NCBI RefSeq assembly: GCF_004342625.1
Contig: NZ_SMAH01000012.1
Coordinates: 1-64,000 of the forward strand
From: Tepidimonas ignava
Lineage (GTDB): Bacteria > Pseudomonadota > Gammaproteobacteria > Burkholderiales > Burkholderiaceae_C
Length of the DNA: 64,000 nucleotides
Direction: 5' to 3'
Part shown: in pieces, positions 1 through 64,000 of the stretch
How positions within the stretch are numbered: position 1 is the first letter of the stretch
Layout of the letters: each line of letters starts with the position of its first letter
The notes under the pieces: model-generated
Seen by the model: only the letters and a program-made list of their open reading frames with translations
Told to the model about the DNA's origin: nothing
The model's database searches: none
Made by a program: the position numbers and the translations under genes

Positions 1-122
1 GGCTCGCCCAGCGGCGGCCAACCGAGTCCAGTGGCGCCAACCCTGCCCAGCTGCGGCTAAGGGCGGCGTGAAAATGAATTTTTCAGGGACGACTAGCTAC
101 TCTTGTGCGCAAATCGCACAGT
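1..122. other. Flank distal to the cas genes, next to the first CRISPR repeat
   Basis: No gene is visible here. A perfect inverted repeat, TGTGCG-CAAAT-CGCACA, lies at 104-120 and ends 2 bp before the first repeat unit. I take this as the trailer (leader-distal) side, because the array is probably transcribed on the minus strand from the cas side. The hairpin could end the pre-crRNA transcript or be chance. Confidence 0.4.
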
Positions 123-3100
123 GTCTTAATCCCCTCGATATCGGGGAAGTGTTTCGGGCGTACCTTGGTGCGTTTGTTGTTGTTAGTTTAATGTCTTAAT
201 CCCCTCGATATCGGGGAAGTGTTTCGGGCGGATTGACAGAAAACGAAAAAGAAAAGTCTTCATAAGTCTTAATCCCCTCGATATCGGGGAAGTGTTTCGG
301 GCCCCCTGAGGGGGCGGAATACAAGATAGTCCACTTTGTCTTAATCCCCTCGATATCGGGGAAGTGTTTCGGGCGTTCGCGTCACAGTTTTTAGGAAAGT
401 TGCCGCCGTCTTAATCCCCTCGATATCGGGGAAGTGTTTCGGGCTTGGTGGTAACGAAAGGAGTGTTCGAGATGACCGTCTTAATCCCCTCGATATCGGG
501 GAAGTGTTTCGGGCCGTAGGCGGGCCATAACAGTGTTCCGGAAAATCCGGTCTTAATCCCCTCGATATCGGGGAAGTGTTTCGGGCTGGGCGTCATTGAC
601 GCCCATGTTGAAGTACCCCAAGTCTTAATCCCCTCGATATCGGGGAAGTGTTTCGGGCCGCCACAGCGGGCACATTGAGTCGGTCAGAGAGGGTCTTAAT
701 CCCCTCGATATCGGGGAAGTGTTTCGGGCGGTGACGTTCGCGTCACCGTCTTCAAAAAGACCGCGTCTTAATCCCCTCGATATCGGGGAAGTGTTTCGGG
801 CTGCCATGCGCCATGCACCATGCCATGCCATGCACGTCTTAATCCCCTCGATATCGGGGAAGTGTTTCGGGCCAGCCTGCGCCAAGACGGCGGCGATCTC
901 AACAAGTCTTAATCCCCTCGATATCGGGGAAGTGTTTCGGGCCGTGTACGGGCACGGGGCCATCATCATTCAAGGTCTTAATCCCCTCGATATCGGGGAA
1001 GTGTTTCGGGCCGACGCGCGACGACGTGCTGGAGGCGCTGGCAGTCTTAATCCCCTCGATATCGGGGAAGTGTTTCGGGCCGTGATCAAGGCGGCACTCA
1101 ACCCTCTGGACAGCGTCTTAATCCCCTCGATATCGGGGAAGTGTTTCGGGCGCTCAAGGAGTCCAAGCGCAAAGACATCAATGGCAGAGTCTTAATCCCC
1201 TCGATATCGGGGAAGTGTTTCGGGCTGTATCGCAGCCGCTACGCCGACCTTGCGGCCTGGTCTTAATCCCCTCGATATCGGGGAAGTGTTTCGGGCGCTC
1301 AAGCTCATGAAGCGCATGCGCGCCAAGGCGTCTTAATCCCCTCGATATCGGGGAAGTGTTTCGGGCTCTGCCAGCAAGCCTAGGCTGTTTGTCGAGTTCG
1401 TGTCTTAATCCCCTCGATATCGGGGAAGTGTTTCGGGCGAATCAAGTACGATTCTATCGTTCAAGGTAATGCTGTCTTAATCCCCTCGATATCGGGGAAG
1501 TGTTTCGGGCCGCGCGCAACACCGGCAGAGTCTATCGAAGACGGTCTTAATCCCCTCGATATCGGGGAAGTGTTTCGGGCGGAGCCTAGCGGCATTTTGT
1601 ACAGCGCACGGCGTCTTAATCCCCTCGATATCGGGGAAGTGTTTCGGGCGAAGCATAGTTGACAACGGCGGCGAGAAGCTTGCGTCTTAATCCGCTCGAT
1701 ATCGGGGAAGTGTTTCGGGCGCCCCAACGGCGCGCTGATGCGCGCCCTTTTCGGTCTTAATCCCCTCGATATCGGGGAAGTGTTTCGGGCAATCTTTGGT
1801 TTTGCATACGTTGGTGGAAATCAGTCTTAATCCCCTCGATATCGGGGAAGTGTTTCGGGCTACGTGAAGAAAATCCGCGGTGCTGCTTGATGGGGTCTTA
1901 ATCCCCTCGATATCGGGGAAGTGTTTCGGGCTCGTGATCCGCTGTGAGCTGGTGGATGCCAGCGGTCTTAATCCCCTCGATATCGGGGAAGTGTTTCGGG
2001 CCTTGAGCACATCGTGATCCGCTGTGAGCTGGTGGTCTTAATCCCCTCGATATCGGGGAAGTGTTTCGGGCCCATTGTGGCATACCATATGCGCCCGCGT
2101 AGGCGTCTTAATCCCCTCGATATCGGGGAAGTGTTTCGGGCGGCCTACATTGGCGGGCAACCGCTCCCCTTCACTCGGTCTTAATCCCCTCGATATCGGG
2201 GAAGTGTTTCGGGCCCCAAAACCAGTGGACCCGTGTCTGGAAGGGCGGGTCTTAATCCCCTCGATATCGGGGAAGTGTTTCGGGCACAAGGTGACGCTGA
2301 CGGCGCGCCTGAGTTACGTCTTAATCCCCTCGATATCGGGGAAGTGTTTCGGGCGCGGCCATGTGGATCGGTGGGTGGCTGTGATGCGTCTTAATCCCCT
2401 CGATATCGGGGAAGTGTTTCGGGCGGAAGTCGCGCACGAAGTCAATCACGTCACGAAGGTCTTAATCCCCTCGATATCGGGGAAGTGTTTCGGGCGATCA
2501 AGATCGAAATCGAGTCCTCGGAAGTTCGGTCTTAATCCCCTCGATATCGGGGAAGTGTTTCGGGCGTCTTGTTCCCGAATCGTGGATTCCCGTTACGTGT
2601 CTTAATCCCCTCGATATCGGGGAAGTGTTTCGGGCCGTTCCAGCCGGGACATTCGCGGCTGGCTCAGTCTTAATCCCCTCGATATCGGGGAAGTGTTTCG
2701 GGCCCTGACCCAGCGCGAGAAAGCGCGGGATGCCGGTCTTAATCCCCTCGATATCGGGGAAGTGTTTCGGGCGCCACCATCGCGCTGGCTCCGGTCAAGC
2801 AAAGCGCGTCTTAATCCCCTCGATATCGGGGAAGTGTTTCGGGCGCTCAAGCGTTCCAGTCGGGACATTCGCGGCTGGTCTTAATCCCCTCGATATCGGG
2901 GAAGTGTTTCGGGCGAAGGAGCGCCACGAGCGCGGCGAGACAAAGCGTCTTAATCCCCTCGATATCGGGGAAGTGTTTCGGGCACACGGGCAACTGCGGC
3001 ATGCACGTGCACATGTCTTAATCCCCTCGATATCGGGGAAGTGTTTCGGGCTCTCGGTGTTCGTTCTCTGGAGTCTCAACATGAGTCTTAATCCCCTCGA

Positions 3101-4040
3101 TATCGGGGAAGTGTTTCGGGCGCGGTTCGAGTTTATCCTCGATGCCGACCAAGCGTCTTAATCCCCTCGATATCGGGGAAGTGTTTCGGGCCCGTGCCTG
3201 CGGTCGTGTGGTGCGGGCAACGGGGTCTTAATCCCCTCGATATCGGGGAAGTGTTTCGGGCCTACTTGATGAAGTACATGAGCAAAGTCGGGGGCGTCTT
3301 AATCCCCTCGATATCGGGGAAGTGTTTCGGGCCTTGCTGCTGTCGGCGCCTTCTCTCGCATGGGGTCTTAATCCCCTCGATATCGGGGAAGTGTTTCGGG
3401 CAACAGTCGGGCGTGATGCACTACCACGTCGCGCTGTCTTAATCCCCTCGATATCGGGGAAGTGTTTCGGGCGCTGCGCGGCCATCCGCTCCTTGCTACG
3501 TCGCGCGTCTTAATCCCCTCGATATCGGGGAAGTGTTTCGGGCGTCGCCCGCGATGCGGTCGGCTACCTGATGAAAGTCTTAATCCCCTCGATATCGGGG
3601 AAGTGTTTCGGGCCGCATTTCGTTCGTTGCTTCCCGCGTGTTTGCAGGAGTCTTAATCCCCTCGATATCGGGGAAGTGTTTCGGGCTTGAGGAGTAGCTA
3701 TGCGTGAGTGTGTTCTTGTCGTCTTAATCCCCTCGATATCGGGGAAGTGTTTCGGGCTGTAAATCATACTAATCAGTCGCTCGATGATCCGTCTTAATCC
3801 CCTCGATATCGGGGAAGTGTTTCGGGCCCCTGAGCGGTTCGAGTTCATCCTCGATGCCGACCGTCTTAATCCCCTCGATATCGGGGAAGTGTTTCGGGCT
3901 TACCGTGAACCCGAAGTTGTGGCCGACCTCAAGGTCTTAATCCCCTCGATATCGGGGAAGTGTTTCGGGCCCGAGTGCCGCTATGTCTGGGTGGCCGAGC
4001 TTCGTCTTAATCCCCTCGATATCGGGGAAGTGTTTCGGGC
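123..4040 (-). CRISPR. CRISPR array, 56 repeats of 37 bp and 55 spacers of 31-37 bp
   Basis: A 37-bp repeat occurs 56 times with a 68-74 bp period. On the plus strand it begins GTCTTAATCCCCTCGATATC and ends GGGGAAGTGTTTCGGGC. Both terminal units (123-159 and 4004-4040) are exact. The only variant I saw is C to G at 1694. The core CCCCTCGATATCGGGG can form a short stem. Read on the minus strand the unit ends in GGGGATTAAGAC, which resembles type III repeats whose last 8 nt become the crRNA 5' handle (here AUUAAGAC). The cas genes also read leftwards into the array, so I infer minus-strand transcription with the leader at 4041-4119. Three spacer pairs overlap the same target sequence (1932-1964 with 2002-2034; 2636-2666 with 2845-2877; 3122-3154 with 3828-3862). 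Short ORFs inside the array that encode NPLDIGEVFRA-like repeats are artefacts. Confidence 0.99.
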
Positions 4041-4119
4041 CGCTTAGCCCGGAAAGCCTTTACGAAACAAGAACTTGGCAAGGGGGTTGAAGATTTTTTG
4101 GGGCATCGCAAGGCTGAGG
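4041..4119 (-). promoter_or_regulatory. Probable CRISPR leader
   Basis: This 79-bp gap lies between the stop of the second cas2 and the last exact repeat. It is richer in A/T than its surroundings, with runs such as AAAAAATC and CTTGTTTCGTAAAG on the minus strand. A leader is expected beside the adaptation genes on the side where crRNA transcription starts, and this is the only spacer that fits. I could not assign -35/-10 boxes convincingly. Confidence 0.5.
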
Positions 4120-4467
4120 TCATGGCACAGGCGCGGTGTCGGTGGCTTCCACCGCATCCAGCAGCAGCCTTGCCGCCAGCTCAGCGTCGACCTCAACCCC
4201 TTCGGGCAACGCTTGGCGCCCCAGGGTCCAGACCTTGCAGCGCGGCGGCACGTGGTAGATCCGGATGTCATCGTAGCGCTCGTCGATGATGGTGCGCAGC
4301 TTTTCTATCAGTTGCGCCAACTGCGCATCGTTTAGACTGACAACATAGCCAGAGTATTGTAAGCGCGTTCCGTGGCGCTTGGCTTGGGCGTAGGCGTGCT
4401 GTAATCGGCGGGGGTTGGCGATGTCGTACGCCAACAACCAGGTTTTTTGGTTGGTGCTTGCTTTCAC
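4120..4467 (-). CDS. Second Cas2-like protein
   Basis: A predicted 115-residue Cas2-fold protein. The first strand reads WLLAYDIANPRRLQHAYAQ, with the Asp of YDI in the position conserved in Cas2, and the rest has a ferredoxin-like alternation ending in DIRIYHVP. The C-terminus is longer than in the upstream Cas2 (93 residues). I chose the GTG at 4467 because it overlaps the stop of the preceding gene as GTGA, a usual sign of translational coupling; an in-frame ATG at 4518 would overlap that gene by 55 bp. It is the last gene before the leader. Cas2 dimers bridge Cas1 dimers in the spacer integrase, so this copy may pair with the Cas1-like protein. That pairing is inference. Confidence 0.8.
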   Translation of the reverse strand: MKASTNQKTWLLAYDIANPRRLQHAYAQAKRHGTRLQYSGYVVSLNDAQLAQLIEKLRTIIDERYDDIRIYHVPPRCKVWTLGRQALPEGVEVDAELAARLLLDAVEATDTAPVP

Positions 4468-5240
4468 GATGTCCACTCCCTCAGGCAGTGTTCCAAATCG
4501 GCCAGCATGGTGGCGCATGCCCGGTGCAGCTCCGGGCGCCTGGCGTCCAGCAGCTTGGCGGCAAAGACGGCGGGCGGTTGTTGTTGCAGGTCATCGGGGT
4601 TGATGCTGAGCAACAGGGCGTCCACACGGCCCTGCAGCAAGCGCGTTAATTCAGAGGGGATGTGCAGGCCGGGGCGGGCATGGTGCAACAGGGTGTGATC
4701 GCTGACGGCGTCGTAACAAATGGCGCTGACCAAGGTGGCCACCGCCTGGCCGGTGGCACGCAACCATGGGCCAGGCGGACGCTTCCAGCGCTGCTGCATA
4801 TGGTTGACGGCCCGCACGTGCAATTGCTGTAGCGTGTTGTTGCGGCCGTTGGGGAGCTTGTGGCGACGCTGGAAGTGGTCGCATTCGGCCCGCTCGATTT
4901 GCGCCACCCACGCGCGCCAGAAGTCTGGCCAGTCGGCATGGCGCAACGCGTCGCGCAGCAGTTGGGTTAGTGTGCGCTCCCGGCGGCGGGGGCCGTAGCA
5001 CCAGGCAACGGGCTGGCCACGCCGGTCTGTGAACACGACAGGGATACCCTGCCGCAAACAGGCCAACAAGGCATCGATGTGCCAGCGGGCCTGCGTGCTG
5101 CTTTGCACCCGCCCCAGACGTTGCAGGGGATACCATGCAGGGGCGCGGTGGGGCGTTTCGATACGCAAAGCAACCCCTTGGTCCAAGGTGATGACGCAGG
5201 GGACCCCATGCTCGATGTACAGGGCACGGTTGGTGCTCAT
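4464..5240 (-). CDS. Divergent Cas1-like protein, catalytic residues not found
   Basis: 258 residues. The N-terminal ~85 residues look like the Cas1 beta-domain (a strand-rich start, YPLQRLGRVQSS, then ALLACLRQGIPVVFTDRRG). The C-terminal helical part has none of the Cas1 metal-binding signatures: no GLEG-type Glu motif, no LH..THGR, no DLMEPWRP, all of which are present in the neighbouring true Cas1. I therefore infer a catalytically inactive Cas1 paralogue. The ATG at 5240 overlaps the cas1 stop as ATGA, and the downstream cas2 start overlaps its own stop, so all are co-translated. It could act as a structural or specificity subunit of a hetero-integrase. A Cas1-unrelated origin of the C-terminal domain cannot be excluded by eye. 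Confidence 0.65.
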   Translation of the reverse strand: MSTNRALYIEHGVPCVITLDQGVALRIETPHRAPAWYPLQRLGRVQSSTQARWHIDALLACLRQGIPVVFTDRRGQPVAWCYGPRRRERTLTQLLRDALRHADWPDFWRAWVAQIERAECDHFQRRHKLPNGRNNTLQQLHVRAVNHMQQRWKRPPGPWLRATGQAVATLVSAICYDAVSDHTLLHHARPGLHIPSELTRLLQGRVDALLLSINPDDLQQQPPAVFAAKLLDARRPELHRACATMLADLEHCLREWTS

Positions 5241-6214
5241 GGCTCGTCGGTGGGTGCGGCGTCGGGCCACTGCGGGGCGTCTCGTAACAGCGCGCGGGCG
5301 AGCTGACGCGCATGGCGTTGCATGGCGCGACTGCACATTTTTTGCACGGGGGTGAAGGCGGCGTAGAAGTGCGCACGGGCGGCCTTGCCCATCAGGCACG
5401 CCCCCGCGCCGTCGCGCCCAAAGTGGTCGGGGCGCAGGTACCGTTGCCGGAATTGATCCCACACCCAGGCGTCAACCGTTGGGCGCCACGGCTCCATCAG
5501 ATCGCTGGCCATGGAGGCACGGCCGTGCGTAGGTTGGTGCAAAAAACCCACCATGGGGTCCAGCCCAGCAACCCAGCAGGCCTGTACGGCGGCGCTGTAC
5601 AGCAGGGTGTATCCCAGGGAGAGTGTGGCGTTGACGGGGTCGGGCGGCGGCCGCCGCTGGCGCCCACCAAAATGCAGGGACGCGGCGAAGAGCTGGGCGT
5701 ACGCCCTGAAGTACGCAGCCGCGGCGGCCCCTTCCAGCCCACGCAGGGTGCCGGGCTCGCGGCACGCTTGCACGCTGTTGACGATGGACTGCAATGTTTG
5801 GCATGCCTGCGTCAACGGCAGGTGCAAGTCGGGGCGGTGCTGGATGGCGTGGCTGAGAAGCCGCCATTGCCGACGCACTTTGGCGCCCACCAGCACCGAG
5901 CACCAGTGCCCCGCTCGGGCAGGGTCTTGGTGGTTTAGCAACTGGGCGATGCGGATGCGGGCGTCGTTGTGGGGTTTGCCCAGCACGTGCGCGACCCGTT
6001 GGCCGTTGCGGCCGCCCAAGACGACGACTCCAATGCCATCGTCGGCCAGTGCCGCGAGGGTGTGACTGCTCAGGCGCGTGTCGGCCCGCAGCACCACGCG
6101 GGTGATCAAGGCACCCGGCAGTGTGCGCAGCAGCGTGCCGTCGCGGCGCAGTTCGATGGCGCCTTGTCGGTAGCGCAGCTCGGTGTCCGCTTGGTCCAAG
6201 TACAGCACGCCCAC
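5237..6214 (-). CDS. cas1: CRISPR-associated endonuclease/integrase Cas1
   Basis: 325 residues, normal length for Cas1. This metal-dependent integrase inserts protospacers at the leader end of the array together with Cas2. The catalytic set is visible: Glu161 in TLRGLEGAAAAAYF, His226 in GFLHQPTHG, and Asp238 with Glu241 in ASDLMEPWRP. The N-terminal beta-domain begins GVLYLDQADTELRYRQG. The start lies 10 bp after the upstream cas2 stop and the gene overlaps the Cas1-like gene by 4 bp. No reverse transcriptase is fused or adjacent, although one occurs in some type III adaptation modules. Confidence 0.97.
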   Translation of the reverse strand: MGVLYLDQADTELRYRQGAIELRRDGTLLRTLPGALITRVVLRADTRLSSHTLAALADDGIGVVVLGGRNGQRVAHVLGKPHNDARIRIAQLLNHQDPARAGHWCSVLVGAKVRRQWRLLSHAIQHRPDLHLPLTQACQTLQSIVNSVQACREPGTLRGLEGAAAAAYFRAYAQLFAASLHFGGRQRRPPPDPVNATLSLGYTLLYSAAVQACWVAGLDPMVGFLHQPTHGRASMASDLMEPWRPTVDAWVWDQFRQRYLRPDHFGRDGAGACLMGKAARAHFYAAFTPVQKMCSRAMQRHARQLARALLRDAPQWPDAAPTDEP

Positions 6215-6224
6215 GGTGCCACCC

Positions 6225-6506
6225 TCAGCCGTGGTAAAAAAATTCGCTGTCTTGAGGGGCTACGGCTTTGCCCAAGGTGTGCACGCGGGCGCGCGGATCC
6301 AGTTGCACAAAAACAACCCGGTCGGTTTGCGGATCGATGATGCGACGCAGGGCATGCATGGCTTGCTGCAGCTCGGCGCTGGTCAGCCAGCACTCGTACA
6401 GCGATTTTTGCCCGCCGATGGCGTTGCCCTTGACGGTTTTGAGGGCTTGGCGGCGGCGCTTGTGACTGCTGATGTCGTAGCCAATGAGAAACAGGTGGCG
6501 CAGCAT
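6225..6506 (-). CDS. cas2: CRISPR-associated protein Cas2
   Basis: 93 residues from the ATG at 6506 (LRHLFLIGYDIS...), a typical Cas2 length. The conserved first-strand Asp is in IGYDIS, followed by the basic helix KRRRQALKTVKGNA and a strand VVFVQLDP. Longer in-frame starts lack support because conservation begins at MLRHLF. It is the first gene of the adaptation operon cas2-cas1-cas1-like-cas2 and lies 113 bp downstream of the Card1 stop, leaving room for its own promoter, in which a 16-bp palindrome sits. Confidence 0.93.
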   Translation of the reverse strand: MLRHLFLIGYDISSHKRRRQALKTVKGNAIGGQKSLYECWLTSAELQQAMHALRRIIDPQTDRVVFVQLDPRARVHTLGKAVAPQDSEFFYHG

Positions 6507-6573
6507 GGCAGGCAAGGCAGATGAACACGGGACGGATACGCGCATCGTGCCTCGGCAAGCCCGGGTTGTCAGC

Positions 6574-6589
6574 TTTCACAAGCTTGTGA
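6574..6589. promoter_or_regulatory. Palindromic candidate operator upstream of cas2
   Basis: The sequence TTTCACAAGCTTGTGA contains the perfect 14-bp palindrome TCACAAGCTTGTGA. It lies 68-83 bp before the cas2 ATG. 15 of its 16 bases recur upstream of the NE0113-cmr operon at 21717-21732 in the same orientation to the downstream gene. This suggests one regulator controls both CRISPR promoters. Confidence 0.55.
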
Positions 6590-6619
6590 GCTGCAAACGG
6601 CCCCGTTGAAGCGGTGCGC

Positions 6620-7789
6620 TCACGCCTGCGTCCAGTGGCGCAAACGTTCGGGCAGTTGTCGCAGTTCACCCGCACTCAGGACGTCAACGCGGTACTCCTT
6701 GGCACGGTTGCGCTGGGCCTGGTTCATCTCCCGTGCCGACAGCAGCATCGCTTGGGCCATTTGCCCACCCACCGCTTCGGCAAGTTTGGCAAGCTTGTAG
6801 ATCCAGTCGCTCAGGTCATCGTCAGGGCGCGCAGCTTTGCACTCCACCACCAGCATGCGGTTGTCGTGCACGAGCACGGCGTCAAGCTCGTTGCGGGTGC
6901 GTGTGTCGACGTGTTCGATGCACAGGCGGGGCTCCCAACCACCATTGGGTCGAAGACCGCGCATTTTGAGGGCGGCCAGCTCCTCCACCCAGCCGCCGCC
7001 GAGGTACTGGGCCGCTGAGTCGTCGTGGAAGTGCACGGTGTCGGCTCCGCCCCAGCTGATGAGGCCATGCGCGCAAGCACGCCGCAGCAGTTCCTTGGGT
7101 GCGCCGTTGGGAATGTGGCGCAGACGCTGTTCGGGCTCAAAGGGCTTGTGTCGGTGCGGATCGGCCCGCGCGGCGTTGGCCACGTGGTTGAGCGCGCCCA
7201 AAAAACCCCCCAGTTCCGCGCTGTGCTCACCCAACCACCGGGTGAGGTCTGCCCTTTCCTGCGCCGCCGCTTGCCAGCCGGCCAGGTTGGGGCCGCCGGT
7301 GCCACCCACGCGGCGGTAGCCTTGCACGAGCAAGATGTCGTCAATGCCCAGCACGGGTTGCATAGCCTCGCTGCGCGGCTGTGGAGCCAGCCAATCCAAA
7401 CGCCGGTTTTTGGTGTCGCAGTACACCAGGTGTGGCGGCTCGGCGCCGGGCGCGGTGGCCAAATCGGCGGCCAGCGTTTGCACCAGCGCCAGGGTCATGG
7501 GCTTGGTGCCGCCCGTAAAGTTGATGGTGACAGCCCGGCTGCCCACCTCGCGCGCGATACGCTCGGCTTGCCGGTGCAAGGTGGTAACGTCGTCGTCGGC
7601 AAAAGGCAGCGTGCGCGCGGCAATGCCGTGCGCATTGAGGGCCGTGACCAGATGAGCGGCGGAACGCAGGCGCTGCATGGCCGGCGTTTCCAGAATCCAC
7701 ACTTCCTGGGCCCGGCACTGCAGCGCGGGAATAAGGTTGGCTTGATTTTGCCCGGTGGCGATGACGATGTGCAGCGGTGGGGTGCTCAT
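6620..7789 (-). CDS. card1: Card1/Can2-type CARF nuclease (DUF1887 family)
   Basis: 389 residues. The N-terminal CARF domain carries the cOA-binding signature INFTGGTKPM at about residues 87-96. The C-terminal PD-(D/E)XK nuclease domain shows NELDAVLVHDNRMLVVECKA at about residues 299-318, with the Asp and Glu-X-Lys of the active site. This two-domain layout and length match Card1/Can2, in which cyclic tetra-adenylate from Cas10 activates cleavage of single-stranded DNA and RNA. It follows cas6 by 6 bp at the end of the cmr6-cad1-crn2-cas6 segment, so it is presumably co-expressed with the ring nuclease that would limit its activity. Ligand and substrate are inferred from the family. Confidence 0.9.
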   Translation of the reverse strand: MSTPPLHIVIATGQNQANLIPALQCRAQEVWILETPAMQRLRSAAHLVTALNAHGIAARTLPFADDDVTTLHRQAERIAREVGSRAVTINFTGGTKPMTLALVQTLAADLATAPGAEPPHLVYCDTKNRRLDWLAPQPRSEAMQPVLGIDDILLVQGYRRVGGTGGPNLAGWQAAAQERADLTRWLGEHSAELGGFLGALNHVANAARADPHRHKPFEPEQRLRHIPNGAPKELLRRACAHGLISWGGADTVHFHDDSAAQYLGGGWVEELAALKMRGLRPNGGWEPRLCIEHVDTRTRNELDAVLVHDNRMLVVECKAARPDDDLSDWIYKLAKLAEAVGGQMAQAMLLSAREMNQAQRNRAKEYRVDVLSAGELRQLPERLRHWTQA

Positions 7790-7795
7790 GGCGAT

Positions 7796-8674
7796 TCAGA
7801 CCGGATGGAGTTGGTAGCGCCCTAGACCAAAGCTGGTTTTGCCGCCAGCGTGCAGCCATTGGCCCAGTTGCAGCAGCGGCCAAAAAGGCACCAGGTCGCC
7901 CACCAGCACGCCGTGACCGACCACGCCACTCAACGGGGTGTTGCGGCCTTGGCGGTTGCTCCAGCGCTCGAAGCGGTGGTCGCTCCACTGCCCGTGCGCA
8001 AAGCGCAAGCGGGCCGCGGCGGATTTGAGGGCTTGGAAGTCCAGCCCCGTGGGGTGCTGCAAGTGCAGCTCGCACACCTCGGCCACGCGGCGCACCACCG
8101 CCCACACAAAATCGGCTGCAGACCATTGACGCGCGGGCACGGGCCGGCCTTCCCGCTTGATGAACAGCGGGGTGAGCAGCTGCACGTGCACCCGGACCGG
8201 CGCAGGGCCCATGTCAAGTTGGACGTGCGGTTGCAAGCACTCAAAACGTTCCAGCGCCATCGCGCCGCGCGCGGGGCCGATGTTGGCGCTGAGCGCTTGC
8301 CTCCAGGCTTGTTGCACCAGCGGCCCATGGTTGAGCGCCGCGCCGAACAGCACCAGGTCGAAGTGGAAGGTCTGCCCGACTGGCAAGCTACGCGGGCCAT
8401 CGCTCGGCTCGATGACGTACGGTGGGGTCATGTCCCCGTAGGTGCGGCTGCCGGGCGGCGGCGCTGGCTCGAACAAGGCCATGTACGGACAGCGTGTGCG
8501 CAGGGGGCACGCCGCGCAGTCGGACAGTCCTGTGGCGCAGGCCATGCGGCGCAGCGCATGCCCCCATAAGCCACGCAGGGCGGAACCTTCGTACTCGGGC
8601 CAGTGCACGGGTCGCAGCACGCGCGCTTGTACACGCCAGCGCTGGACGGGAAACGGGTTGGGTAGAGCGGTCAT
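7796..8674 (-). CDS. cas6: Cas6-type crRNA-processing endoribonuclease
   Basis: 292 residues with the RAMP fold. An N-terminal YEGSALRGLWGHALRR segment is followed by the Cys-rich stretch CAACPLRTRCPY typical of this Cas6 family, and a C-terminal glycine-rich loop GGKTSFGLGRYQL binds RNA in relatives. Cas6 cuts pre-crRNA inside each repeat and leaves the 8-nt handle loaded into Cmr complexes. It is the only Cas6 candidate in the locus. It lies 14 bp after the Crn2 gene and 6 bp before Card1, within one transcription unit. I could not assign the catalytic His by eye. Confidence 0.88.
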   Translation of the reverse strand: MTALPNPFPVQRWRVQARVLRPVHWPEYEGSALRGLWGHALRRMACATGLSDCAACPLRTRCPYMALFEPAPPPGSRTYGDMTPPYVIEPSDGPRSLPVGQTFHFDLVLFGAALNHGPLVQQAWRQALSANIGPARGAMALERFECLQPHVQLDMGPAPVRVHVQLLTPLFIKREGRPVPARQWSAADFVWAVVRRVAEVCELHLQHPTGLDFQALKSAAARLRFAHGQWSDHRFERWSNRQGRNTPLSGVVGHGVLVGDLVPFWPLLQLGQWLHAGGKTSFGLGRYQLHPV

Positions 8675-8688
8675 GGGTGTGCAGCGGC

Positions 8689-9012
8689 TCAGGCGATGCG
8701 CCGGAGCAAGCCAAAACTATGGGGCAACCGCGCCAGCGCCTGGGCATCGAGCACCTGTCCTTCGGGCAGGCGCTGCTCGAGCCGCAGCACCAAGGCTTCG
8801 TCGCCGGGCTGCATGTGCACGGCGATGCGCGCGCACGGCACCGGCTGGCCGAGGCACTGCGAGAGGAATTGCGCCGTGGCGGCGTGCCCGATCGCGCTGC
8901 GCCAGGGGCCGGCAGCCGCAAACGCGCGAGCTTGCTCCACAGTCAACGGGCCTTGGTAGTGCCAATGCCCGTAGTCTGTGAGCACGGGACTGTTGAGCAG
9001 GTAGCGGTTCAT
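8689..9012 (-). CDS. crn2: Crn2 ring nuclease (DUF1874, AcrIII-1 family)
   Basis: 107 residues from the ATG at 9012, which overlaps the preceding stop as ATGA. The family pattern is clear: a YLLNSPVL start, SAIGHAATAQFLS with His43 in the place of the catalytic His, PCARIAVHMQPGDEAL, then LRLEQRLPEG with Glu84 in the place of the second conserved catalytic residue. Viral AcrIII-1 and host Crn2 proteins of this family cleave cyclic tetra-adenylate quickly, shutting down type III ancillary effectors. Its position between Cad1 and Cas6 in the cmr operon supports a host timer role rather than a viral anti-CRISPR. Confidence 0.93.
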   Translation of the reverse strand: MNRYLLNSPVLTDYGHWHYQGPLTVEQARAFAAAGPWRSAIGHAATAQFLSQCLGQPVPCARIAVHMQPGDEALVLRLEQRLPEGQVLDAQALARLPHSFGLLRRIA

Positions 9013-11240
9013 CGGATAGTGGGTGTTGCCGTGGGGCACATGGCGACATCCATCAAGCGCTGCGCGGCTGCGCGCTGCAGGTCGAGCCGCTCCTGCGCCG
9101 ACACGAAGGCACTTTGGTAGGCTGTGCGCAACAGGGCCAACGCAGTCCAGGCCGTGAGGTTGGGGGTCACGCGGGCCGCCAGTCGGTACTCGTCCGCCAA
9201 GGTGGTGCGCGAAATGGCGGGGTTGTCGGTGTTGAGGGTCAGGGGCAGGCCCATGCCCAACATGCGATCAAGCGGATAGTCGTCCAGCTCGGCAGTGGCA
9301 GGAACCGCTGGATCTTTGAAGCCGACGACCTCGCGGTTGGAGGTGGGGCATAGCTCCAAGGCGATGCCGCGGTCGCGGAAGCGCTGCGCCAGCGGAGGGT
9401 GGTCGATTAGCGTCAGGCCGTGGCCGATGCGGTCGGCGTGCAAATGGTAGGCGGCTTGCCAAATGCGGTCGGCACTCTCACCTTCGCCCGCGTGGATGGT
9501 GATGCGCAAGCAGGCCTGCAACGCCGGTTCGAAGTCGCGGGCCAAGGCCTCGGGTTGGGTGGTACCTTCGTCGCCGGCCAGATCCAGCCCCAACATGAAA
9601 TCAGGCAAGCGTTCGCTGGCCCGAACGGCGGCGCGCACGACGTGGGCTGACTGGTCACGCTGACGGCGATCGACGATCCAGATCAGACCAGCCCGCAGGC
9701 ACCCGCTGCCATTGAATCGGGTGGTGGTAGCGCCTGCATCCCGCAAAGCCCGCTCGAACGCCTGCACCCAACCGACCGGGTCATGCGGCCAGTACTTGTG
9801 CGGGCTGGCGCGCCACTCCACGTACAACAAGCCTTCGTCCAAGGCCTGGCGCACCACGGCACGCGCATACGGTTCGATGGCCGCGGGGTGACCCAACAGG
9901 GCCGAGCCGCTGAGCTCCCCCGGACGCTCGTAGGCCGCAAACCCCAACGGGTGGCGGCGCTTGAGCGCGATGCGGGGCTCGGTATCAGCCCACAGCAGTC
10001 GCGCGAGCGACTCGGGGCTGCGCTCGGTCAGCACCAGGCTCACGATCACAGCACGGGCGTGTTCACGTGGTAGTCCGGTAGCTTGTGCCAGCGCCGCCGC
10101 GGCGTCGCGCAGCCGCTGCGGCCAGTCGCCGGCCGCGCGGGCGCTGCCATCGCCAACCCAGCTCGGCCAAGCGTGTTGCAAAGCGTGTTGGGCCAACGCG
10201 CGCGTGCCCGCGTCGGTCACGTGGAGCACACACGCCGCCACCTCACGCTGCTGATCAAGCGGTAGGCTGCCGCCCAGGTGCCGATGAAGGTCAGCCAAGG
10301 GCCAGCGCCCTGGGTGGGCCAGTGGGTCGTCGCTGCAGGCCAACAAGGGTTGGCGCAGCCTGTCGATGCGTGCCGGATCCAAGCGCAGCAACACGGGCCA
10401 AGGTTCGTAAGGATCTTGGCGCGCCATGGCCAGCGCTTGCCCGATCAGCAAACGCTGGGCTTCTTGGCGGCGGCGCTCAATGGCATCGTGCAGCCAGCGG
10501 CCGTCGGGTTGCCACGTGTTTTGCACGATGTCATGGCCTGCCTTGAGAGGCAGCGGGAAATCTGCGGCCGCGAGGGATGCTCCCTCGCTGCCCATGCGCA
10601 CCGCCGGCTCACCCGCGGCGGCAGACACGACGATGGGCGAGAGGGCTGCCGCCACATCGGCTGGCAGCGGCTGCAGCCATTCGGTGTACGGAGCATCAAG
10701 CCAGCCGCGTTGGCGTAGCGCGACATCATCGGCCACCACGTGCAGCAAGGCCTGTGCGCCAAAGGCGTGCGCAGCGTCTTGCAGGTCGGCGCTCATGGTT
10801 TTGCGCCCGCCAGCCAGCGAGATCATGACCTGTCCGCCATCGGCGCGCTCATGCGCCGCCAGCACAGCGCGCAGCGCCATTTCGCGCCAGCACCGGCACT
10901 CCTCGGCCGTGGCCAGCGCATCGGTGTCGGCTGCAGCCCAGATCTGCAACAGCGGGCGCTCGGGCTCAGGCAGGCGCTCGGTCAACACTTGCCACCATTG
11001 GCACAGCTGATCGACGCTCTTGCGTGCCGAGCCGCCACCGGTGGTCAGAACCCAGACCTCGTGCGGTTCGGCAAGGCCTTGGCGCTGGTGGTGCTCTTGC
11101 AGGGCCGCGCGCTGGGGATGCAGGGCGTACAGGTCCACCCAGCCGGGCGCCAGCCAGCCCAGCACTTCGGGCACCACGGCCCAACTGGCGCCAAGGCTGG
11201 CGACCAGTATGTGGCGTGGGTGTTGCGTCGCTTCAGCCAT
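9009..11240 (-). CDS. cad1: Cad1-type CARF-adenosine deaminase fusion
   Basis: 743 residues. The N-terminal CARF domain has VMISLAGGRKTMS at about residue 140. A linker follows, then a complete adenosine-deaminase barrel from about residue 315. All metal/catalytic motifs are present: DLHRHLGGSL (HxH), ITIHAGEGES, DRIGHGLTL, ELCPTSNREV and LTLNTDNPAIS. In described Cad1 proteins cOA binding switches on deamination of ATP to ITP, arresting growth or phage. I chose the ATG at 11240, which overlaps the cmr6 stop by 8 bp; upstream in-frame sequence is an out-of-frame read of cmr6. Its stop overlaps the crn2 start. Substrate and ligand here are inferred from the family. Confidence 0.93.
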   Translation of the reverse strand: MAEATQHPRHILVASLGASWAVVPEVLGWLAPGWVDLYALHPQRAALQEHHQRQGLAEPHEVWVLTTGGGSARKSVDQLCQWWQVLTERLPEPERPLLQIWAAADTDALATAEECRCWREMALRAVLAAHERADGGQVMISLAGGRKTMSADLQDAAHAFGAQALLHVVADDVALRQRGWLDAPYTEWLQPLPADVAAALSPIVVSAAAGEPAVRMGSEGASLAAADFPLPLKAGHDIVQNTWQPDGRWLHDAIERRRQEAQRLLIGQALAMARQDPYEPWPVLLRLDPARIDRLRQPLLACSDDPLAHPGRWPLADLHRHLGGSLPLDQQREVAACVLHVTDAGTRALAQHALQHAWPSWVGDGSARAAGDWPQRLRDAAAALAQATGLPREHARAVIVSLVLTERSPESLARLLWADTEPRIALKRRHPLGFAAYERPGELSGSALLGHPAAIEPYARAVVRQALDEGLLYVEWRASPHKYWPHDPVGWVQAFERALRDAGATTTRFNGSGCLRAGLIWIVDRRQRDQSAHVVRAAVRASERLPDFMLGLDLAGDEGTTQPEALARDFEPALQACLRITIHAGEGESADRIWQAAYHLHADRIGHGLTLIDHPPLAQRFRDRGIALELCPTSNREVVGFKDPAVPATAELDDYPLDRMLGMGLPLTLNTDNPAISRTTLADEYRLAARVTPNLTAWTALALLRTAYQSAFVSAQERLDLQRAAAQRLMDVAMCPTATPTIR

Positions 11241-12576
11241 GGGATCCACGCAACGCGGCCAGCCCCAGCCTTCTGCGCAGGTCCCTGGGGTCGATGTTGA
11301 TGAGTTTGGCGCCCCAGGTTTCGACGGCATCCGCTGCCGCCGCGCGGTCAGCCGGGCTCCAATTTTCACTTTGGACCAGCGTGACCATGTTTTGCAGGGC
11401 CTGGTAATCCTGCTGCCCAACCAATGTTTTGCGGCCGCGCAGCTCGTTGGCCCGCGCCTGCATGCGGGCATTGAACTCTTCAAGGGCGCGTTGCGCCGGG
11501 CTGAGCTGGGCCAGCCGTTGCTGGCGCTCGTGTTCGGCCTGACGTTGCCGTTGTTCCTCCAGGGCACGCTGCCGCGCCTGCCTGTCGTACCGCATCGCAC
11601 CATAGCCCACAGCGGTCTTGGCGCCAAAGCCCAGCCACGCAAAGGCGTGTTCGAAGGCGGCTTCGAGCAGGGTCTGCCAACGGGGCTGGCCGCCGTCGTT
11701 GCCCAACAGGGCGCCATCCAGGCGCTCGAGGCGGCGCACATCGCACACCACATGGAAGCTGAAGGTGGAGCCCGGCGGCACCGTGAGAAACGCGATCGGG
11801 TTGGGCTGGCCCGAGTCGTGGGGCGAGGTTGAGTCTCCCGCTTTGCGCTCGTTCTTCTGCTGGTAGTAGTGCGACTGGTGGGGCGTCATGATCTCGACCA
11901 TCAGGCTGTCGCCCTTGATCTGCGGGATCACGTCCCAAAAGCTGAGCACGCCGCGTTGCGGGTTGTTGCTGTCTTCGGTTCCAAAGAGCACGTCGATGGC
12001 TGCCTGGTTCCAGCCCCGCGTATCGCCCCACTCACCGCGAGCCAACTCCTGCGCCGCGCGACGCAGCACGCCTTTGACGCCACTGCCGGGCAGGTACGGC
12101 AGCCCATACGGCCACAGGAACGAAAAGCCGTTTTCCAGGGGGTGTTCGTTGCCCAGGCCCGTGGTGAAGGGGGCAATGGCGGTGGCATCGATGGTCAGGC
12201 ACTGGATGGCGGGCATTGTGCCGACCACTTCGCGTGCACGTGTGTTGAGCGCCCGTATGTACTCAAGATCCCGCTTGGTAAGTGCTCGGACTTGGCTCCA
12301 TGCCTCGCGAGCAGCAAAGTCATTTTTCTCCCAAAGCCCCGGCAGAGGACTGCGTGGACGCGCCCTAAGCGCGGCAATGGTAGCTTCCATGCCGCTGTGG
12401 TGCAGCAGCTGCGCCACTTCCTGACCTTCACGGCTTCGGGCTTGCCCCCGCTTGCGCACCTGCGCTTCCTGATCGGCACGGTCGGTCCATATCGGCAGTA
12501 AAAGCCCAAACCGCATCCCTGGCGAAGCATCTTTGAAGTCTTGCCCAAGGTAGGCGGGCACAGCAGCAACAGGCAT
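11233..12576 (-). CDS. cmr6: Type III-B RAMP protein Cmr6
   Basis: 447 residues. The RAMP signatures are PYLPGSGVKGVLRRAAQ near residue 160 and GFGAKTAVGYGAMRY near residue 330. Cmr6 forms part of the Cmr backbone at the 3' end of the crRNA. A charged, helical C-terminal extension rich in Arg, Gln and Glu makes it longer than many homologues. The gene starts 54 bp from the divergent RHH antitoxin start, so its transcription must begin in that short gap or read through the antisense toxin-antitoxin block. It begins the segment cmr6-cad1-crn2-cas6-card1. Confidence 0.9.
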   Translation of the reverse strand: MPVAAVPAYLGQDFKDASPGMRFGLLLPIWTDRADQEAQVRKRGQARSREGQEVAQLLHHSGMEATIAALRARPRSPLPGLWEKNDFAAREAWSQVRALTKRDLEYIRALNTRAREVVGTMPAIQCLTIDATAIAPFTTGLGNEHPLENGFSFLWPYGLPYLPGSGVKGVLRRAAQELARGEWGDTRGWNQAAIDVLFGTEDSNNPQRGVLSFWDVIPQIKGDSLMVEIMTPHQSHYYQQKNERKAGDSTSPHDSGQPNPIAFLTVPPGSTFSFHVVCDVRRLERLDGALLGNDGGQPRWQTLLEAAFEHAFAWLGFGAKTAVGYGAMRYDRQARQRALEEQRQRQAEHERQQRLAQLSPAQRALEEFNARMQARANELRGRKTLVGQQDYQALQNMVTLVQSENWSPADRAAAADAVETWGAKLINIDPRDLRRRLGLAALRGSHG

Positions 12577-12585
12577 GGTGAGACT

Positions 12586-12620
12586 CCTGTGTATTACAAT
12601 GTCTTACACGTATTGAGGGG
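12586..12620 (+). promoter_or_regulatory. Promoter/operator region of the RHH-PIN pair, divergent from cmr6
   Basis: The inverted repeat GTGTA-N11-TACAC spans 12589-12609. It encloses the -10-like TACAAT at 12595-12600. RHH antitoxins usually bind short palindromes over their own promoter. The cmr6 start is only 13 bp from the left arm, so binding here could also affect cmr6. The Shine-Dalgarno GAGGGG starts at 12615. Confidence 0.4.
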
Positions 12621-12630
12621 GATGGCTGCG

Positions 12631-12849
12631 ATGTCCACCACTTTGACGATCCGGCTCGATGACAAGCTCGATGTGCAGCTCACCCGGCTGGCCCAGGAGA
12701 CTGGACGCACGAGAAGCGAGCTCGTGCGCAGCTTCATTCGACAGCAGATGGCCCGGGCGCGGTTCGAGCGCGCGCGGCGGCTCATCGAGCCCGCGGCTGA
12801 GCGCGCAGGGTATCTCACGGACGAAGACGTCTTTCGCGACGTTTCGTGA
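12631..12849 (+). CDS. Ribbon-helix-helix (CopG-type) antitoxin
   Basis: 72 residues. The N-terminal strand TLTIRLDDKLDVQL and the helices LAQETGRTRSELVRSFIRQQ are a clear ribbon-helix-helix DNA-binding fold. The acidic C-terminus ending DEDVFRDVS is probably the toxin-binding tail. I chose the ATG at 12631 because GAGGGGG lies 9 bp upstream; an ATG at 12622 sits on top of that site. Its stop overlaps the toxin's GTG start. It reads opposite to the cmr genes and probably represses its own promoter, 54 bp from cmr6. Confidence 0.88.
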   Translation: MSTTLTIRLDDKLDVQLTRLAQETGRTRSELVRSFIRQQMARARFERARRLIEPAAERAGYLTDEDVFRDVS

Positions 12850-13268
12850 AAACCTTTCTCGACACCAACGTCTGGATCAGCGCCTTTGCCACAAAAGGGC
12901 TTGCGCGCGAGCTGGTGGCATTGGTGTTGGACTTGAATGCCAGCGGCGAACTCACACTGTTGATCAGCGACGCCGTACAGCAAGAGACGGCGCGCGTGCT
13001 GCGTGAAAAGTTCGGTCTTGATCCGGCCGCCATTGACACCGCCTTGGATGTCCAAGCCATGGCGGCGACCTGCGTGCCCGCGACGGCCGGGCTGCTCCCA
13101 ACCGACATCCCCGACCCCGACGATGCCCCCATCCTTGCCGCAGCGCTGGCCGCCGGCGCCGACCTGTTCGTCACCGGCGACAAGGCGCTGCTCGCTCTTG
13201 GTGCCGTGGAAAGCATGCCGATCGTGGAGCCGCGCGCGGCCTACCTCAAGCTGCGTGGCCTGGCGTGA
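12846..13268 (+). CDS. PIN-domain toxin, partner of the RHH antitoxin
   Basis: 140 residues from a GTG start that overlaps the antitoxin TGA. The PIN acidic residues are visible: Asp6 in TFLDTNVWISAF, a Glu in QQETARVLRE, then Asp residues in DIPDPDDAPILAAAL and DLFVTGDKALL. PIN toxins are metal-dependent RNases. The gene converges on cmr5, whose stop lies 21 bp away. Its base composition resembles its neighbours. Whether it serves defence or only stabilises the locus is unknown. Confidence 0.88.
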   Translation: MKTFLDTNVWISAFATKGLARELVALVLDLNASGELTLLISDAVQQETARVLREKFGLDPAAIDTALDVQAMAATCVPATAGLLPTDIPDPDDAPILAAALAAGADLFVTGDKALLALGAVESMPIVEPRAAYLKLRGLA

Positions 13269-13288
13269 ATTGGCGAGCCGCATCGCGC

Positions 13289-14900
<1,612 letters not shown>

Positions 14901-14908
14901 CCCAGCCG

Positions 14909-15304
14909 ATGTACCTTCTGGACACCTGCACGCTGCTGTGGTGGCTTGCGCAGCCGCAACGGCTGACACCCAAAGTTCGCGACGTCATCGCCGATCCTGC
15001 CGTCGACGTCGCGGTCAGTGTGGTGACGTTGTGGGAGATCTTGGTCAAGGTGCGTAGTGGCAAGATCCGCATCCTCGCCGAGGGCCATGGCACCTATGAC
15101 TTTTTGTTGAAGGCAGTGGCCGCGTCCGGGTTCAAGACGCTTGCGCTGCTGGAACACGACTTGCGCCACACGCTTCAGCTGCCCATGCTGCACCGCGATC
15201 CGTTTGATCGCATGTTGATCTGCCAAGCGATCGAAAACGCCATGACCTTGGTCACGCCGGACGTGGCCATTCATCGTTATCCGATCCGCACGCTGTGGGA
15301 TTGA
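14909..15304 (+). CDS. PIN-domain toxin, partner of the Phd-type antitoxin
   Basis: 131 residues. The PIN motifs are Asp5 in YLLDTCTLLWWLA, Glu in TLWEILVKV, and the two Asp of HRDPFDRMLICQA, with LVTPDVAIHRY at the end. I chose the ATG at 14909, 9 bp after the antitoxin stop; a TTG at 14897 overlapping that stop is possible. The gene ends 17 bp before the convergent cmr3 stop, so this pair sits tightly between cmr3 and cmr4. An RNase role is inferred from the fold. Confidence 0.88.
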   Translation: MYLLDTCTLLWWLAQPQRLTPKVRDVIADPAVDVAVSVVTLWEILVKVRSGKIRILAEGHGTYDFLLKAVAASGFKTLALLEHDLRHTLQLPMLHRDPFDRMLICQAIENAMTLVTPDVAIHRYPIRTLWD

Positions 15305-15321
15305 GGGTGTGCTGAGGCGGT

Positions 15322-16473
15322 TCATCGTCCGTCGCTCCAGGCGGCGAGCATGCATCGGTTGAAGCCTTCGGCGCGGCGGGCGGCGTCTTCGCAAGGATCG
15401 CGCCATAGGCCGTTGTCGACCCACTGACGCAACGCATCCGCCGTCACGCTACCGTCGAGTTCGAGCCAATAGACGCTGCCCGTGGGCGCAACCCGATGGG
15501 CGGGCTTGGGTTGCCACTGCGCCAGGTCCCAGCCGGAGACGACCTCGGCGCGTGGTACGGCGGCAGCGACGATGCGACCGCGCACACCGTGCAGCTCAAA
15601 GGGCACGCCGTTTTGGGACGGCTCGGCAGCCCCCGTGGGCAGCCAGCCGCGCTCAAAGATGCCGGGGCTCGTGAGCACCAAGCGGCAACGGCGCTCTCGG
15701 GCGATGGTGTTGTAGTCGGGCTCGGGCCAGTCGAGCTGCGCAGCATGCAGGGCAGCGGCACGGCCATCACCGCCGAGCCGAACCGTACCCGAGGTGGGCG
15801 GCTCGGCGCCACGAACCGCGGCGATGAACCCAACGCCCTGCTTGAGCGCCACTGCCTGGGCGGAAAAGAGCTTGCCGTCGTCGGCGCGGCGGGTGGTGGC
15901 TTGCAACCCGACGCCGACGCGGTGATCGAACGACCACAATTCGCCGGACTTGACGAGGTCGTGCGCGCCGGGCGTTTCCCCGCGCAGGTATTGGCGCCAG
16001 CCAGATTCCTTCAACCAGTAACCGCCCGCGGGCTTGCTGCGCTCGGCTTCGGTCAGCACCGGCAACAGTGGCAACGGCGCTGAGGACTGAATCCCTGCCT
16101 CTGTGGGCAAGGCGGTCGGCTTGAGTGCCCGCACCGTGACCTGCTTGCCATCATGCTCGGCGACGACCAGATCGGCCGGCGGCGGCAGCAAGAGCTCGAT
16201 GCGGCCATTTTCTGAGCGGCGGGCCACGTAAAAGGCGGTCACGGTGAAGGGGCCCGGCGCGGACGGTCTACCCAGCGCCGGATGCTCGAGCTGCCCGCGC
16301 GCAAACGCAGCCAGATCCACGCCCGCATCGGCCAGCATGCGGCTGCGCAGCGCGCCGGCCGCGACCGATGGCCAGGGGGGAATCAAGGCCTCGCCGAAGC
16401 TGCCGGCATCGCCAAAAAGCTTGTTGCCGCGCAGGAATAGCACGTCCAGGGGTTCGAGGAACAGAGTGCTCAT
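15322..16473 (-). CDS. cmr3: Type III-B RAMP protein Cmr3
   Basis: 383 residues from the ATG at 16473, which overlaps the cmr2 stop as ATGA. The opening FLEPLDVLFLRGNKLFG and PPWPSVAAGALRSR is characteristic of Cmr3, which pairs with Cmr2 and holds the crRNA 5' handle. The length is normal. A Met 22 codons upstream lies inside cmr2 and is unlikely. This is the last gene of the NE0113-cmr1-cmr2-cmr3 transcript before the convergent Phd/PIN pair. Confidence 0.92.
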   Translation of the reverse strand: MSTLFLEPLDVLFLRGNKLFGDAGSFGEALIPPWPSVAAGALRSRMLADAGVDLAAFARGQLEHPALGRPSAPGPFTVTAFYVARRSENGRIELLLPPPADLVVAEHDGKQVTVRALKPTALPTEAGIQSSAPLPLLPVLTEAERSKPAGGYWLKESGWRQYLRGETPGAHDLVKSGELWSFDHRVGVGLQATTRRADDGKLFSAQAVALKQGVGFIAAVRGAEPPTSGTVRLGGDGRAAALHAAQLDWPEPDYNTIARERRCRLVLTSPGIFERGWLPTGAAEPSQNGVPFELHGVRGRIVAAAVPRAEVVSGWDLAQWQPKPAHRVAPTGSVYWLELDGSVTADALRQWVDNGLWRDPCEDAARRAEGFNRCMLAAWSDGR

Positions 16474-19400
16474 GCTTGGCCTCCACTGCGGGTCTCGCGG
16501 GCGAGGAACTCGGCTACGGTGAGGAAGTTTTCCAGCCACTGGCGACCGTCTTTGTGCTGAGCGCGGGCCAGCGCGGTCAGCCGCTTGGCCAGGTCCATCG
16601 CACGCGGGTCGTTGCCCGACTGCCGCGCCAGTTGATAGGCAAGCAGGCTTTGCAGCATCTCTGGGTTGTCCTTGGGTTCAGGCAGGTCACGTAACCATTC
16701 AAGCGTGTGATAGACCGCGCGACGCGAGGTGTCTTGCCCCCGCAGGAACGCGACCAATTTCTTGAGGAGCTCGACCGGTTCGCCCCACTTGGCGGTGAGG
16801 AAGAGAGCCCCACCCGAGCGCTTGAGCACGGTGATGGAAAAGGCGTCGCGCCCGCCCTCGCTCTTGGCGCGTTTTTCCGCTTCGCGCAGCGCGCGCATCA
16901 CCGCCGACAGTGGCGCCTGGTGGTGGGCGATGATGGCGCCGCAGGAGGCGGTAGCGTTTTCGCCCATCATGCGCATGACCCGCTGCTGCTGCCCCTTCTT
17001 GAGCGCGGCAAATCCGTTTTGCAGCGTCAAGCCCTGCCAAACGCCACCTTCATGCTCGGGATCGATGCCTGAGTAGGCGTAACGCAGCCGCTGCATGCAG
17101 GACAACAAATCGGCCACCGGCAGCATGGCCAGCACATCATCACCCCCGGCGTAGATCACCCGGCCAAGGTGTTCCTCTTCGACCACGTGGCGCACGACGG
17201 TTTGCGAAAAATCGTTGAGCGCGCCGGAAATGGCAAGGTGCCGGTTGGGCGAGATGGGACGCTTTTGAGCACCGTACTGCCGGATGAGCGGCTGGCTTGC
17301 CGCCCTCGCCTCGAAGCCCTTGCGCACGTGGGGGTGGAAGCTTTCGCAAAACGGGATCGTCGTTTTGTCGTCACCCGAGAGGATGGCGCCCATTTTGTCG
17401 CCATCCATCATGATCAACGCATAGTAGGTCTCCAGCCGCGCCGAAGCCTGGTCGAGGGTACGGCCCAAGGCGGTTTTGACCAGGCGTTGGGCCTGTTCAT
17501 AGTCGTGCGCATCGTTGTTGGTGCCGCGCGCGGCGGCTTCGAGCAAACCTGGGATGCGCTTGGCATCGGCCAGCGCCGGATTGGCCGCGTGCTTGCGCAC
17601 GAGCTTACGCGGCAAGGCCACCGCCTCGGCCTTCTGGATCCGGTCGCCCATGCCATCCACCGTATGCCCGCCGCGCTCCAACCATTGGTCGAGCTGGTGC
17701 GCCAGCGCCATGGTGTGGGTGGAGACGACGAAGCGGCCAATGTCTTTCTTTTCTCCCTTTTCGCCAGCCGCGAGCGCTTGGCCAACCTCCTCGGCGAAGA
17801 TCGTCGGCCACAGGCGCTTGATCGCGGAAAGCGCGCCAAGGTGTTCGCCTTCCTTGGCCCAGGAGGGTTTGGCCTTGGCCACGCGGCTCCAGAGCGTGTC
17901 CTGACGCTGGCCGGGGGGCATGGCAAGGTGCTGGCGATCGGTGGTCAGCCATTCAGCCTCGCCGCTCATGGAATCGCGCCAGCCTTCCTGCTTGTTCTGC
18001 GCAAACGGCCGCACCGCCTTGGCGGCCGCCAGCACGCGTTCGGCAAGGTCGTACACCGCTGGGTAGAGCACACCGGGGTTGGGGGCAAAGAAGGTGGTGC
18101 CATCGTTCCAATCGATGGACTTTTGCAGCACTTGCCACGCCGGGGTCGCAAGAAACCCACAAGGCTGGCCGTCCTCGACCCCGAAAAACGGCGCCATGGC
18201 GCCCGTGAGGCCGGCGGTATCAAGGTCGGTCTGTTTTTCTGTGTTGCGCGGTTTGACCAGCGAGAAAGGAACGGCAGCCCAGTGCACCTCTGGAAAGCCC
18301 GCAAGCTGCGCCTCCATCTGCTCATAAGGGGTTGTGGTCGCGTTCACATCGCAGCCGGCCGCTTGCAGGAGCCGTGCGACAACCTCGCGCCCAAGGCTGG
18401 CCAGCCACTCGCGCGTGGCTTGCGCGCAACGCTCGGCGATCGCCCTGGCCTGGCTTGCAGGCACCACGGCCACAAAGCGGTTGGACAGCGCAGCCGAAAA
18501 CAGCGGGTTGGCGTCGGTGCCGCCCTGCATCCAGTCACTGTTGGCGAACAAGTCGTTCGGTAGCCCCATGGCATCGCGCAGCCACAGGTCCACCTGGGGG
18601 ATGCCGCGCAGGCGCGGAAACAGGATGGCGTCGGGCCCCAGACGCTCGCACAGTGGCCGCATGGCCTCCCAACTCAGCCGCGACAACAGATGCGAACCAG
18701 CCCATAGATCGTCCATCTTGCGCGCCGCAGCGATGAACGACTGCACCGGCCCAATCGAGAGGGTCAACAGCGCCACCTCGCCCTGCGGGTCGGCCGCAAA
18801 AGCCCCCGCAAACGCCGACGTGAGATCAAGGTGGTCCCAGATCGAGTGATCGGGAATGCGCGTGTCGGCGGGCAGCAGGCCCCATAGCGCCCCCAGCTTG
18901 CCGTTGTCTGCTTCCTCGGTGAGCTCCGGGCCGAAGCGCCAAAAGGCCAGCAGCAACTTGCGCCAATCGGCGCTGGTTTCCTCACGGGCGCCGAGCGCGG
19001 CCACCAATCTGGAAAAATGATCGAAGCTGCGTTGCTTGATATCGGCCAGCTCCGTGTCCGTCAGGCCGCCGTGCCGGCTCAGGTCGAACTGCGCCCCGGT
19101 GAGCGGGTGGATGAGCACCGGGTGCTTGGCCCAGCGCACCTGCGCCCAGTCGGCCACGGCCAGGGTCTTTTGCTCGCCCGCCTGGGTCGTGACGGTGATT
19201 GCCTGCATCGGGAACTGCGGCCGGTCGGCCGCGGCAGCCCACCAGTCGGCGCGCTGCACGTGCCGGTACATATCCAGCGGCAAGCCATTGTTGAACAGAA
19301 CTTTGACGACGGCTTCGTCGTTGTCCAGATCGATGTCAGCGGCAAGTTGCTCGAAGCCGAGCAGCCGCTTGAGCGTGCGCGAAGTGCCGTTTTCATGGCC

Positions 19401-19490
19401 GGCCGGGTCGCGCAGCAGCACCAGGGCCTTTTCAGCTGGATCGTGCAGGCGGGCGGCAAGTTTGGTTTGCCAGACAAAGTCGTTGCTCAT
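16470..19490 (-). CDS. cmr2: Cas10/Cmr2, cyclic oligoadenylate synthase subunit
   Basis: 1006 residues. The N-terminus has AARLHDPAEKAL with His16-Asp17, the HD signature of Cmr2, so DNase activity is possible. The palm domain carries MMDGDKMGAIL near residue 695 and the intact GGDD of IYAGGDDVLAML near residue 782, the active site that makes cyclic oligoadenylates from ATP after target-RNA binding. This makes the CARF proteins of the locus logical signal receivers. It lies between cmr1 and cmr3 with 4-bp spacing or overlap on each side. Confidence 0.97.
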   Translation of the reverse strand: MSNDFVWQTKLAARLHDPAEKALVLLRDPAGHENGTSRTLKRLLGFEQLAADIDLDNDEAVVKVLFNNGLPLDMYRHVQRADWWAAAADRPQFPMQAITVTTQAGEQKTLAVADWAQVRWAKHPVLIHPLTGAQFDLSRHGGLTDTELADIKQRSFDHFSRLVAALGAREETSADWRKLLLAFWRFGPELTEEADNGKLGALWGLLPADTRIPDHSIWDHLDLTSAFAGAFAADPQGEVALLTLSIGPVQSFIAAARKMDDLWAGSHLLSRLSWEAMRPLCERLGPDAILFPRLRGIPQVDLWLRDAMGLPNDLFANSDWMQGGTDANPLFSAALSNRFVAVVPASQARAIAERCAQATREWLASLGREVVARLLQAAGCDVNATTTPYEQMEAQLAGFPEVHWAAVPFSLVKPRNTEKQTDLDTAGLTGAMAPFFGVEDGQPCGFLATPAWQVLQKSIDWNDGTTFFAPNPGVLYPAVYDLAERVLAAAKAVRPFAQNKQEGWRDSMSGEAEWLTTDRQHLAMPPGQRQDTLWSRVAKAKPSWAKEGEHLGALSAIKRLWPTIFAEEVGQALAAGEKGEKKDIGRFVVSTHTMALAHQLDQWLERGGHTVDGMGDRIQKAEAVALPRKLVRKHAANPALADAKRIPGLLEAAARGTNNDAHDYEQAQRLVKTALGRTLDQASARLETYYALIMMDGDKMGAILSGDDKTTIPFCESFHPHVRKGFEARAASQPLIRQYGAQKRPISPNRHLAISGALNDFSQTVVRHVVEEEHLGRVIYAGGDDVLAMLPVADLLSCMQRLRYAYSGIDPEHEGGVWQGLTLQNGFAALKKGQQQRVMRMMGENATASCGAIIAHHQAPLSAVMRALREAEKRAKSEGGRDAFSITVLKRSGGALFLTAKWGEPVELLKKLVAFLRGQDTSRRAVYHTLEWLRDLPEPKDNPEMLQSLLAYQLARQSGNDPRAMDLAKRLTALARAQHKDGRQWLENFLTVAEFLARETRSGGQA

Positions 19491-19493
19491 CGC

Positions 19494-20561
19494 TCACTCC
19501 GCAATCCGCTTGAGTTGTTGTGCTGGGTTGTCCAGAAAGCGGTGCACCTGCGTCCACACGGCTACGATGGCTTGCCGATCGGGATTGAAAGCAGGCGGTG
19601 GCAGGTGCGGCATGTGGAAGATCACGCCGATGAGCTTGCCGTCGCTGTTCCTGCGCACCTTGAAGCGCAGTTGGTTGGGCAAGCGAGCGTTGTTGCCCCA
19701 AGGCTGCACGGAGTGGCGGGTCACTGGATAGCTGAGCCAATGACGAGCGTCGGGCTGATAGGCGCCATCACCGGTGGCAAACCGAAAATGCGTCCGTAGG
19801 CCGATCTTAATGATGGCCAGCGTTTTCATCAGCACCTTCCAGTCATCGTGCGGCGTGGTTTGCCAGATGAGCGCACCTTGTTCGTCCTGGCCAATGGCAT
19901 GCGGCCAATCGAGGGCGAGGCATTCACGCCAGTTGCGCAGCGGCGCCTTCGTGCCCTGCTCTGTTACGATGGGCACAGGGGCAAGTTCATAGGACCCCCA
20001 GCCGTTGCGGCTGCGACCGCCGGCCGTGCCGTACTGGTGCATGAGCCACAGGGCACGATCGAGGCGCTGGATGACACTTTCGGGGTAAGCGAGCAGGAGC
20101 TCGGCTTCTTCTCCTGGTTGGATAGCGGCGTTGGACTTCAGCGTAGGTTGCTGCGCACCGCGCGGCAACGTCACCGGCCCATAGCCGAGGTACAGATCAC
20201 TGGCCACCTGCTGTGGAACTTCGGGATGACGCACGCTGGCAAGTCGGGGCCATTGGTTTTTCTTGAGTCCACCCTCCTCCCACCGACTCAGCCGCAGCCG
20301 CACCTGGCTGCTGCGTGCCGCCACCTTATTCCCCTTTTCATCTCGGTCGTTCTCCAACCACGCATGCCCGAACAGCAACCCCTCCTCGCGCCGCATGTCG
20401 GCCAACTGGACGTTGAACTTGTGGTCCGCCGCGTAGGCCACCCGCCACCACTGGCGCAGTTGCGCCTTGAACGGCGGCGTGCGCCATTGGGCATTTTGCT
20501 CGGCGTTGCCAAGGAAGGCGGGGGTGTTGAACTGCACGCGGTGCTTGCGGATGGTGTGCAT
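19494..20561 (-). CDS. cmr1: Type III-B RAMP protein Cmr1
   Basis: 355 residues. The start FNTPAFLGNAEQNAQW, then RTPPFKAQLRQWWR and GGRSRNGWGSYEL are the hallmarks of Cmr1, the subunit capping the 3' end of the crRNA in Cmr complexes. The length is normal. The ATG at 20561 follows the NE0113-type stop by 6 bp, and cmr2 starts 3 bp after its own stop, so all are co-transcribed. Confidence 0.93.
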   Translation of the reverse strand: MHTIRKHRVQFNTPAFLGNAEQNAQWRTPPFKAQLRQWWRVAYAADHKFNVQLADMRREEGLLFGHAWLENDRDEKGNKVAARSSQVRLRLSRWEEGGLKKNQWPRLASVRHPEVPQQVASDLYLGYGPVTLPRGAQQPTLKSNAAIQPGEEAELLLAYPESVIQRLDRALWLMHQYGTAGGRSRNGWGSYELAPVPIVTEQGTKAPLRNWRECLALDWPHAIGQDEQGALIWQTTPHDDWKVLMKTLAIIKIGLRTHFRFATGDGAYQPDARHWLSYPVTRHSVQPWGNNARLPNQLRFKVRRNSDGKLIGVIFHMPHLPPPAFNPDRQAIVAVWTQVHRFLDNPAQQLKRIAE

Positions 20562-20567
20562 GGCGGT

Positions 20568-21677
20568 TCAGGTTGCGAAGTGGATGGCTTCAGGCGGCAA
20601 GGACAGGCCAAAGCGTTGCGGACGCCGCCCCACGCCTTGGACCAGGTAGGGCTGGGCCGCTGCACCCAGGGCGCTTTGCAACAGGTTTTTGAGGCGGGAT
20701 TTGCGCTCGTCGAAATCGGCGCGGCTCATACCTTGGGCCAAACGGTTGCGAACGCGGTCGTGCATGCCCATCGTGCCGACGATGCGCTGGTATTCGGCCA
20801 AATAGGCATGCGCATACGCCGGCTCGGGCACACCGTCGGCAGGGCGCGGCAGGGGATCAAGGCGTTGCTGGCAACGGCGGGCGAACCACGCCAAGAACGC
20901 AAGTTCGGCAGGCGGCAACACAACCTCTTGGCCGTGCGCGACCACCGTGCGACGGGCCAAATTCAGCACCAAACAGGGTGGACCAATGTGACCCTGAGCA
21001 GCCTGGACCGCGCGGGCAAAACTGGCTTGGCCTTGCAACAGGCTTGCAGGCAGTCCCGTGCGCATGCGCACAAATGGAATATCCGCGAGGGTAACTTGCG
21101 CTTGTGCGCAGTCAGCGACACGGTTGGGTCCAACCGAGATCACACGCTCGTAGGGGGTTGGGTAAAAAAATTCCCAGCTGGACTCAAACGGTTCGCTGAC
21201 CAGCACATGGCTGAGCCGGTCTTGAGAGCGCCCCCACAAGCTGAGAGCATACCCGGCAAAAAAACCGAGGGTTTTGCGCCCTCCCGCCAAGCTGACGTGC
21301 AAGGTGCTGTGCTCGTCTTCGGTCAACCGACGTACCCAATCGGCAATCTGGTCAGCCGCAGCACGGTTGTCTTGCGCCGTCCGCACGTCTCTGAGCGGCT
21401 GACCGTTGCCGTCGCGCAGCACGTGGATGTGGGTTTCGTCGAACGCGATGGGCGGCAAAGCCCAGTCACGGCGCAACCGCTCAAACCACCCTGGCGATTC
21501 CGACAGCAGCATCAGCCGGGCACGCTCGGCCCCTTCGGCGGTGGTGATCAAATGAACCTCCCTGGGTATCGCGTCTGGATTCTTTTCTTGCGCCAGCGCG
21601 TACAGGGTTTCGGTCACCACCTGTGGACTGAGCCCTGTCACGGCCAGCAATACGGATCGGTGTTGTTGCTCTCCCAT
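20568..21677 (-). CDS. NE0113-family CARF protein with a winged-helix-like C-terminus
   Basis: 369 residues from the ATG at 21677. The CARF fold opens with LLAVTGLSPQVVTETLYAL and has the ligand signature HVSLAGGRKTLGFF (Ala131-Thr136). The C-terminal half contains LNLARRTVVAHGQEVVLPP followed by ELAFLAWFARR, which resembles the start of an OmpR-type winged helix. Members of this CRISPR-associated family (TIGR02584/Cas_NE0113) have been proposed as cOA sensors or ring nucleases. I see no HEPN or PD-DEXK site. As first gene of the cmr operon it could be a cOA-responsive regulator or degrade the ligand; neither is shown by sequence alone. Confidence 0.85.
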   Translation of the reverse strand: MGEQQHRSVLLAVTGLSPQVVTETLYALAQEKNPDAIPREVHLITTAEGAERARLMLLSESPGWFERLRRDWALPPIAFDETHIHVLRDGNGQPLRDVRTAQDNRAAADQIADWVRRLTEDEHSTLHVSLAGGRKTLGFFAGYALSLWGRSQDRLSHVLVSEPFESSWEFFYPTPYERVISVGPNRVADCAQAQVTLADIPFVRMRTGLPASLLQGQASFARAVQAAQGHIGPPCLVLNLARRTVVAHGQEVVLPPAELAFLAWFARRCQQRLDPLPRPADGVPEPAYAHAYLAEYQRIVGTMGMHDRVRNRLAQGMSRADFDERKSRLKNLLQSALGAAAQPYLVQGVGRRPQRFGLSLPPEAIHFAT

Positions 21678-21716
21678 TGTGCGGCGAGCATACCAAAGGC
21701 CAGCCACATTGGGTGG

Positions 21717-21732
21717 TTTCACAAGCTTGTCA
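21717..21732. promoter_or_regulatory. Palindromic candidate operator upstream of the NE0113-cmr operon
   Basis: TTTCACAAGCTTGTCA contains the palindrome ACAAGCTTGT and lies 40-55 bp before the NE0113 start. On the minus strand the same site reads TGACAAGCTTGTGAAA and includes TTGACA, a good -35 hexamer. It differs at one base from the site before cas2 (6574-6589). A shared regulator of interference and adaptation is inferred. Confidence 0.55.
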
Positions 21733-21804
21733 AGTGCAGCACCACCCGGGCCCCGGGCAAGCTATCGTTGCGGGCCAACAACACGCGGGCAACGTGCCCT
21801 TGCG

Positions 21805-22740
21805 TCAAACTTTCAAGCCTTTGGGCAGCGGAAAACGCATCGTTTCGACCGGGCCGGTCATGCGCCGCACGGCGGTGGCGCCCAGGGTTTTGAGGCGCTG
21901 CACCACGCCCTGCACCAACGCTTCGGGTGCTGAAGCGCCCGCCGTCACGCCCACGCGCGGGGCGTCGGCCAACCACTCGTCGCGCAACTGGCTGGCGTCG
22001 TCCACCATGTAGGTGCGCACGCCCAGGCGCTCGGCCAGTTCGCGCAGACGGTTGGTGTTGGAGCTGCTGGGGCTGCCCACGACGATGACGACGTCCACCT
22101 GCCGTGCCAGCGCCTTGACAGCGTCTTGGCGGTTTTGCGTGGCGTAACAAATGTCCTGCTGCTTGGGTTCGCGCAGGGCCGGAAAACGCGCCCGCAGCGC
22201 GGCCAGGATTTCGGCCGTGTCGTCCACGCTGAGCGTGGTCTGGGTGACCACCGCCAGCCGCTCGGTCTGGCTGGGCTGCACGCGCGCCACGTCGTGCAGG
22301 GTTTCGATCAGGTGAATGCCGCCGTCCACCTGGCCCATCGTGCCTTCCACCTCGGGGTGGCCGGCGTGGCCGATCAGAAAGAATTCGTACCCCTCGCGGC
22401 GCAGCTTGGCCACTTCGACGTGCACCTTGGTGACCAAAGGACAGGTGGCGTCGAAAATGCGAAAGCCACGGCGCTGCGCCTCGGCTTGCACCGCCCGGCT
22501 GACCCCGTGCGCGCTGAACACGAGCACCGCCCCCGGGGGGACATCGTCCAGATCCTCGACGAACACCGCCCCACGGGCACGCAGGTCCGCCACAACGTGG
22601 CGGTTGTGCACGATTTCGTGCCGCACATACACGGGAGCGCCAAACTTGGCCAGCGCACGCTCCACGATGTCGATGGCGCGGTCCACACCGGCGCAAAAGC
22701 CACGCGGCTCGGCCAGCCATACTTCCTGCACCGCAGCCAT
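21805..22740 (-). CDS. ispH: 4-hydroxy-3-methylbut-2-enyl diphosphate reductase IspH
   Basis: 311 residues. This is the last enzyme of the MEP isoprenoid pathway and makes IPP and DMAPP with a [4Fe-4S] cluster. The three cluster Cys lie in [20 protein letters not shown] and [11 protein letters not shown]; the substrate motif [13 protein letters not shown] and the catalytic-region HPEVEGT are present. It is 1 bp downstream of the FKBP gene, a conserved pairing in proteobacteria. It marks the edge between the CRISPR island and ordinary chromosome. Confidence 0.97.
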
Positions 22741-22741
22741 T

Positions 22742-23227
22742 TCACAGCACCCCGATGATGCGCACGGTCAAGCGCACGGCCTGGTCCGCCAGCGGGTGGT
22801 TGAAGTCCACGCACAGCGCGCCGTCGTCGCGCACCGCGCGCACCGTGCCGGCGTAGCTGCCCTGCCCGTCAGGGGTGGGGAACTGCACGACGTCGCCCAC
22901 GGCAAAGCCCTCGGGCGGGGCGCCCAACTGCTGCAGCAGGCGCTGCGCCACCCACTGCACCTTGGCCGGGTCGCGCGCGCCAAACGCTTGCCCCGGGGGG
23001 AGTTCGAACGTGGCCTCGTCGCCCTCGGCCAACCCCAGCAGGCATTGCTCCAGCGCTGGGGCCAGCTCGCCGCTGCCCAGCGACAGCGTGGCCGGCTGGG
23101 CCGCGAAGGTGTCGATCAGCACGGTGCCATCGGCACCCGCCAGGCGGTAGTGCAGCGTGACGAACGAATCTGGGGCCACGCGCGCCGGCGCGGTGTCGGG
23201 CTCTGAGGTGTGGACGGCTTGGTTCAC
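22742..23227 (-). CDS. fkpB: FKBP-type peptidyl-prolyl isomerase (SlpA/FkpB)
   Basis: 161 residues if the GTG at 23227 is the start. The fold signature is [20 protein letters not shown], then [20 protein letters not shown] and [13 protein letters not shown]. SlpA-type FKBPs are cytoplasmic proline isomerases with an inserted flap domain. No ATG precedes the conserved region in frame, so a GTG start is likely. It is the first gene of fkpB-ispH and is divergent from radC; its start codon overlaps a 16-bp palindrome. Confidence 0.9.
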
Positions 23228-23241
23228 AATGCGCGCATTGT
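23226..23241. promoter_or_regulatory. 16-bp perfect palindrome between fkpB and radC
   Basis: ACAATGCGCGCATTGT is a perfect palindrome in the 36-bp gap of two divergent genes, touching the fkpB GTG and ending 22 bp before the radC ATG. It could be an operator shared by both. GC-rich self-complementary words also arise by chance in such DNA. Confidence 0.35.
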
Positions 23242-23263
23242 ACGGACCGGGGAGGAAACCACG

Positions 23264-23932
23264 ATGCGAGACATGCCACCCGAGGCACGCCCGCGCGAAA
23301 AGCTGTTGGCCCGCGGCCCCCAGGCGCTGGCCGATGCCGAGCTGCTGGCGCTGCTGCTGCGCACCGGGCTGCGTGGCCAGCCGGTGCTGCAATTCGCCCA
23401 GGCGCTGTTGGCGCAGCACGGTGGCCTGCGCGGTCTGCTGCAGGCCACGCCGGCGCAGTTGGCGCGCACCAAGGGATTGGGGCCGGCCAAACGCGCCGAG
23501 CTGCTGGCGGTGTTCGAGCTGGCGCGCCGCGCCCTGGCGGAGGGCTTGCGCCAGCGGCCGGTGCTGGACTCGCCCTCGGCGGTGGCCGACGTGCTGCGGC
23601 TGCAACTGGCCGACCGCGGGCACGAGGTGTTTGCCGTGCTGTTTTTGGACAACCAGCACCGGCTGATCGCGCTGGAGGAATTGTTTCGGGGCACGCTGGA
23701 CCAGACCAGCGTGTACCCACGCGAGGTAGCGCTGCGCGCCCTGCACCACGGCGCCGCGGCGGTGATCCTGGCCCACAACCACCCCAGTGGGGCGGCCGAA
23801 CCGTCGGCGGCGGATGTGGCCCTGACCCAGCGCTTGCGGCAGGCGTTGGGGCTGCTGGATATCCGTGTGCTGGACCATTTGGTGGTGACGCAGGGGGGCT
23901 GCACCTCGATGGCCCAGCGCGGCCTGGTGTGA
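23264..23932 (+). CDS. radC: RadC family (MPN/JAB domain) protein
   Basis: 222 residues. The N-terminal helix-hairpin-helix part has [15 protein letters not shown] and [12 protein letters not shown]. The JAB metalloprotease-like domain keeps [19 protein letters not shown] with the HxH...D metal ligands. The name reflects an old DNA-repair assignment that was not upheld; its function is uncertain. The ATG at 23264 has a strong GGAGG 8 bp upstream; in-frame sequence before it has none. Confidence 0.95.
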
Positions 23933-23984
23933 TCCCGCGCCAAGGCTCAGCCCCCGCGCGGGGCGCGCTACCATGCGTGTCGCG

Positions 23985-24647
23985 ATGAAAGTGCACAGCC
24001 TTGCCGATCTGAAGCGGCTGCGCCAGGAAATGCAGCGCCGCGCCGCCGAACAGGCCGCCACCCAGGCTGCCTTGGCCGCCGCCCAGCGCGCCGCCCAGGA
24101 GCGCGCGGTCCGCGATCGCGCCCTGTTCGAACGCGCGGTGGGACCCGTGCGACCGCTGCGGCCCCACGGGCGGGCCGTCGCCGAGCGGCCGACACCGCTG
24201 CCCTTGCCGCGCCAGCGTCAAGCCGACGAGCGTGCGGTGATGCGCGAAGCGCTCAGCGATGCCTTCGACGCCGAAACCCTGCTGCACACCGACGAACACC
24301 TGAGCTTTCGCCGTCCCGGGTTGGGGCCGGACGTGGTGCGCCGTCTGCGCCGTGGCGAGTGGGCCATCCAGGCCGAGCTGGACCTGCACGGCCTGCGCAC
24401 CGACGAAGCCCGCGAACGGCTGGGCGGGTTCATCCGCGAGGCGCACCGCCAGGGTTTGCGCTGCGTGCGTGTGGTGCATGGCAAGGGGTTGGGCTCACCA
24501 GGCAAGACGCCTGTGCTCAAGGGCCGCGTGCACAGTTGGCTGGTGCAAAAAAGCGAGGTGTTGGCTTTTGTGCAGGCTCGGCCCGCCGACGGTGGGGCTG
24601 GCGCCTTGATCGTGCTGCTGCGCACGGCCAGCCACGGCCGTGCCTGA
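23985..24647 (+). CDS. Smr-domain protein
   Basis: 220 residues. A charged helical N-terminus (KRLRQEMQRRAAEQAATQAA) is followed by the C-terminal Smr domain with LDLHGLRTDEARERL and VVHGKGLGSPGKTPVLK, the LDxH and HGxG signatures. Smr domains of this kind are small nucleases acting on RNA or branched DNA; the target is not known here. An in-frame ATG at 23973 adds four residues and neither start has a clear Shine-Dalgarno. Confidence 0.9.
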   Translation: MKVHSLADLKRLRQEMQRRAAEQAATQAALAAAQRAAQERAVRDRALFERAVGPVRPLRPHGRAVAERPTPLPLPRQRQADERAVMREALSDAFDAETLLHTDEHLSFRRPGLGPDVVRRLRRGEWAIQAELDLHGLRTDEARERLGGFIREAHRQGLRCVRVVHGKGLGSPGKTPVLKGRVHSWLVQKSEVLAFVQARPADGGAGALIVLLRTASHGRA

Positions 24648-24650
24648 AAC

Positions 24651-24670
24651 GCCCGGCTGCGCCGGCGGGC
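24651..24670. terminator. GC hairpin between convergent genes
   Basis: GCCCG at 24651-24655 pairs with CGGGC at 24666-24670 in the 23-bp gap between the Smr gene and the ABC permease, which converge. There is no U-run on either side, so intrinsic termination is only a possibility. Confidence 0.3.
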
Positions 24671-27229
24671 TCAATCCGTGGCCTGTCGCAGCGTTTGCAC
24701 CACCGGGGTGTGCAGCACCCCGCGCAGCGTCCACCACCCGGCAACCAGGGCCAAGCTGGCGCCCACCAGCGCCCCTGCCGGGGCCAGCCACCACGCCGGC
24801 TGCCAGGCAAAGCGAAACACCCACTGCGCCAGCGCCGCCCCCACGGCCAGCGCCGCCAGCGCGGCCAGCGTTCCGGCCAACGCCCCCACCCCGGCCAATT
24901 CGGTGCGCTGCAAGCGCCGCAACAGGGCCGCACGTGCGCCCAGAGCACGCAGCACGGCGTAATCGCGCTCGCGCTCGACGCGGGTGGTGCCGACCGTGGC
25001 CAGCAGCACGACCGCACCCGTGGCCAGGCTGAACAGGAATAAAAACTCCACCGCCGCGATCACCTGCCCCAGGAGGCGCTGCACCTGGGCCACCGCGGCG
25101 CTGGTGTCGACACTGGTCACGTTGGGGAAGCGCGCCAGCAGCGCCCGGTCGAACCCGGGTTGCGCGGGGGCCCGAAACGCCGCGATGTGCGTGTAGGGCA
25201 CCTCCGGCGGCATCGCCGCCATCGGAAACAGCACGAAAAAATTGACGTGCATCGACGCCCAATCCACCCGTCGCAGGCTGGTGATGCGGGCTTCGTGCAC
25301 CTGACCGGCGATGTCGAAGGCCAAGCGGTCACCCAAAGCCAAGCCCAGCTCCTCGGCCAAGCCGGTCTCGACACTCAGGGCCCCCGCTTCTTCGGCTTGC
25401 CAGCGGCCGGCGGCGATCGGGTTGTGGGGCGGCCGCTCGGCGCTGTACGACAGGTTGAACTCGCGCTCCACCAACCGCTGGGCGCGCGCGCCCTCGAAGT
25501 CCTCGGGCCGCACAGGGCGACCGTTGATGGCCACCAGCCGCCCACGCACCATCGGGTACCAGTCGTAGCGGGTGACGCCCGCGTTGTGCAGGTGCCGCTG
25601 GAAATCCTGCGCCTGGTCGGGCTGGATGTTGATGACAAAGCGGTTGGGGGCATCCGGTGGCGTGGCAGCGCGCCAGCTGTCAATCAGGTCGGTGCGCAGC
25701 AACACCAACAGCAGCAAGGCCATCAGCCCCGCGGCCAACGCGGCCACCTGCAGCACCGTCAGGCCCGGGCGGGCGGTGAGTTGGCGGGTGGCCAGCACCC
25801 ACCACGGCGGCCCGCCACGGCGCAACGCCATGCGCAACAGCCGCAACACCAACCAGCCCGCGGCGGCGAACACCGCCAACGCCGCCGCCAGCCCCCCCAC
25901 GGCAATGACGCCCAGCCGCAGGTCCCGGGCCGCCAGCATCAACAACGCGCCCAGGCCCGCGGCGCCGATCGCCACCAGCGCCAGCGTGGCCGGCCGCGCA
26001 GGGCCGACGTCGCGGCGCAACACACGCAACGGCGGCACGCGGGCCAGTTGCAACACCGGCGGCAACCCAAAGGTGGCCATCAACGCCATGCCCACGCCCA
26101 GCCCCAAACCCACCGGCGCCCACCCCGGCGGTGGCAGCGTCACCTGCAGCAGGCCGCCCAACCACCAGGCAAAGGCAAAATGCACCACCCAGCCCAGCGC
26201 AACCCCCAGCAGCGCCGCGGCCAGGCCCGCCAGCCCGAAGGCCACGGTGTACGCACGCGCCACCGTGCGCCGCGCCAACCCCAACACGCGCAGCAGCGCG
26301 CAGTCGTCCAAGTGACGCTGGGCGTAATGGCGTGAGGCCACCGCCACCGCCACCGCCGCCAGCAACGCGGCCAGCAGCGCCACCAGGCGTAAAAACTGCT
26401 CGGCGCGCTGCAACGTTTGTTGCAGCTCGGGACGGCCACCTTCCAGGCTTTCGAGCTGGGTGCCACGTTCGCCACCCTCGCGCAGGCGCTGTTCGAGCCA
26501 CGCGCGGTAGCGGCGCACGGCGGCGTCGTCACCCGCCACCACCAGCCGGTACTGGATGCGGCTGGCCGGCTGCACCAGCCCCGTGTCAGGCAACGCGGCG
26601 GCATTGATGAGCACGCGCGGCGCGAACGTCAGAAACCCGGCGCCGCGGTCGGGCTCGTAGGTGATGACCCGGGTGACGGTGAACGAGCGCTCGCCCAACC
26701 ACAGGGCGTCACCCAGGCGCAGACCCAGCACGTCCAGCAAGCCGGCGTCGACCCACGCCTCCTGCGGCGAGGGGATCGCACCGGCGGGTTGACCGTCGGG
26801 GTCGGCCGGGTCGGTGCTGGTGCGCAGCTCGCCCCGCAGTGGGTAGCCAGGCTGCACCGCCTTAAGCGACACGAGCCGCACCTCGCCGCCTTGGGCGGCG
26901 TCGGCGCGCGCCATCGTGGGGAAGGTCCAGTGTTCGGTCACACGCAAGCCCGAGGCCTGGGCCTGCGCGGTGTACTCGGGCGCCAGCGCATGGTCGCTGC
27001 GCAGCACCAGGTCGCCGCCCAGCAACTGGCGCGCGTCGCGCTGCAGGCCGGCTTGCAGACGGTCGGCGAAAAAGCCCACCGCCGCCAAGGCCGCCACCGC
27101 CAACACGATGGCCAACGCCAGCACGGTCAGCTCGCCGGCGCGCGCATCACGCCACAGCGCCCGCACGCCCAGCGCCCACGCCGAGGGCGCGCGCGCCAAC
27201 GCAAGGGGGGTGGCAGGGACGGCGGTCAC
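24671..27229 (-). CDS. FtsX-like ABC transporter permease (YbbP type)
   Basis: 852 residues, typical of the large YbbP permeases with about ten membrane segments: an N-terminal helix VLALAIVLAVAALAAVGFFA, a large periplasmic domain, a central FtsX domain near residues 260-430, further helices and a C-terminal FtsX domain ending in LVAGWWTLRGVLHTPVV. In relatives it works with a YbbA ATPase, often in lipoprotein or outer-membrane stress functions. No ATPase gene is adjacent. It lies 23 bp downstream of upp on the same strand. Confidence 0.88.
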   Translation of the reverse strand: MTAVPATPLALARAPSAWALGVRALWRDARAGELTVLALAIVLAVAALAAVGFFADRLQAGLQRDARQLLGGDLVLRSDHALAPEYTAQAQASGLRVTEHWTFPTMARADAAQGGEVRLVSLKAVQPGYPLRGELRTSTDPADPDGQPAGAIPSPQEAWVDAGLLDVLGLRLGDALWLGERSFTVTRVITYEPDRGAGFLTFAPRVLINAAALPDTGLVQPASRIQYRLVVAGDDAAVRRYRAWLEQRLREGGERGTQLESLEGGRPELQQTLQRAEQFLRLVALLAALLAAVAVAVASRHYAQRHLDDCALLRVLGLARRTVARAYTVAFGLAGLAAALLGVALGWVVHFAFAWWLGGLLQVTLPPPGWAPVGLGLGVGMALMATFGLPPVLQLARVPPLRVLRRDVGPARPATLALVAIGAAGLGALLMLAARDLRLGVIAVGGLAAALAVFAAAGWLVLRLLRMALRRGGPPWWVLATRQLTARPGLTVLQVAALAAGLMALLLLVLLRTDLIDSWRAATPPDAPNRFVINIQPDQAQDFQRHLHNAGVTRYDWYPMVRGRLVAINGRPVRPEDFEGARAQRLVEREFNLSYSAERPPHNPIAAGRWQAEEAGALSVETGLAEELGLALGDRLAFDIAGQVHEARITSLRRVDWASMHVNFFVLFPMAAMPPEVPYTHIAAFRAPAQPGFDRALLARFPNVTSVDTSAAVAQVQRLLGQVIAAVEFLFLFSLATGAVVLLATVGTTRVERERDYAVLRALGARAALLRRLQRTELAGVGALAGTLAALAALAVGAALAQWVFRFAWQPAWWLAPAGALVGASLALVAGWWTLRGVLHTPVVQTLRQATD

Positions 27230-27252
27230 ACGCGGTGGGATCGCAGCGCCGG

Positions 27253-27900
27253 CTACTTGGTTCCGAAGATGCGGTCACCCGCGTCGCCCAAGCCCGGCAC
27301 GATGTAGCCGTGCTCGTTCAGGCCCCGGTCCACCGCCGGGGTGTAGATGGGCACGTCCGGATGGTGGGCGTGGAAGTTGGCGATGCCCTCCGGGCAGGCC
27401 ACCAGACACACGAAGCGAATCGAGCGCGGCTGCAGCCGTTTGAGCAGATCCACCGCGGCCACCGCGGAGTTGCCGGTGGCCAACATCGGGTCCAGCACGA
27501 TGACGTCACGCTCGTCCATGCCGGAGGGCATTTTGAAGTAGTACTCGACCGGCTTGAGCGTGGCCGGATCGCGGTACAGGCCGATGTGCCCGACGCGCGC
27601 GCTGGGCAGCACCTCGAGCATGCCGTCCAGAAAGCCGTTGCCGGCGCGCAGGATGGAGGCCAGCACGGTCTTTTTGCCGTCGATGACGCGGCCGGTGGTC
27701 TTTTCCAGCGGGGTTTCGATCTCGACCTCCTGCATCGGCATGTCGCGCGTGACCTCGTAGGCCAGCAGCGCGCTGAGCTCGTGGATCAGTTGGCGGAAGG
27801 TCTTGGTGCTGGTGTCTTTGCGCCGCATCAGCGTCAGCTTGTGCTGCACCAGCGGATGGTCGATGACGTGGACTTGTCGCAGCGATGGGGAAGCGTTCAT
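27253..27900 (-). CDS. upp: Uracil phosphoribosyltransferase
   Basis: 215 residues. It salvages uracil to UMP with PRPP. The PRPP loop is [17 protein letters not shown], the substrate regions are [14 protein letters not shown] and [15 protein letters not shown], and the length is standard. The ATG at 27900 overlaps the fdhD stop as ATGA, so this housekeeping gene is translationally coupled to the tail of the formate dehydrogenase operon, an uncommon arrangement. Confidence 0.97.
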
Positions 27901-28772
27901 GAAAGCGGAGTATCCCACACGAGCCTGTGCGGGTGCGTGTAGCACAGAAAGCGCGTGTGGGTGGCGCGGCCGATGGCGCACACGCCGACCTGCTGCGCCA
28001 CCTCCAGCCCCATTTGGGTGATGCCGCTGCGCGACACGACGACGGGAATGCCCATCTGGGCGGCCTTGATGATCATCTCGCTGGTCAGCCGACCGGTGGT
28101 GTAAAAGACCTTGTCGTCGCCGCGAAGAACCTGCTCGCCCTGCAGCCACGTCCAGCCGGCGATGGTGTCGACGGCGTTGTGACGCCCCACGTCCTCGACG
28201 AACAGCAGCAGCTCCTCGCCGCGGAACAGGGCGCAGCCGTGCACCGAGCCCGCCTGTTTGTAGACCGAATCCTGTTCGCGCACCGTGCGCAAGATGGCGT
28301 AGAGCTGCGACTGACGCAGCGGCTCGGCCGCCTGCACGCGCACGCTGGCCAATTGCTCCATCAGGCTGCCGAACATGCTGCCCTGCCCGCAGCCGGTGGT
28401 GACGATACGCTGCGCGGTGCGCTCGGCCCAATCAGCCACCCCACCGCGGGTGCGCACGGCGGCGGCGCCCACGTCCCAATCCACCGTGATCGACTCCACC
28501 TGCTCGGGGCCGTCCAGCAGGCGCTGGTTGCGCAGGTAGCCCAGCACCAGCCACTCGGGGTGCGCCCCCAGCGTCATCAGCGTGACCAGCTCGCGCTTGT
28601 CCACGTACACCGTCAGGCCACGCTCGGCCGGGATGTGCATGGTGCGGCGCTCACCAAACTCGTTGATCACCTCCACCGCGCGCGTCAGCGGCGCTGCGGC
28701 CTGCGACAACCTGGGCGGGCAGCCGGCTGGCGCCAGCGCCGTACCGAAGGCCGTGGGTTCGTGCAACCACAT
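27897..28772 (-). CDS. fdhD: Formate dehydrogenase sulfurtransferase FdhD
   Basis: 291 residues. FdhD passes sulfur from IscS to the bis-MGD cofactor of formate dehydrogenase, which is needed for activity. Family motifs include AIRT-like [34 protein letters not shown] and [16 protein letters not shown]. At the sulfur-relay loop I see [10 protein letters not shown] with a single Cys128, where family members usually have CxxC. Relay might use one Cys or another residue. It lies 24 bp downstream of the small exported protein, in the fdh operon. Confidence 0.92.
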
Positions 28773-28796
28773 GGTGGGTCACCCCGCGGTGGGCGG

Positions 28797-29117
28797 TCAG
28801 GACTTTTTGGGTGCACCCGCCGCGGCGGGCGCAGGCGCGGCGCCCGGCGCCGCAAACGGGCCTGGGTCGGTGCACGCCGGTGCGTTGCTTGGCCGGGCCG
28901 CCTGGGGGTGGGTCTTGAAGTAGTGGTCGGCGGCGCGTTGGGCGGCCATGCAGGTTTGGTAGGCGTCGACCTTGGCCTGGTGCGCGGCCTTGGCTTTGGC
29001 CAGTTCGGCCGCCGCTTTTTGCTCGTCGGTCAACGGCGGGGTGGGCAACTTGGCCCACGCCGCGCCGGCCACCATGGCCAACATCACGCTGGTGACGAGG
29101 GGGGTGCGCAGTTTCAT
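28797..29117 (-). CDS. Small exported protein of the formate dehydrogenase operon
   Basis: 106 residues from the ATG at 29117. The signal peptide is MKLRTPLVTSVMLAMVAGAA, cleaved near AWA-KL. The mature part is helical with Ala, Lys and Gln, one CMAAQ and one CTDPG Cys, and a low-complexity Pro/Ala tail. No known domain was recognised. Its place between the cytochrome b gene and fdhD suggests a periplasmic accessory of the enzyme; the function is unknown. Confidence 0.8.
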   Translation of the reverse strand: MKLRTPLVTSVMLAMVAGAAWAKLPTPPLTDEQKAAAELAKAKAAHQAKVDAYQTCMAAQRAADHYFKTHPQAARPSNAPACTDPGPFAAPGAAPAPAAAGAPKKS

Positions 29118-29152
29118 GGTGCGATCTCTCCTGACATCCGTGGGCGATGTGT

Positions 29153-30304
29153 TCAGGCGCGCGCGGGGCTCGGCGAACCCTCGGCGGGCGCGCTGCGCTG
29201 CGCGGGGATCTTGCCGGCTTGAATGTCTTGGTACCACAGGGCGTGGTGCTCGCGTGCCCAGGTTTCGTCGACGTAGCCGGTTTTCATCGCGGCGTAGGCG
29301 CCTTCGGTGCCGACCGTGCCCATGTAGATGTGGCCGATGAACAGCGCGATCATCACCAACGCGGCGCTGGCGTGGATCATGTGCGCCACCTGCATCTGGG
29401 CGCGCAGGTACTCGATGCCGGGCAGCAGCTTGTCCAGCACCAGGCCCGAGCCCACCACCACCAGGCCCAGCACGAACACACCCAGCCAGAACACCACCTT
29501 TTCACCCGCGTTGAAGCGGTGCGAGGGCATCTCCTGGTCGCCCAGCAGGCCGCCGAAGCGCACCAGCCAGGCCCAGTCCTCGCGCCGCGGCAGGTTGTCG
29601 CGCACGAAGGTGACGATGACGATCAGCAGCGACACCACGAACAGCGGCCCGACGAAGTTGTGCAGGTTTTTCAGCGCGTAGGTGAGCCACCCGAACAGCG
29701 TGGCGCCGATGATGGGGCGCAGGATGTACTGCCCAAACGCCATCACCAGGCCCGAGACCGCCAGCACCACGAACGCCGCGGCGTTGGCCCAGTGGGCAGC
29801 GCGCTCCAGCGGGGTGAAGCGCTCGATGCGCCGCCCGGTTGGCGGCGCGTGCAGCTTGAGTGGCCCCTTGGTGAAGTAGAAGATGGCCACCGCCAGCAAG
29901 GCAATCAGCACCAGCGAACCGCCGTAGGGGATGATCACGCGGTTGCGCACCTGCCGCCATGCCTCGCCGGCGTTGGTGGTGGCTGCGCCGGGGTAACTGA
30001 CGGTGGGCTGGATCAGCACACCGTACTCCCGGTACGGGAAGTTGACCGTCCCCTCCACCCCTTGGCCGACCTGGCGCCACACGGGCGCGTTGTTGCCGGG
30101 CTGCACGCGCTGGCGCTCGGCGTTGCTTTGGGTGGCGTAACCCGGCTGCTGGGCGGCGTCGACCAACACGGGCGCCTTGGGTGCCGCCTCGGGCGTGGCG
30201 GCCGGGGCTTGCTGGGCGCCGGCGTTGGCCGCCAACATCAGCGCCACGGCGGCCAGCGCACCGCGCCAGCGGCCGCGCGATGCGGCGATGGACCTTGCGT
30301 TCAT
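29153..30304 (-). CDS. fdhC: Formate dehydrogenase cytochrome b subunit (gamma)
   Basis: 383 residues. After a signal sequence (ALAAVALMLAANAGA) and a Pro/Gln-rich periplasmic segment, membrane helices appear at SLVLIALLAVAIFYF, AAFVVLAVSGLVMAFG, LFVVSLLIVIVTFV, VVFWLGVFVLGLVVVG and AALVMIALFIGHIYMG. His residues in ERAAHWANA, LKNLHNFVG and MIHASA fit heme b ligation as in FdnI/FdoI. It anchors the FdhAB dimer and passes electrons to quinone. The ATG at 30304 follows the lipoprotein stop by 19 bp. Confidence 0.92.
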   Translation of the reverse strand: MNARSIAASRGRWRGALAAVALMLAANAGAQQAPAATPEAAPKAPVLVDAAQQPGYATQSNAERQRVQPGNNAPVWRQVGQGVEGTVNFPYREYGVLIQPTVSYPGAATTNAGEAWRQVRNRVIIPYGGSLVLIALLAVAIFYFTKGPLKLHAPPTGRRIERFTPLERAAHWANAAAFVVLAVSGLVMAFGQYILRPIIGATLFGWLTYALKNLHNFVGPLFVVSLLIVIVTFVRDNLPRREDWAWLVRFGGLLGDQEMPSHRFNAGEKVVFWLGVFVLGLVVVGSGLVLDKLLPGIEYLRAQMQVAHMIHASAALVMIALFIGHIYMGTVGTEGAYAAMKTGYVDETWAREHHALWYQDIQAGKIPAQRSAPAEGSPSPARA

Positions 30305-30323
30305 GGCCTGCCCTCCACGGTGT

Positions 30324-30572
30324 TCAGGGGTGGGTGCCGCTGGGGCGGCTGTACTCGTTTTGCCCGTATTGGGCGCGTGCGCGCAACTGCTGCGCCCAGG
30401 CGTTGCGGTCGCCCGCCGGCCACTGGGCCGCGGCGTAGGCGGGCGCCGTCGTGCCACTGTAGGGGGCGGCGTCGGCTTTGCTGCCGCTGGCGGTCTGCGG
30501 CCGCTCACCGCACGCTGCAAGCAGCCACGCGGCCGCGGCGGTCATCGAAAGGATGGCGAGGGTGCGGCGCAT
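30324..30572 (-). CDS. Small lipoprotein in the formate dehydrogenase operon
   Basis: 82 residues from the ATG at 30572. The signal peptide ends in the lipobox WLLAACGERP, so Cys would be lipidated. The rest is Ala/Tyr/Gln-rich with no known domain. It sits between fdhB (4 bp upstream) and fdhC (19 bp downstream). A structural or assembly role for the periplasmic enzyme is inferred only from position. Confidence 0.75.
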   Translation of the reverse strand: MRRTLAILSMTAAAAWLLAACGERPQTASGSKADAAPYSGTTAPAYAAAQWPAGDRNAWAQQLRARAQYGQNEYSRPSGTHP

Positions 30573-30576
30573 GGTG

Positions 30577-31179
30577 TCAGGCCCCCGCTTTGGCTTGTGT
30601 GCCGTACGCCGTGCCCCAGCCCCAGACCTCGGCACCTTTGCCGCGCTGGATCACGCGGGTACGGAAGATGTCGGCGATGACGTCACCGTCGCCGGCCAGC
30701 AGCGCCTTGGTCGAGCACATTTCGGCACAGGCGGGCAGCTTGCCCTCGGCCAGGCGGTTGCGGCCGTATTTTTCGAACTCGGCCTGGCTGCCGTTGGGCT
30801 CGGGACCGCCGGCACAGAAGGTGCATTTGTCCATCTTGCCGCGCACGCCAAACGTGCCCTGGCCAGGAAACTGCGGTGCGCCAAACGGGCACGCGTAGCT
30901 GCAGTAACCGCAGCCGATGCAGATGTCCTTGTCGTGCAGCACCACGCCCTCTTCGGTGCGGTAAAAGCACTGCACGGGGCACACCGCCATGCACGGCGCG
31001 TCGGAGCAGTGCATGCACGCCACCGAAATCGAGCGCTCGCCGGGCACACCGTCGTTGATCGTCACGACGCGGCGGCGGTTGACGCCCCAGGGGACCTCGT
31101 GCTCGTTTTTGCACGCGGTCACGCAGCCATTGCACTCGATGCAACGCTCGGCATCACAGATGAATTTCATGCGGGCCAT
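30577..31179 (-). CDS. fdhB: Formate dehydrogenase iron-sulfur subunit (beta)
   Basis: 200 residues. Four Cys clusters for [4Fe-4S] centres are visible: CIECNGCVTACK, CMHCSDAPCMAVCP, CIGCGYCSYACPFG, and CTFC with CAEMC. This is the electron-wire subunit linking FdhA to the membrane cytochrome b. It lacks its own membrane helix, so it relies on fdhC for anchoring. It starts 10 bp after fdhA. Confidence 0.95.
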   Translation of the reverse strand: MARMKFICDAERCIECNGCVTACKNEHEVPWGVNRRRVVTINDGVPGERSISVACMHCSDAPCMAVCPVQCFYRTEEGVVLHDKDICIGCGYCSYACPFGAPQFPGQGTFGVRGKMDKCTFCAGGPEPNGSQAEFEKYGRNRLAEGKLPACAEMCSTKALLAGDGDVIADIFRTRVIQRGKGAEVWGWGTAYGTQAKAGA

Positions 31180-31189
31180 GGTCTGCTCC

Positions 31190-34159
31190 TCAGGCGCGTT
31201 CCACGTTGCAGATCGTGGTCTTGGTCTCTTGCATCATGGTCACGATGTCGTAGCCGTAGGTGGTGGCGGTGTTGACCGCTTCGCCACGCACCACGGGCGC
31301 GGCGCCTTGCGGGTAGTACGCCAGCATGTCTTGCCCCTGCCAGCGGCCCGAAAAGTGGAAGGGCAAAAAGACATGGTCTTCGGCCACGCGCGGGGTGACC
31401 AGGGCCTGCACGTTGATGCGCGCGCCCGTGGGCGTGGTCACCCAGACGCGGTCGCCGTTGCGGATGCCGCGCTGCGCCGCCGCGGCCGGGTGGATTTCGA
31501 CAAACATCTCCTGCTGCAGCTCGGCCAGCCAGGGGTTGGAGCGGGTCTCCTCCCCGCCGCCTTCGTACTCGACCAGCCGCCCGGAGGTCATCACGAGCGG
31601 GAATTTTTCGTGCAGGTTGTCCTCGACGTTCTTTTGCTGCAGCGTCTTGTACAGAATGGGCAGGCGCCAGCGGTTCTTCTGGTCGTCGTGCGTGGGGTAC
31701 TTGGCAATCAGGTCCGGCCGGTTGCCGTAGATCGGCTCGCGGTGCTGCGGAATCGGGTCGGGGAAGTTCCACACCACGGCGCGCGCTTTGGCGTTGCCGA
31801 ACGGGTGGCAGCCGTGGTTCTTCATGAACACGCGGATCATGCCGCCCGACAGGTCGGTCTTCCAGTTCTTGCCCTCGGCGGCTTTCTTTTCTTCCTCGGT
31901 GAGCTCGTCCCACCAGCCGAGTTTTTTGAGCAGGATGTGGTCCAGCTCGGGGTAGCCGGTGGTGATGTCGGCCCCCTTGGAGTGCGAGCCGTCTTCGGCC
32001 AGCAAGCTCACGCCGTCGCGCTCGACGCCAAAGTTGGCGCGGAAGTTGCCGCCGCCCTCCATGACGTGCTTGGAGGTGTCGTACAGGTTGGGTGAGCCCG
32101 GGTGCTTGAGCTCGGGCGTGCCGTAGCACGGCCAGGGCAAGCCGAAGTAGTCACCGGTGAGGTCGTAGCCGGTTTCCTTGTCGACCACCTTGCCCTTACA
32201 TTTGAGCGTCTTGACATCGAAGGCGTGCATGTTGCGCATGTGCGCCTTGATGCGCTCGGGGCTTTGGCCGGTGTAACCGATGGTCCACACGCCACGGTTG
32301 ATCTCGCGCAGGATGTCCTCGGGCACGGGTTCGTCCATGCCCTTGACCTTTTGCATCTTGTAGTTTTTGCACAGCTCGTTGGCGAAGCCCAGCCGCTGCG
32401 CCAACTGGTACATGATCATGTGGTCGGTGCGGCTGTCCCACAGCGGCTCGATGACCTTTTCGCGCCACTGGATCGACCGGTTGGACGCCGTGCACGAGCC
32501 GCTGGTCTCGAACTGCGTGGCCGCGGGCAGCAGGTACACCGCGCGGTTGGGGTTGAGGTCTTCGGGCTTGCCCGGCATCGCCGCCATCGCCGCGGTGGCC
32601 GACGGGTACGGGTCGATGACCACCAGCAGGTCCAGCTTGTCCATGGCCTTTTTCATCTCCAGGCCACGGGTCTGCGAGTTGGGCGCGTGGCCCCAGAAAA
32701 ACACCCCGCGCAGGTTGGGCCCCTGGTCGATGAGTTCGTTTTTCTCCAGCACGCCGTCGATCCAGCGCGACACCGTGATGCCGGGTTTTTCCATCATGCC
32801 CTCGGCGTAGCGGGACTTGATCCACTCATAGTCCACGCCCCACACGGTGGCGAAGTGCTTCCACGCGCCCGCGGCCAAGCCGTAATACCCCGGCAGCGAG
32901 TCCGGGTTGGGGCCGACGTCGGTGGCGCCCTGCACGTTGTCGTGACCACGGAAGATGTTGGCCCCGCCACCGGACACGCCGATGTTGCCCAGCGCCAGCT
33001 GCAGGATGCACGAGGCGCGCACCATCGCGTTGCCGATGGTGTGCTGCGTCTGCCCCATGCACCACACGATGGTGCCGGGGCGGTTTTCGTGCAACATCTT
33101 GGCCACTTTGAAGACCTGCTCCTCTTTGACACCGCAGGCCTCCTCGACCTTGTCGGGCGTCCATTTGGCCAGCACCTCCTCGCGCACCTTGTCCATGCCG
33201 TAGACGCGGTCGTGGATGTACTGCTTGTCTTCCCAGCCGTTTTTGAAGATGTGGTACAGCACGCCGAACAGGAACGGGATGTCGGTGCCGGAGCGGATGC
33301 GCACGTACTCGTCGGCCTTGGCCGCGGTGCGCGTGAAGCGCGGGTCGACCACGATCATCTTGCAGCCCAGCTCCTTGGCGTGCAGCATGTGCAGCATCGA
33401 CACCGGGTGGGCCTCGGCGGCGTTGGAGCCAATGTACAGCGCGACCTTGCTGTTTTGCATGTCGTTGTACGAGTTGGTCATCGCGCCATAGCCCCAGGTG
33501 TTGGCCACCCCAGCCACCGTGGTCGAGTGGCAGATGCGCGCCTGGTGGTCGCAGTTGTTGGTGCCCCAGAAGCTGACGAATTTGCGCAGCAGGTAGGCTT
33601 GTTCGTTGCTGTGCTTGGACGAGCCGATGAAGTACAGCGCGTCGGGACCGCTTTCATCGCGCAGCTGCTTCATCTTGGCGGCGATCTCATCGAGCGCCTG
33701 CTCCCAGCTGATGCGCTGGTACTTGCCGTTGACCAGCTTCATGGGGTAGCGCAACCGGTACTCGCCGTGCCCGTGCTCGCGGATCGACGCCCCTTTGGCG
33801 CAGTGCGCACCCAGGTTGATGGGCGAGTCGAACACCGGCTCTTGCCGTACCCAGACGCCGTTTTCGACCACGGCGTCGATGGCGCAGCCCACCGAGCAGT
33901 GGGTGCAGACGGTGCGCTTGACCTCGACCTTGCCTTGGCCGGTGGGCGCCGGCTTGCCCTCGGCGGCCTTGGCACGCTGCACCAGCGTGAGCTGCGTGGC
34001 GGCCAGCCCCACGCCCAACCCCAACCCGCTGCGGCGCAAAAAGGCGCGCCGGTCGACGGTGGGCAGCGCGCGCGCCAACCCGTGGCGCAAGCGATCGATC
34101 AACACGCCGTCGCCGGCCGCTTGGGCGGCGCGGCGGTCCGAAGTGCGCTTCAGCAGCAT
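31190..34159 (-). CDS. fdhA: Formate dehydrogenase catalytic subunit (Mo/W-bis-MGD), Cys form
   Basis: 989 residues from the ATG at 34159, which has AGGAGA 8 bp upstream. The twin-arginine signal is VDRRAFLRRSG (Arg37-Arg38) followed by a hydrophobic stretch, so it is exported folded. The [4Fe-4S] ligands are Cys85, Cys88, Cys92 and Cys120. The metal ligand is Cys210 in ARICHSTTVAG, where E. coli FdnG has selenocysteine, with the catalytic His211 next to it. It oxidises formate to CO2 in the periplasm. Molybdenum or tungsten cannot be told from the sequence. Confidence 0.97.
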   Translation of the reverse strand: MLLKRTSDRRAAQAAGDGVLIDRLRHGLARALPTVDRRAFLRRSGLGLGVGLAATQLTLVQRAKAAEGKPAPTGQGKVEVKRTVCTHCSVGCAIDAVVENGVWVRQEPVFDSPINLGAHCAKGASIREHGHGEYRLRYPMKLVNGKYQRISWEQALDEIAAKMKQLRDESGPDALYFIGSSKHSNEQAYLLRKFVSFWGTNNCDHQARICHSTTVAGVANTWGYGAMTNSYNDMQNSKVALYIGSNAAEAHPVSMLHMLHAKELGCKMIVVDPRFTRTAAKADEYVRIRSGTDIPFLFGVLYHIFKNGWEDKQYIHDRVYGMDKVREEVLAKWTPDKVEEACGVKEEQVFKVAKMLHENRPGTIVWCMGQTQHTIGNAMVRASCILQLALGNIGVSGGGANIFRGHDNVQGATDVGPNPDSLPGYYGLAAGAWKHFATVWGVDYEWIKSRYAEGMMEKPGITVSRWIDGVLEKNELIDQGPNLRGVFFWGHAPNSQTRGLEMKKAMDKLDLLVVIDPYPSATAAMAAMPGKPEDLNPNRAVYLLPAATQFETSGSCTASNRSIQWREKVIEPLWDSRTDHMIMYQLAQRLGFANELCKNYKMQKVKGMDEPVPEDILREINRGVWTIGYTGQSPERIKAHMRNMHAFDVKTLKCKGKVVDKETGYDLTGDYFGLPWPCYGTPELKHPGSPNLYDTSKHVMEGGGNFRANFGVERDGVSLLAEDGSHSKGADITTGYPELDHILLKKLGWWDELTEEEKKAAEGKNWKTDLSGGMIRVFMKNHGCHPFGNAKARAVVWNFPDPIPQHREPIYGNRPDLIAKYPTHDDQKNRWRLPILYKTLQQKNVEDNLHEKFPLVMTSGRLVEYEGGGEETRSNPWLAELQQEMFVEIHPAAAAQRGIRNGDRVWVTTPTGARINVQALVTPRVAEDHVFLPFHFSGRWQGQDMLAYYPQGAAPVVRGEAVNTATTYGYDIVTMMQETKTTICNVERA

Positions 34160-34185
34160 GGCCGGTTCTCCTGGACGGTGCGGGT

Positions 34186-34401
34186 TCAAACGCGGGTGGT
34201 GTCGTAGTAGCGCTGGACGTGGGCGCTCAACTGGTAGCCGCCCCCACGGCGCGGAGGCGGTGCGGGTTGGGCGGCGGCGTCGGCCGCCGGCATCGGCGCA
34301 CGCGGCAACACCGTGGCGGCTGCAGCCGCGGCGCCGACCGCGCCAGCGGCGGCAAACCAGCGCCGCCGGCCGGGTTGTGCGGGGGTCGATTCGTGCTTCA
34401 T
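34186..34401 (-). CDS. Formate dehydrogenase-region TAT-signal peptide protein
   Basis: 71 residues. It begins with a twin-arginine-like GRRRWFAAAGAVGAAAAAAT and ends GGGYQLSAHVQRYYDTTRV, the pattern of the small 'formate dehydrogenase region TAT target' family (TIGR02811). The mature part is tiny. It is the first gene of the operon, with GAGGAA before the ATG and fdhA 26 bp further on. Its function is not known; a role in export or assembly of FdhA is plausible. Confidence 0.85.
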   Translation of the reverse strand: MKHESTPAQPGRRRWFAAAGAVGAAAAAATVLPRAPMPAADAAAQPAPPPRRGGGYQLSAHVQRYYDTTRV

Positions 34402-34445
34402 ACGCGTTTCCTCGGAGGACTGGCAGACGGTGTGGCTCGAACGTT

Positions 34446-34463
34446 GGTAACCATTACGTTACC
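34446..34463. promoter_or_regulatory. Inverted repeat GGTAAC-N6-GTTACC
   Basis: The arms GGTAAC and GTTACC are perfect, with CATTAC between them. The site lies about 45-62 bp before the first fdh gene and downstream of the sigma-54 start point, so it would be in the 5' leader. It could be an operator or a small hairpin in the mRNA. Confidence 0.35.
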
Positions 34464-34557
34464 GCCAGGCCCAAGCGTTGACCAGCCCCCCGCGCGACGC
34501 ACCATCGCCACGCGTCCGCGCCCGGCGTTCGCAGGCGCGTACCACCCCCTCACGCAA

Positions 34558-34572
34558 GCAAAGCATGTACCA
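34558..34572 (-). promoter_or_regulatory. Sigma-54 (-24/-12) promoter for the fdh operon
   Basis: On the minus strand the site reads TGGTACATGCTTTGC. It fits TGGYACR-N4-TTGC exactly, with GG and GC 10 bp apart as the -24 and -12 elements demand. Transcription would start near 34546, giving a leader of about 145 nt before the first gene. Half-sites 104-170 bp upstream fit an enhancer-binding site. Confidence 0.75.
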
Positions 34573-34675
34573 TCGCCGCATGCTGATGCGATGATGGGTG
34601 CTGCGGCGCAACACCGAACGCGACACCCCGCCGTGCGCCAGCATGCCGCCGCCTGCCCCACGCCCAGGCGGCACC

Positions 34676-34742
34676 TTGTCGCGCGGCATGCGACAAGTTG
34701 TCGCGGACGCCACGGGTACCTGCCGTGTCGCCAACGCGACAA
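34676..34742. promoter_or_regulatory. Cluster of TTGTCGC/GCGACAA half-sites, probable activator binding sites
   Basis: Half-sites occur at 34676-34682, 34690-34696, 34698-34704, 34726-34731 (TGTCGC) and 34736-34742. They form one 7-N7-7 inverted repeat, one 15-bp palindrome (GCGACAA-G-TTGTCGC) and TGTCGC-CAAC-GCGACA. The block is upstream of both the sigma-54 promoter and the response regulator gene, so it is a likely site for that regulator. Confidence 0.6.
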
Positions 34743-34782
34743 TGCCCCACCAAATCACTTGGTTTTTTACAATGATGGGGCC

Positions 34783-36182
<1,400 letters not shown>

Positions 36183-36186
<4 letters not shown>

Positions 36187-38213
36187 GCCTGCTGCGGCCT
36201 TGGCGGGCATGGCTGGGCCGCTCGGTGCGCGCCAAGGTGCTGGTGCTGGCCTTGGCGCCGCTGGCGCTGGCGCTGCCGTTGCTGCTGCTGGCGCTGTCGC
36301 TGTGGACCAGCTACGCCTACGACCAGCTGCTGCGCACCAAGGTGCGTGCCGACTTGGCGGTGGCGCGCGGCTACTTCGAGCAGGTGTTGCTGGAGGTGGG
36401 CAGTGGCACGCGCAGCGTGGCCGAATCGCACGCGCTGCACCTGCGCTTGCAGACAGGCAACGTCGCGCCGCGCCCGCCCGCGCAGGTGCCCGCGGCGGTG
36501 CAGGATTGGCTGGAGCACGAGCGCCAACGCCTGGGGCTGGATTTTCTGGTGTTGCGCCCGCCGCACGATCCCGACAGCCCGCCCGCGCAAAGCAGCGGCA
36601 GCAGCGCGCGGCTGGTGGTGTGGGAGCCGGCGCAGGTGGCGGCCCACGCGCCGCACCTGCTGCCCCGGCTCGACATCGCGCTGGTGCCGACGCGCAACGC
36701 CGCCCCCACCACCCGTACCCATGAGCGGCGCGCCATGTTGATGCTGGCCAGCGTCGCGCTGCCCCCCGACGCCGCGTTGCGTGGCTGGGTGCTGCACGGC
36801 GGGCTGCTGCTCAACGGCAACCTGGACTTCATCGACCACATCAACCGCATCGTCTACCCGCCCGGTGCGCTGCCGTTTGGCAGCCAGGGCACCGCGACGC
36901 TGTTTTTGGACGACGTGCGCATCAGCACCAACGTACGCTTGTTTGAGCAGCAGCGTGCCATCGGCACACGGGTGTCGCAGGCGGTGCGCGACGCGGTGCT
37001 GGGCCAGGGACGCACGTGGCTGGACCGCGCCTTCGTCGTCAACGACTGGTACGTGAGCGCCTACGAACCCCTGCTGGACAGCGCCGGGCAGCGCATTGGG
37101 ATGCTGTACGTGGGTTTTTTGGAAGCGCCACTGCGTTGGGTGCGGTTGGGGGTGCTGGTGGGCACCGCGGCCCTGTTGGCGCTGGTCATGGCCGGCACCG
37201 TGGCGTGGTCGCTGCGCTGGGCGCGCGCGTTGGTGCAACCGGTGGAGCGCATGCACGCGACGATGCGCCGCGTTGAAGACGGCGACGCGAACGCGCGCGT
37301 GGGCCCATTGCCCCAACACGACGAGCTGGGCGAGCTGGCCCGGCACCTGGACCGGCTGCTGGATACGGTGGCCGAACAAACCGCGCGCCTGCGCGCCTGG
37401 GGCGAGACGCTGGACCGCAAGGTCGCCGAGCGCACGCGCGAGCTGCAACAGTCCAACGCCGCGCTGCGGCAGGCGCAGCAACAGCTGGTCAAAAGCGAGC
37501 GGCTGGCCACCATCGGGCAACTGGCCGCCGGCGTGGCGCACGAGCTCAACAACCCCGTCGCGGTCATTCAGGGCAACCTGGACCTGCTGCGCGACACCCT
37601 GGGCCCGGCAGCCGCACCGGTGCAGGCCGAGCTGCGGCTGATCGACGCGCAAATCGAGCGCATTCGCCTGATCGTGACGCGGCTGCTGCAACACGCGCGC
37701 CCGACCGAGTTCGCGGGCTACGTGGAGCCGCTGGCGCTGCCAGAGGTGGTCACCGATTGCCTGGTGCTGGTCGAGCGGCTGGTGCAGCAGCACGGCATCA
37801 CGCTGCAACGCCACGACCGCGCCACGGCGCCGGTGGCGTGCAACCGGCAAGAGTTGCAGCAGGTCATCATCAACCTGGTGGTCAACGCGGTGCAAGCGTC
37901 GCCCCCGGGCGGTGTGGTGGAGCTGGACAGCGGCGATTGGATCGAGGACGACCGTGTGGTGGGGGCGTGGCTGGAGGTGCGGGATCAAGGGCCGGGCTTG
38001 AGCGCCGAGGTGCGGGCACGGCTGTTCACGCCGTTTTTCACCACCAAAGCCAACGGCAACGGCCTGGGGCTGTGGGTCAGCCAAGGGCTGCTGGAGCGCT
38101 ACGGCGCGCGGCTGGAAGCCGACGCACGCGCCGATGGCCGCCCGGGCGCGGTGTTCCGTGTCCGGCTGTACAGCGAGCCGCGCGAGCCGGCGCCCGGCGC
38201 GGCGTCGGGCTGA
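36183..38213 (+). CDS. Membrane sensor histidine kinase, partner of the NtrC-type regulator
   Basis: 676 residues. Two membrane helices, VLVLALAPLALALPLLLLAL near the N-terminus and LVGTAALLALVMAGTVAW near residue 330, enclose a periplasmic sensor domain of the single-cache type (ending WYVSAYEPLLDSAGQRIGM). A HAMP and a coiled coil follow, then the phospho-His in GVAHELNNPVAVIQ, the N box NLVVNAVQASP, the G1 box DQGPGLS and the F/G2 region FFTTKANGNGLGLW. Its ligand is unknown; formate or an envelope signal are guesses from context. Confidence 0.92.
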
Positions 38214-38214
38214 C

Positions 38215-38844
38215 CTAACCGGCCATCTCGAACGCTTGCGCTTCGATGTCGATGAAGGCGCGCAGCCAACCCGCTACGGCGGCGTAGAACCGCGCCGCCG
38301 GGTGCTGCTGCACGGCGTCGCACAGCGCCGGCACCCAGGGGTGCAGATGGCGCGCGAAAAACGCCTGCTGGCGCGCCAGGTTGCAGATGGCCGCATCGTC
38401 GCCGGCGATCAGGTAGCGCATCACCTCGCACAGGTAGGCGATGTGGTCTTCCGATTCGGCCACGCCGTCGGCCCGCGTCAACCCCAGCTCGGTCAGTTCG
38501 GCGCGCAGCGCCGCCAGCGGCTGGTCGTGCAAAAACCCGCTCAGGTAGTGCGACGCGTACAGGTACACCTCGGGCCGGCCCACGCCGCCAAACAGGGTGT
38601 CGTACTCGTCATGCACCTGCGCGGTGGTGAGGGTGCGCGCCTGCCCCACCAGGGCTTGCCAGGCGGGCTGCAGGTACGCTTGCGCCGCGCCGGGGGGCTC
38701 GGTCACCGCCAGCCGCAGTTGGGCCAGCAGCGCCTCGGGCGGGGGGGCGTACAGCAACGCCGCCAGCAGGCCGTAGGTGTCGGCGCGGGCCAGTTCTTCG
38801 TCGAAGTCGGCCCGGGTGGGCATGGGCAACGGTTGTTCGGCCAT
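38215..38844 (-). CDS. TorD-family molybdoenzyme chaperone
   Basis: 209 residues and all-helical. Motifs such as DTYGLLAALLYAPP, HDEYDTLFGGVGRPEVYLYAS and GVAESEDHIAYLCEVMRYLI fit the TorD/DmsD chaperones that hold the twin-arginine precursor during cofactor insertion. FdhA is the obvious client. I chose the ATG at 38844; a GTG at 38856 overlapping the upstream stop would add four residues. It ends 2 bp from the convergent kinase stop. Confidence 0.9.
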   Translation of the reverse strand: MAEQPLPMPTRADFDEELARADTYGLLAALLYAPPPEALLAQLRLAVTEPPGAAQAYLQPAWQALVGQARTLTTAQVHDEYDTLFGGVGRPEVYLYASHYLSGFLHDQPLAALRAELTELGLTRADGVAESEDHIAYLCEVMRYLIAGDDAAICNLARQQAFFARHLHPWVPALCDAVQQHPAARFYAAVAGWLRAFIDIEAQAFEMAG

Positions 38845-38852
38845 GGCGGTGC

Positions 38853-40961
38853 TCACAGGTCGGTGATGCGCACGTCGGCGTGGGTGTGGATGTCGATGAC
38901 CCGGCAGTCGCCGCACATTTTGAGCCGCTCGGCCGCCGCCCCTTGAAACATCGGGTGCGCGGCCAGCCGCGCCAGCATCGTCTCCACCCCTTTGAGGGTG
39001 CCAAACGGTTTGCCACAGCGGATGCAGTGAAACGGCGGCTGCTCGTGCAGCACGCGCGGCTCGCGCCGCTGCGTGTGCAGCCACAAGCGCGGCTGCAGGA
39101 CCACCGCCTGCTCAGGACACGTGCGCACGCACAGGCCACACTGCACGCAATTTTTTTCGATGAAGCGCAGTTGCGGCGCCGCGGGATTGTCTTGCAGCGC
39201 GCCGGCGGGGCAGGCGCCCACGCAGCTCATGCACAGCGTGCAGCGCTCGGGGTCCACCTGCACCGTGCCCAGCGCCGCGCCCTCGCTGGGCAGCGCAATC
39301 GTGTCATCGGCGGGTCGCGCTGGAGCGTGGTCGATCAGGTGCTGCAGCGCCAGCTCCAGCGTGGCGCGCTTGTCCGCCAGCACCGCGTACGTGGCCGCCA
39401 CCGCCACGCCTTGGGCGGGCGGCAGCGTGCGGATGGTGGCGTCGAGCGCGGCCAGGTCACGCGCGTCGCGCGCCTGGACAAGGTGCATGTGCTGCCCGCT
39501 GTAACCTAGGCCGCTCAGCACCGCCTGGGCCTGCGCCAGTTGCGCTTGCAGCGCGTCGCGGTACTGAGGGGCTTCTTCGTCGGTGAGCAACAGCACCACC
39601 TGGCTGGCGCCGTAGGCGATGGCGCTGAGCCACAGCTCCAGCCCCGTGCTGGCCGTGTGCCACAGCGCCCACGGAATGACGCGGGCGGGCACCCCATGCA
39701 GCGCAGCGTCCAGCCGGGCCGCGCGGCCCCAGTCCTGCACCAGGCGCTGGCCGGCACCTTGGCTGTGCAGCAGCAGCACCGCGTCGCGTCCCCCGGCGGC
39801 ACGGTAGGTGTCCAACAGGGTTTTGATCGCGCGGCCCTGGTAGGCCGCGTCGGGGTAGGCGAAGGTGAGCGCCCCGCTGGGGCACACCGTGCTGCAGGCC
39901 CCACAGCCCACGCACAGGTGCGGCTCGACGACGATGCGGTTGTGCTGCGCGTCGCTGCGGATGGCGCTGGCCGAGCAGACGTCCACACACGCCTGGCAGC
40001 CGACGCGCTCGTTGCGGGCGTGCGCACACAGCCGCGGCTGGTAGCGGAAAAATTTGGGCTTGTCGAACGTGCCCACCAGGTCACGCAACGCCCACAGACG
40101 CTGCAACCGCTGCTCGGCGTCCAACGTGGGCGGCAGGTGCACGTACCCCTGGGGCAACGCGTGCTGCGTGAACGCCGGCTCGGACCGCAGGTCCAGCACG
40201 GCGTCGAACGTGGCCTGCTGCACCTCGGGGCTGCGGGTGAAGTCGATGGCGCCGGGGGCCTCGCACACACGCACGCAATCACGGTGGGCGCGGCACACGT
40301 TCAAGTCCACCTGGTAGTCCAAGCCGATGGCGCCTTCGGGGCAAGCCTGCACGCACGCGTTGCAGCGCGTGCACAGGTCCAGCGCGATGGGGTTGTCGTC
40401 CACCCATTGCAGCGTGAAGTCGCCCAGCCAACCCCGCAACGCGTGCACCCGCCCGGCCAGCACGGGGTGTTGGTGCGCCTGCGGCAGCGCCCCCCCTGTG
40501 CCCAACAGGGTCACCTGCCACACGTCGCTCAAGCGGTCGGCCAGCGCCGCCGCCTGCTCCAGCGGCCCCACGATCAACAGCCGACCCTGGCTGGTGTAGC
40601 GCACGGTCGGCACCGGTTCAGGTTCGGGCAGGCGCGCGGCGGCCAGCAACGCAGCCATCTTGGGCGTGGCGCGCTGCGCGTCGCGCGACCAGCCGCCGGT
40701 CTCGCGCACGTTGACGAAGCGGATCGGCCGCACGTCCGGCGGCGGCACCCCTTCGGTGGCGGCGGCCAATTCCGTGAACAAACGCTGCTCTTGGGTGCAG
40801 GCAACGATCAACTCATCGCCGTGGCGCGCCGCGCGTTGAAAGCTCGCCGCTTCGCGCCGACACAGGGCATGGTGCAGCACCACCGGGGTGCGCAGCGCAG
40901 CCTGCAGGGCCTGCGCGTCGATCGGTTGGGTGCGGTTGCAGGTACAGGCAAGGACGGTCAT
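38853..40961 (-). CDS. Multi-ferredoxin [4Fe-4S] protein of the fdh locus
   Basis: 702 residues, with at least six Cys clusters: CTRCNACVQACPEG, CRAHRDCVRVCE, CQACVDVCS, CVGCGACSTVCPSG, CTLCMSCVGACPAG and CVQCGLCVRTCPEQ, plus CIRCGKPFG near the end. A Rossmann-like segment starts RLLIVGPLEQAAALA. Similar proteins accompany DUF3305/DUF3306 genes beside formate dehydrogenases and are thought to supply electrons or help maturation. It has no signal peptide, so it is cytoplasmic. It overlaps the DUF3306 gene by 4 bp. Confidence 0.88.
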   Translation of the reverse strand: MTVLACTCNRTQPIDAQALQAALRTPVVLHHALCRREAASFQRAARHGDELIVACTQEQRLFTELAAATEGVPPPDVRPIRFVNVRETGGWSRDAQRATPKMAALLAAARLPEPEPVPTVRYTSQGRLLIVGPLEQAAALADRLSDVWQVTLLGTGGALPQAHQHPVLAGRVHALRGWLGDFTLQWVDDNPIALDLCTRCNACVQACPEGAIGLDYQVDLNVCRAHRDCVRVCEAPGAIDFTRSPEVQQATFDAVLDLRSEPAFTQHALPQGYVHLPPTLDAEQRLQRLWALRDLVGTFDKPKFFRYQPRLCAHARNERVGCQACVDVCSASAIRSDAQHNRIVVEPHLCVGCGACSTVCPSGALTFAYPDAAYQGRAIKTLLDTYRAAGGRDAVLLLHSQGAGQRLVQDWGRAARLDAALHGVPARVIPWALWHTASTGLELWLSAIAYGASQVVLLLTDEEAPQYRDALQAQLAQAQAVLSGLGYSGQHMHLVQARDARDLAALDATIRTLPPAQGVAVAATYAVLADKRATLELALQHLIDHAPARPADDTIALPSEGAALGTVQVDPERCTLCMSCVGACPAGALQDNPAAPQLRFIEKNCVQCGLCVRTCPEQAVVLQPRLWLHTQRREPRVLHEQPPFHCIRCGKPFGTLKGVETMLARLAAHPMFQGAAAERLKMCGDCRVIDIHTHADVRITDL

Positions 40962-41632
40962 GGGTGATCGGCTTGGGTGGTGGGCTCATCGCCGGCCGCG
41001 CCCCGCTCCGCGGCGGGGTCACCGGGCGGCCACGGCTGCGCCGCAGCCACCTCGGGCCGCGCCGCCTGGGGCTGCAGCGGCTGGGGTGACTGGGGCGGCT
41101 GCGCAGCGGCTGGCGCCGCGGCAGGGGCGGTTGGGGTGGCTTGCGCAGGCTCGGTGAACAGACCCATCACCTGCGCCGCCACCATGCGTTTGGCCAGCGC
41201 CAGCGGCAGCGGGTCGGGCCGGCTGTAGTCGTCGATGTAAACGTCGAGCCCATCCATCTGGTTGAAGTGCGGGTCGGCGAACAGCTTGCGCAGCGCGGCG
41301 TTGCGCACCTCCGGCGCCACCTCGGGCCGCACGAAGGGCCGGAAGTCCGACTGCGGCGTGAGCCGCTGCACGTCCTCCAGCGTCGGTGGAGGCGGCGGCG
41401 CCGGGGTTGGTGGTGTGGCCGGGGGGGCGGTGTCGAGGGGCGCGTCCAACGCTGCCCCGGGGACGGCCATCGGACGTGGCTCGGGCCCGGCGTCGGGCGC
41501 AGCCACACGGCTGGGCACCGCGGCGGGCGCGGGCGGCGCCGGATCGGCGTGGGCAGGCTCGGCACGACCCTGGCGCGCCTGCGCCTTGCGGCGCGACCAC
41601 CGCGACCAAAAGCTCTCGTCCGTCGGCGTCAT
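40958..41632 (-). CDS. DUF3306 protein
   Basis: 224 residues. The family core is visible: an N-terminal ESFWSRWSRRKAQARQG, then LTPQSDFRPFVRPEV, VRNAALRKLFADPHFNQMD and GLDVYIDDYSRPDPLP. The rest is Pro/Ala-rich and probably disordered. DUF3306 genes occur beside formate dehydrogenase maturation genes; no biochemical role is known to me. Overlaps of 4 bp with both neighbours indicate tight coupling. Confidence 0.85.
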   Translation of the reverse strand: MTPTDESFWSRWSRRKAQARQGRAEPAHADPAPPAPAAVPSRVAAPDAGPEPRPMAVPGAALDAPLDTAPPATPPTPAPPPPPTLEDVQRLTPQSDFRPFVRPEVAPEVRNAALRKLFADPHFNQMDGLDVYIDDYSRPDPLPLALAKRMVAAQVMGLFTEPAQATPTAPAAAPAAAQPPQSPQPLQPQAARPEVAAAQPWPPGDPAAERGAAGDEPTTQADHP

Positions 41633-42291
41633 CCTGCGCCCCCTCCTGCAGCGCCGCGCGGCGTGCCGGTGCTGATGCGCGCGGGCTGGCCGAAGCGGTC
41701 GGTCAACGGCCGGAAGCTGGCCGGACGCGCCCGCCGCTTGGGCTCGGGCTGGTGGTGGCGCTGCGCGTAGTCGGCCAACCAGCGCACCAGCGCGACCGGG
41801 GCGGCCACCTGATCCACACGCTCCTGCGCGTCGAGCCAGCGGCCGGCGTCGTGGTAGCTCAGCGTGACGATCAGCGGTTGCGCCAACCCGTCGTCGGTCT
41901 CGGGCTCACGCCACAGCACCCAAAAACACGGCGCGGGCGCGGTCACGTTGAGCAAGTAGCCCTCGGCGTCCTGCGGGTGCAGCGCCACGTTCAACGGTGC
42001 GTAGCCCCAATGCTGGACCCCGGGGGCCGCGCCGGCTTCGGGCTCCAGCGGCACGGCGGCCCCGGTTTGCCACTCGGCCGGCCACGGGGTGCACGCGATG
42101 CCGGGCGGCGCCTGCAGCACCTGCACGTCGGCCAGGGCCCAGCGCCACGGTTGCCAGCGCGCCATGGGGCCGCTGACCGGTTCGCGCCGCATCACCACCC
42201 CCACGCGCAGCGTGGGGGGCTGGCCGTCCGCAACGTTGTGGGGATGCGCCTGCACCCCCTGCGACAATGGCTTGGTCTCCACGGGGCGCAA
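41629..42291 (-). CDS. DUF3305 protein
   Basis: About 220 residues. RVGVVMRREPVSGPMARWQPWRWAL matches the opening of DUF3305 in pattern, given here in part (VVMRREPVSGPMARWQPW), and YLLNVTAPAPCFWVLWRE lies in the middle. It forms the first gene of the accessory operon DUF3305-DUF3306-ferredoxin-TorD. The start is uncertain: no ATG lies before the conserved part, and a TTG at 42291 or GTG at 42282 are candidates. The role in formate dehydrogenase assembly is inferred from location. Confidence 0.75.
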   Translation of the reverse strand: MRPVETKPLSQGVQAHPHNVADGQPPTLRVGVVMRREPVSGPMARWQPWRWALADVQVLQAPPGIACTPWPAEWQTGAAVPLEPEAGAAPGVQHWGYAPLNVALHPQDAEGYLLNVTAPAPCFWVLWREPETDDGLAQPLIVTLSYHDAGRWLDAQERVDQVAAPVALVRWLADYAQRHHQPEPKRRARPASFRPLTDRFGQPARISTGTPRGAAGGGAG

Positions 42292-42349
42292 TGTAGCGCA
42301 TCGGCGCGTGGCCGGGCACCAACCTTGGCGACAGCGGGGGTTTGCCGGT

Positions 42350-43642
42350 TCAGTACGTCTCCAGGTGCAGCCGCCCTTCGTCGCGCAGCTGGCACGTCAG
42401 CGCCTCCCAGTCCAGCCCGGCGCCGAGCGCGATGTCGCGCAGCGCCAGCAGCACACCCTCCTCCATCGCCCGCAGGCCGCAGACGTAAAAGTAGGCGTCG
42501 GGATCACGCAGCAGCTCGGCCAACGTGGCAGCCTGGGCGCGCATGGCGTCTTGCACGTACTGGCGGGGTTGGCCCGGCACGCGGCTGAAGGCGAAGTGCA
42601 CCTCGATGAAGTCGCGCGGCAGCTTTTGCAATGGGCCGAAGTACGGCAGCTCCTGCGGGGTGCGCGCACCGAAGAACAGCAGCAGCCGCCCGCCTTCAAA
42701 CTTGCCGCTGGCCCGCAGACGGCGGCGCCATTCGGTCATGGCCCGCATCGGCGCGCTGCCGGTACCGGTGCAGATCATCACGATGTGGCTGCGCGGGTGG
42801 TTGGGCATCAGGAAGCTGCTGCCGAACGGCCCGATGACCTCGACTTCGTCACCCACCTTGAGGTCGCACAGGTAGTTGGAGGCCACACCGCGCACCGGGT
42901 TGCCCTGGTGGTCGGTCAACACGCGCTTGACGGTCAACGACAGGTTGTTGTGGCCGGCGCGTTCGCCGTTGCGTGGGCTGGCCACCGAGTACTGGCGCGG
43001 GTGGTGCGGCCGGCCCTGGGCGTCGGTCCCGGGCGGGATGATGCCGATCGACTGGCCCTCCAGCACCGGGAACGGCATGGCGCCAAAATCGAGCACGATG
43101 TGGTGGGTGTCGTAGTCGGAGCCGACCTCGGTGACGCGCAGGTTGCCCACGCAGGTGGCGCGCACCGACTTGCGCGCCGCGCGCGGCCCGTACAGGTTGA
43201 CGTAGGGGTGGGCCGCCGACCACGGGGGCACGGTGGCGCCCAGCGTCGCGCCGCTGAGGGCGGCCGGCTCGGGTTGCAACGCCGCCGAGGCCACCGAGGG
43301 TTGCGCCGCGCGCGCCAGCACGGCCTCGGTCTGCGCCGCTGCCTCCGCCCCCAGGCTGGCCAGCTCGGCCTCGGGCAGCGGTGGGGGCAGTTCGTCCCAC
43401 CCCAACTGCTCGGTCACGCTGTAGGTCCGGCCACGGGGCACGAGCCGCCAGTTGTCGATGGCACCGGTCGGGCACGGTGGCACGCAGGCCATGCAGGCGT
43501 TGCACTTGTCCGCATCGACGACGTAGTTGCGGCCGTCGTGCGTGATCGCCCCGATCGGGCACGTGGCCTCGCAGGTGTTGCAGCGAATGCAGATCTCGGG
43601 GTCGATCAGGTGCTGCTGCACGACGGTGGCGGCGGCGTCCAT
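42350..43642 (-). CDS. boxA: Benzoyl-CoA 2,3-epoxidase reductase component BoxA
   Basis: 430 residues. Two [4Fe-4S] clusters, [14 protein letters not shown] and [14 protein letters not shown], precede a ferredoxin-NADP reductase module with the FAD motif [11 protein letters not shown] and the pyridine-nucleotide motif [14 protein letters not shown]. BoxA passes electrons from NADPH to BoxB for epoxidation of benzoyl-CoA. It is 9 bp after boxB in the boxC-boxB-boxA order. Confidence 0.96.
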
Positions 43643-43651
43643 CGTTGGCCC

Positions 43652-45079
<1,428 letters not shown>

Positions 45080-45145
45080 GAGGGTCTCCTGCTGACCAGG
45101 GGGCAAGGGTGGGATGGGTTGGGGGCTGAGGGGAGCAGCGGCGCT

Positions 45146-46819
45146 TCAGACGCGCTGCCAGTCGAACTGGGCTTTGTCGCCTTTGCCGTACACCTTGAGC
45201 GCGCCTTTGTCGCCGACGGCGTTGGGCCGCTGGAAGATCCAGTTCTGCCACGCCGACAGTCGCCCGAAGATGCGCGTGACCATCGTTTCCGGTCCGCCAA
45301 AGCGCAGGTTGGCTTCCAGACCGGTGAGTGCGTCGGGCGACATGGCGGCACGCTCCTCCAGCACCAGGCGCACCTCGTCGGCCCAGTCGATGTCGTCCAG
45401 CGCCGCGGTCACGAGCCCCAGCGCCGCGGCTTGATCACCGTCCAGGGGCTGGCCCGCCGCAGCACGCGCCGCCTGCAGGGGTTCGGCTTCGTCGTAAAAG
45501 CGGCGCTGCAGCCGGCTGCGGTCGTTGACCATCGGGTAGCGGCCGAAGTTGGCGTCGGCGTGCAGCGTCAGGTGCGGGGCACGCTGCGGCTCATCGGGCA
45601 ACACCAGCATGTAGCTGCGGTCGGCGGCCAGGGCCAGCTCGGCCAGCGTGCCGGCGAAGCACGAGCCCGGCTCGATCAGTGCGATCAAGCTGCGCGACGA
45701 CACATCCAGGCGCGCCAGCGTGCGCCGCAGCAAGCCCGTGGTGGCGCGCACGAACCAGTGCCCGGCGTGCGCTTGCAGGGCCTCGTCGCAGGCCAGCACC
45801 GCCGCGGCGTCGCCCTCGGTGCGCAGCACCCAGGTGCCGAGGGTCAGCTCGTTGGTGCGCAGGTGCAAGATGGCGTCGTCCAGCTCACGGCCCATGGCCA
45901 GCGGCCACCAATCGGCCCCCGCGGCCAGGATGCCGTCCAGCGCGGTGGGTAGGGCCGCGTCCGGCGCACGCACGGTCAGCGTCGCCACGCGCCGGGCGCG
46001 GTCGATGTCCACCTGCACGTGCCGGTAGCGCACGCCGTCATCGCTGAAGGTGCGCTGCAACGGCGGCAGCGCCACCCCTTGCGCGTCGGCCGGGCGGTCG
46101 CTGCCGGCGGCCAGCCGCAGCGCGCGCTCGCGCACCGTCTGCGCAAACACGGCCGGCTTGGCGATGGCGTCGACCAGCCGCCACTCGACGGCGCGCTGGC
46201 CGCGCACGCCTTCGACGCTGGTGCAAAAGACATCGGCCAGGTCGTGGCGCACGCGGCGCTTGTCGGTCAAGCGTGTCAGCCCACCGGTGCCCGGCAGCAC
46301 GCCCAGCAACGGCACCTCCGGCAGGCTCACGGCGCTGGAGCGGTCGTCCACCAGCACGATGTCGTCGCAGGCCAGCGCCAGCTCGTAGCCGCCACCGGCG
46401 CACGCGCCGTTGAGCGCTGCGAGGAACTTCAGGCCCTCATGGCGGCTGGAGTCTTCCATGCCGTTGCGCGTTTCGTTGGTGAACTTGCAAAAGTTCACTT
46501 TCCAGGCGTGCGACGACAGGCCCAACATGAAGATGTTGGCGCCCGAGCAAAACACCCGGTCCTTGAGGCTGGTGAGCACCACCGTGCGCACCTGCGGGTG
46601 CTCGAAGCGGATGCGGTTGAGCGCGTCGTGCAGCTCGATGTCCACGCCCAGGTCGTAGCTGTTGAGCTTGAGCTTGTAGCCGGGGCGCAGGCCCCCTTCT
46701 TCATCGATGTCGAGCGACAGCGTGGCGATGGGCCCATCCACCTCCAGACGCAGGTGACGGTACTGGCTTGGGTGGGTTTGGTAGTCGACGATGGGGTCGG
46801 TGCGCGGGTTGGTGGTCAT
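45146..46819 (-). CDS. boxC: 2,3-epoxybenzoyl-CoA dihydrolase BoxC
   Basis: 557 residues, the usual length of BoxC, a duplicated crotonase-fold enzyme that opens the epoxybenzoyl-CoA ring hydrolytically and releases formate. The oxyanion-hole region is NGACAGGGYELALACDDIVL, followed by LPGTGGLTRLTDKRR. The formate made here may be a substrate for the formate dehydrogenase encoded nearby; this link is inference. Its promoter contains BoxR-type operators. Confidence 0.96.
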   Translation of the reverse strand: MTTNPRTDPIVDYQTHPSQYRHLRLEVDGPIATLSLDIDEEGGLRPGYKLKLNSYDLGVDIELHDALNRIRFEHPQVRTVVLTSLKDRVFCSGANIFMLGLSSHAWKVNFCKFTNETRNGMEDSSRHEGLKFLAALNGACAGGGYELALACDDIVLVDDRSSAVSLPEVPLLGVLPGTGGLTRLTDKRRVRHDLADVFCTSVEGVRGQRAVEWRLVDAIAKPAVFAQTVRERALRLAAGSDRPADAQGVALPPLQRTFSDDGVRYRHVQVDIDRARRVATLTVRAPDAALPTALDGILAAGADWWPLAMGRELDDAILHLRTNELTLGTWVLRTEGDAAAVLACDEALQAHAGHWFVRATTGLLRRTLARLDVSSRSLIALIEPGSCFAGTLAELALAADRSYMLVLPDEPQRAPHLTLHADANFGRYPMVNDRSRLQRRFYDEAEPLQAARAAAGQPLDGDQAAALGLVTAALDDIDWADEVRLVLEERAAMSPDALTGLEANLRFGGPETMVTRIFGRLSAWQNWIFQRPNAVGDKGALKVYGKGDKAQFDWQRV

Positions 46820-46857
46820 GGCAGGCGGCTCGCGTGGGTCGGGAGGGGGTCGCAAGA

Positions 46858-46912
46858 TGCATCATCGTGCATCCTTGGTGTGCATGATAGTGCACATTGC
46901 CAGCCCGCGCAA
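46858..46912 (-). promoter_or_regulatory. boxC promoter with two BoxR operators
   Basis: TGCA-N6-TGCA occurs twice, at 46858-46871 and 46881-46894. This is the known BoxR target pattern. On the minus strand a -35 TTGCGC (46907-46912) and a -10 TATCAT (46884-46889) are spaced 17 bp, and the -10 lies inside the second operator. Repression by BoxR, relieved by benzoyl-CoA, would follow. Confidence 0.8.
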
Positions 46913-46961
46913 GCACCACCGATCGCCTCGCCATCGGGATAAACCCTAATCCCGCGCGCCG

Positions 46962-47969
46962 TCACACGCGCTGCGCCTCCTTGTGCAGCAAGGCCTGCAC
47001 CTCGCGCAACAGCAAGGCAAAGGTGGCCTCCAGCGGCTGTGCGCTGGTGTCGATGGTCAGGTCCGCCTTGGCGTAAAAGGCCGAGCGCCCAGCCAGGATG
47101 CGGCGCAGGTCTTCCATCGCCTCGGGGCTGGCCGCCATCGGACGCAGGTCGCCCTGTTCAGCCACGCGTCGCATGTGGTCGGCCGGGTCGGCTTTGAGCC
47201 ACACCGTCGTGCAGTGCTGCAGCAGCAGGTTGAAGTTGGTCGGGTCCGACACCAGGCCGCCTGGCGTGGCGATCACCACCTCGGGGTAGATTTGGATGGC
47301 CTCCTCCAGCGCGCGGCGTTCGTAGCGACGGTACGCCGCCGCCCCGTAGAGGTTGTGGATCTCGCTGATGCTGCACCCGGCGAACTGCTCGATTTCGCGG
47401 CTGAGTTCGATGAACGGGTAGCCCAGCGCCTCGGCCAGGCGTCGGCCCAGCGTGGACTTGCCCGCCCCACGCAGGCCAATGAGGGCAATGCGCCCCTGCC
47501 GCCCCACGTTGTCCACCCCACCTTGCGCGCCCAGCAGCTCGACCAACTTGTGCCGCACCCGGCGCAGCTCGGCTTCGTCGCGGCCCTGCAGCAGCTCGCG
47601 GATCAACAACCACTCCGGCGAGCTGGTGCTGATGTCACCGAGCAGCTCGGCCAGCGGGCATTGCAGCGCACGCGCCACCTGCAGCAGCACCAGGATCGAC
47701 GCGTTGCCCGCGCCGTACTCCAGATTGGCCAGGTGACGCTCCGACACATCCGCCGCCAGCGCCACGGCCTTGCGCGTCATGCCACGGCGCGCGCGCAGCA
47801 GCCGCACGCGCTCGCCCAACGCCACCAGAAAGGGCACGCGCGGCTCCCCACCGGCGGGGTCGGGCTGGGGTTCGGTCACGGTGGGCAGCGTGAGCTGCAA
47901 CACCGGGTCGGGGTGCGCCTCGGGCGCAGGTGCGCGACGGCGCGCAGGATCGAAGTCGTTGGGCTTCAA
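46962..47969 (-). CDS. boxR: Benzoyl-CoA-responsive repressor BoxR
   Basis: About 335 residues from a TTG at 47969; a GTG at 47903 would give 313, closer to known BoxR. The N-terminal XRE helix-turn-helix is MTRKAVALAADVSERHLANL. The C-terminal shikimate-kinase-like domain has the P-loop ALIGLRGAGKSTLGRRL and binds benzoyl-CoA in the family. An in-frame ATG at 48080 is unlikely because it would place the gene over the bclA-side operators. The gene is divergent from bclA and lies between the two operator regions it should control. Confidence 0.9.
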   Translation of the reverse strand: MKPNDFDPARRRAPAPEAHPDPVLQLTLPTVTEPQPDPAGGEPRVPFLVALGERVRLLRARRGMTRKAVALAADVSERHLANLEYGAGNASILVLLQVARALQCPLAELLGDISTSSPEWLLIRELLQGRDEAELRRVRHKLVELLGAQGGVDNVGRQGRIALIGLRGAGKSTLGRRLAEALGYPFIELSREIEQFAGCSISEIHNLYGAAAYRRYERRALEEAIQIYPEVVIATPGGLVSDPTNFNLLLQHCTTVWLKADPADHMRRVAEQGDLRPMAASPEAMEDLRRILAGRSAFYAKADLTIDTSAQPLEATFALLLREVQALLHKEAQRV

Positions 47970-48039
47970 GATCGTATCCAGGTCGGGAGGGCGGTCCCAC
48001 CATCCGGGAAAACCCGAATGGCCTAAGCCGCCACAAACA

Positions 48040-48087
48040 TGCAGTATCGTGCATGTCGCACCGCACGCACGATGGTGCATTTATAAC
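48040..48087 (+). promoter_or_regulatory. BoxR operator pair before the benzoate-CoA ligase gene
   Basis: TGCA-N6-TGCA is at 48040-48053, and a one-mismatch copy, CGCA-N6-TGCA, at 48066-48079. A -10-like TATAAC follows at 48082-48087. The layout mirrors the boxC promoter (copies 26 bp apart here and 23 bp there). The gap also serves boxR on the other strand, so BoxR may autoregulate. Confidence 0.75.
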
Positions 48088-48160
48088 CGCAACCGCCGGG
48101 CGTGAACAGCACCACGCTGCACCTGCTGTCCACGCCACCCGACCACGAGGAGACATCACC

Positions 48161-49783
48161 ATGCCACCCGCCCTGCCCCCGGCCCCGCCGGAACGCTTCA
48201 ACTTCGCCGCCCACCTGCTGACGCGCAACGCCGCGCACCCCGAGCGCCCGGCCCTGATCGACGACGTGGGCGAGCTCAGCTACGGCGCGCTGCACGAGCG
48301 GGTGCGCCGCTGCGCCCAAGCGTTGCGCGCGCTGGGGCTGCGCCGCGAAGAACGCGTGCTGCTGCTGATGCACGACAGCAGCGACTGGGTGGTGGCGTTT
48401 CTGGGCTGCCTGTACGCCGGTGTGGTGCCGGTGGCCGTCAACACGCTGCTGACCGCCGACGACTACGCCTACCAGCTGCGCCACGCGCGTGTGCAGGCCG
48501 CCCTGGTGTCCGCCGCGTTGCTGCCCACGCTGGCGCAGGCGTTGCAACAAGGCGGGCACGAGGTGCACAGCGTCGTGGTCAGCCGTGGCAGCACCGACGC
48601 CGCGCAGCCCGGCGGCGTGGCCCTGCACGCCTTCGACGCCTGGCTGGACGCCCACCCTCCTGCCAACGCCGCCGCCGACACCCACGGGGACGAGCCGGCG
48701 TTTTGGCTGTACTCGTCCGGCTCCACCGGCCGACCCAAGGGCACCGTGCACACCCACGCCAACCTGTACTGGACGGCGGAGCTGTACGGACGTGGGGTGC
48801 TTGGGCTGCAAGCCCATGACCTGGTGTTCTCGGCGGCCAAACTGTTCTTTGCGTATGGCTTGGGCAACGCGCTGAGTTTCCCGCTCAGCGTCGGCGCCAG
48901 CGTCGTGCTGATGGCCGAGCGCCCCACGCCAACCGCGGTGTTCGCCCGGTTGACGGGCAACACCCCCACCTTGGCCGGGCGGCGGCCCACCGTTTTTTAC
49001 GGCGCCCCCACCGGCTACGCGGGCATGCTGGCGCACCCCGAGCTCCCCGAGCGGCACCACGTCGGCTTGCGCTTGTGCTCGTCGGCCGGCGAAGCGCTGC
49101 CGCGCGACATCGGCGAGCGCTGGGCGGCGCACTTCGGCGTCGACATCATCGACGGCATTGGCTCCACGGAGATGCTGCACATCTACTGCTCCAACCGCCC
49201 TGGTGCGGTGGCCTACGGCACCAGCGGCACGCCGGTGCCCGGCTACGAACTGGAAATCCGCGGCGAAGACGGCTTGCCCATGGCGCCCAACCCCGACGGC
49301 TCGATCGACGTCGGCGACCTGTACGTGCGCGGCCCCAGCGCGGCGCTGATGTACTGGAACGACCGCGAGCGCTCGCGTCAGACGTTTCAGGGCGCGTGGA
49401 CGCGCACCGGTGACAAGTACACGCGCGACGCCCACGGCCGCTACATCTACGCCGGTCGCAACGACGATATGCTCAAAGTCAGCGGCATTTACGTGTCGCC
49501 GTTCGAGGTGGAAGCGACGCTGGTGCGCCACCCAGCCGTGCTGGAAGCCGCGGTCATCGGCATCACCGACGCCGACGGCCTGACCAAAACCAAAGCCTAC
49601 GTCGTGCTGCGCCCCGGCGCCAGCGCCACCGCCGAGGAGATCCAGGCGCACTGCAAACAGCACTTGGCGCCGTTCAAATACCCGCGCGCCATCGCGTTCG
49701 TGCCGGAACTGCCCAAAACCGCCACCGGCAAGATCCAGCGCTTCCGCTTGCGCGAGTGGGAAGCGCAGCGCACGGCCGCTTGA
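48161..49783 (+). CDS. bclA: Benzoate-CoA ligase
   Basis: 540 residues. It activates benzoate to benzoyl-CoA with ATP and CoA, the entry step of the box pathway. The adenylation motifs are LYSSGSTGRPKGTVHTH, GSTEMLHIYCSNRP and the terminal KTATGKIQRFRLREW with the catalytic Lys. The ATG at 48161 has GAGGAG about 9 bp upstream. It is divergent from boxR and converges on the flagellar genes. Minor activity on related aryl acids is possible. Confidence 0.95.
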   Translation: MPPALPPAPPERFNFAAHLLTRNAAHPERPALIDDVGELSYGALHERVRRCAQALRALGLRREERVLLLMHDSSDWVVAFLGCLYAGVVPVAVNTLLTADDYAYQLRHARVQAALVSAALLPTLAQALQQGGHEVHSVVVSRGSTDAAQPGGVALHAFDAWLDAHPPANAAADTHGDEPAFWLYSSGSTGRPKGTVHTHANLYWTAELYGRGVLGLQAHDLVFSAAKLFFAYGLGNALSFPLSVGASVVLMAERPTPTAVFARLTGNTPTLAGRRPTVFYGAPTGYAGMLAHPELPERHHVGLRLCSSAGEALPRDIGERWAAHFGVDIIDGIGSTEMLHIYCSNRPGAVAYGTSGTPVPGYELEIRGEDGLPMAPNPDGSIDVGDLYVRGPSAALMYWNDRERSRQTFQGAWTRTGDKYTRDAHGRYIYAGRNDDMLKVSGIYVSPFEVEATLVRHPAVLEAAVIGITDADGLTKTKAYVVLRPGASATAEEIQAHCKQHLAPFKYPRAIAFVPELPKTATGKIQRFRLREWEAQRTAA

Positions 49784-49801
49784 AAGCCGCGAGGCACCGC
49801 G

Positions 49802-51091
49802 TCACGCCAAGTACTGAAACAGCGACAGGCGCTGCACCTGGCTGTAGGCCGATAACCCCGCTTGGTAGCCCAGCTGCAGGGTCTGAAAGCGCGAAATCGC
49901 CGCCACCATGTCCAGGTCGGTGAGTTCCGACTGCTGCTCGATGTGGTAGTCCTCGCGCGCCTTGAGCGCGGCCTGCATCGCATCGGCGCGGTTGAGCCAG
50001 TCGCCCAACTGGCCACGGGCGGACAGCACCCGATCCAGGCGGGCCTGCAGGTGCAGGTTGACCACCGCAAGCTCCTGGTTGAGGTCATGGCCGGACTCGT
50101 TTTGGAGCGCCCCAATGGCCCGGTCCAGGCTCTCCCAAATGTCGGTATCGACCGTTGGGGTCACGGTAAAGCTGTCGCCAGCAGCCGGCGTGCCTTGGAT
50201 GCGCACCTTCAGGCCCTGAAACGCAACCTCGGTCGTGCCGCCAGTGGTGTTGACCGTGATCGGCGAAACGGGGCCAAACGGCGCACCGGACTTGTCGGTG
50301 CCGTTGACGGACCAATTCGCCCCATCGAACTGCAGCGTGTACGAGCCGACGTTGGGGACGCTGTCATCCAGCGTGAACACCTGCGTGGTGTTGAGGGCTG
50401 TGGCATCGACAACCTGGACATCCAACCCCACGGCGGTACCGGCGTTGGTCGGGTTGGCCGCGACAATCGCTGAGGCCGTTGCGGCCAAACGCCCGGAAAA
50501 TACCGGGTAACCATCGATGACAGTGGGCAGCGTACTTTCGGTGGGGGCTGCTTGCCCGCGCAGGCCTTCCTCAAGCACCTGACGCCCGTCGGGCCCGTAG
50601 GTCGTGTTGGCAGGCGGCGTGAGCACCTCGCGAAAGGGTTTGGCCAGGCTGTTGCCAACCCCCACCCCCATGAACATTGGCCGACCCAGCGTGTCTTGCG
50701 TGTTGGCCAGCGCCAACAAGCGCTCGCGGATGCCCTGCAGCTCCTGCGCTATCGTGGCCCGGTCGCTGGCGTTGAGCGCGCCGTTGCCGCCCTGCACGAT
50801 CAGCTCTTTGGCACGGTGGTACAGGTCACCGACGTCGGCCAGGGTGCTCTCGGCCAGCTCAAGGTTGCGCCGGGCGGCTTCCAGCGCGCGCTGGTCGGAC
50901 TGGATGCGCTGCATGCGCGCCTGCTCGCGCTCGGCCAGGGCCGCCGCCGCCGGATCGTCGCTGACGCGGCGCACGCGCTTGCCCGATGAAAGCTGGTCCT
51001 GCGCTTCGGTCAGCTCCGCCTGGCGGCGCTGCAAGCGGCCGATGGTGCTGTCGTAGCTGTAGGCGGTGGCCACGCGGTAGATCGTCGTCAT
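49802..51091 (-). CDS. flgL: Flagellar hook-filament junction protein FlgL
   Basis: 429 residues. The flagellin-like N-terminus has RVATAYSYDSTIGRLQRRQA and LSSGKRVRRVSDDPAAA; the C-terminus ends VAAISRFQTLQLGYQAGLSA, the usual HAP3 coiled-coil ends. The middle is variable and richer in Thr/Val. It is the last gene of the flgB-flgL run, 18 bp after flgK. Confidence 0.94.
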   Translation of the reverse strand: MTTIYRVATAYSYDSTIGRLQRRQAELTEAQDQLSSGKRVRRVSDDPAAAALAEREQARMQRIQSDQRALEAARRNLELAESTLADVGDLYHRAKELIVQGGNGALNASDRATIAQELQGIRERLLALANTQDTLGRPMFMGVGVGNSLAKPFREVLTPPANTTYGPDGRQVLEEGLRGQAAPTESTLPTVIDGYPVFSGRLAATASAIVAANPTNAGTAVGLDVQVVDATALNTTQVFTLDDSVPNVGSYTLQFDGANWSVNGTDKSGAPFGPVSPITVNTTGGTTEVAFQGLKVRIQGTPAAGDSFTVTPTVDTDIWESLDRAIGALQNESGHDLNQELAVVNLHLQARLDRVLSARGQLGDWLNRADAMQAALKAREDYHIEQQSELTDLDMVAAISRFQTLQLGYQAGLSAYSQVQRLSLFQYLA

Positions 51092-51109
51092 GATCAGACC
51101 CCTGACCCA

Positions 51110-53065
51110 TCAGCGGAAGGTGCTGATGAGCGTGTCGAATATCGATTGCACCGTTTGCAGGTACTTGGCTGACGCCTGGTAGGCCTGCTGGAATTGCAGC
51201 AGGCGCGCCGCTTCCTCGTCCAGGTTGACGCCCGCCTGGTTGGCCCGGCGCTGCTCGGCGTCTTCGGCCTGCGCCTGCGAAAACGTGGCGCGCGTTTGTG
51301 CCTCGTTGACGCGCGAGGCCAGCTTGGAAAACACCGCCACGTACCCCTCCGAGAGCTTGACGCTGCCTTCGAACATCACCTGGTCGCGCAACGCCAGCAT
51401 GGCTTGCGCGTTGCCGCCGTTGAACCCCACCCCAATGGCGGGCGTGTTGTCCAGCACGAAGACGTCGCCGTTGGCGGGCTGGCCACGCAGCGTGAGCTTG
51501 ACTTCGACCGTGTTGCTGCCCGACGTATAGGTGAACGTCATCGGCTCGCCTGGGGTGTACGTGACCGATGCCGGCGAAAAACCGCTCAACGCAAAGGTGT
51601 TGGGTGCCGTGAACGTCAGGTTCACAGGCAAGGAGGGCATGGCCCACGCGCCCTGCGTCACCGTGGCCGTAACCGACTCGATGCTCGCGTTGCCAGCGTT
51701 GGGCGTGCCCAACGAGAGCGAAACGCGGCTGGCCGCCGCCAACTCCGCCGGGCGCGACAACGCCATTTGCAACGACGCGGCGGCGGTGGCTCCTGGCGAC
51801 AACACGAACCGGTCACCCGCGCTAGCCGAGCCTGATGCGGTGATGGTCAAGCCATCGACCGACACGCCCGAGGCCAGCGCCAAAGGCGTGCCGGGGGCAC
51901 TGGCCTGCCACGTCGAGCCATTCCAGTACCAGCCATCGCTGTTGCGGCGAATGTGGCCTTGGGTCGCGCTGGTCATCTCGATGGTGTAGTCCTCGGCCTT
52001 AAGCGCGGTGGCATTGCCAACCAAGGCGCTGACCGAGCCCGAGCCGGTGTTGGTCGTGGCAGGTTTGCCCGTGAGCGCGCCGTAACTGAACAGGTCTGCC
52101 CCGGCCACGCCGTTGAGGTCGAGCCCGCTGCGCTGCTGCCGGTTGAGCGTGTCAGCCAACGCCAACGCCATGCGCCCCAGCTCCGCCTGGGTTTGGATGA
52201 CGTCGCGGTTAACGAAGTCCAGCACCCCCTTAAGCTTGCCACCGGGGATGAACTCGGGCGGTACGTCGTAGGTGCTGGCCCCCTGCACGAATTGCAGCTT
52301 GAGCTGGCGGTCGCCGTCCAGGTCGGCGCGGGTGGCCCGCAACTCGGCGGCCGTGCTGCCCAGCACCAGCGGCAGGCTGCCCGCCACGAACACCGACAGC
52401 GTGCCGTCGTCGGCCGGCAACGTGGTCACCTGCACCTGCTCGTTGAGCTGCGCGATGAGCCGGTCACGCTGATCCAACAGGTCATTGGGGCTGGCGCCGG
52501 TACCCTGGGCGCGGGCGATGGCCTGGTTGACGTTGGCGATCGCCTGCGCCAGCCGGTTGATTTCGTTGGTGATTTCGGTGGCCTGCAGGCGCGCGCCGGT
52601 GGCGATGTCGGTGATGCGCGCGGACGTGTCGCGGATGCGCGCGGCCAATTCGTCGAACTTGTCCAGCACCACTTGGCGCGCGGCGCTGTCGTTGGGGCTG
52701 GCGGCCACGTCGGTCCAACTGTTGAGCGCGTCGCCCAGCAGCTTGCCAAGGCTGCCCTCGCCCAGCGGAAACAGCGACTCGACCCCTTGCAGGTACTGCA
52801 GCCGTGTGGCGTCGGCGGCAGCCACGGCGCGGTTGGCGTTGGACTCGCGCGTCAAAAAGGCGTTGTAGCCCTCGCGCACGACGGCTTCGATTTGCACCCC
52901 TTTGCCAAAGTAGCCGCTGCCCAGTTGCTGCCCAGGCACCGAGTTGAGCTCGACGCGCTGGCGCGTGTAGCCGTCGGTGTTGGCGTTGGCGATGTTGTGG
53001 CCGATGACCTGCAGCACCGCCTGGTTGGTGGTCAGCGCGCGGGTGGCGATGTTGAGGGCGCTCAT
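51110..53065 (-). CDS. flgK: Flagellar hook-filament junction protein FlgK
   Basis: 651 residues. The N-terminal rod-type motif is NQAVLQVIGHNIANANTDGY, and the C-terminal LLQFQQAYQASAKYLQTVQS ends the axial coiled coil, both typical of HAP1. It forms the first junction ring between hook and filament. The gene lies between flgJ and flgL with about 20-bp gaps. Confidence 0.95.
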   Translation of the reverse strand: MSALNIATRALTTNQAVLQVIGHNIANANTDGYTRQRVELNSVPGQQLGSGYFGKGVQIEAVVREGYNAFLTRESNANRAVAAADATRLQYLQGVESLFPLGEGSLGKLLGDALNSWTDVAASPNDSAARQVVLDKFDELAARIRDTSARITDIATGARLQATEITNEINRLAQAIANVNQAIARAQGTGASPNDLLDQRDRLIAQLNEQVQVTTLPADDGTLSVFVAGSLPLVLGSTAAELRATRADLDGDRQLKLQFVQGASTYDVPPEFIPGGKLKGVLDFVNRDVIQTQAELGRMALALADTLNRQQRSGLDLNGVAGADLFSYGALTGKPATTNTGSGSVSALVGNATALKAEDYTIEMTSATQGHIRRNSDGWYWNGSTWQASAPGTPLALASGVSVDGLTITASGSASAGDRFVLSPGATAAASLQMALSRPAELAAASRVSLSLGTPNAGNASIESVTATVTQGAWAMPSLPVNLTFTAPNTFALSGFSPASVTYTPGEPMTFTYTSGSNTVEVKLTLRGQPANGDVFVLDNTPAIGVGFNGGNAQAMLALRDQVMFEGSVKLSEGYVAVFSKLASRVNEAQTRATFSQAQAEDAEQRRANQAGVNLDEEAARLLQFQQAYQASAKYLQTVQSIFDTLISTFR

Positions 53066-53085
53066 GGATCAACCCCTGCGGTGCG

Positions 53086-53967
53086 TCAGCCCAACGCGCG
53101 CTGCAACTGCAGCGTGGTGTTGATGACACGGCTGAGCTTGGCCGCGTACTGCGGGTCGGTGGCGTAGCCGGCTTGCTGCAACTGCTGCGCGTACGCCTGC
53201 ACCGAGTGCACGCTGCGGGCCGCGGCCTGGTAGCGCGGGCTTTGGGTGATGAGGCGCGCGTAGTCCCGAAACGCCTCGGCGTAGCTGTCGTAGGCGCGAA
53301 AGCGCTGCACCACCTTGCGCGGCTGGCCGTCCACGTATTCGGTGGTCAGCACCTCAGCCACCTTGCCCTGCCAGCCGGCGGTGGCCTTGATGCCGAACAG
53401 GTTGTGCGAGTTGCTGCCATCCGCGGCGCGGATTTCGCTGCGACCCCAGCCGGTTTCGTGCGCGGCTTGCCCGATCATGAACGCGGCCGGAATGCCGGTT
53501 TCGCGCTGCACCTGCAGCGCCACGTCGCGGTGCCGCGCCACGAACGCAGCCTGCGTCGGCGTCGCGTTGGCGGCCGCGCTCCCCGACACCGCCGTTGGGG
53601 CCGTCGCGGCCGAAGCCGCCGCGCCACGCCGCGCGGCGGGGTCGATCTGCTGCTGCAACTGGCGCTCGATCATCTCGCTCAGCCCACCGGGCAGGCCGCT
53701 CATCTTGACCGCCCACTGCTCGTCGAGCAGCTCGGTGCCCATGTCGCTGCCCTCGTTGTCCATCAAGCCACTTTTCATCGTCGCTTCGCGCATGGACTTG
53801 AGCAGCTCGCGCATGAACAGCGCCTCGAACTGACGGGCGGTTTCTTTGAGCGCCGCCTTCGGGTCGCGCCCGGCGCTGGCCTTGAGCGCGTCCAGGCTGC
53901 GGGCGTCCGCCGCCAACCCACGCGCGGCGTCTTGCACGCCCAGCGACAGTCGCGTCTCGGCCACCAT
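53086..53967 (-). CDS. flgJ: FlgJ, rod cap and peptidoglycan hydrolase
   Basis: 293 residues in two domains. The N-terminal rod-cap part has ARQFEALFMRELLKSMREA and MGTELLDEQWAVKMS. The C-terminal glucosaminidase part has GIPAAFMIGQAAHETGWGRS with the catalytic Glu, and SHNLFGIKA. This dual-domain form digests peptidoglycan for the growing rod. It starts 2 bp after flgI. Confidence 0.95.
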   Translation of the reverse strand: MVAETRLSLGVQDAARGLAADARSLDALKASAGRDPKAALKETARQFEALFMRELLKSMREATMKSGLMDNEGSDMGTELLDEQWAVKMSGLPGGLSEMIERQLQQQIDPAARRGAAASAATAPTAVSGSAAANATPTQAAFVARHRDVALQVQRETGIPAAFMIGQAAHETGWGRSEIRAADGSNSHNLFGIKATAGWQGKVAEVLTTEYVDGQPRKVVQRFRAYDSYAEAFRDYARLITQSPRYQAAARSVHSVQAYAQQLQQAGYATDPQYAAKLSRVINTTLQLQRALG

Positions 53968-53969
53968 GG

Positions 53970-55088
53970 TCAGATCACCTCCAGCTCGGCTTTAAGCGCC
54001 CCGGCCGCCTTGAGCGCCTGCAAGATGGCCAGCAGGTCCGCCGGCGTGGCCCCGAGCTTGTTGAGCGCGCGCACCACGTCGGCCAACTGCGCCGAGGCCT
54101 GCACCTCGATGAGCTTGCCGCCCTCCTGCTGCACCTGGATGTCGGCCTTTTCGGTGACCACGGTTTGCGCGCCGGGCGGGGCAAAGGGCGGCGGCTGGCT
54201 CACCTGCGGCGTGGAGGTGATGCTGATCGACAGGTTGCCGTGCGCGATGGCCGCCGGCGCCAGCGTCACGGCCTGGTTGAGCACCACCGACCCGGTGCGG
54301 GCGTTGAACACCACGCGCGCGGTGGGCGCCGCCAGCTCGACCGGCAAATCCTCCAAGCTGGCCAGGAACGCGACGCGCTCGTTGGGGTCGCGCGGGGCGC
54401 GCACCTGCACGGTGCGGCCGTCCAGCGCCTGCGCCGTGCCGTCCCCGATGGCGCGGTTGATGGCCGCGGCCACCCGCGTGGCGGTCTGGAAGTCCTCGGC
54501 GCGCAGCGCCAGCGTGACGGTGTCGCCCAGCAGCAGCGGCGTGGGCACGGTGCGCTCCACCAACGCGCCGTTGGGGATGCGCCCCGCGTTGAGGTGGTTA
54601 ACGGTGACGCTGCTGCCACCGGCCGAGGCCCCCGCGCCCGCCACCACCAAGTTACCCTGGGCCAGCGCGTACACCTGCCCGTCGGCGCCGCGCAGCGGGG
54701 TCTGGATCAGCGTGCCGCCGCGCAGCGACTTGGCGCTGCCCACCGACGACACCGTGACGTCGATCGTCTGCCCCGGGCGGGCAAAGGGCGGCAGCTCCGC
54801 CGTCACCATCACCGCAGCGACGTTTTTGGGCTGCACCGTGACCCCTTGCGGCAGCGCCAGGCCCATTTGCTGCATGAAGTTGGCCAGGCTGCGGGTGGTG
54901 TAGGCGTTGTTGCCGTCGCCCGTGCCATCCAACCCCACCACCAGCCCGTAGCCGACGAGCTGGTTGCTGCGCACACCCTGCACGCTGGCCACATCCTTGA
55001 CGCGGGCGGCCAGCGCCGGCGCGCACGCCAGCGCCCAGGCCACCAGGGGCAGCGCCAGCCGGCGCAGAAGTTGCTTGGATCGGTTCAT
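53970..55088 (-). CDS. flgI: Flagellar P-ring protein FlgI
   Basis: 372 residues. The signal peptide (LALPLVAWALACAPALAA) leads to RVKDVASVQGVRSNQLVGYG and LDGTGDGNNAYTTRS, the FlgI hallmark. It forms the periplasmic P ring and needs FlgA as chaperone. The length is standard. It follows flgH by 35 bp. Confidence 0.96.
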   Translation of the reverse strand: MNRSKQLLRRLALPLVAWALACAPALAARVKDVASVQGVRSNQLVGYGLVVGLDGTGDGNNAYTTRSLANFMQQMGLALPQGVTVQPKNVAAVMVTAELPPFARPGQTIDVTVSSVGSAKSLRGGTLIQTPLRGADGQVYALAQGNLVVAGAGASAGGSSVTVNHLNAGRIPNGALVERTVPTPLLLGDTVTLALRAEDFQTATRVAAAINRAIGDGTAQALDGRTVQVRAPRDPNERVAFLASLEDLPVELAAPTARVVFNARTGSVVLNQAVTLAPAAIAHGNLSISITSTPQVSQPPPFAPPGAQTVVTEKADIQVQQEGGKLIEVQASAQLADVVRALNKLGATPADLLAILQALKAAGALKAELEVI

Positions 55089-55123
55089 CGCGCATCACCT
55101 CGTGAACCGATTGTGGAAAAACT

Positions 55124-55813
55124 TTAGAACGGCAAAAGCGTCAAAAAGAACCGCGCCAACCAGCCAAATGTCTGCGCATCGGCCGGCGCGCCGCGGCCGC
55201 GCGACAGCACGCGCACGTTGGCCACCTGGGTGCTGGGCACGATGTTGCCGGGCTGGATGGCGCGCGGGTCCACGGTGCCGCTGAACTGCAGCACGTCCAC
55301 CGCCTGGTTGACGCCGATTTGCTTTTCGCCGATGACGACCAGGTGGCCGTTGGGCAGCACCTCGGTGACCACCGCGGTGATCGAGCCGCGGAAGGTGTTG
55401 CTGGCCTCGGTCTTGCCGTCGCCTTTGAAGGTGTTGCTGCTCTTGGCCCCGGCGTTGAGGTCCACCAGGTTGGCCGCGCTCAGGAACGGAAACGCCGACA
55501 CGCTGGCGCTCAAGCCGCTGTCGCGGCTGACGTCGGTCTTGGCGCTTTGGGTCGCGGACAGCGACTCGGTGATCTGAATCGTCAACACGTCGCCTGGCAG
55601 GCGCGCGCGGTGGTCTTCGAACCCCGGCCGGTACGCCACCGCCGAGTACAGCGAGCCGCTGGGCGGCTCACCCGCCGCGGGCCGCGTCTGCGGGTAGCGG
55701 ATGCCGTCTTCGGGCGGCTTGGCCAGGTCCACGTCGGGGATTTGCGACAGACTGGCGCAGCCGCCCAGCAGGGCGGCGGCGGCCAGCGCGAGCAGGCGGT
55801 GGGCGGCGTTCAT
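55124..55813 (-). CDS. flgH: Flagellar L-ring lipoprotein FlgH
   Basis: 229 residues. The lipobox is AALLGGCASLSQ, so Cys is acylated. Motifs GSLYSAVAYRPGFEDHRARL, LTIQITESLSATQSAKTD and VLPNGHLVVIGEKQIGVN are typical. It forms the outer-membrane L ring. It is between flgG and flgI. Confidence 0.96.
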   Translation of the reverse strand: MNAAHRLLALAAAALLGGCASLSQIPDVDLAKPPEDGIRYPQTRPAAGEPPSGSLYSAVAYRPGFEDHRARLPGDVLTIQITESLSATQSAKTDVSRDSGLSASVSAFPFLSAANLVDLNAGAKSSNTFKGDGKTEASNTFRGSITAVVTEVLPNGHLVVIGEKQIGVNQAVDVLQFSGTVDPRAIQPGNIVPSTQVANVRVLSRGRGAPADAQTFGWLARFFLTLLPF

Positions 55814-55839
55814 GACGGCGGCTCCTTGGGAGGCGTGCG

Positions 55840-56622
55840 TTACAGTTGCGTCAGGCGCTGCAGCATCTGATCGGACGTGGTGACCGCCTTGGAGTTGAGC
55901 TCGTAGGCGCGCTGCGTCTGGATCATGTTGACCAGCTCCTGCACCACGTTGACGTTGGAGCTCTCCAAAAACCCCTGCAGCACCTGGCCAAAGCCCTCGG
56001 TGCCAGGGTTGCCCTCGTTGGGCGCGCCCGAGGCCTGCGACTCCAAAAACAGGTTTTGCCCCAGCGGCTCGAGGCCGGCCGGGTTGATGAAGTTGGCCAG
56101 TGTGATCTGGCCGATGACCTGCGGCGCGGTCTGACCCGGCACCACCACGCTGACCTGACCATCCTTGCCAATCGTCAGGCTGCGTGCGTTGGCCGGCACG
56201 GTGGGCGTGTCCACCAGCAAGTAGCCCTGGTTGGTGACGATCTGGCCCTGGTTGTTGAGCTTGAAGCTGCCATCGCGCGTGTAGGCGATGGAACCATCGG
56301 GCAGTTGCACGCGGAAAAACCCGTTGCCGTTGATGGCCACGTCCAGGTTGTTGTCGGTCTGCTGCAGGTTGCCCTGGCTGTAGGTGCGCGCTGTGGCCAC
56401 CGTGCGCACACCCAGGCCGATTTGCAACCCGGTGGGCAGCTCGGCGTTGTCGGCGGTGTTGCCCCCCACCTGGCGCAGGTTTTGGTAGATCAGGTCTTCG
56501 AACAGCGCCGTGCCGCGCTTGAAGCCGGCCGTGGCCACGTTGGCCAGGTTGTGGGCAATCACGTCCAGCTGCGTTTGCTGGGCCTGCATGCCGGTCTTGG
56601 CGATGTGCAGCGAGTTGATCAT
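55840..56622 (-). CDS. flgG: Distal rod protein FlgG
   Basis: 260 residues. [20 protein letters not shown] and [20 protein letters not shown] open the protein, [20 protein letters not shown] and [13 protein letters not shown] close it, exactly the FlgG pattern. The length matches E. coli FlgG (260). It lies 29 bp after flgF. Confidence 0.97.
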
Positions 56623-56651
56623 GGCAATGCTCCGTGTACGGGCCCCGGCCC

Positions 56652-57392
56652 TCAGGCGTTGACGCTGAGCAGCTGCGCGGCGGTTTGGTCGTTTTTGTCG
56701 GCGTTTTGGATCAGGCGCATCTGCGCTTCGTACTGGCGCGTGGCGGCGATCATGTCCACCATCGCGGCGACGGGGTCGACGTTGGAGCCCTCCAACATGC
56801 CATCCACCAACCGGGCGGTTTCGTCCGCTGGCAGCGGCTGCCCGTCCGGGGCGCGAAACAGGCCGTCCTCACCGCGTTTGAGGCGCTGCCCCTGCGGCGG
56901 CGTCACCAGCTTGAGGCGCCCCAGCACCTGCGGCGCCTCGTTGCCCACCTTGGCGGTGACGGTGCCGTCACGCGCGATGCTCACCTGCGCGTCGTTGGGC
57001 ACCTGGATCGGGGCGCCACCCGCGTCGAGCATCGGCAGCCCGTTGAACCCCACCAGATTGCCCTGCGCGTTGACCTGCAGCGCGCCCGCGCGCGTGTAGG
57101 CCTCGGTGCCGTCCAGCGCTTGGATGGCGAAAAACGCCCGCCCCACCGCGGCCACGTCCAACGGGCGGCCGGTGCTTTGCAGGTTGCCGGGTTTGTCCAG
57201 GTAGCCGGGCGTGGCCTCGAGCGCATGCACCCGGGTGGTCGAGCCCTCGCCACGCAGCGGCACGGCGCGGAAGGTGGACAGTTCCGCGCGAAACCCCGTG
57301 GTCGTGACGTTGGCCAGGTTGTGCGCGATGACCTGGTGGCGGTGCAGCGCCGCCGTCGCGCCCGACGCCGCGGTGAAAATGACCCGATCCAT
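56652..57392 (-). CDS. flgF: Proximal rod protein FlgF
   Basis: 246 residues. Axial motifs are [20 protein letters not shown] near the start and [20 protein letters not shown] near the end. The middle [19 protein letters not shown] is typical of rod proteins. It is placed between flgE and flgG as in other proteobacteria. Confidence 0.95.
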
Positions 57393-57421
57393 GCCCCGGC
57401 TCCTGTGTCAGCGTGTGGCCG

Positions 57422-58717
57422 TCAGCGCAGGTTGACCAGCGTTTGCTGCACCTGGTCCTGCGTCTTGATCGTCTGCGCGTTGGCCTGGTAGTGGCGCTGC
57501 GCCACGATCATGTTGACCAGCTCCTGCGTCAGGTCGACGTTGGATTCCTCCAGGGCGTTTTGGCGCACCGAGCCAAAGCGCCCACTGAGCGGCTGCCCCT
57601 CGATCGGCTGCCCCGACGTGAACGTTTCACGCCAGTAGCCGCCGTTGACCGGCTCCAGCCCTTGCAGGTTGCGAAAACGCACCAGCGTCACCTGGCCGGC
57701 GTCTTGCGACACACCGTTGGAGTAGCGGGCGGTGATGATGCCTTGCTCGCTGATGACGATGGACGACAGCTCGCCCGGCGCGTAGCCATCTTGCTTGATG
57801 TCGTACACCGCAAACGGGCTGCCCCATTGCGAGAGTGTCCAAGCGCCCGTCGTACCGATGTTGATGGGAACCGCCGCTGCCGGGAAATTGGCCGAAGGAA
57901 CCCCGGGCGCATAGTCGTCAGCGTTGATCGCGTTGGCTGGGATGGCAAGCGTAGGCGTACCAACAATTTGACCAGCCGCATCAAACTGCAAAGCAGTTCC
58001 ACCATCCAAATCGAATTGCTGCGGGTTAGCACCTTCGGTGCGCCCGACGACACGCCATTGGTTGGCGGCCGTTTTGATAAAATAAATCTGCAACGGAATG
58101 GCATTGCCTTGTTCGTCGTAGATATTGACCGCCGTACCGTATTTCTTTTCGTCAACCGTCAGCGGAGTTGAAGGGGCGCCGGGAATCGCATCCGCCTCAG
58201 CCGGCAGGTTGGCGGTGATCGAAATCCCCGGGTTCACCGTCGAGCTGCCGGTGGCCCGTGGTGCGATCGCCGCCCCGGTGGGCAACACCAGATCGGCCGT
58301 GGCGCCCACGGGGATTGGCGCGCCGGGCGCGGGCGGCAGGTAACCCTGCAACCGAGCCCCGTTGTTGGTGACGATAAAGCCGTCTTTGTCGAGCTTGAAC
58401 TCGCCGTTGCGGGTGTAGGCCACCGACCCGTCGGTCATGCGGACCTTGAACATCCCTTCGCCGTTGATGGCCAGGTCCAGGTTGTTGCCGGTGATTTTGA
58501 TGTTGCCTTGCGTGAACAACTGCGCCACCGTGGCCACACTGACGCCGATGCCCCCGTTGCTGCCACCCGCCGCTCCCAGCGCCATCGCGTACATTTCCGC
58601 AAATTCGGCGCGCTGCATTTTGAAGCCAGTGGTGTTGGCGTTGGCGATGTTGTGGCCGATCACGTCCAGGTTTTTGCTGGCGGCGTTCAGGCCCGAGAGT
58701 CCGGTTCCGAAGCTCAT
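57422..58717 (-). CDS. flgE: Flagellar hook protein FlgE
   Basis: 431 residues. The ends are conserved: SFGTGLSGLNAASKNLDVIG with HNIANANTTGFK, and NVDLTQELVNMIVAQRHYQA at the C-terminus. The central part, about residues 180-255 (57960-58170), has visibly lower GC than the rest of the gene. That region corresponds to the exposed variable hook domain and may have been exchanged by recombination. Confidence 0.96.
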   Translation of the reverse strand: MSFGTGLSGLNAASKNLDVIGHNIANANTTGFKMQRAEFAEMYAMALGAAGGSNGGIGVSVATVAQLFTQGNIKITGNNLDLAINGEGMFKVRMTDGSVAYTRNGEFKLDKDGFIVTNNGARLQGYLPPAPGAPIPVGATADLVLPTGAAIAPRATGSSTVNPGISITANLPAEADAIPGAPSTPLTVDEKKYGTAVNIYDEQGNAIPLQIYFIKTAANQWRVVGRTEGANPQQFDLDGGTALQFDAAGQIVGTPTLAIPANAINADDYAPGVPSANFPAAAVPINIGTTGAWTLSQWGSPFAVYDIKQDGYAPGELSSIVISEQGIITARYSNGVSQDAGQVTLVRFRNLQGLEPVNGGYWRETFTSGQPIEGQPLSGRFGSVRQNALEESNVDLTQELVNMIVAQRHYQANAQTIKTQDQVQQTLVNLR

Positions 58718-58748
58718 GGTGCGCTCCTAGGGGTTCAAGCAAAGGGGT

Positions 58749-59402
58749 TCACAAAAAGGCCAGCACCTGGTCGTAGGCCAGGGTGCCGCCGTCGGTGCGC
58801 AGGCGCAGGCTGCCGTCGACCAGGCCCACCGACTGCACGCGGTGCAGCGCCAGCGGGGTGGCGTTGACCGCCTGTCCGTTGGCGCTGGCGGTCACGCGGA
58901 TGGTGGCCACCCGCGCGGGGTCAACGCTGCCCAGCGGCCACTCAAACGTTTGCAGCCCGGCGCCGCGCGCGCCCAGCGCGGTCGTGCCCACCACCGTGCC
59001 GGCGGCGTCGAGCAACTCAACCGTGACCGTGTCGGCCGCCGCGGGCAGGTTGAACGCGCCGCGCGCCACACCGTCGTCGATCACAACACCGTTGCCGTCG
59101 CTCACCACGTCGCGCCCCACCAGCTGCGCGCCCTGGATGGAGCTGACCATGTTGAACTGGCTGGCCAGGCTCTTGAGCGTTTCGTTGACCTGCTGCAGCC
59201 CCACCACCTGGTTGATTTGCGCCATCTGGGTGGTCATCTGCGCGTTGTCCAGCGGGTTGAGCGGGTCCTGGTTGTTGAGCTGCGCCACAAAGAGCTTCAG
59301 GAAGCGCTCCTGCGCGGCCTTTGGATCGGTCGATTCGGCCTGGGCGCCGCCCTTGGCGTTGTAGGCCTCGATCTCGGTGTTGCTCAGCGGGGTCATGAAC
59401 AT
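58749..59402 (-). CDS. flgD: Hook capping protein FlgD
   Basis: 217 residues. The N-terminal signature is AQERFLKLFVAQLNNQDPLN, followed by PLDNAQMTTQMAQINQVVGL. The C-terminal beta domain holds GTTALGARGAGLQTFEW. It caps the growing hook. A second in-frame Met two codons in (59396) is an equally good start. Confidence 0.94.
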   Translation of the reverse strand: MFMTPLSNTEIEAYNAKGGAQAESTDPKAAQERFLKLFVAQLNNQDPLNPLDNAQMTTQMAQINQVVGLQQVNETLKSLASQFNMVSSIQGAQLVGRDVVSDGNGVVIDDGVARGAFNLPAAADTVTVELLDAAGTVVGTTALGARGAGLQTFEWPLGSVDPARVATIRVTASANGQAVNATPLALHRVQSVGLVDGSLRLRTDGGTLAYDQVLAFL

Positions 59403-59432
59403 GGCAGCGGCTCCTTACGTGGTCGCCAAGGC

Positions 59433-59837
59433 TCACTGGCCCATTTGCAGGGTTTTCAGCAGCAGCGTCTTGGCGGTGTTCATCACCTCGACGTTGTTTT
59501 GGTACGAGCGCGCGGTGGCGATCATGTTGACCATCTCCTCCACCGGGTTGACGTTGGAGTAGGTCACGTAGCCCTGCGCGTCGGCGCTGGGGTGGTGCGG
59601 GTTGTACACGCGGCGGTTGGGCGCGTCGCTTTCCACCACGGTGCGCACCTTGACGCCCGCCGAGGCCGGCTCGCCCATCGGCACCGTCTCGAACACCACC
59701 TGGCGTGCCTTGTACGCCTGCCCATCGGGGCCGGCCACGGCGTCGGCGTTGGCCAGGTTCGACGCCACGGTGTTGAGGCGTTGGGCGTGCGCGGCCATCG
59801 CGCTGCCCGAGACATCGAAAATGCGCAACATCGACAT
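59433..59837 (-). CDS. flgC: Proximal rod protein FlgC
   Basis: 134 residues. The start FDVSGSAMAAHAQRLNTVAS with NLANADAV, and the end VNPVEEMVNMIATARSYQNN with VEVMNTAKTLLLKTL are the FlgC pattern. It follows flgB by 21 bp. Confidence 0.96.
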   Translation of the reverse strand: MSMLRIFDVSGSAMAAHAQRLNTVASNLANADAVAGPDGQAYKARQVVFETVPMGEPASAGVKVRTVVESDAPNRRVYNPHHPSADAQGYVTYSNVNPVEEMVNMIATARSYQNNVEVMNTAKTLLLKTLQMGQ

Positions 59838-59858
59838 GGCGGCTCTCCTGCAGCGGCG

Positions 59859-60302
59859 TCACTGCCCCTGGATGGCGGCCAGCATCGTCTTGACGTGGCC
59901 GTTGATAAAACGCAGCGTCGATTCGTACTGCACGGCGTTGTCCACGAAGTTGGCGCGCTGCTGGTCCATATCGACGGTGTTTTGGTCCAGCGACGGCTGC
60001 GTGCGCACCTGGTACGCCACGCGCGTGCGGTCCACCACGCCCGCGGCGCTGTGCACGGTGCGCAGGTGGCGCGCGTCGTCGCCCGCCAGCGGCACGTTCG
60101 GCGCGCTGCCGGCCTGCAACGTGGGGGTGACCGATGCGCCGCGCTGGGCCTGTTGCAGCGCGGCCCGAAAATCCACCTCCCGCGCGATGTAGCCGGGCGT
60201 CTCGGCGTTGGCGATGTTGCTGGCGATGACCTGCTGGCGCCAGGCGCGCAGCTGCAGCGCCTGACCCAGAAAGTCCATGCGCTCGGTCATGCGGTTCAAC
60301 AT
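59859..60302 (-). CDS. flgB: Proximal rod protein FlgB
   Basis: 147 residues. MDFLGQALQLRAWRQQVIAS, then NIANAETPGYIAREVDFRAA, and the C-terminal KTMLAAIQGQ are typical. It is the first gene of flgBCDEFGHIJKL. The ATG at 60302 is used; internal Met codons at residues 5 and 9 are alternatives. It is divergent from flgA. Confidence 0.95.
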   Translation of the reverse strand: MLNRMTERMDFLGQALQLRAWRQQVIASNIANAETPGYIAREVDFRAALQQAQRGASVTPTLQAGSAPNVPLAGDDARHLRTVHSAAGVVDRTRVAYQVRTQPSLDQNTVDMDQQRANFVDNAVQYESTLRFINGHVKTMLAAIQGQ

Positions 60303-60478
60303 GGCAGCCTCCGTTGGGCATCAAGCGGGCCCCGCGGCCCGGGGGGCGCTGCCCACAGGTGGCAACGCGTTGGATGGCATTGTCAAAAACTTGAGGGCCG
60401 ACAAAGCGCCGATAAGCGGCCACGCACCGGTGCATTTCGGGCTTTGGCAGCACGGCGGGCGGATCTACAGTGGCGGGC
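60303..60478. promoter_or_regulatory. Divergent flgB/flgA promoter region
   Basis: The 176-bp gap must hold the start of the long flg operon and of flgA. A perfect sigma-28 -10 word, GCCGATAA, lies at 60408-60415 toward flgA, but no matching -35 stands 11 bp before it. I found no convincing -24/-12 element for flgB. Control by a master regulator is possible but not visible. Confidence 0.4.
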
Positions 60479-61315
60479 ATGCTCCCCACGGCCGCACACC
60501 GCCCATCCCACCGCACGGCGCTGCGGCCCGCCCCGCAGGCGGCGGTGGCGCGCCTGGGCGTGGCGGGCCGCGGCGTGCTGGCGTGGCTCGCTGCGGGGCT
60601 GGTCGCCACGGGGCTGGTGGCGGCCGCCCATGCCCAACCCGCCTCCTCGACCGAGCCTTCGGCCGCCGTCGGCTCGGACGCGTGGCGCGAGCAAATGTCG
60701 CTCTGGCTGCGCCAGCAGGCACAGACCCAAGTGCAAGGGGCGCAGCAGCCATCGCCGCTGCGCGTGGACGTCGAAGTGGGCAGCCTGGACAGCCGGCTGC
60801 GCTTGGCGCCCTGCCAGCGGGTCGAACCCTACCTGCCCAGCGGCACCCGGCTGTGGGGCCGCGCGCGCATCGGCCTGCGCTGCACGCAGGGGCCGGTGGC
60901 GTGGAACGTCTTTTTGCCCATTTACGTGCGGGTGTGGGGGCCAGGCTGGGTGCTGCGCCAGCCGCTGGCCGGTGGCGAAACGCTTCAACCCCACCACGCC
61001 GAAGCCGCCGAGGTGGACTGGACCCTGCAGCGCCAGCCGGTGCTGGTGCGCCAGCAGGATTGGGTGGGCCAGCAACTGGTGCGCGGTCTGGCCGCCGGCC
61101 AGGTGCTGTACGCCGGCAGCGTGCGCGCGCCGCAGGTGTTTGCCAGCGGCGCCCAGGTTCGGCTGCGGGTGCAGGGCGAAGGCTTTACCATCGTGGCCAC
61201 AGGCGAGGCGCTGGGCGACGGCCACGTGGGCGAGTCGGTGCGCGTGCGCCTGCCCAGCAAACGGGTGGTGCTGGGCACCGTGGTCGACGCCACCACGGTG
61301 GATGTGGCGCTGTAG
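60479..61315 (+). CDS. flgA: P-ring assembly chaperone FlgA
   Basis: 278 residues from the ATG at 60479 (a GTG at 60470 would add three). A hydrophobic export segment, LAWLAAGLVATGLVAAAHA, precedes the mature protein, whose SAF-like C-terminal domain has WVGQQLVRGLAAGQVLYAG, GFTIVATGEALGDGHVGESV and a final VVLGTVVDATTVDVAL. It helps FlgI polymerise in the periplasm. Divergent from flgB and upstream of flgM. Confidence 0.93.
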   Translation: MLPTAAHRPSHRTALRPAPQAAVARLGVAGRGVLAWLAAGLVATGLVAAAHAQPASSTEPSAAVGSDAWREQMSLWLRQQAQTQVQGAQQPSPLRVDVEVGSLDSRLRLAPCQRVEPYLPSGTRLWGRARIGLRCTQGPVAWNVFLPIYVRVWGPGWVLRQPLAGGETLQPHHAEAAEVDWTLQRQPVLVRQQDWVGQQLVRGLAAGQVLYAGSVRAPQVFASGAQVRLRVQGEGFTIVATGEALGDGHVGESVRVRLPSKRVVLGTVVDATTVDVAL

Positions 61316-61335
61316 CACGGTCGCGCAAAAAACGC

Positions 61336-61362
61336 TAAAGTTCAGGCTCATCCCGCCGATAT
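61336..61362 (+). promoter_or_regulatory. Sigma-28 promoter upstream of flgM
   Basis: TAAAGTTC (61336-61343), an 11-bp spacer and GCCGATAT (61355-61362) match the flagellar sigma-28 consensus TAAAGTTT-N11-GCCGATAA with one mismatch in each box. flgM begins 42 bp downstream. This gives the usual late-class loop in which FliA drives its own inhibitor. Confidence 0.88.
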
Positions 61363-61404
61363 GGCTCTCAACAAGGCCTGGTATCGGGCCGCCGGAGAGT
61401 CGCC

Positions 61405-61734
61405 ATGAAGATCCAACAGTCGCCTGACGCCAAGTTTGGTACGCCAGTCGCCACACCCAAGCGCCCCGAAGCGGGCGCAGGGTCGGGCGCGTCTGCGCCG
61501 GCGGCTGCGGCCGAGGCCAGCACGGTCACATGGTCGCCGGTGACGCAGGTGATGACGGCGGGGGTGGCGCGCTCGGGCACCGACGTGTTCGACGCAGCCA
61601 AGGTCGAGGCCATGCGCACCGCGATCCAAAATGGCAGCTTCTCGATCAACGCCGAAGCCATCGCCGACCGGTTGCTCAGCAGCGCACGCGAGCTGCTCGG
61701 GGTGGCCGGCGCCGGGCCGCGCTCGCGCGGCTGA
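61405..61734 (+). CDS. flgM: Anti-sigma-28 factor FlgM
   Basis: 109 residues. The N-terminus is low-complexity and probably unfolded; the conserved C-terminal half has DVFDAAKVEAMRTAIQNGSF and INAEAIADRLLSSARELL, the FliA-binding helices. It holds FliA inactive until it is exported through the finished hook. A GGAG lies before the ATG, and a sigma-28 promoter precedes the gene. Confidence 0.93.
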   Translation: MKIQQSPDAKFGTPVATPKRPEAGAGSGASAPAAAAEASTVTWSPVTQVMTAGVARSGTDVFDAAKVEAMRTAIQNGSFSINAEAIADRLLSSARELLGVAGAGPRSRG

Positions 61735-61744
61735 CACCTGACCC

Positions 61745-62116
61745 ATGGCCGACGCTGCCCTGCCCGCGCACGACGATCCGTTGCAGCCCCTGATCGACGC
61801 CGCCGAGGCCACCGTGCAGGCGGCGTTGCGCCATGCGGCGGGCGAGCTGGACGCCGACGGCTTTGCCCGGGCGTGCGCGGATTTGGCGCAGGCGTTTGCG
61901 GCGGCGCAGCCACAGCTGCGGCAAAGCGCGGCGGATGCCCCCCCCGCCCAGTGGGAGGCGTTGCGGCAACGGCTGCAAACCCTGCACGAGTTGCAAGCCC
62001 GGCTGCAGGCCCAGGCGCGCGCGGCGCTGGCCAGCCTGCTGCCCAACGACACGCTGCAAGAGTACGCGCGGCTCGGGCGCAGCGCGCGGCCGGGCCGTCG
62101 CCCCCCCTACGCCTGA
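61745..62116 (+). CDS. flgN: FlgN-like export chaperone
   Basis: 123 residues, all helical with a coiled-coil core (WEALRQRLQTLHELQARLQA) and the C-terminal NDTLQEYARLGR. FlgN escorts FlgK and FlgL to the export gate. Sequence similarity in this family is weak, so the call rests on helix pattern, size and its place 10 bp after flgM. Confidence 0.8.
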   Translation: MADAALPAHDDPLQPLIDAAEATVQAALRHAAGELDADGFARACADLAQAFAAAQPQLRQSAADAPPAQWEALRQRLQTLHELQARLQAQARAALASLLPNDTLQEYARLGRSARPGRRPPYA

Positions 62117-62124
62117 CGCAAGCT

Positions 62125-62149
62125 GCCCGCCTCCCCCAGGGCGGCGGGC
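62125..62149. terminator. Hairpin between convergent flgN and fliA
   Basis: GCCCGCC (62125-62131) pairs with GGCGGGC (62143-62149) around an 11-nt loop, in the 35-bp gap where two transcripts meet. There is no clear U-run. A bidirectional terminator is plausible. Confidence 0.5.
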
Positions 62150-62151
62150 CG

Positions 62152-62871
62152 TCAATGCTCGCGCAGCCGCGCGCGCAGACGCGCCACCGCTTGCGAGTGC
62201 AACTGGCTCACGCGCGACTCCGTCACCCCGAGCACGGCCGCGATCTCTTTCAGGTTCATGTCGTGCTCGTAGTACATGCTCATCACCTGCTGCTCGCGCT
62301 CGGGCAGCTTGTGGATCGCGTCGACCAGCGCGGCGCGCATGCGTTGGTCGGCCAGCACCCGTTCGGGATCGGCGTCGCCGTCGGCGGGCAGGTAGCGGTC
62401 GAGAAAGCTGTCGTCGTCCTCGCCGCGGCCGCCCAGGTCTTCGAGGTACACGAGTTGGGTGCCGCGCATGCGCGCCAGCGTTTCGTGGTACTGCGCCAGG
62501 CTCATGCCCAACTCCGCGGCGATTTCCGACTCCCGGGGAGCGCGGCCCAGGCGCTGCTCCAACCGGTGGATGGCCCCTTCGATGTCTTTTTGAAGCTTGC
62601 GTGCGCCACGCGACATCCAGTCGGCGTCGCGCAGCTCGTCCAGCATCGCGCCGCGGATGCGCTGGCTGGCGAACGTCTCGAACTGCACCCCCATCGACGG
62701 CTCGTAGCGCGTCAGCGCCTCGGCCAGGCCCATCATGCCGACCTGGATCAGGTCGTCCAGCTCGACGCTGGCGGGCAAGCGGGCGATCATCAGGTGCGCC
62801 AGCCGGTGCACCAGCGGTGCGTACTGGCGCAGTTGCGCGTCGCGATCCAACGTGCCCTTGGGCGTGTACAT
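62152..62871 (-). CDS. fliA: Flagellar sigma-28 factor FliA
   Basis: 239 residues from the ATG at 62871, which has GGAG about 6 bp upstream; an ATG at 62925 overlaps the previous gene. Region 2 shows DLIQVGMMGLAEALTRYEP and FETFASQRIRGAMLDELRD; region 4 shows LPEREQQVMSMYYEHDMNL and VTESRVSQLHSQAVARL. It directs late flagellar genes and is held by FlgM. Confidence 0.96.
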   Translation of the reverse strand: MYTPKGTLDRDAQLRQYAPLVHRLAHLMIARLPASVELDDLIQVGMMGLAEALTRYEPSMGVQFETFASQRIRGAMLDELRDADWMSRGARKLQKDIEGAIHRLEQRLGRAPRESEIAAELGMSLAQYHETLARMRGTQLVYLEDLGGRGEDDDSFLDRYLPADGDADPERVLADQRMRAALVDAIHKLPEREQQVMSMYYEHDMNLKEIAAVLGVTESRVSQLHSQAVARLRARLREH

Positions 62872-62918
62872 GCATAGCTCCGGGGTCGGGCGCACGCCGC
62901 GGGCCGGTGCTGCAGCGG

Positions 62919-63548
62919 TCAACATGGGCGCTTGGCCTCCCCCTGCGGCGAGCGCCGCATGTCCAAGGTCCAGGCGGCTTCCAGCGCGCGCGTCACCACG
63001 TCCAGGTTGCCCGGCAGCCCCTGCAGCGGGGCGCTGCCGTCATGATACCCGAGCACCCACACCCCAGGCACCCAGCCCAGGTGCCGCTCGCAGGTGCGCT
63101 GCAGCGCCTGGCACGCGGCGTGCAGCGGCGCTTCTTCGCCGACCCGGGCGGCCACGGCCACCACCACCGGCTGCAGCTGCGCGGCGTGCAGTTGCTTGAC
63201 CGCGCGGTACGCCGCCACAATGGCGCTGGGTTGCGCCAGCAGCGGCACCAGGGGGTGGCCTTCGTCCAGGGGCCACCAGCGCAGCAGCAAGTCGGTGGGC
63301 GCGCACCACAGCCACACATCACCCGCGGGCACGTCGTCCCACACGCTGGGCGCGCCAACGACGTCGGCGCACTGCAGGCCCAGCACCGCGCAGCCCGCAC
63401 GCAGGTGCTGCACCAGCAACGCAGCGCCCGGGTCATCCTGCGCCTGCGGCTGGGGAAGCGCCACCGCCACGATGCGCAGGGGCGGCTGCACGGCCCACGC
63501 GGCCAGCCCAGCGGCCTGCTCGGGGGCCCAGGGGCGCGGGTCAAGCAT
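62919..63548 (-). CDS. Protein at the flhG/fleN position, without P-loop
   Basis: 209 residues, between flhF (8-bp overlap) and fliA. In most relatives this place holds FlhG/FleN, a MinD-like ATPase with KGGVGKT near the N-terminus. Here the first strand reads PLRIVAVALPQPQAQDDPGA and no Walker A motif is present. The Rossmann-like alternation (DVWLWCAPTDLLLRWW, QPVVVAVAARVGEE, VWVLGYHDG) could be a decayed MinD fold. Its function, perhaps in flagellar number or placement, is inferred from position. Confidence 0.6.
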   Translation of the reverse strand: MLDPRPWAPEQAAGLAAWAVQPPLRIVAVALPQPQAQDDPGAALLVQHLRAGCAVLGLQCADVVGAPSVWDDVPAGDVWLWCAPTDLLLRWWPLDEGHPLVPLLAQPSAIVAAYRAVKQLHAAQLQPVVVAVAARVGEEAPLHAACQALQRTCERHLGWVPGVWVLGYHDGSAPLQGLPGNLDVVTRALEAAWTLDMRRSPQGEAKRPC

Positions 63549-64000
63549 GGCCCACCCCCTGCGGCTGCCAGCCGCCTTGGCCGACGTCGGCAAAGAAAAA
63601 CGGCAATTCCTCACGGCTGGGCTCGAAGGCCGACTTGCCGCTGCCCGCCATCGACAGGCGCACCAGCGCCGCCGCATCCGGCCGCTGCCAATCCTCCGGC
63701 ACGCGCTGGCCGGTGCTCAAGCCGCGCAGCGTCAGTTGGTGACGCAGCAGCGCGTCCACCGCGGGAGCGAGCTTGACCGCTTCGTCCACCTTGGTCAGGA
63801 TGGTGCCGTGCAAGCCCAGCGGCTTGTACGTCTGGATCACCTCGTCCAACGTATCGCCGTGGCTGCCGGCGTTGAGCACCAGCAATTTTTTGATCGCCGG
63901 CGCCTGCAGCAGCGCCAGCATGTCGTGCAGCCGCGCGTCGCGCTGGCCCAGGCCCGGCGTGTCGATGATGACCATGCGCTTGCCGGCCAGCAATTGCAGC
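63541..64000 (-). CDS. flhF: Flagellar GTPase FlhF, C-terminal part
   Basis: Only the last ~153 residues are in the window; the gene runs past 64000. SRP-type GTPase motifs are visible: VIIDTPGLGQRD (G3), ILTKVDEAVKLAP (G4) and GLSTGQRVPEDWQRPDA near the C-terminus (G5 region). FlhF places the flagellum at the cell pole. It overlaps the next gene by 8 bp. Confidence 0.93.
   Translation of the reverse strand, partial: LQLLAGKRMVIIDTPGLGQRDARLHDMLALLQAPAIKKLLVLNAGSHGDTLDEVIQTYKPLGLHGTILTKVDEAVKLAPAVDALLRHQLTLRGLSTGQRVPEDWQRPDAAALVRLSMAGSGKSAFEPSREELPFFFADVGQGGWQPQGVGHA

Follow-up and report, generated by a model that had tools for sequence, protein, structure and literature searches.

A recurrent CRISPR adaptation module encoding an active-type Cas1, a Cas1-fold homologue without a complete active site and two distinct Cas2 proteins

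The window analyzed here, a stretch of 64,000 nucleotides of a Tepidimonas ignava contig, carries a CRISPR adaptation module in which an active-type Cas1 is encoded together with a Cas1-fold protein (Cas1L) and with two different Cas2 proteins (Cas2A and Cas2B). The recurrence of this set suggests a spacer-inserting machine that possesses two kinds of each part and is not assembled from identical copies. On a slight balance of probability, we propose that the four genes would encode a single hetero-oligomeric Cas1-Cas2 integrase, with Cas1L as a dedicated non-catalytic Cas1 subunit and with Cas2A and Cas2B at its center.

Results

The module lies beside the array of a type III-B locus

The module spans positions 4120 to 6506 with all four genes on the minus strand, and its end is 79 bp from the CRISPR array. 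cas2A (6225..6506) encodes a Cas2 of 93 aa (Pfam CRISPR_Cas2, E 9.9e-14) with a GGQKS motif and a C-terminal FYHG tail, and cas1 (5237..6214) an active-type Cas1 of 325 aa (Pfam Cas_Cas1, E 6.9e-66) whose triad E161/H226/D238 is intact. They are followed by cas1L (4464..5240; 258 aa), recognized by Pfam Cas1, PADLOC, HHalign and structure matches as a protein of Cas1 fold in which the Glu and His segments are missing, and by cas2B (4120..4467), a second Cas2 with a longer tail (115 aa with GTG 4467 as start; Pfam CRISPR_Cas2, E 1.9e-14). Both Cas2 proteins pass the Pfam Cas2 model PF09827, with 51.7 and 54.1 bits against a cut-off of 23.8. The active-type Cas1-Cas2 pair and the second, longer Cas2 announced in a preliminary description of this DNA are present. 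Of the 4-bp translational overlaps that it also listed, the one between cas1 and cas1L (5237-5240) stands and the one between cas1L and cas2B stands if cas2B starts at GTG 4467, but cas2A and cas1 are separated by a 10-bp gap.

A leader-side interval of 79 bp (4041..4119, minus strand, from the array coordinates) separates cas2B from the first repeat of the array (123..4040, minus strand), which comprises 56 repeats of 37 bp and 55 spacers of 31-37 nt. From the GGGATTAAGAC end of the repeat we infer the orientation of the array, with the crRNA sense on the minus strand. A comparison of the window array with phages returned no match at E 0.01.

On the other side of the module, and again on the minus strand, are found a Card1-like CARF nuclease (6620..7789; Pfam Card1_endonuc 2.7e-21), cas6 (7796..8674; Pfam CRISPR_Cas6 6.9e-13, PADLOC Cas6 1.9e-79), csx16 (8689..9039; PADLOC Csx16 1.8e-34) and a CARF-adenosine deaminase reading frame (9009..11753; PADLOC CARF5--CARF_ADA 8e-192), which we take to be Cad1-like and whose true start is internal, since the domain match begins at residue 181. 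The cmr gene block (11233..20561, minus strand; Pfam, NCBIfam and PADLOC) contains cmr6 (11233-12576), cmr5 (13289-13750), cmr4 (13662-14576), cmr3 (15322-16539), cmr2/cas10 (16470-19490) and a RAMP gene (19494-20561) that is probably cmr1, judging by its RAMP match and position; it is followed by an NE0113/Csm6-type protein (20568..21722, minus strand; Pfam Cas_NE0113 1.4e-46, TIGR02584 2.8e-68). With cas10/cmr2, cmr3, cmr4, cmr5, cmr6 and an array, the host locus is a type III-B CRISPR-Cas system. None of the 20 proteins encoded between 4120 and 24061 matched a Pfam RVT model of reverse transcriptase.

In the available DNA around the modules, a Card1-, Cad1- or NE0113-type relative was seen at 19 of 32 loci. 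At L024, L080, L088, L026 and L018 the effector type is unassigned or judged solely from the neighbors: a scan of ten large proteins from eight loci gave a Pycsar cyclase match at L026 and identified the large L018 protein as an efflux component, and nothing matched the large proteins of L024, L080 and L088. Dead enzymes often turn into regulators, and this frequent company of signaling proteins would suit a Cas1L acting as a regulator or substrate-selection adaptor, for instance linking adaptation to type III signaling, and not as a core integrase subunit. We nevertheless consider such a role very unlikely, as Cas1L adjoins cas1 at 33 of 33 loci and is not placed among the effectors, and as its similarity to Cas1 is strongest in the N-terminal domain.

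Cas1L has a Cas1 fold and an incomplete active site

Profile-profile alignment of Cas1L with Cas1 (HHalign) scored 99.1% in global mode, covering 249 of 258 columns; in local mode the score was 98.0%, with 247 columns covered. Pfam Cas1 (PF01867) matched the window Cas1L at E 2.1e-5 over residues 24-119 only, passing its cut-off (24.2 versus 22.3 bits); at 10.9 bits the protein remains below the NCBIfam TIGR00287 cut-off of 71.7, and the same model gave 15.6, 16.7 and 28.5 bits for three of four other Cas1L, the fourth being absent from the matches listed. Likeness in sequence is greatest across the N-terminal domain, which in the structure model fits 4n06_A over 80 residues at rmsd 2.1; the modeled helical domain fits 9p11_C over 160 residues at rmsd 3.8. 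A second modeled homologue behaved likewise (rmsd 2.0 over 76 residues and 3.2 over 164 for the two domains), both models being single chains computed from 6-row alignments with pTM of 0.55 and 0.63. The titles of the 50 structure matches listed for each model are those of Cas1 or Cas1-containing complexes, apart from one casposase (6opm) for the second homologue and from 2yzs and 4zkj, whose titles lack the word Cas1 and which we take to be Cas1. By these models and the profile alignment, Cas1L is a two-domain, full-length Cas1 by fold; the preliminary description had credited it with the N-terminal beta-domain.

That description had also reported the loss of the catalytic triad. This holds for Glu and His, whose positions are gaps in Cas1L in the profile-profile alignment, but only in part for Asp, which is present in 24 of 33 Cas1L homologues and replaced by Glu197 in the window. 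All 55 aligned rows of ordinary and module Cas1 (34 from modules) keep the E/H/D triad, which is present in the module Cas1 of 33 out of 33 loci. Since Glu and His fall in gaps and the Asp position is variable, Cas1L is judged from its sequence to be a Cas1-fold homologue without a complete active site and is not classed as a Cas1 integrase.

The four-gene set recurs in one order

The genes cas2A-cas1-cas1L occur in a single order at 33 loci, with cas2B next in 31 and cut off by contig ends in the other two, and the four-gene set is also present in other proteobacteria. As these loci were collected by Cas1L searches alone, the repetition of this order is not attributable to chance; automated start choice widens some of the cas1/cas1L gaps relative to alternative starts. 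Every strong Cas1L homologue that was opened lay inside such a module, and none of these was found away from CRISPR loci.

The window Cas1L as a single query against genome contigs and a tblastn search of Cas1L against plasmids gave no match, and a pattern search from the smaller alignment A3 found five loci, four of which, by the length of the contig and the position of the genes, lie on contigs of loci already counted. In one genome set 12 of 74 genomes matched, with module-level scores in only three (G503, G591 and G483); in a further set three of four matched, G167 among them, and two of the three had module-level scores. In a wider set searched at 1e-6, 35 of 319 matched: seven exceeded 70 bits and were all already known, and the other 28, with 54 bits at best, were taken for ordinary Cas1 on the grounds of frame length and partial match. 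Two weak matches, L030 (found in G682) and L099, each with a lone ordinary-type Cas1, were left out of the counts.

Cas1L is strongly diverged, with 14-24% identity to the window protein among 30 others, and at L133 cas2A, cas1 and cas2B are kept with at most a short remnant of cas1L. This divergence, the near-absence at L133 and the incomplete triad are what would be seen if Cas1L were a functionless decaying duplicate. Its reading frames are nonetheless open over 248-298 aa at 32 of 33 loci (the 33rd is interrupted by a contig end), its position in the gene order never varies, and dN/dS ranges from 0.16 to 0.41 in five of six close pairs and is 0.62 in the sixth, several pairs being near-saturated at silent sites. 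We thus disfavor decay as scarcely credible.

Two Cas2 lineages and a neighboring reverse-transcriptase clade

The two Cas2 proteins differ consistently. All 33 module Cas2A carry the motif G[GR]Q[KR]S and a C-terminal tail [FY][FYI]x[GAK]; this tail has the strict form FYxG in 21 of them and is absent from all 31 Cas2B. Cas2B also separates from Cas2A in a Cas2 tree, which comprises only 94 columns and leaves 53 of 90 inner branches open. The distance matrices of the four module proteins correlate at 0.50-0.66, values that carry little information apart from shared descent.

The Cas1 tree groups the Cas1s of the modules in a single clade (34 rows, SH-aLRT 99). Its sister may be either of two lineages, because the module clade, a clade associated with reverse transcriptase (RT) and L146 (one Cas2, long branch) meet at one unresolved fork with support of 92. 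The seven loci of the RT clade are organized cas2-cas2-cas1-RT, with a Cas2A-like protein, a Cas2B-like protein and a single Cas1; the frame after cas1 is conserved, and all four of the proteins scanned from these seven loci contain RVT_1. No Cas1L was detected at the seven loci, where the Cas1L profile at E <=10 matched the single Cas1 (23.7-35.1 bits) and otherwise nothing above 6.4 bits.

Because this neighboring clade has two Cas2s with one Cas1, a doubled Cas2 does not need Cas1L, and may be the older of the two features. The preliminary description saw in the module a probable duplication of one cas1-cas2 pair. This may have happened, but doubling of Cas2 followed later by Cas1L appears from these sequences to be the simpler history; loss of Cas1L from the RT clade would rescue the pair duplication. 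The same clade bears on the possibility that Cas1L pairs with itself and with Cas2B in a complex of its own that does not integrate but captures, holds or hands over (or titrates) prespacers, leaving Cas1-Cas2A as an ordinary integrase. Four proteins, two of Cas1 type and two of Cas2 type, could indeed make up two complexes, cas1L adjoins cas2B wherever both are visible (31 loci) and the Cas2s differ in tail and motif. The Cas2B-like protein of the RT clade, however, needs no Cas1L, and we regard a separate complex as unlikely.

Overlapping spacers

In module arrays (337 spacers, 18 loci) we counted 12 overlapping spacer pairs on the same strand and none on opposite strands, versus seven and one in control arrays (974 spacers in 34 arrays, from 40 loci), identical spacers being excluded from both counts; three of the module pairs come from a triple at L090 that shares one repetitive sequence, and in five of the seven same-strand control pairs the shift is at most three bases. 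The RT clade had no overlapping pair among 68 spacers from five loci. Same-strand pairs prevail in module and control arrays alike, so that these counts, taken as a test of an asymmetric integrase, do not tell the two apart.

Discussion

Characterized integrases are built from a Cas2 dimer and, on its flanks, four copies of one Cas1; in each Cas1 dimer catalysis falls to one subunit, and its partner provides walls and contacts. Since Cas1L accompanies a Cas1 of active type and a pair of Cas2s at 33 loci, a hetero-complex is the natural reading of the module. Our proposal builds on the Cas1 fold, on the missing Glu and His segments, on the conserved order of the genes, on dN/dS values that stay under 0.5 in five of the six pairs and on the common inheritance of the module Cas1s, from which we infer a complex, its stoichiometry and a division of labor. 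Each distal dimer would consist of a catalytic Cas1 and a structural Cas1L, the center would pair Cas2A with Cas2B, whose differing C-terminal tails would dock the two kinds of Cas1, and the split between catalytic and structural Cas1 subunits would be fixed in separate genes. The preliminary description had likewise suggested a hetero-complex with a non-catalytic Cas1; its components are in place, and their assembly is conjectural. It further suggested that the non-catalytic half may read the protospacer or leader, a role that is hypothetical for Cas1L. The available parts of published structural work are compatible with such roles: active Cas1 subunits lie at the ends of the complex and inactive ones form channel walls (PMC12259127), non-catalytic Cas1b is set apart from Cas1a (PMC8102632) and the Cas2 C-terminal strand touches the N-terminal domain of Cas1B (PMC6620040). 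Counted against a hetero-integrase are the two Cas2s with one Cas1 of the RT clade, the near-loss of cas1L at L133, the Asp retained in 24 of 33 Cas1L and the sixth dN/dS pair.

A possible, speculative pay-off would be an asymmetric machine that sets spacer orientation for a type III effector needing an RNA match. In its strongest form, which we think rather doubtful, an obligate hetero-hexamer of Cas1/Cas1L and Cas2A/Cas2B, with symmetry broken in the genes, would orient spacers on its own, with no need of Cas4 or of PAM reading, and yield crRNAs matching transcripts; if true, it would solve in another way what the RT clade solves with its reverse transcriptase. Asymmetry could also reside in a complex with a Cas1 dimer at one end and a Cas1L dimer at the other, which would join only one strand (a half-site), leave completion to a host polymerase or nuclease and thereby set spacer direction. 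The parts list is asymmetric, and the RT in the neighboring clade's module is a context where single-ended joining would make sense, but characterized integrases, in the accessible part of PMC12259127, use two Cas1 transesterification sites, one per repeat end, and we hold half-site joining to be distinctly improbable.

Should the hetero-integrase be confirmed, it would offer experimental access to roles that cannot be mutated apart where, as in the passages covered on integrase structures, one protein plays both parts of the Cas1 dimer. A module with a dead Cas1 and two Cas2s would let prespacer sensing, repeat sensing and spacer direction be separated, and could be informative on how type III systems that lack reverse transcriptase gain usable spacers, with the seven RT-bearing loci as a natural comparison.

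Comparison with known systems

The preliminary description knew of no described system of this form. No functional description of the module was found in the literature searched, which included few subscription papers and, in part, PMC12259127, PMC8102632, PMC6620040, PMC9048733, PMC3150331 and PMC6452270, and the terms sought for the module do not occur in PMC5513706; the gene itself, however, has already been seen by curators. In PADLOC the profile titled "Cas1, diverged variant, second in the loci" (PDLC01185) recognizes the window Cas1L at 1.3e-12 (the library gives it no curated cut-off), in agreement with cas1L following the active cas1, and is the best family for seven of eight other Cas1L scanned, the exception, L097, scoring higher with two ordinary Cas1 profiles. 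As far as readable, this entry is a profile alone, with no function, partner or structure attached.

RT-Cas1 and Cas6-RT-Cas1 integrases share with the window module type III adaptation and two classes of Cas1 subunit, which there are distinguished by conformation (PMC8102632, in the part available). Both classes are formed by one polypeptide in these integrases, whereas the window module encodes them in two genes, and its operon showed no RT. The RT-clade modules resemble it in having a Cas2A-like and a Cas2B-like protein and a Cas1 of the nearest clade, and differ in lacking Cas1L and in the frame after cas1, a reverse transcriptase in the four of seven loci scanned. With the canonical homomeric Cas1-Cas2 integrase, finally, the window module shares a Cas1 with an intact triad, the Cas2 fold and genes placed by the leader end of the array, and it differs by the addition of a dead Cas1 and of a second, distinct Cas2.

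A four-gene adaptation module at the array end of a type III-B operon

A type III-B operon, identified with Pfam, NCBIfam and PADLOC, lies on the minus strand of the window and has the adaptation genes at its array end. Read along that strand, it encodes an NE0113/Csm6-type protein, a cmr1-like RAMP, cmr2/cas10, cmr3, cmr4, cmr5, cmr6, a CARF-adenosine deaminase (Cad1-like), csx16, cas6 and a Card1-like nuclease, followed by cas2A (6225..6506), cas1 (5237..6214), cas1L (4464..5240, encoding a 258-aa Cas1-like protein) and cas2B (4120..4467) and, after 79 bp, the CRISPR array (123-4040). The array comprises 56 repeats, one of which deviates from the consensus, and 55 spacers of 31-37 nt. The crRNA strand, as read off the repeat end GGGATTAAGAC, would place the leader next to cas2B.

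Other features of the locus deserve mention. Since Card1-like, Cad1-like and NE0113/Csm6-type proteins and Csx16 are all encoded within this one type III-B locus (6620-11753 and 20568-21722), several signalling outputs may act together there. On the plus strand, between cmr6 and cmr5 (12595-13268), lie genes for a ribbon-helix-helix protein and a PIN-domain protein (Pfam RHH_1 and PIN_3), which we take to be a VapBC-like pair. In the array, three pairs of spacers overlap in a staggered way on a shared target; across 18 module loci, 337 spacers include 12 such pairs, all in one orientation, as are 7/8 pairs in control arrays. Two minus-strand frames collinear with the cmr operon, one of 260 aa between cmr4 and cmr3 (14642-15424) and one of 333 aa adjoining the NE0113-type gene (21719-22720), gave no match in Pfam or NCBIfam.

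Conservation and distribution of the module

Homologues were located by Cas1L alone, ignoring neighbouring genes. Among the 13 neighbourhoods opened in the first searches, 12 held the module, one of them ended by its contig inside cas1L, and the other (L030) held a lone ordinary-type Cas1. When 369 genomes drawn from across the class were searched, Cas1L found matches at 1e-6 in 21, the window's own genome included; all 20 others were opened and 19 carried the module, L099 being without it. With one further new locus from a separate search (L055) and the window itself, 33 module loci were obtained. The genes cas2A, cas1 and cas1L were present in the same order in 33/33, and cas2B came next in 31 (counting L098, where the frame is merely 50 aa and close to a contig end), the two others losing it to contig ends. 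The preliminary description was right in reporting a doubled adaptation module, and the placing of cas1L between cas1 and cas2 was likewise recovered in these 31 loci. Under automated start choice the exact 4-bp overlap of cas1 and cas1L occurs in 12/33 loci. Arrays were detected at 18 modules. At 16 of these the array is found downstream of cas2B, at a distance of at most 300 bp, and at L087 and L090 it is upstream of cas2A.

The distribution searches covered groups within the phylum. Cas1 was found at 1e-5 in 133 of the 369 genomes of the class draw, 20 of which, own genome included, have the module; a phylum draw gave Cas1L matches above 70 bits in 7/319 genomes. By name, the carriers comprise Mariprofundales, Mariprofundaceae, Zetaproteobacteria and an unclassified gammaproteobacterium. 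Closer to the window, the module is present in one of ten other genomes searched from its genus, and it recurs in a second genus of the same family and in two more families of the order. Effectors were surveyed by BLAST with window genes in the sequence around 32 loci (L055 excepted): cmr genes were present at 16, cmr or other type III genes at 27, and a Card1-, Cad1- or NE0113-type relative at 19; the remaining loci lie on short contigs or were scanned as single proteins alone. Four loci without a cmr match (L085, L086, L087 and L092) have Csm-type genes according to PADLOC, so that the module, judging from gene content, accompanies type III-A as well as III-B and is not tied to the latter.

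Cas1L has a Cas1 fold and has lost catalytic segments

By sequence alone, window Cas1L is barely over the cut-off of the Pfam Cas1 family (residues 24-119), and the NCBIfam Cas1 model, at 10.9 bits against a cut-off of 71.7, would leave it unnamed. A profile of 33 Cas1L homologues aligned with Cas1 at 99.1% over 249 columns in global mode and at 98.0% over 247 columns in local mode. AlphaFold2 models had a mean pLDDT of 81.0 and pTM of 0.55 for the window protein, and of 86.9 and 0.63 for a Mariprofundales homologue. Residues 3-84 of the former superpose on 4n06_A (Z 12.9, rmsd 2.1 over 80) and residues 90-257 on 9p11_C (Z 10.4, rmsd 3.8 over 160); residues 1-78 of the latter superpose on 5ds5_B (rmsd 2.0 over 76) and residues 85-258 on 9p1d_F (Z 11.9, rmsd 3.2 over 164). 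Whole-chain superpositions of both models exceeded an rmsd of 11, presumably because the inter-domain angle differs, and Foldseek TM-scores were low (0.22-0.41 among the 50 matches listed, best E 1.3e-7). Both domains of these single-chain models thus match Cas1 structures, which bears out the proposed Cas1 fold: Cas1L is a Cas1 by predicted fold.

The catalytic Glu, His and Asp are intact in the active-type Cas1 of all 33 module loci. The preliminary description had Cas1L lacking this triad, which holds for Glu and His, whose positions lie in deleted segments of the profile-profile alignment. It holds only in part for Asp, still present in 24/33 (Glu in the window), so that one acidic residue of the triad is often retained. 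With these segments deleted and the Asp position variable, the alignment indicates that a Cas1-type active site as known cannot form. That Cas1L is a decaying gene seems very improbable. For six close pairs, several with near-saturated silent sites, dN/dS was 0.17, 0.16, 0.41, 0.17, 0.35 and 0.62 for cas1L and, in the same order, 0.15, 0.07, 0.14, 0.19, 0.32 and 0.41 for cas1. The gene can nevertheless probably be lost: L133 (4673-6516) retains cas2A, cas1 and cas2B, and the roughly 160 bp separating the last two hold at most a weak remnant of cas1L, a frame of 66 aa that overlaps the end of cas1 by 4 bp and faintly resembles the start of Cas1L (tblastn E 0.029; profile E 0.014).

A putative Cas1/Cas1L complex on two different Cas2 proteins

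The domain that Cas1L retains is the one through which Cas1 dimerises, and a protein keeping it without the catalytic segments is what one would predict for a subunit that never catalyses. The two Cas2 proteins differ at their C-terminal end, where [FY][FYI]x[GAK] is found in 33/33 Cas2A (strict FYxG in 21/33) and in 0/31 Cas2B; by analogy, this difference would sit where Cas2 meets Cas1. A catalytic Cas1a is set apart from a non-catalytic Cas1b in Cas6-RT-Cas1-Cas2 (PMC8102632), and the C-terminal strand of Cas2 touches the N-terminal domain of Cas1B (PMC6620040). Taken together, these roles and contacts, the losses in Cas1L and the Cas2 tails favour Cas1/Cas1L dimers, with Cas1L as the permanent non-catalytic subunit, on a core in which Cas2A would pair with Cas2B. 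We consider this arrangement, whose stoichiometry and contacts we infer, to be just on the probable side. The differing Cas2 tails would also suit Cas1L and Cas2B forming separate complexes, which we regard as unlikely. An integrase with one dead end is more doubtful still. A role of Cas1L as a regulator appears improbable. The hetero-complex first suggested for the module is, in short, plausible but unproven: a Cas1 fold without the Glu and His segments and two differing Cas2 speak for it, the assembly itself being deduced.

Origin of the module

In a tree of 55 Cas1 sequences (33 module Cas1s, L133, seven from a neighbouring clade with reverse transcriptase and 14 others), all with intact Glu/His/Asp, the module Cas1s form one clade of 34 rows including L133 (SH-aLRT 99). 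The clade of seven (support 97) and L146, a long-branched locus with a single Cas2, share a fork with it (support 92), in an order that the tree leaves open. These seven loci (L132, L135, L136, L138, L140, L141 and L142), taken from 20 hand-chosen among Cas1-bearing genomes of the class draw and hence no random sample, encode a Cas2A-like protein, a Cas2B-like protein and one Cas1, followed at the cas1 stop by a conserved frame that is a reverse transcriptase in the four scanned (Pfam RVT_1). A search of the seven with the Cas1L profile (E up to 10) found the single Cas1 alone (23.7-35.1 bits), everything else scoring at most 6.4 bits. In a Cas2 tree with just 94 usable columns, module Cas2A groups as a single clade (support 95). 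The next fork holds the Cas2A-like group (93), and the Cas2B-like proteins (98) are placed among module Cas2B. Three genome bins (G1145, G1056 and G805; contamination estimates 4-6%) contain both module kinds. A duplication of the gene pair, as originally proposed, is still possible but is not the simplest history, because the reverse transcriptase clade has two Cas2 with one Cas1: these trees would most simply have Cas2 doubled first and Cas1L arising or being recruited later in one lineage. A loss of Cas1L from the reverse transcriptase clade is a possible alternative.

Relation to known adaptation systems

PADLOC profile PDLC01185, "Cas1, diverged variant, second in the loci", matches window Cas1L (1.3e-12) and is the top family for 7/8 other Cas1L proteins scanned; no such gene was matched in the 14 control genomes searched. 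Curators have thus already seen the gene, which qualifies the claim that no system of this form is described, although nothing on the four-gene module or on what Cas1L does turned up in the literature searched, whose coverage was incomplete. The module is a real, conserved and functionally unexplained CRISPR adaptation variant, curated as a profile and, as far as we have searched, unstudied. In its accessible part, a review of type III adaptation (PMC9048733) contains no mention that we found of a doubled cas1/cas2 set. It states that most III-B systems are without cas1 or cas2, and that Cas1 and Cas2 suffice for the type III adaptation tested.
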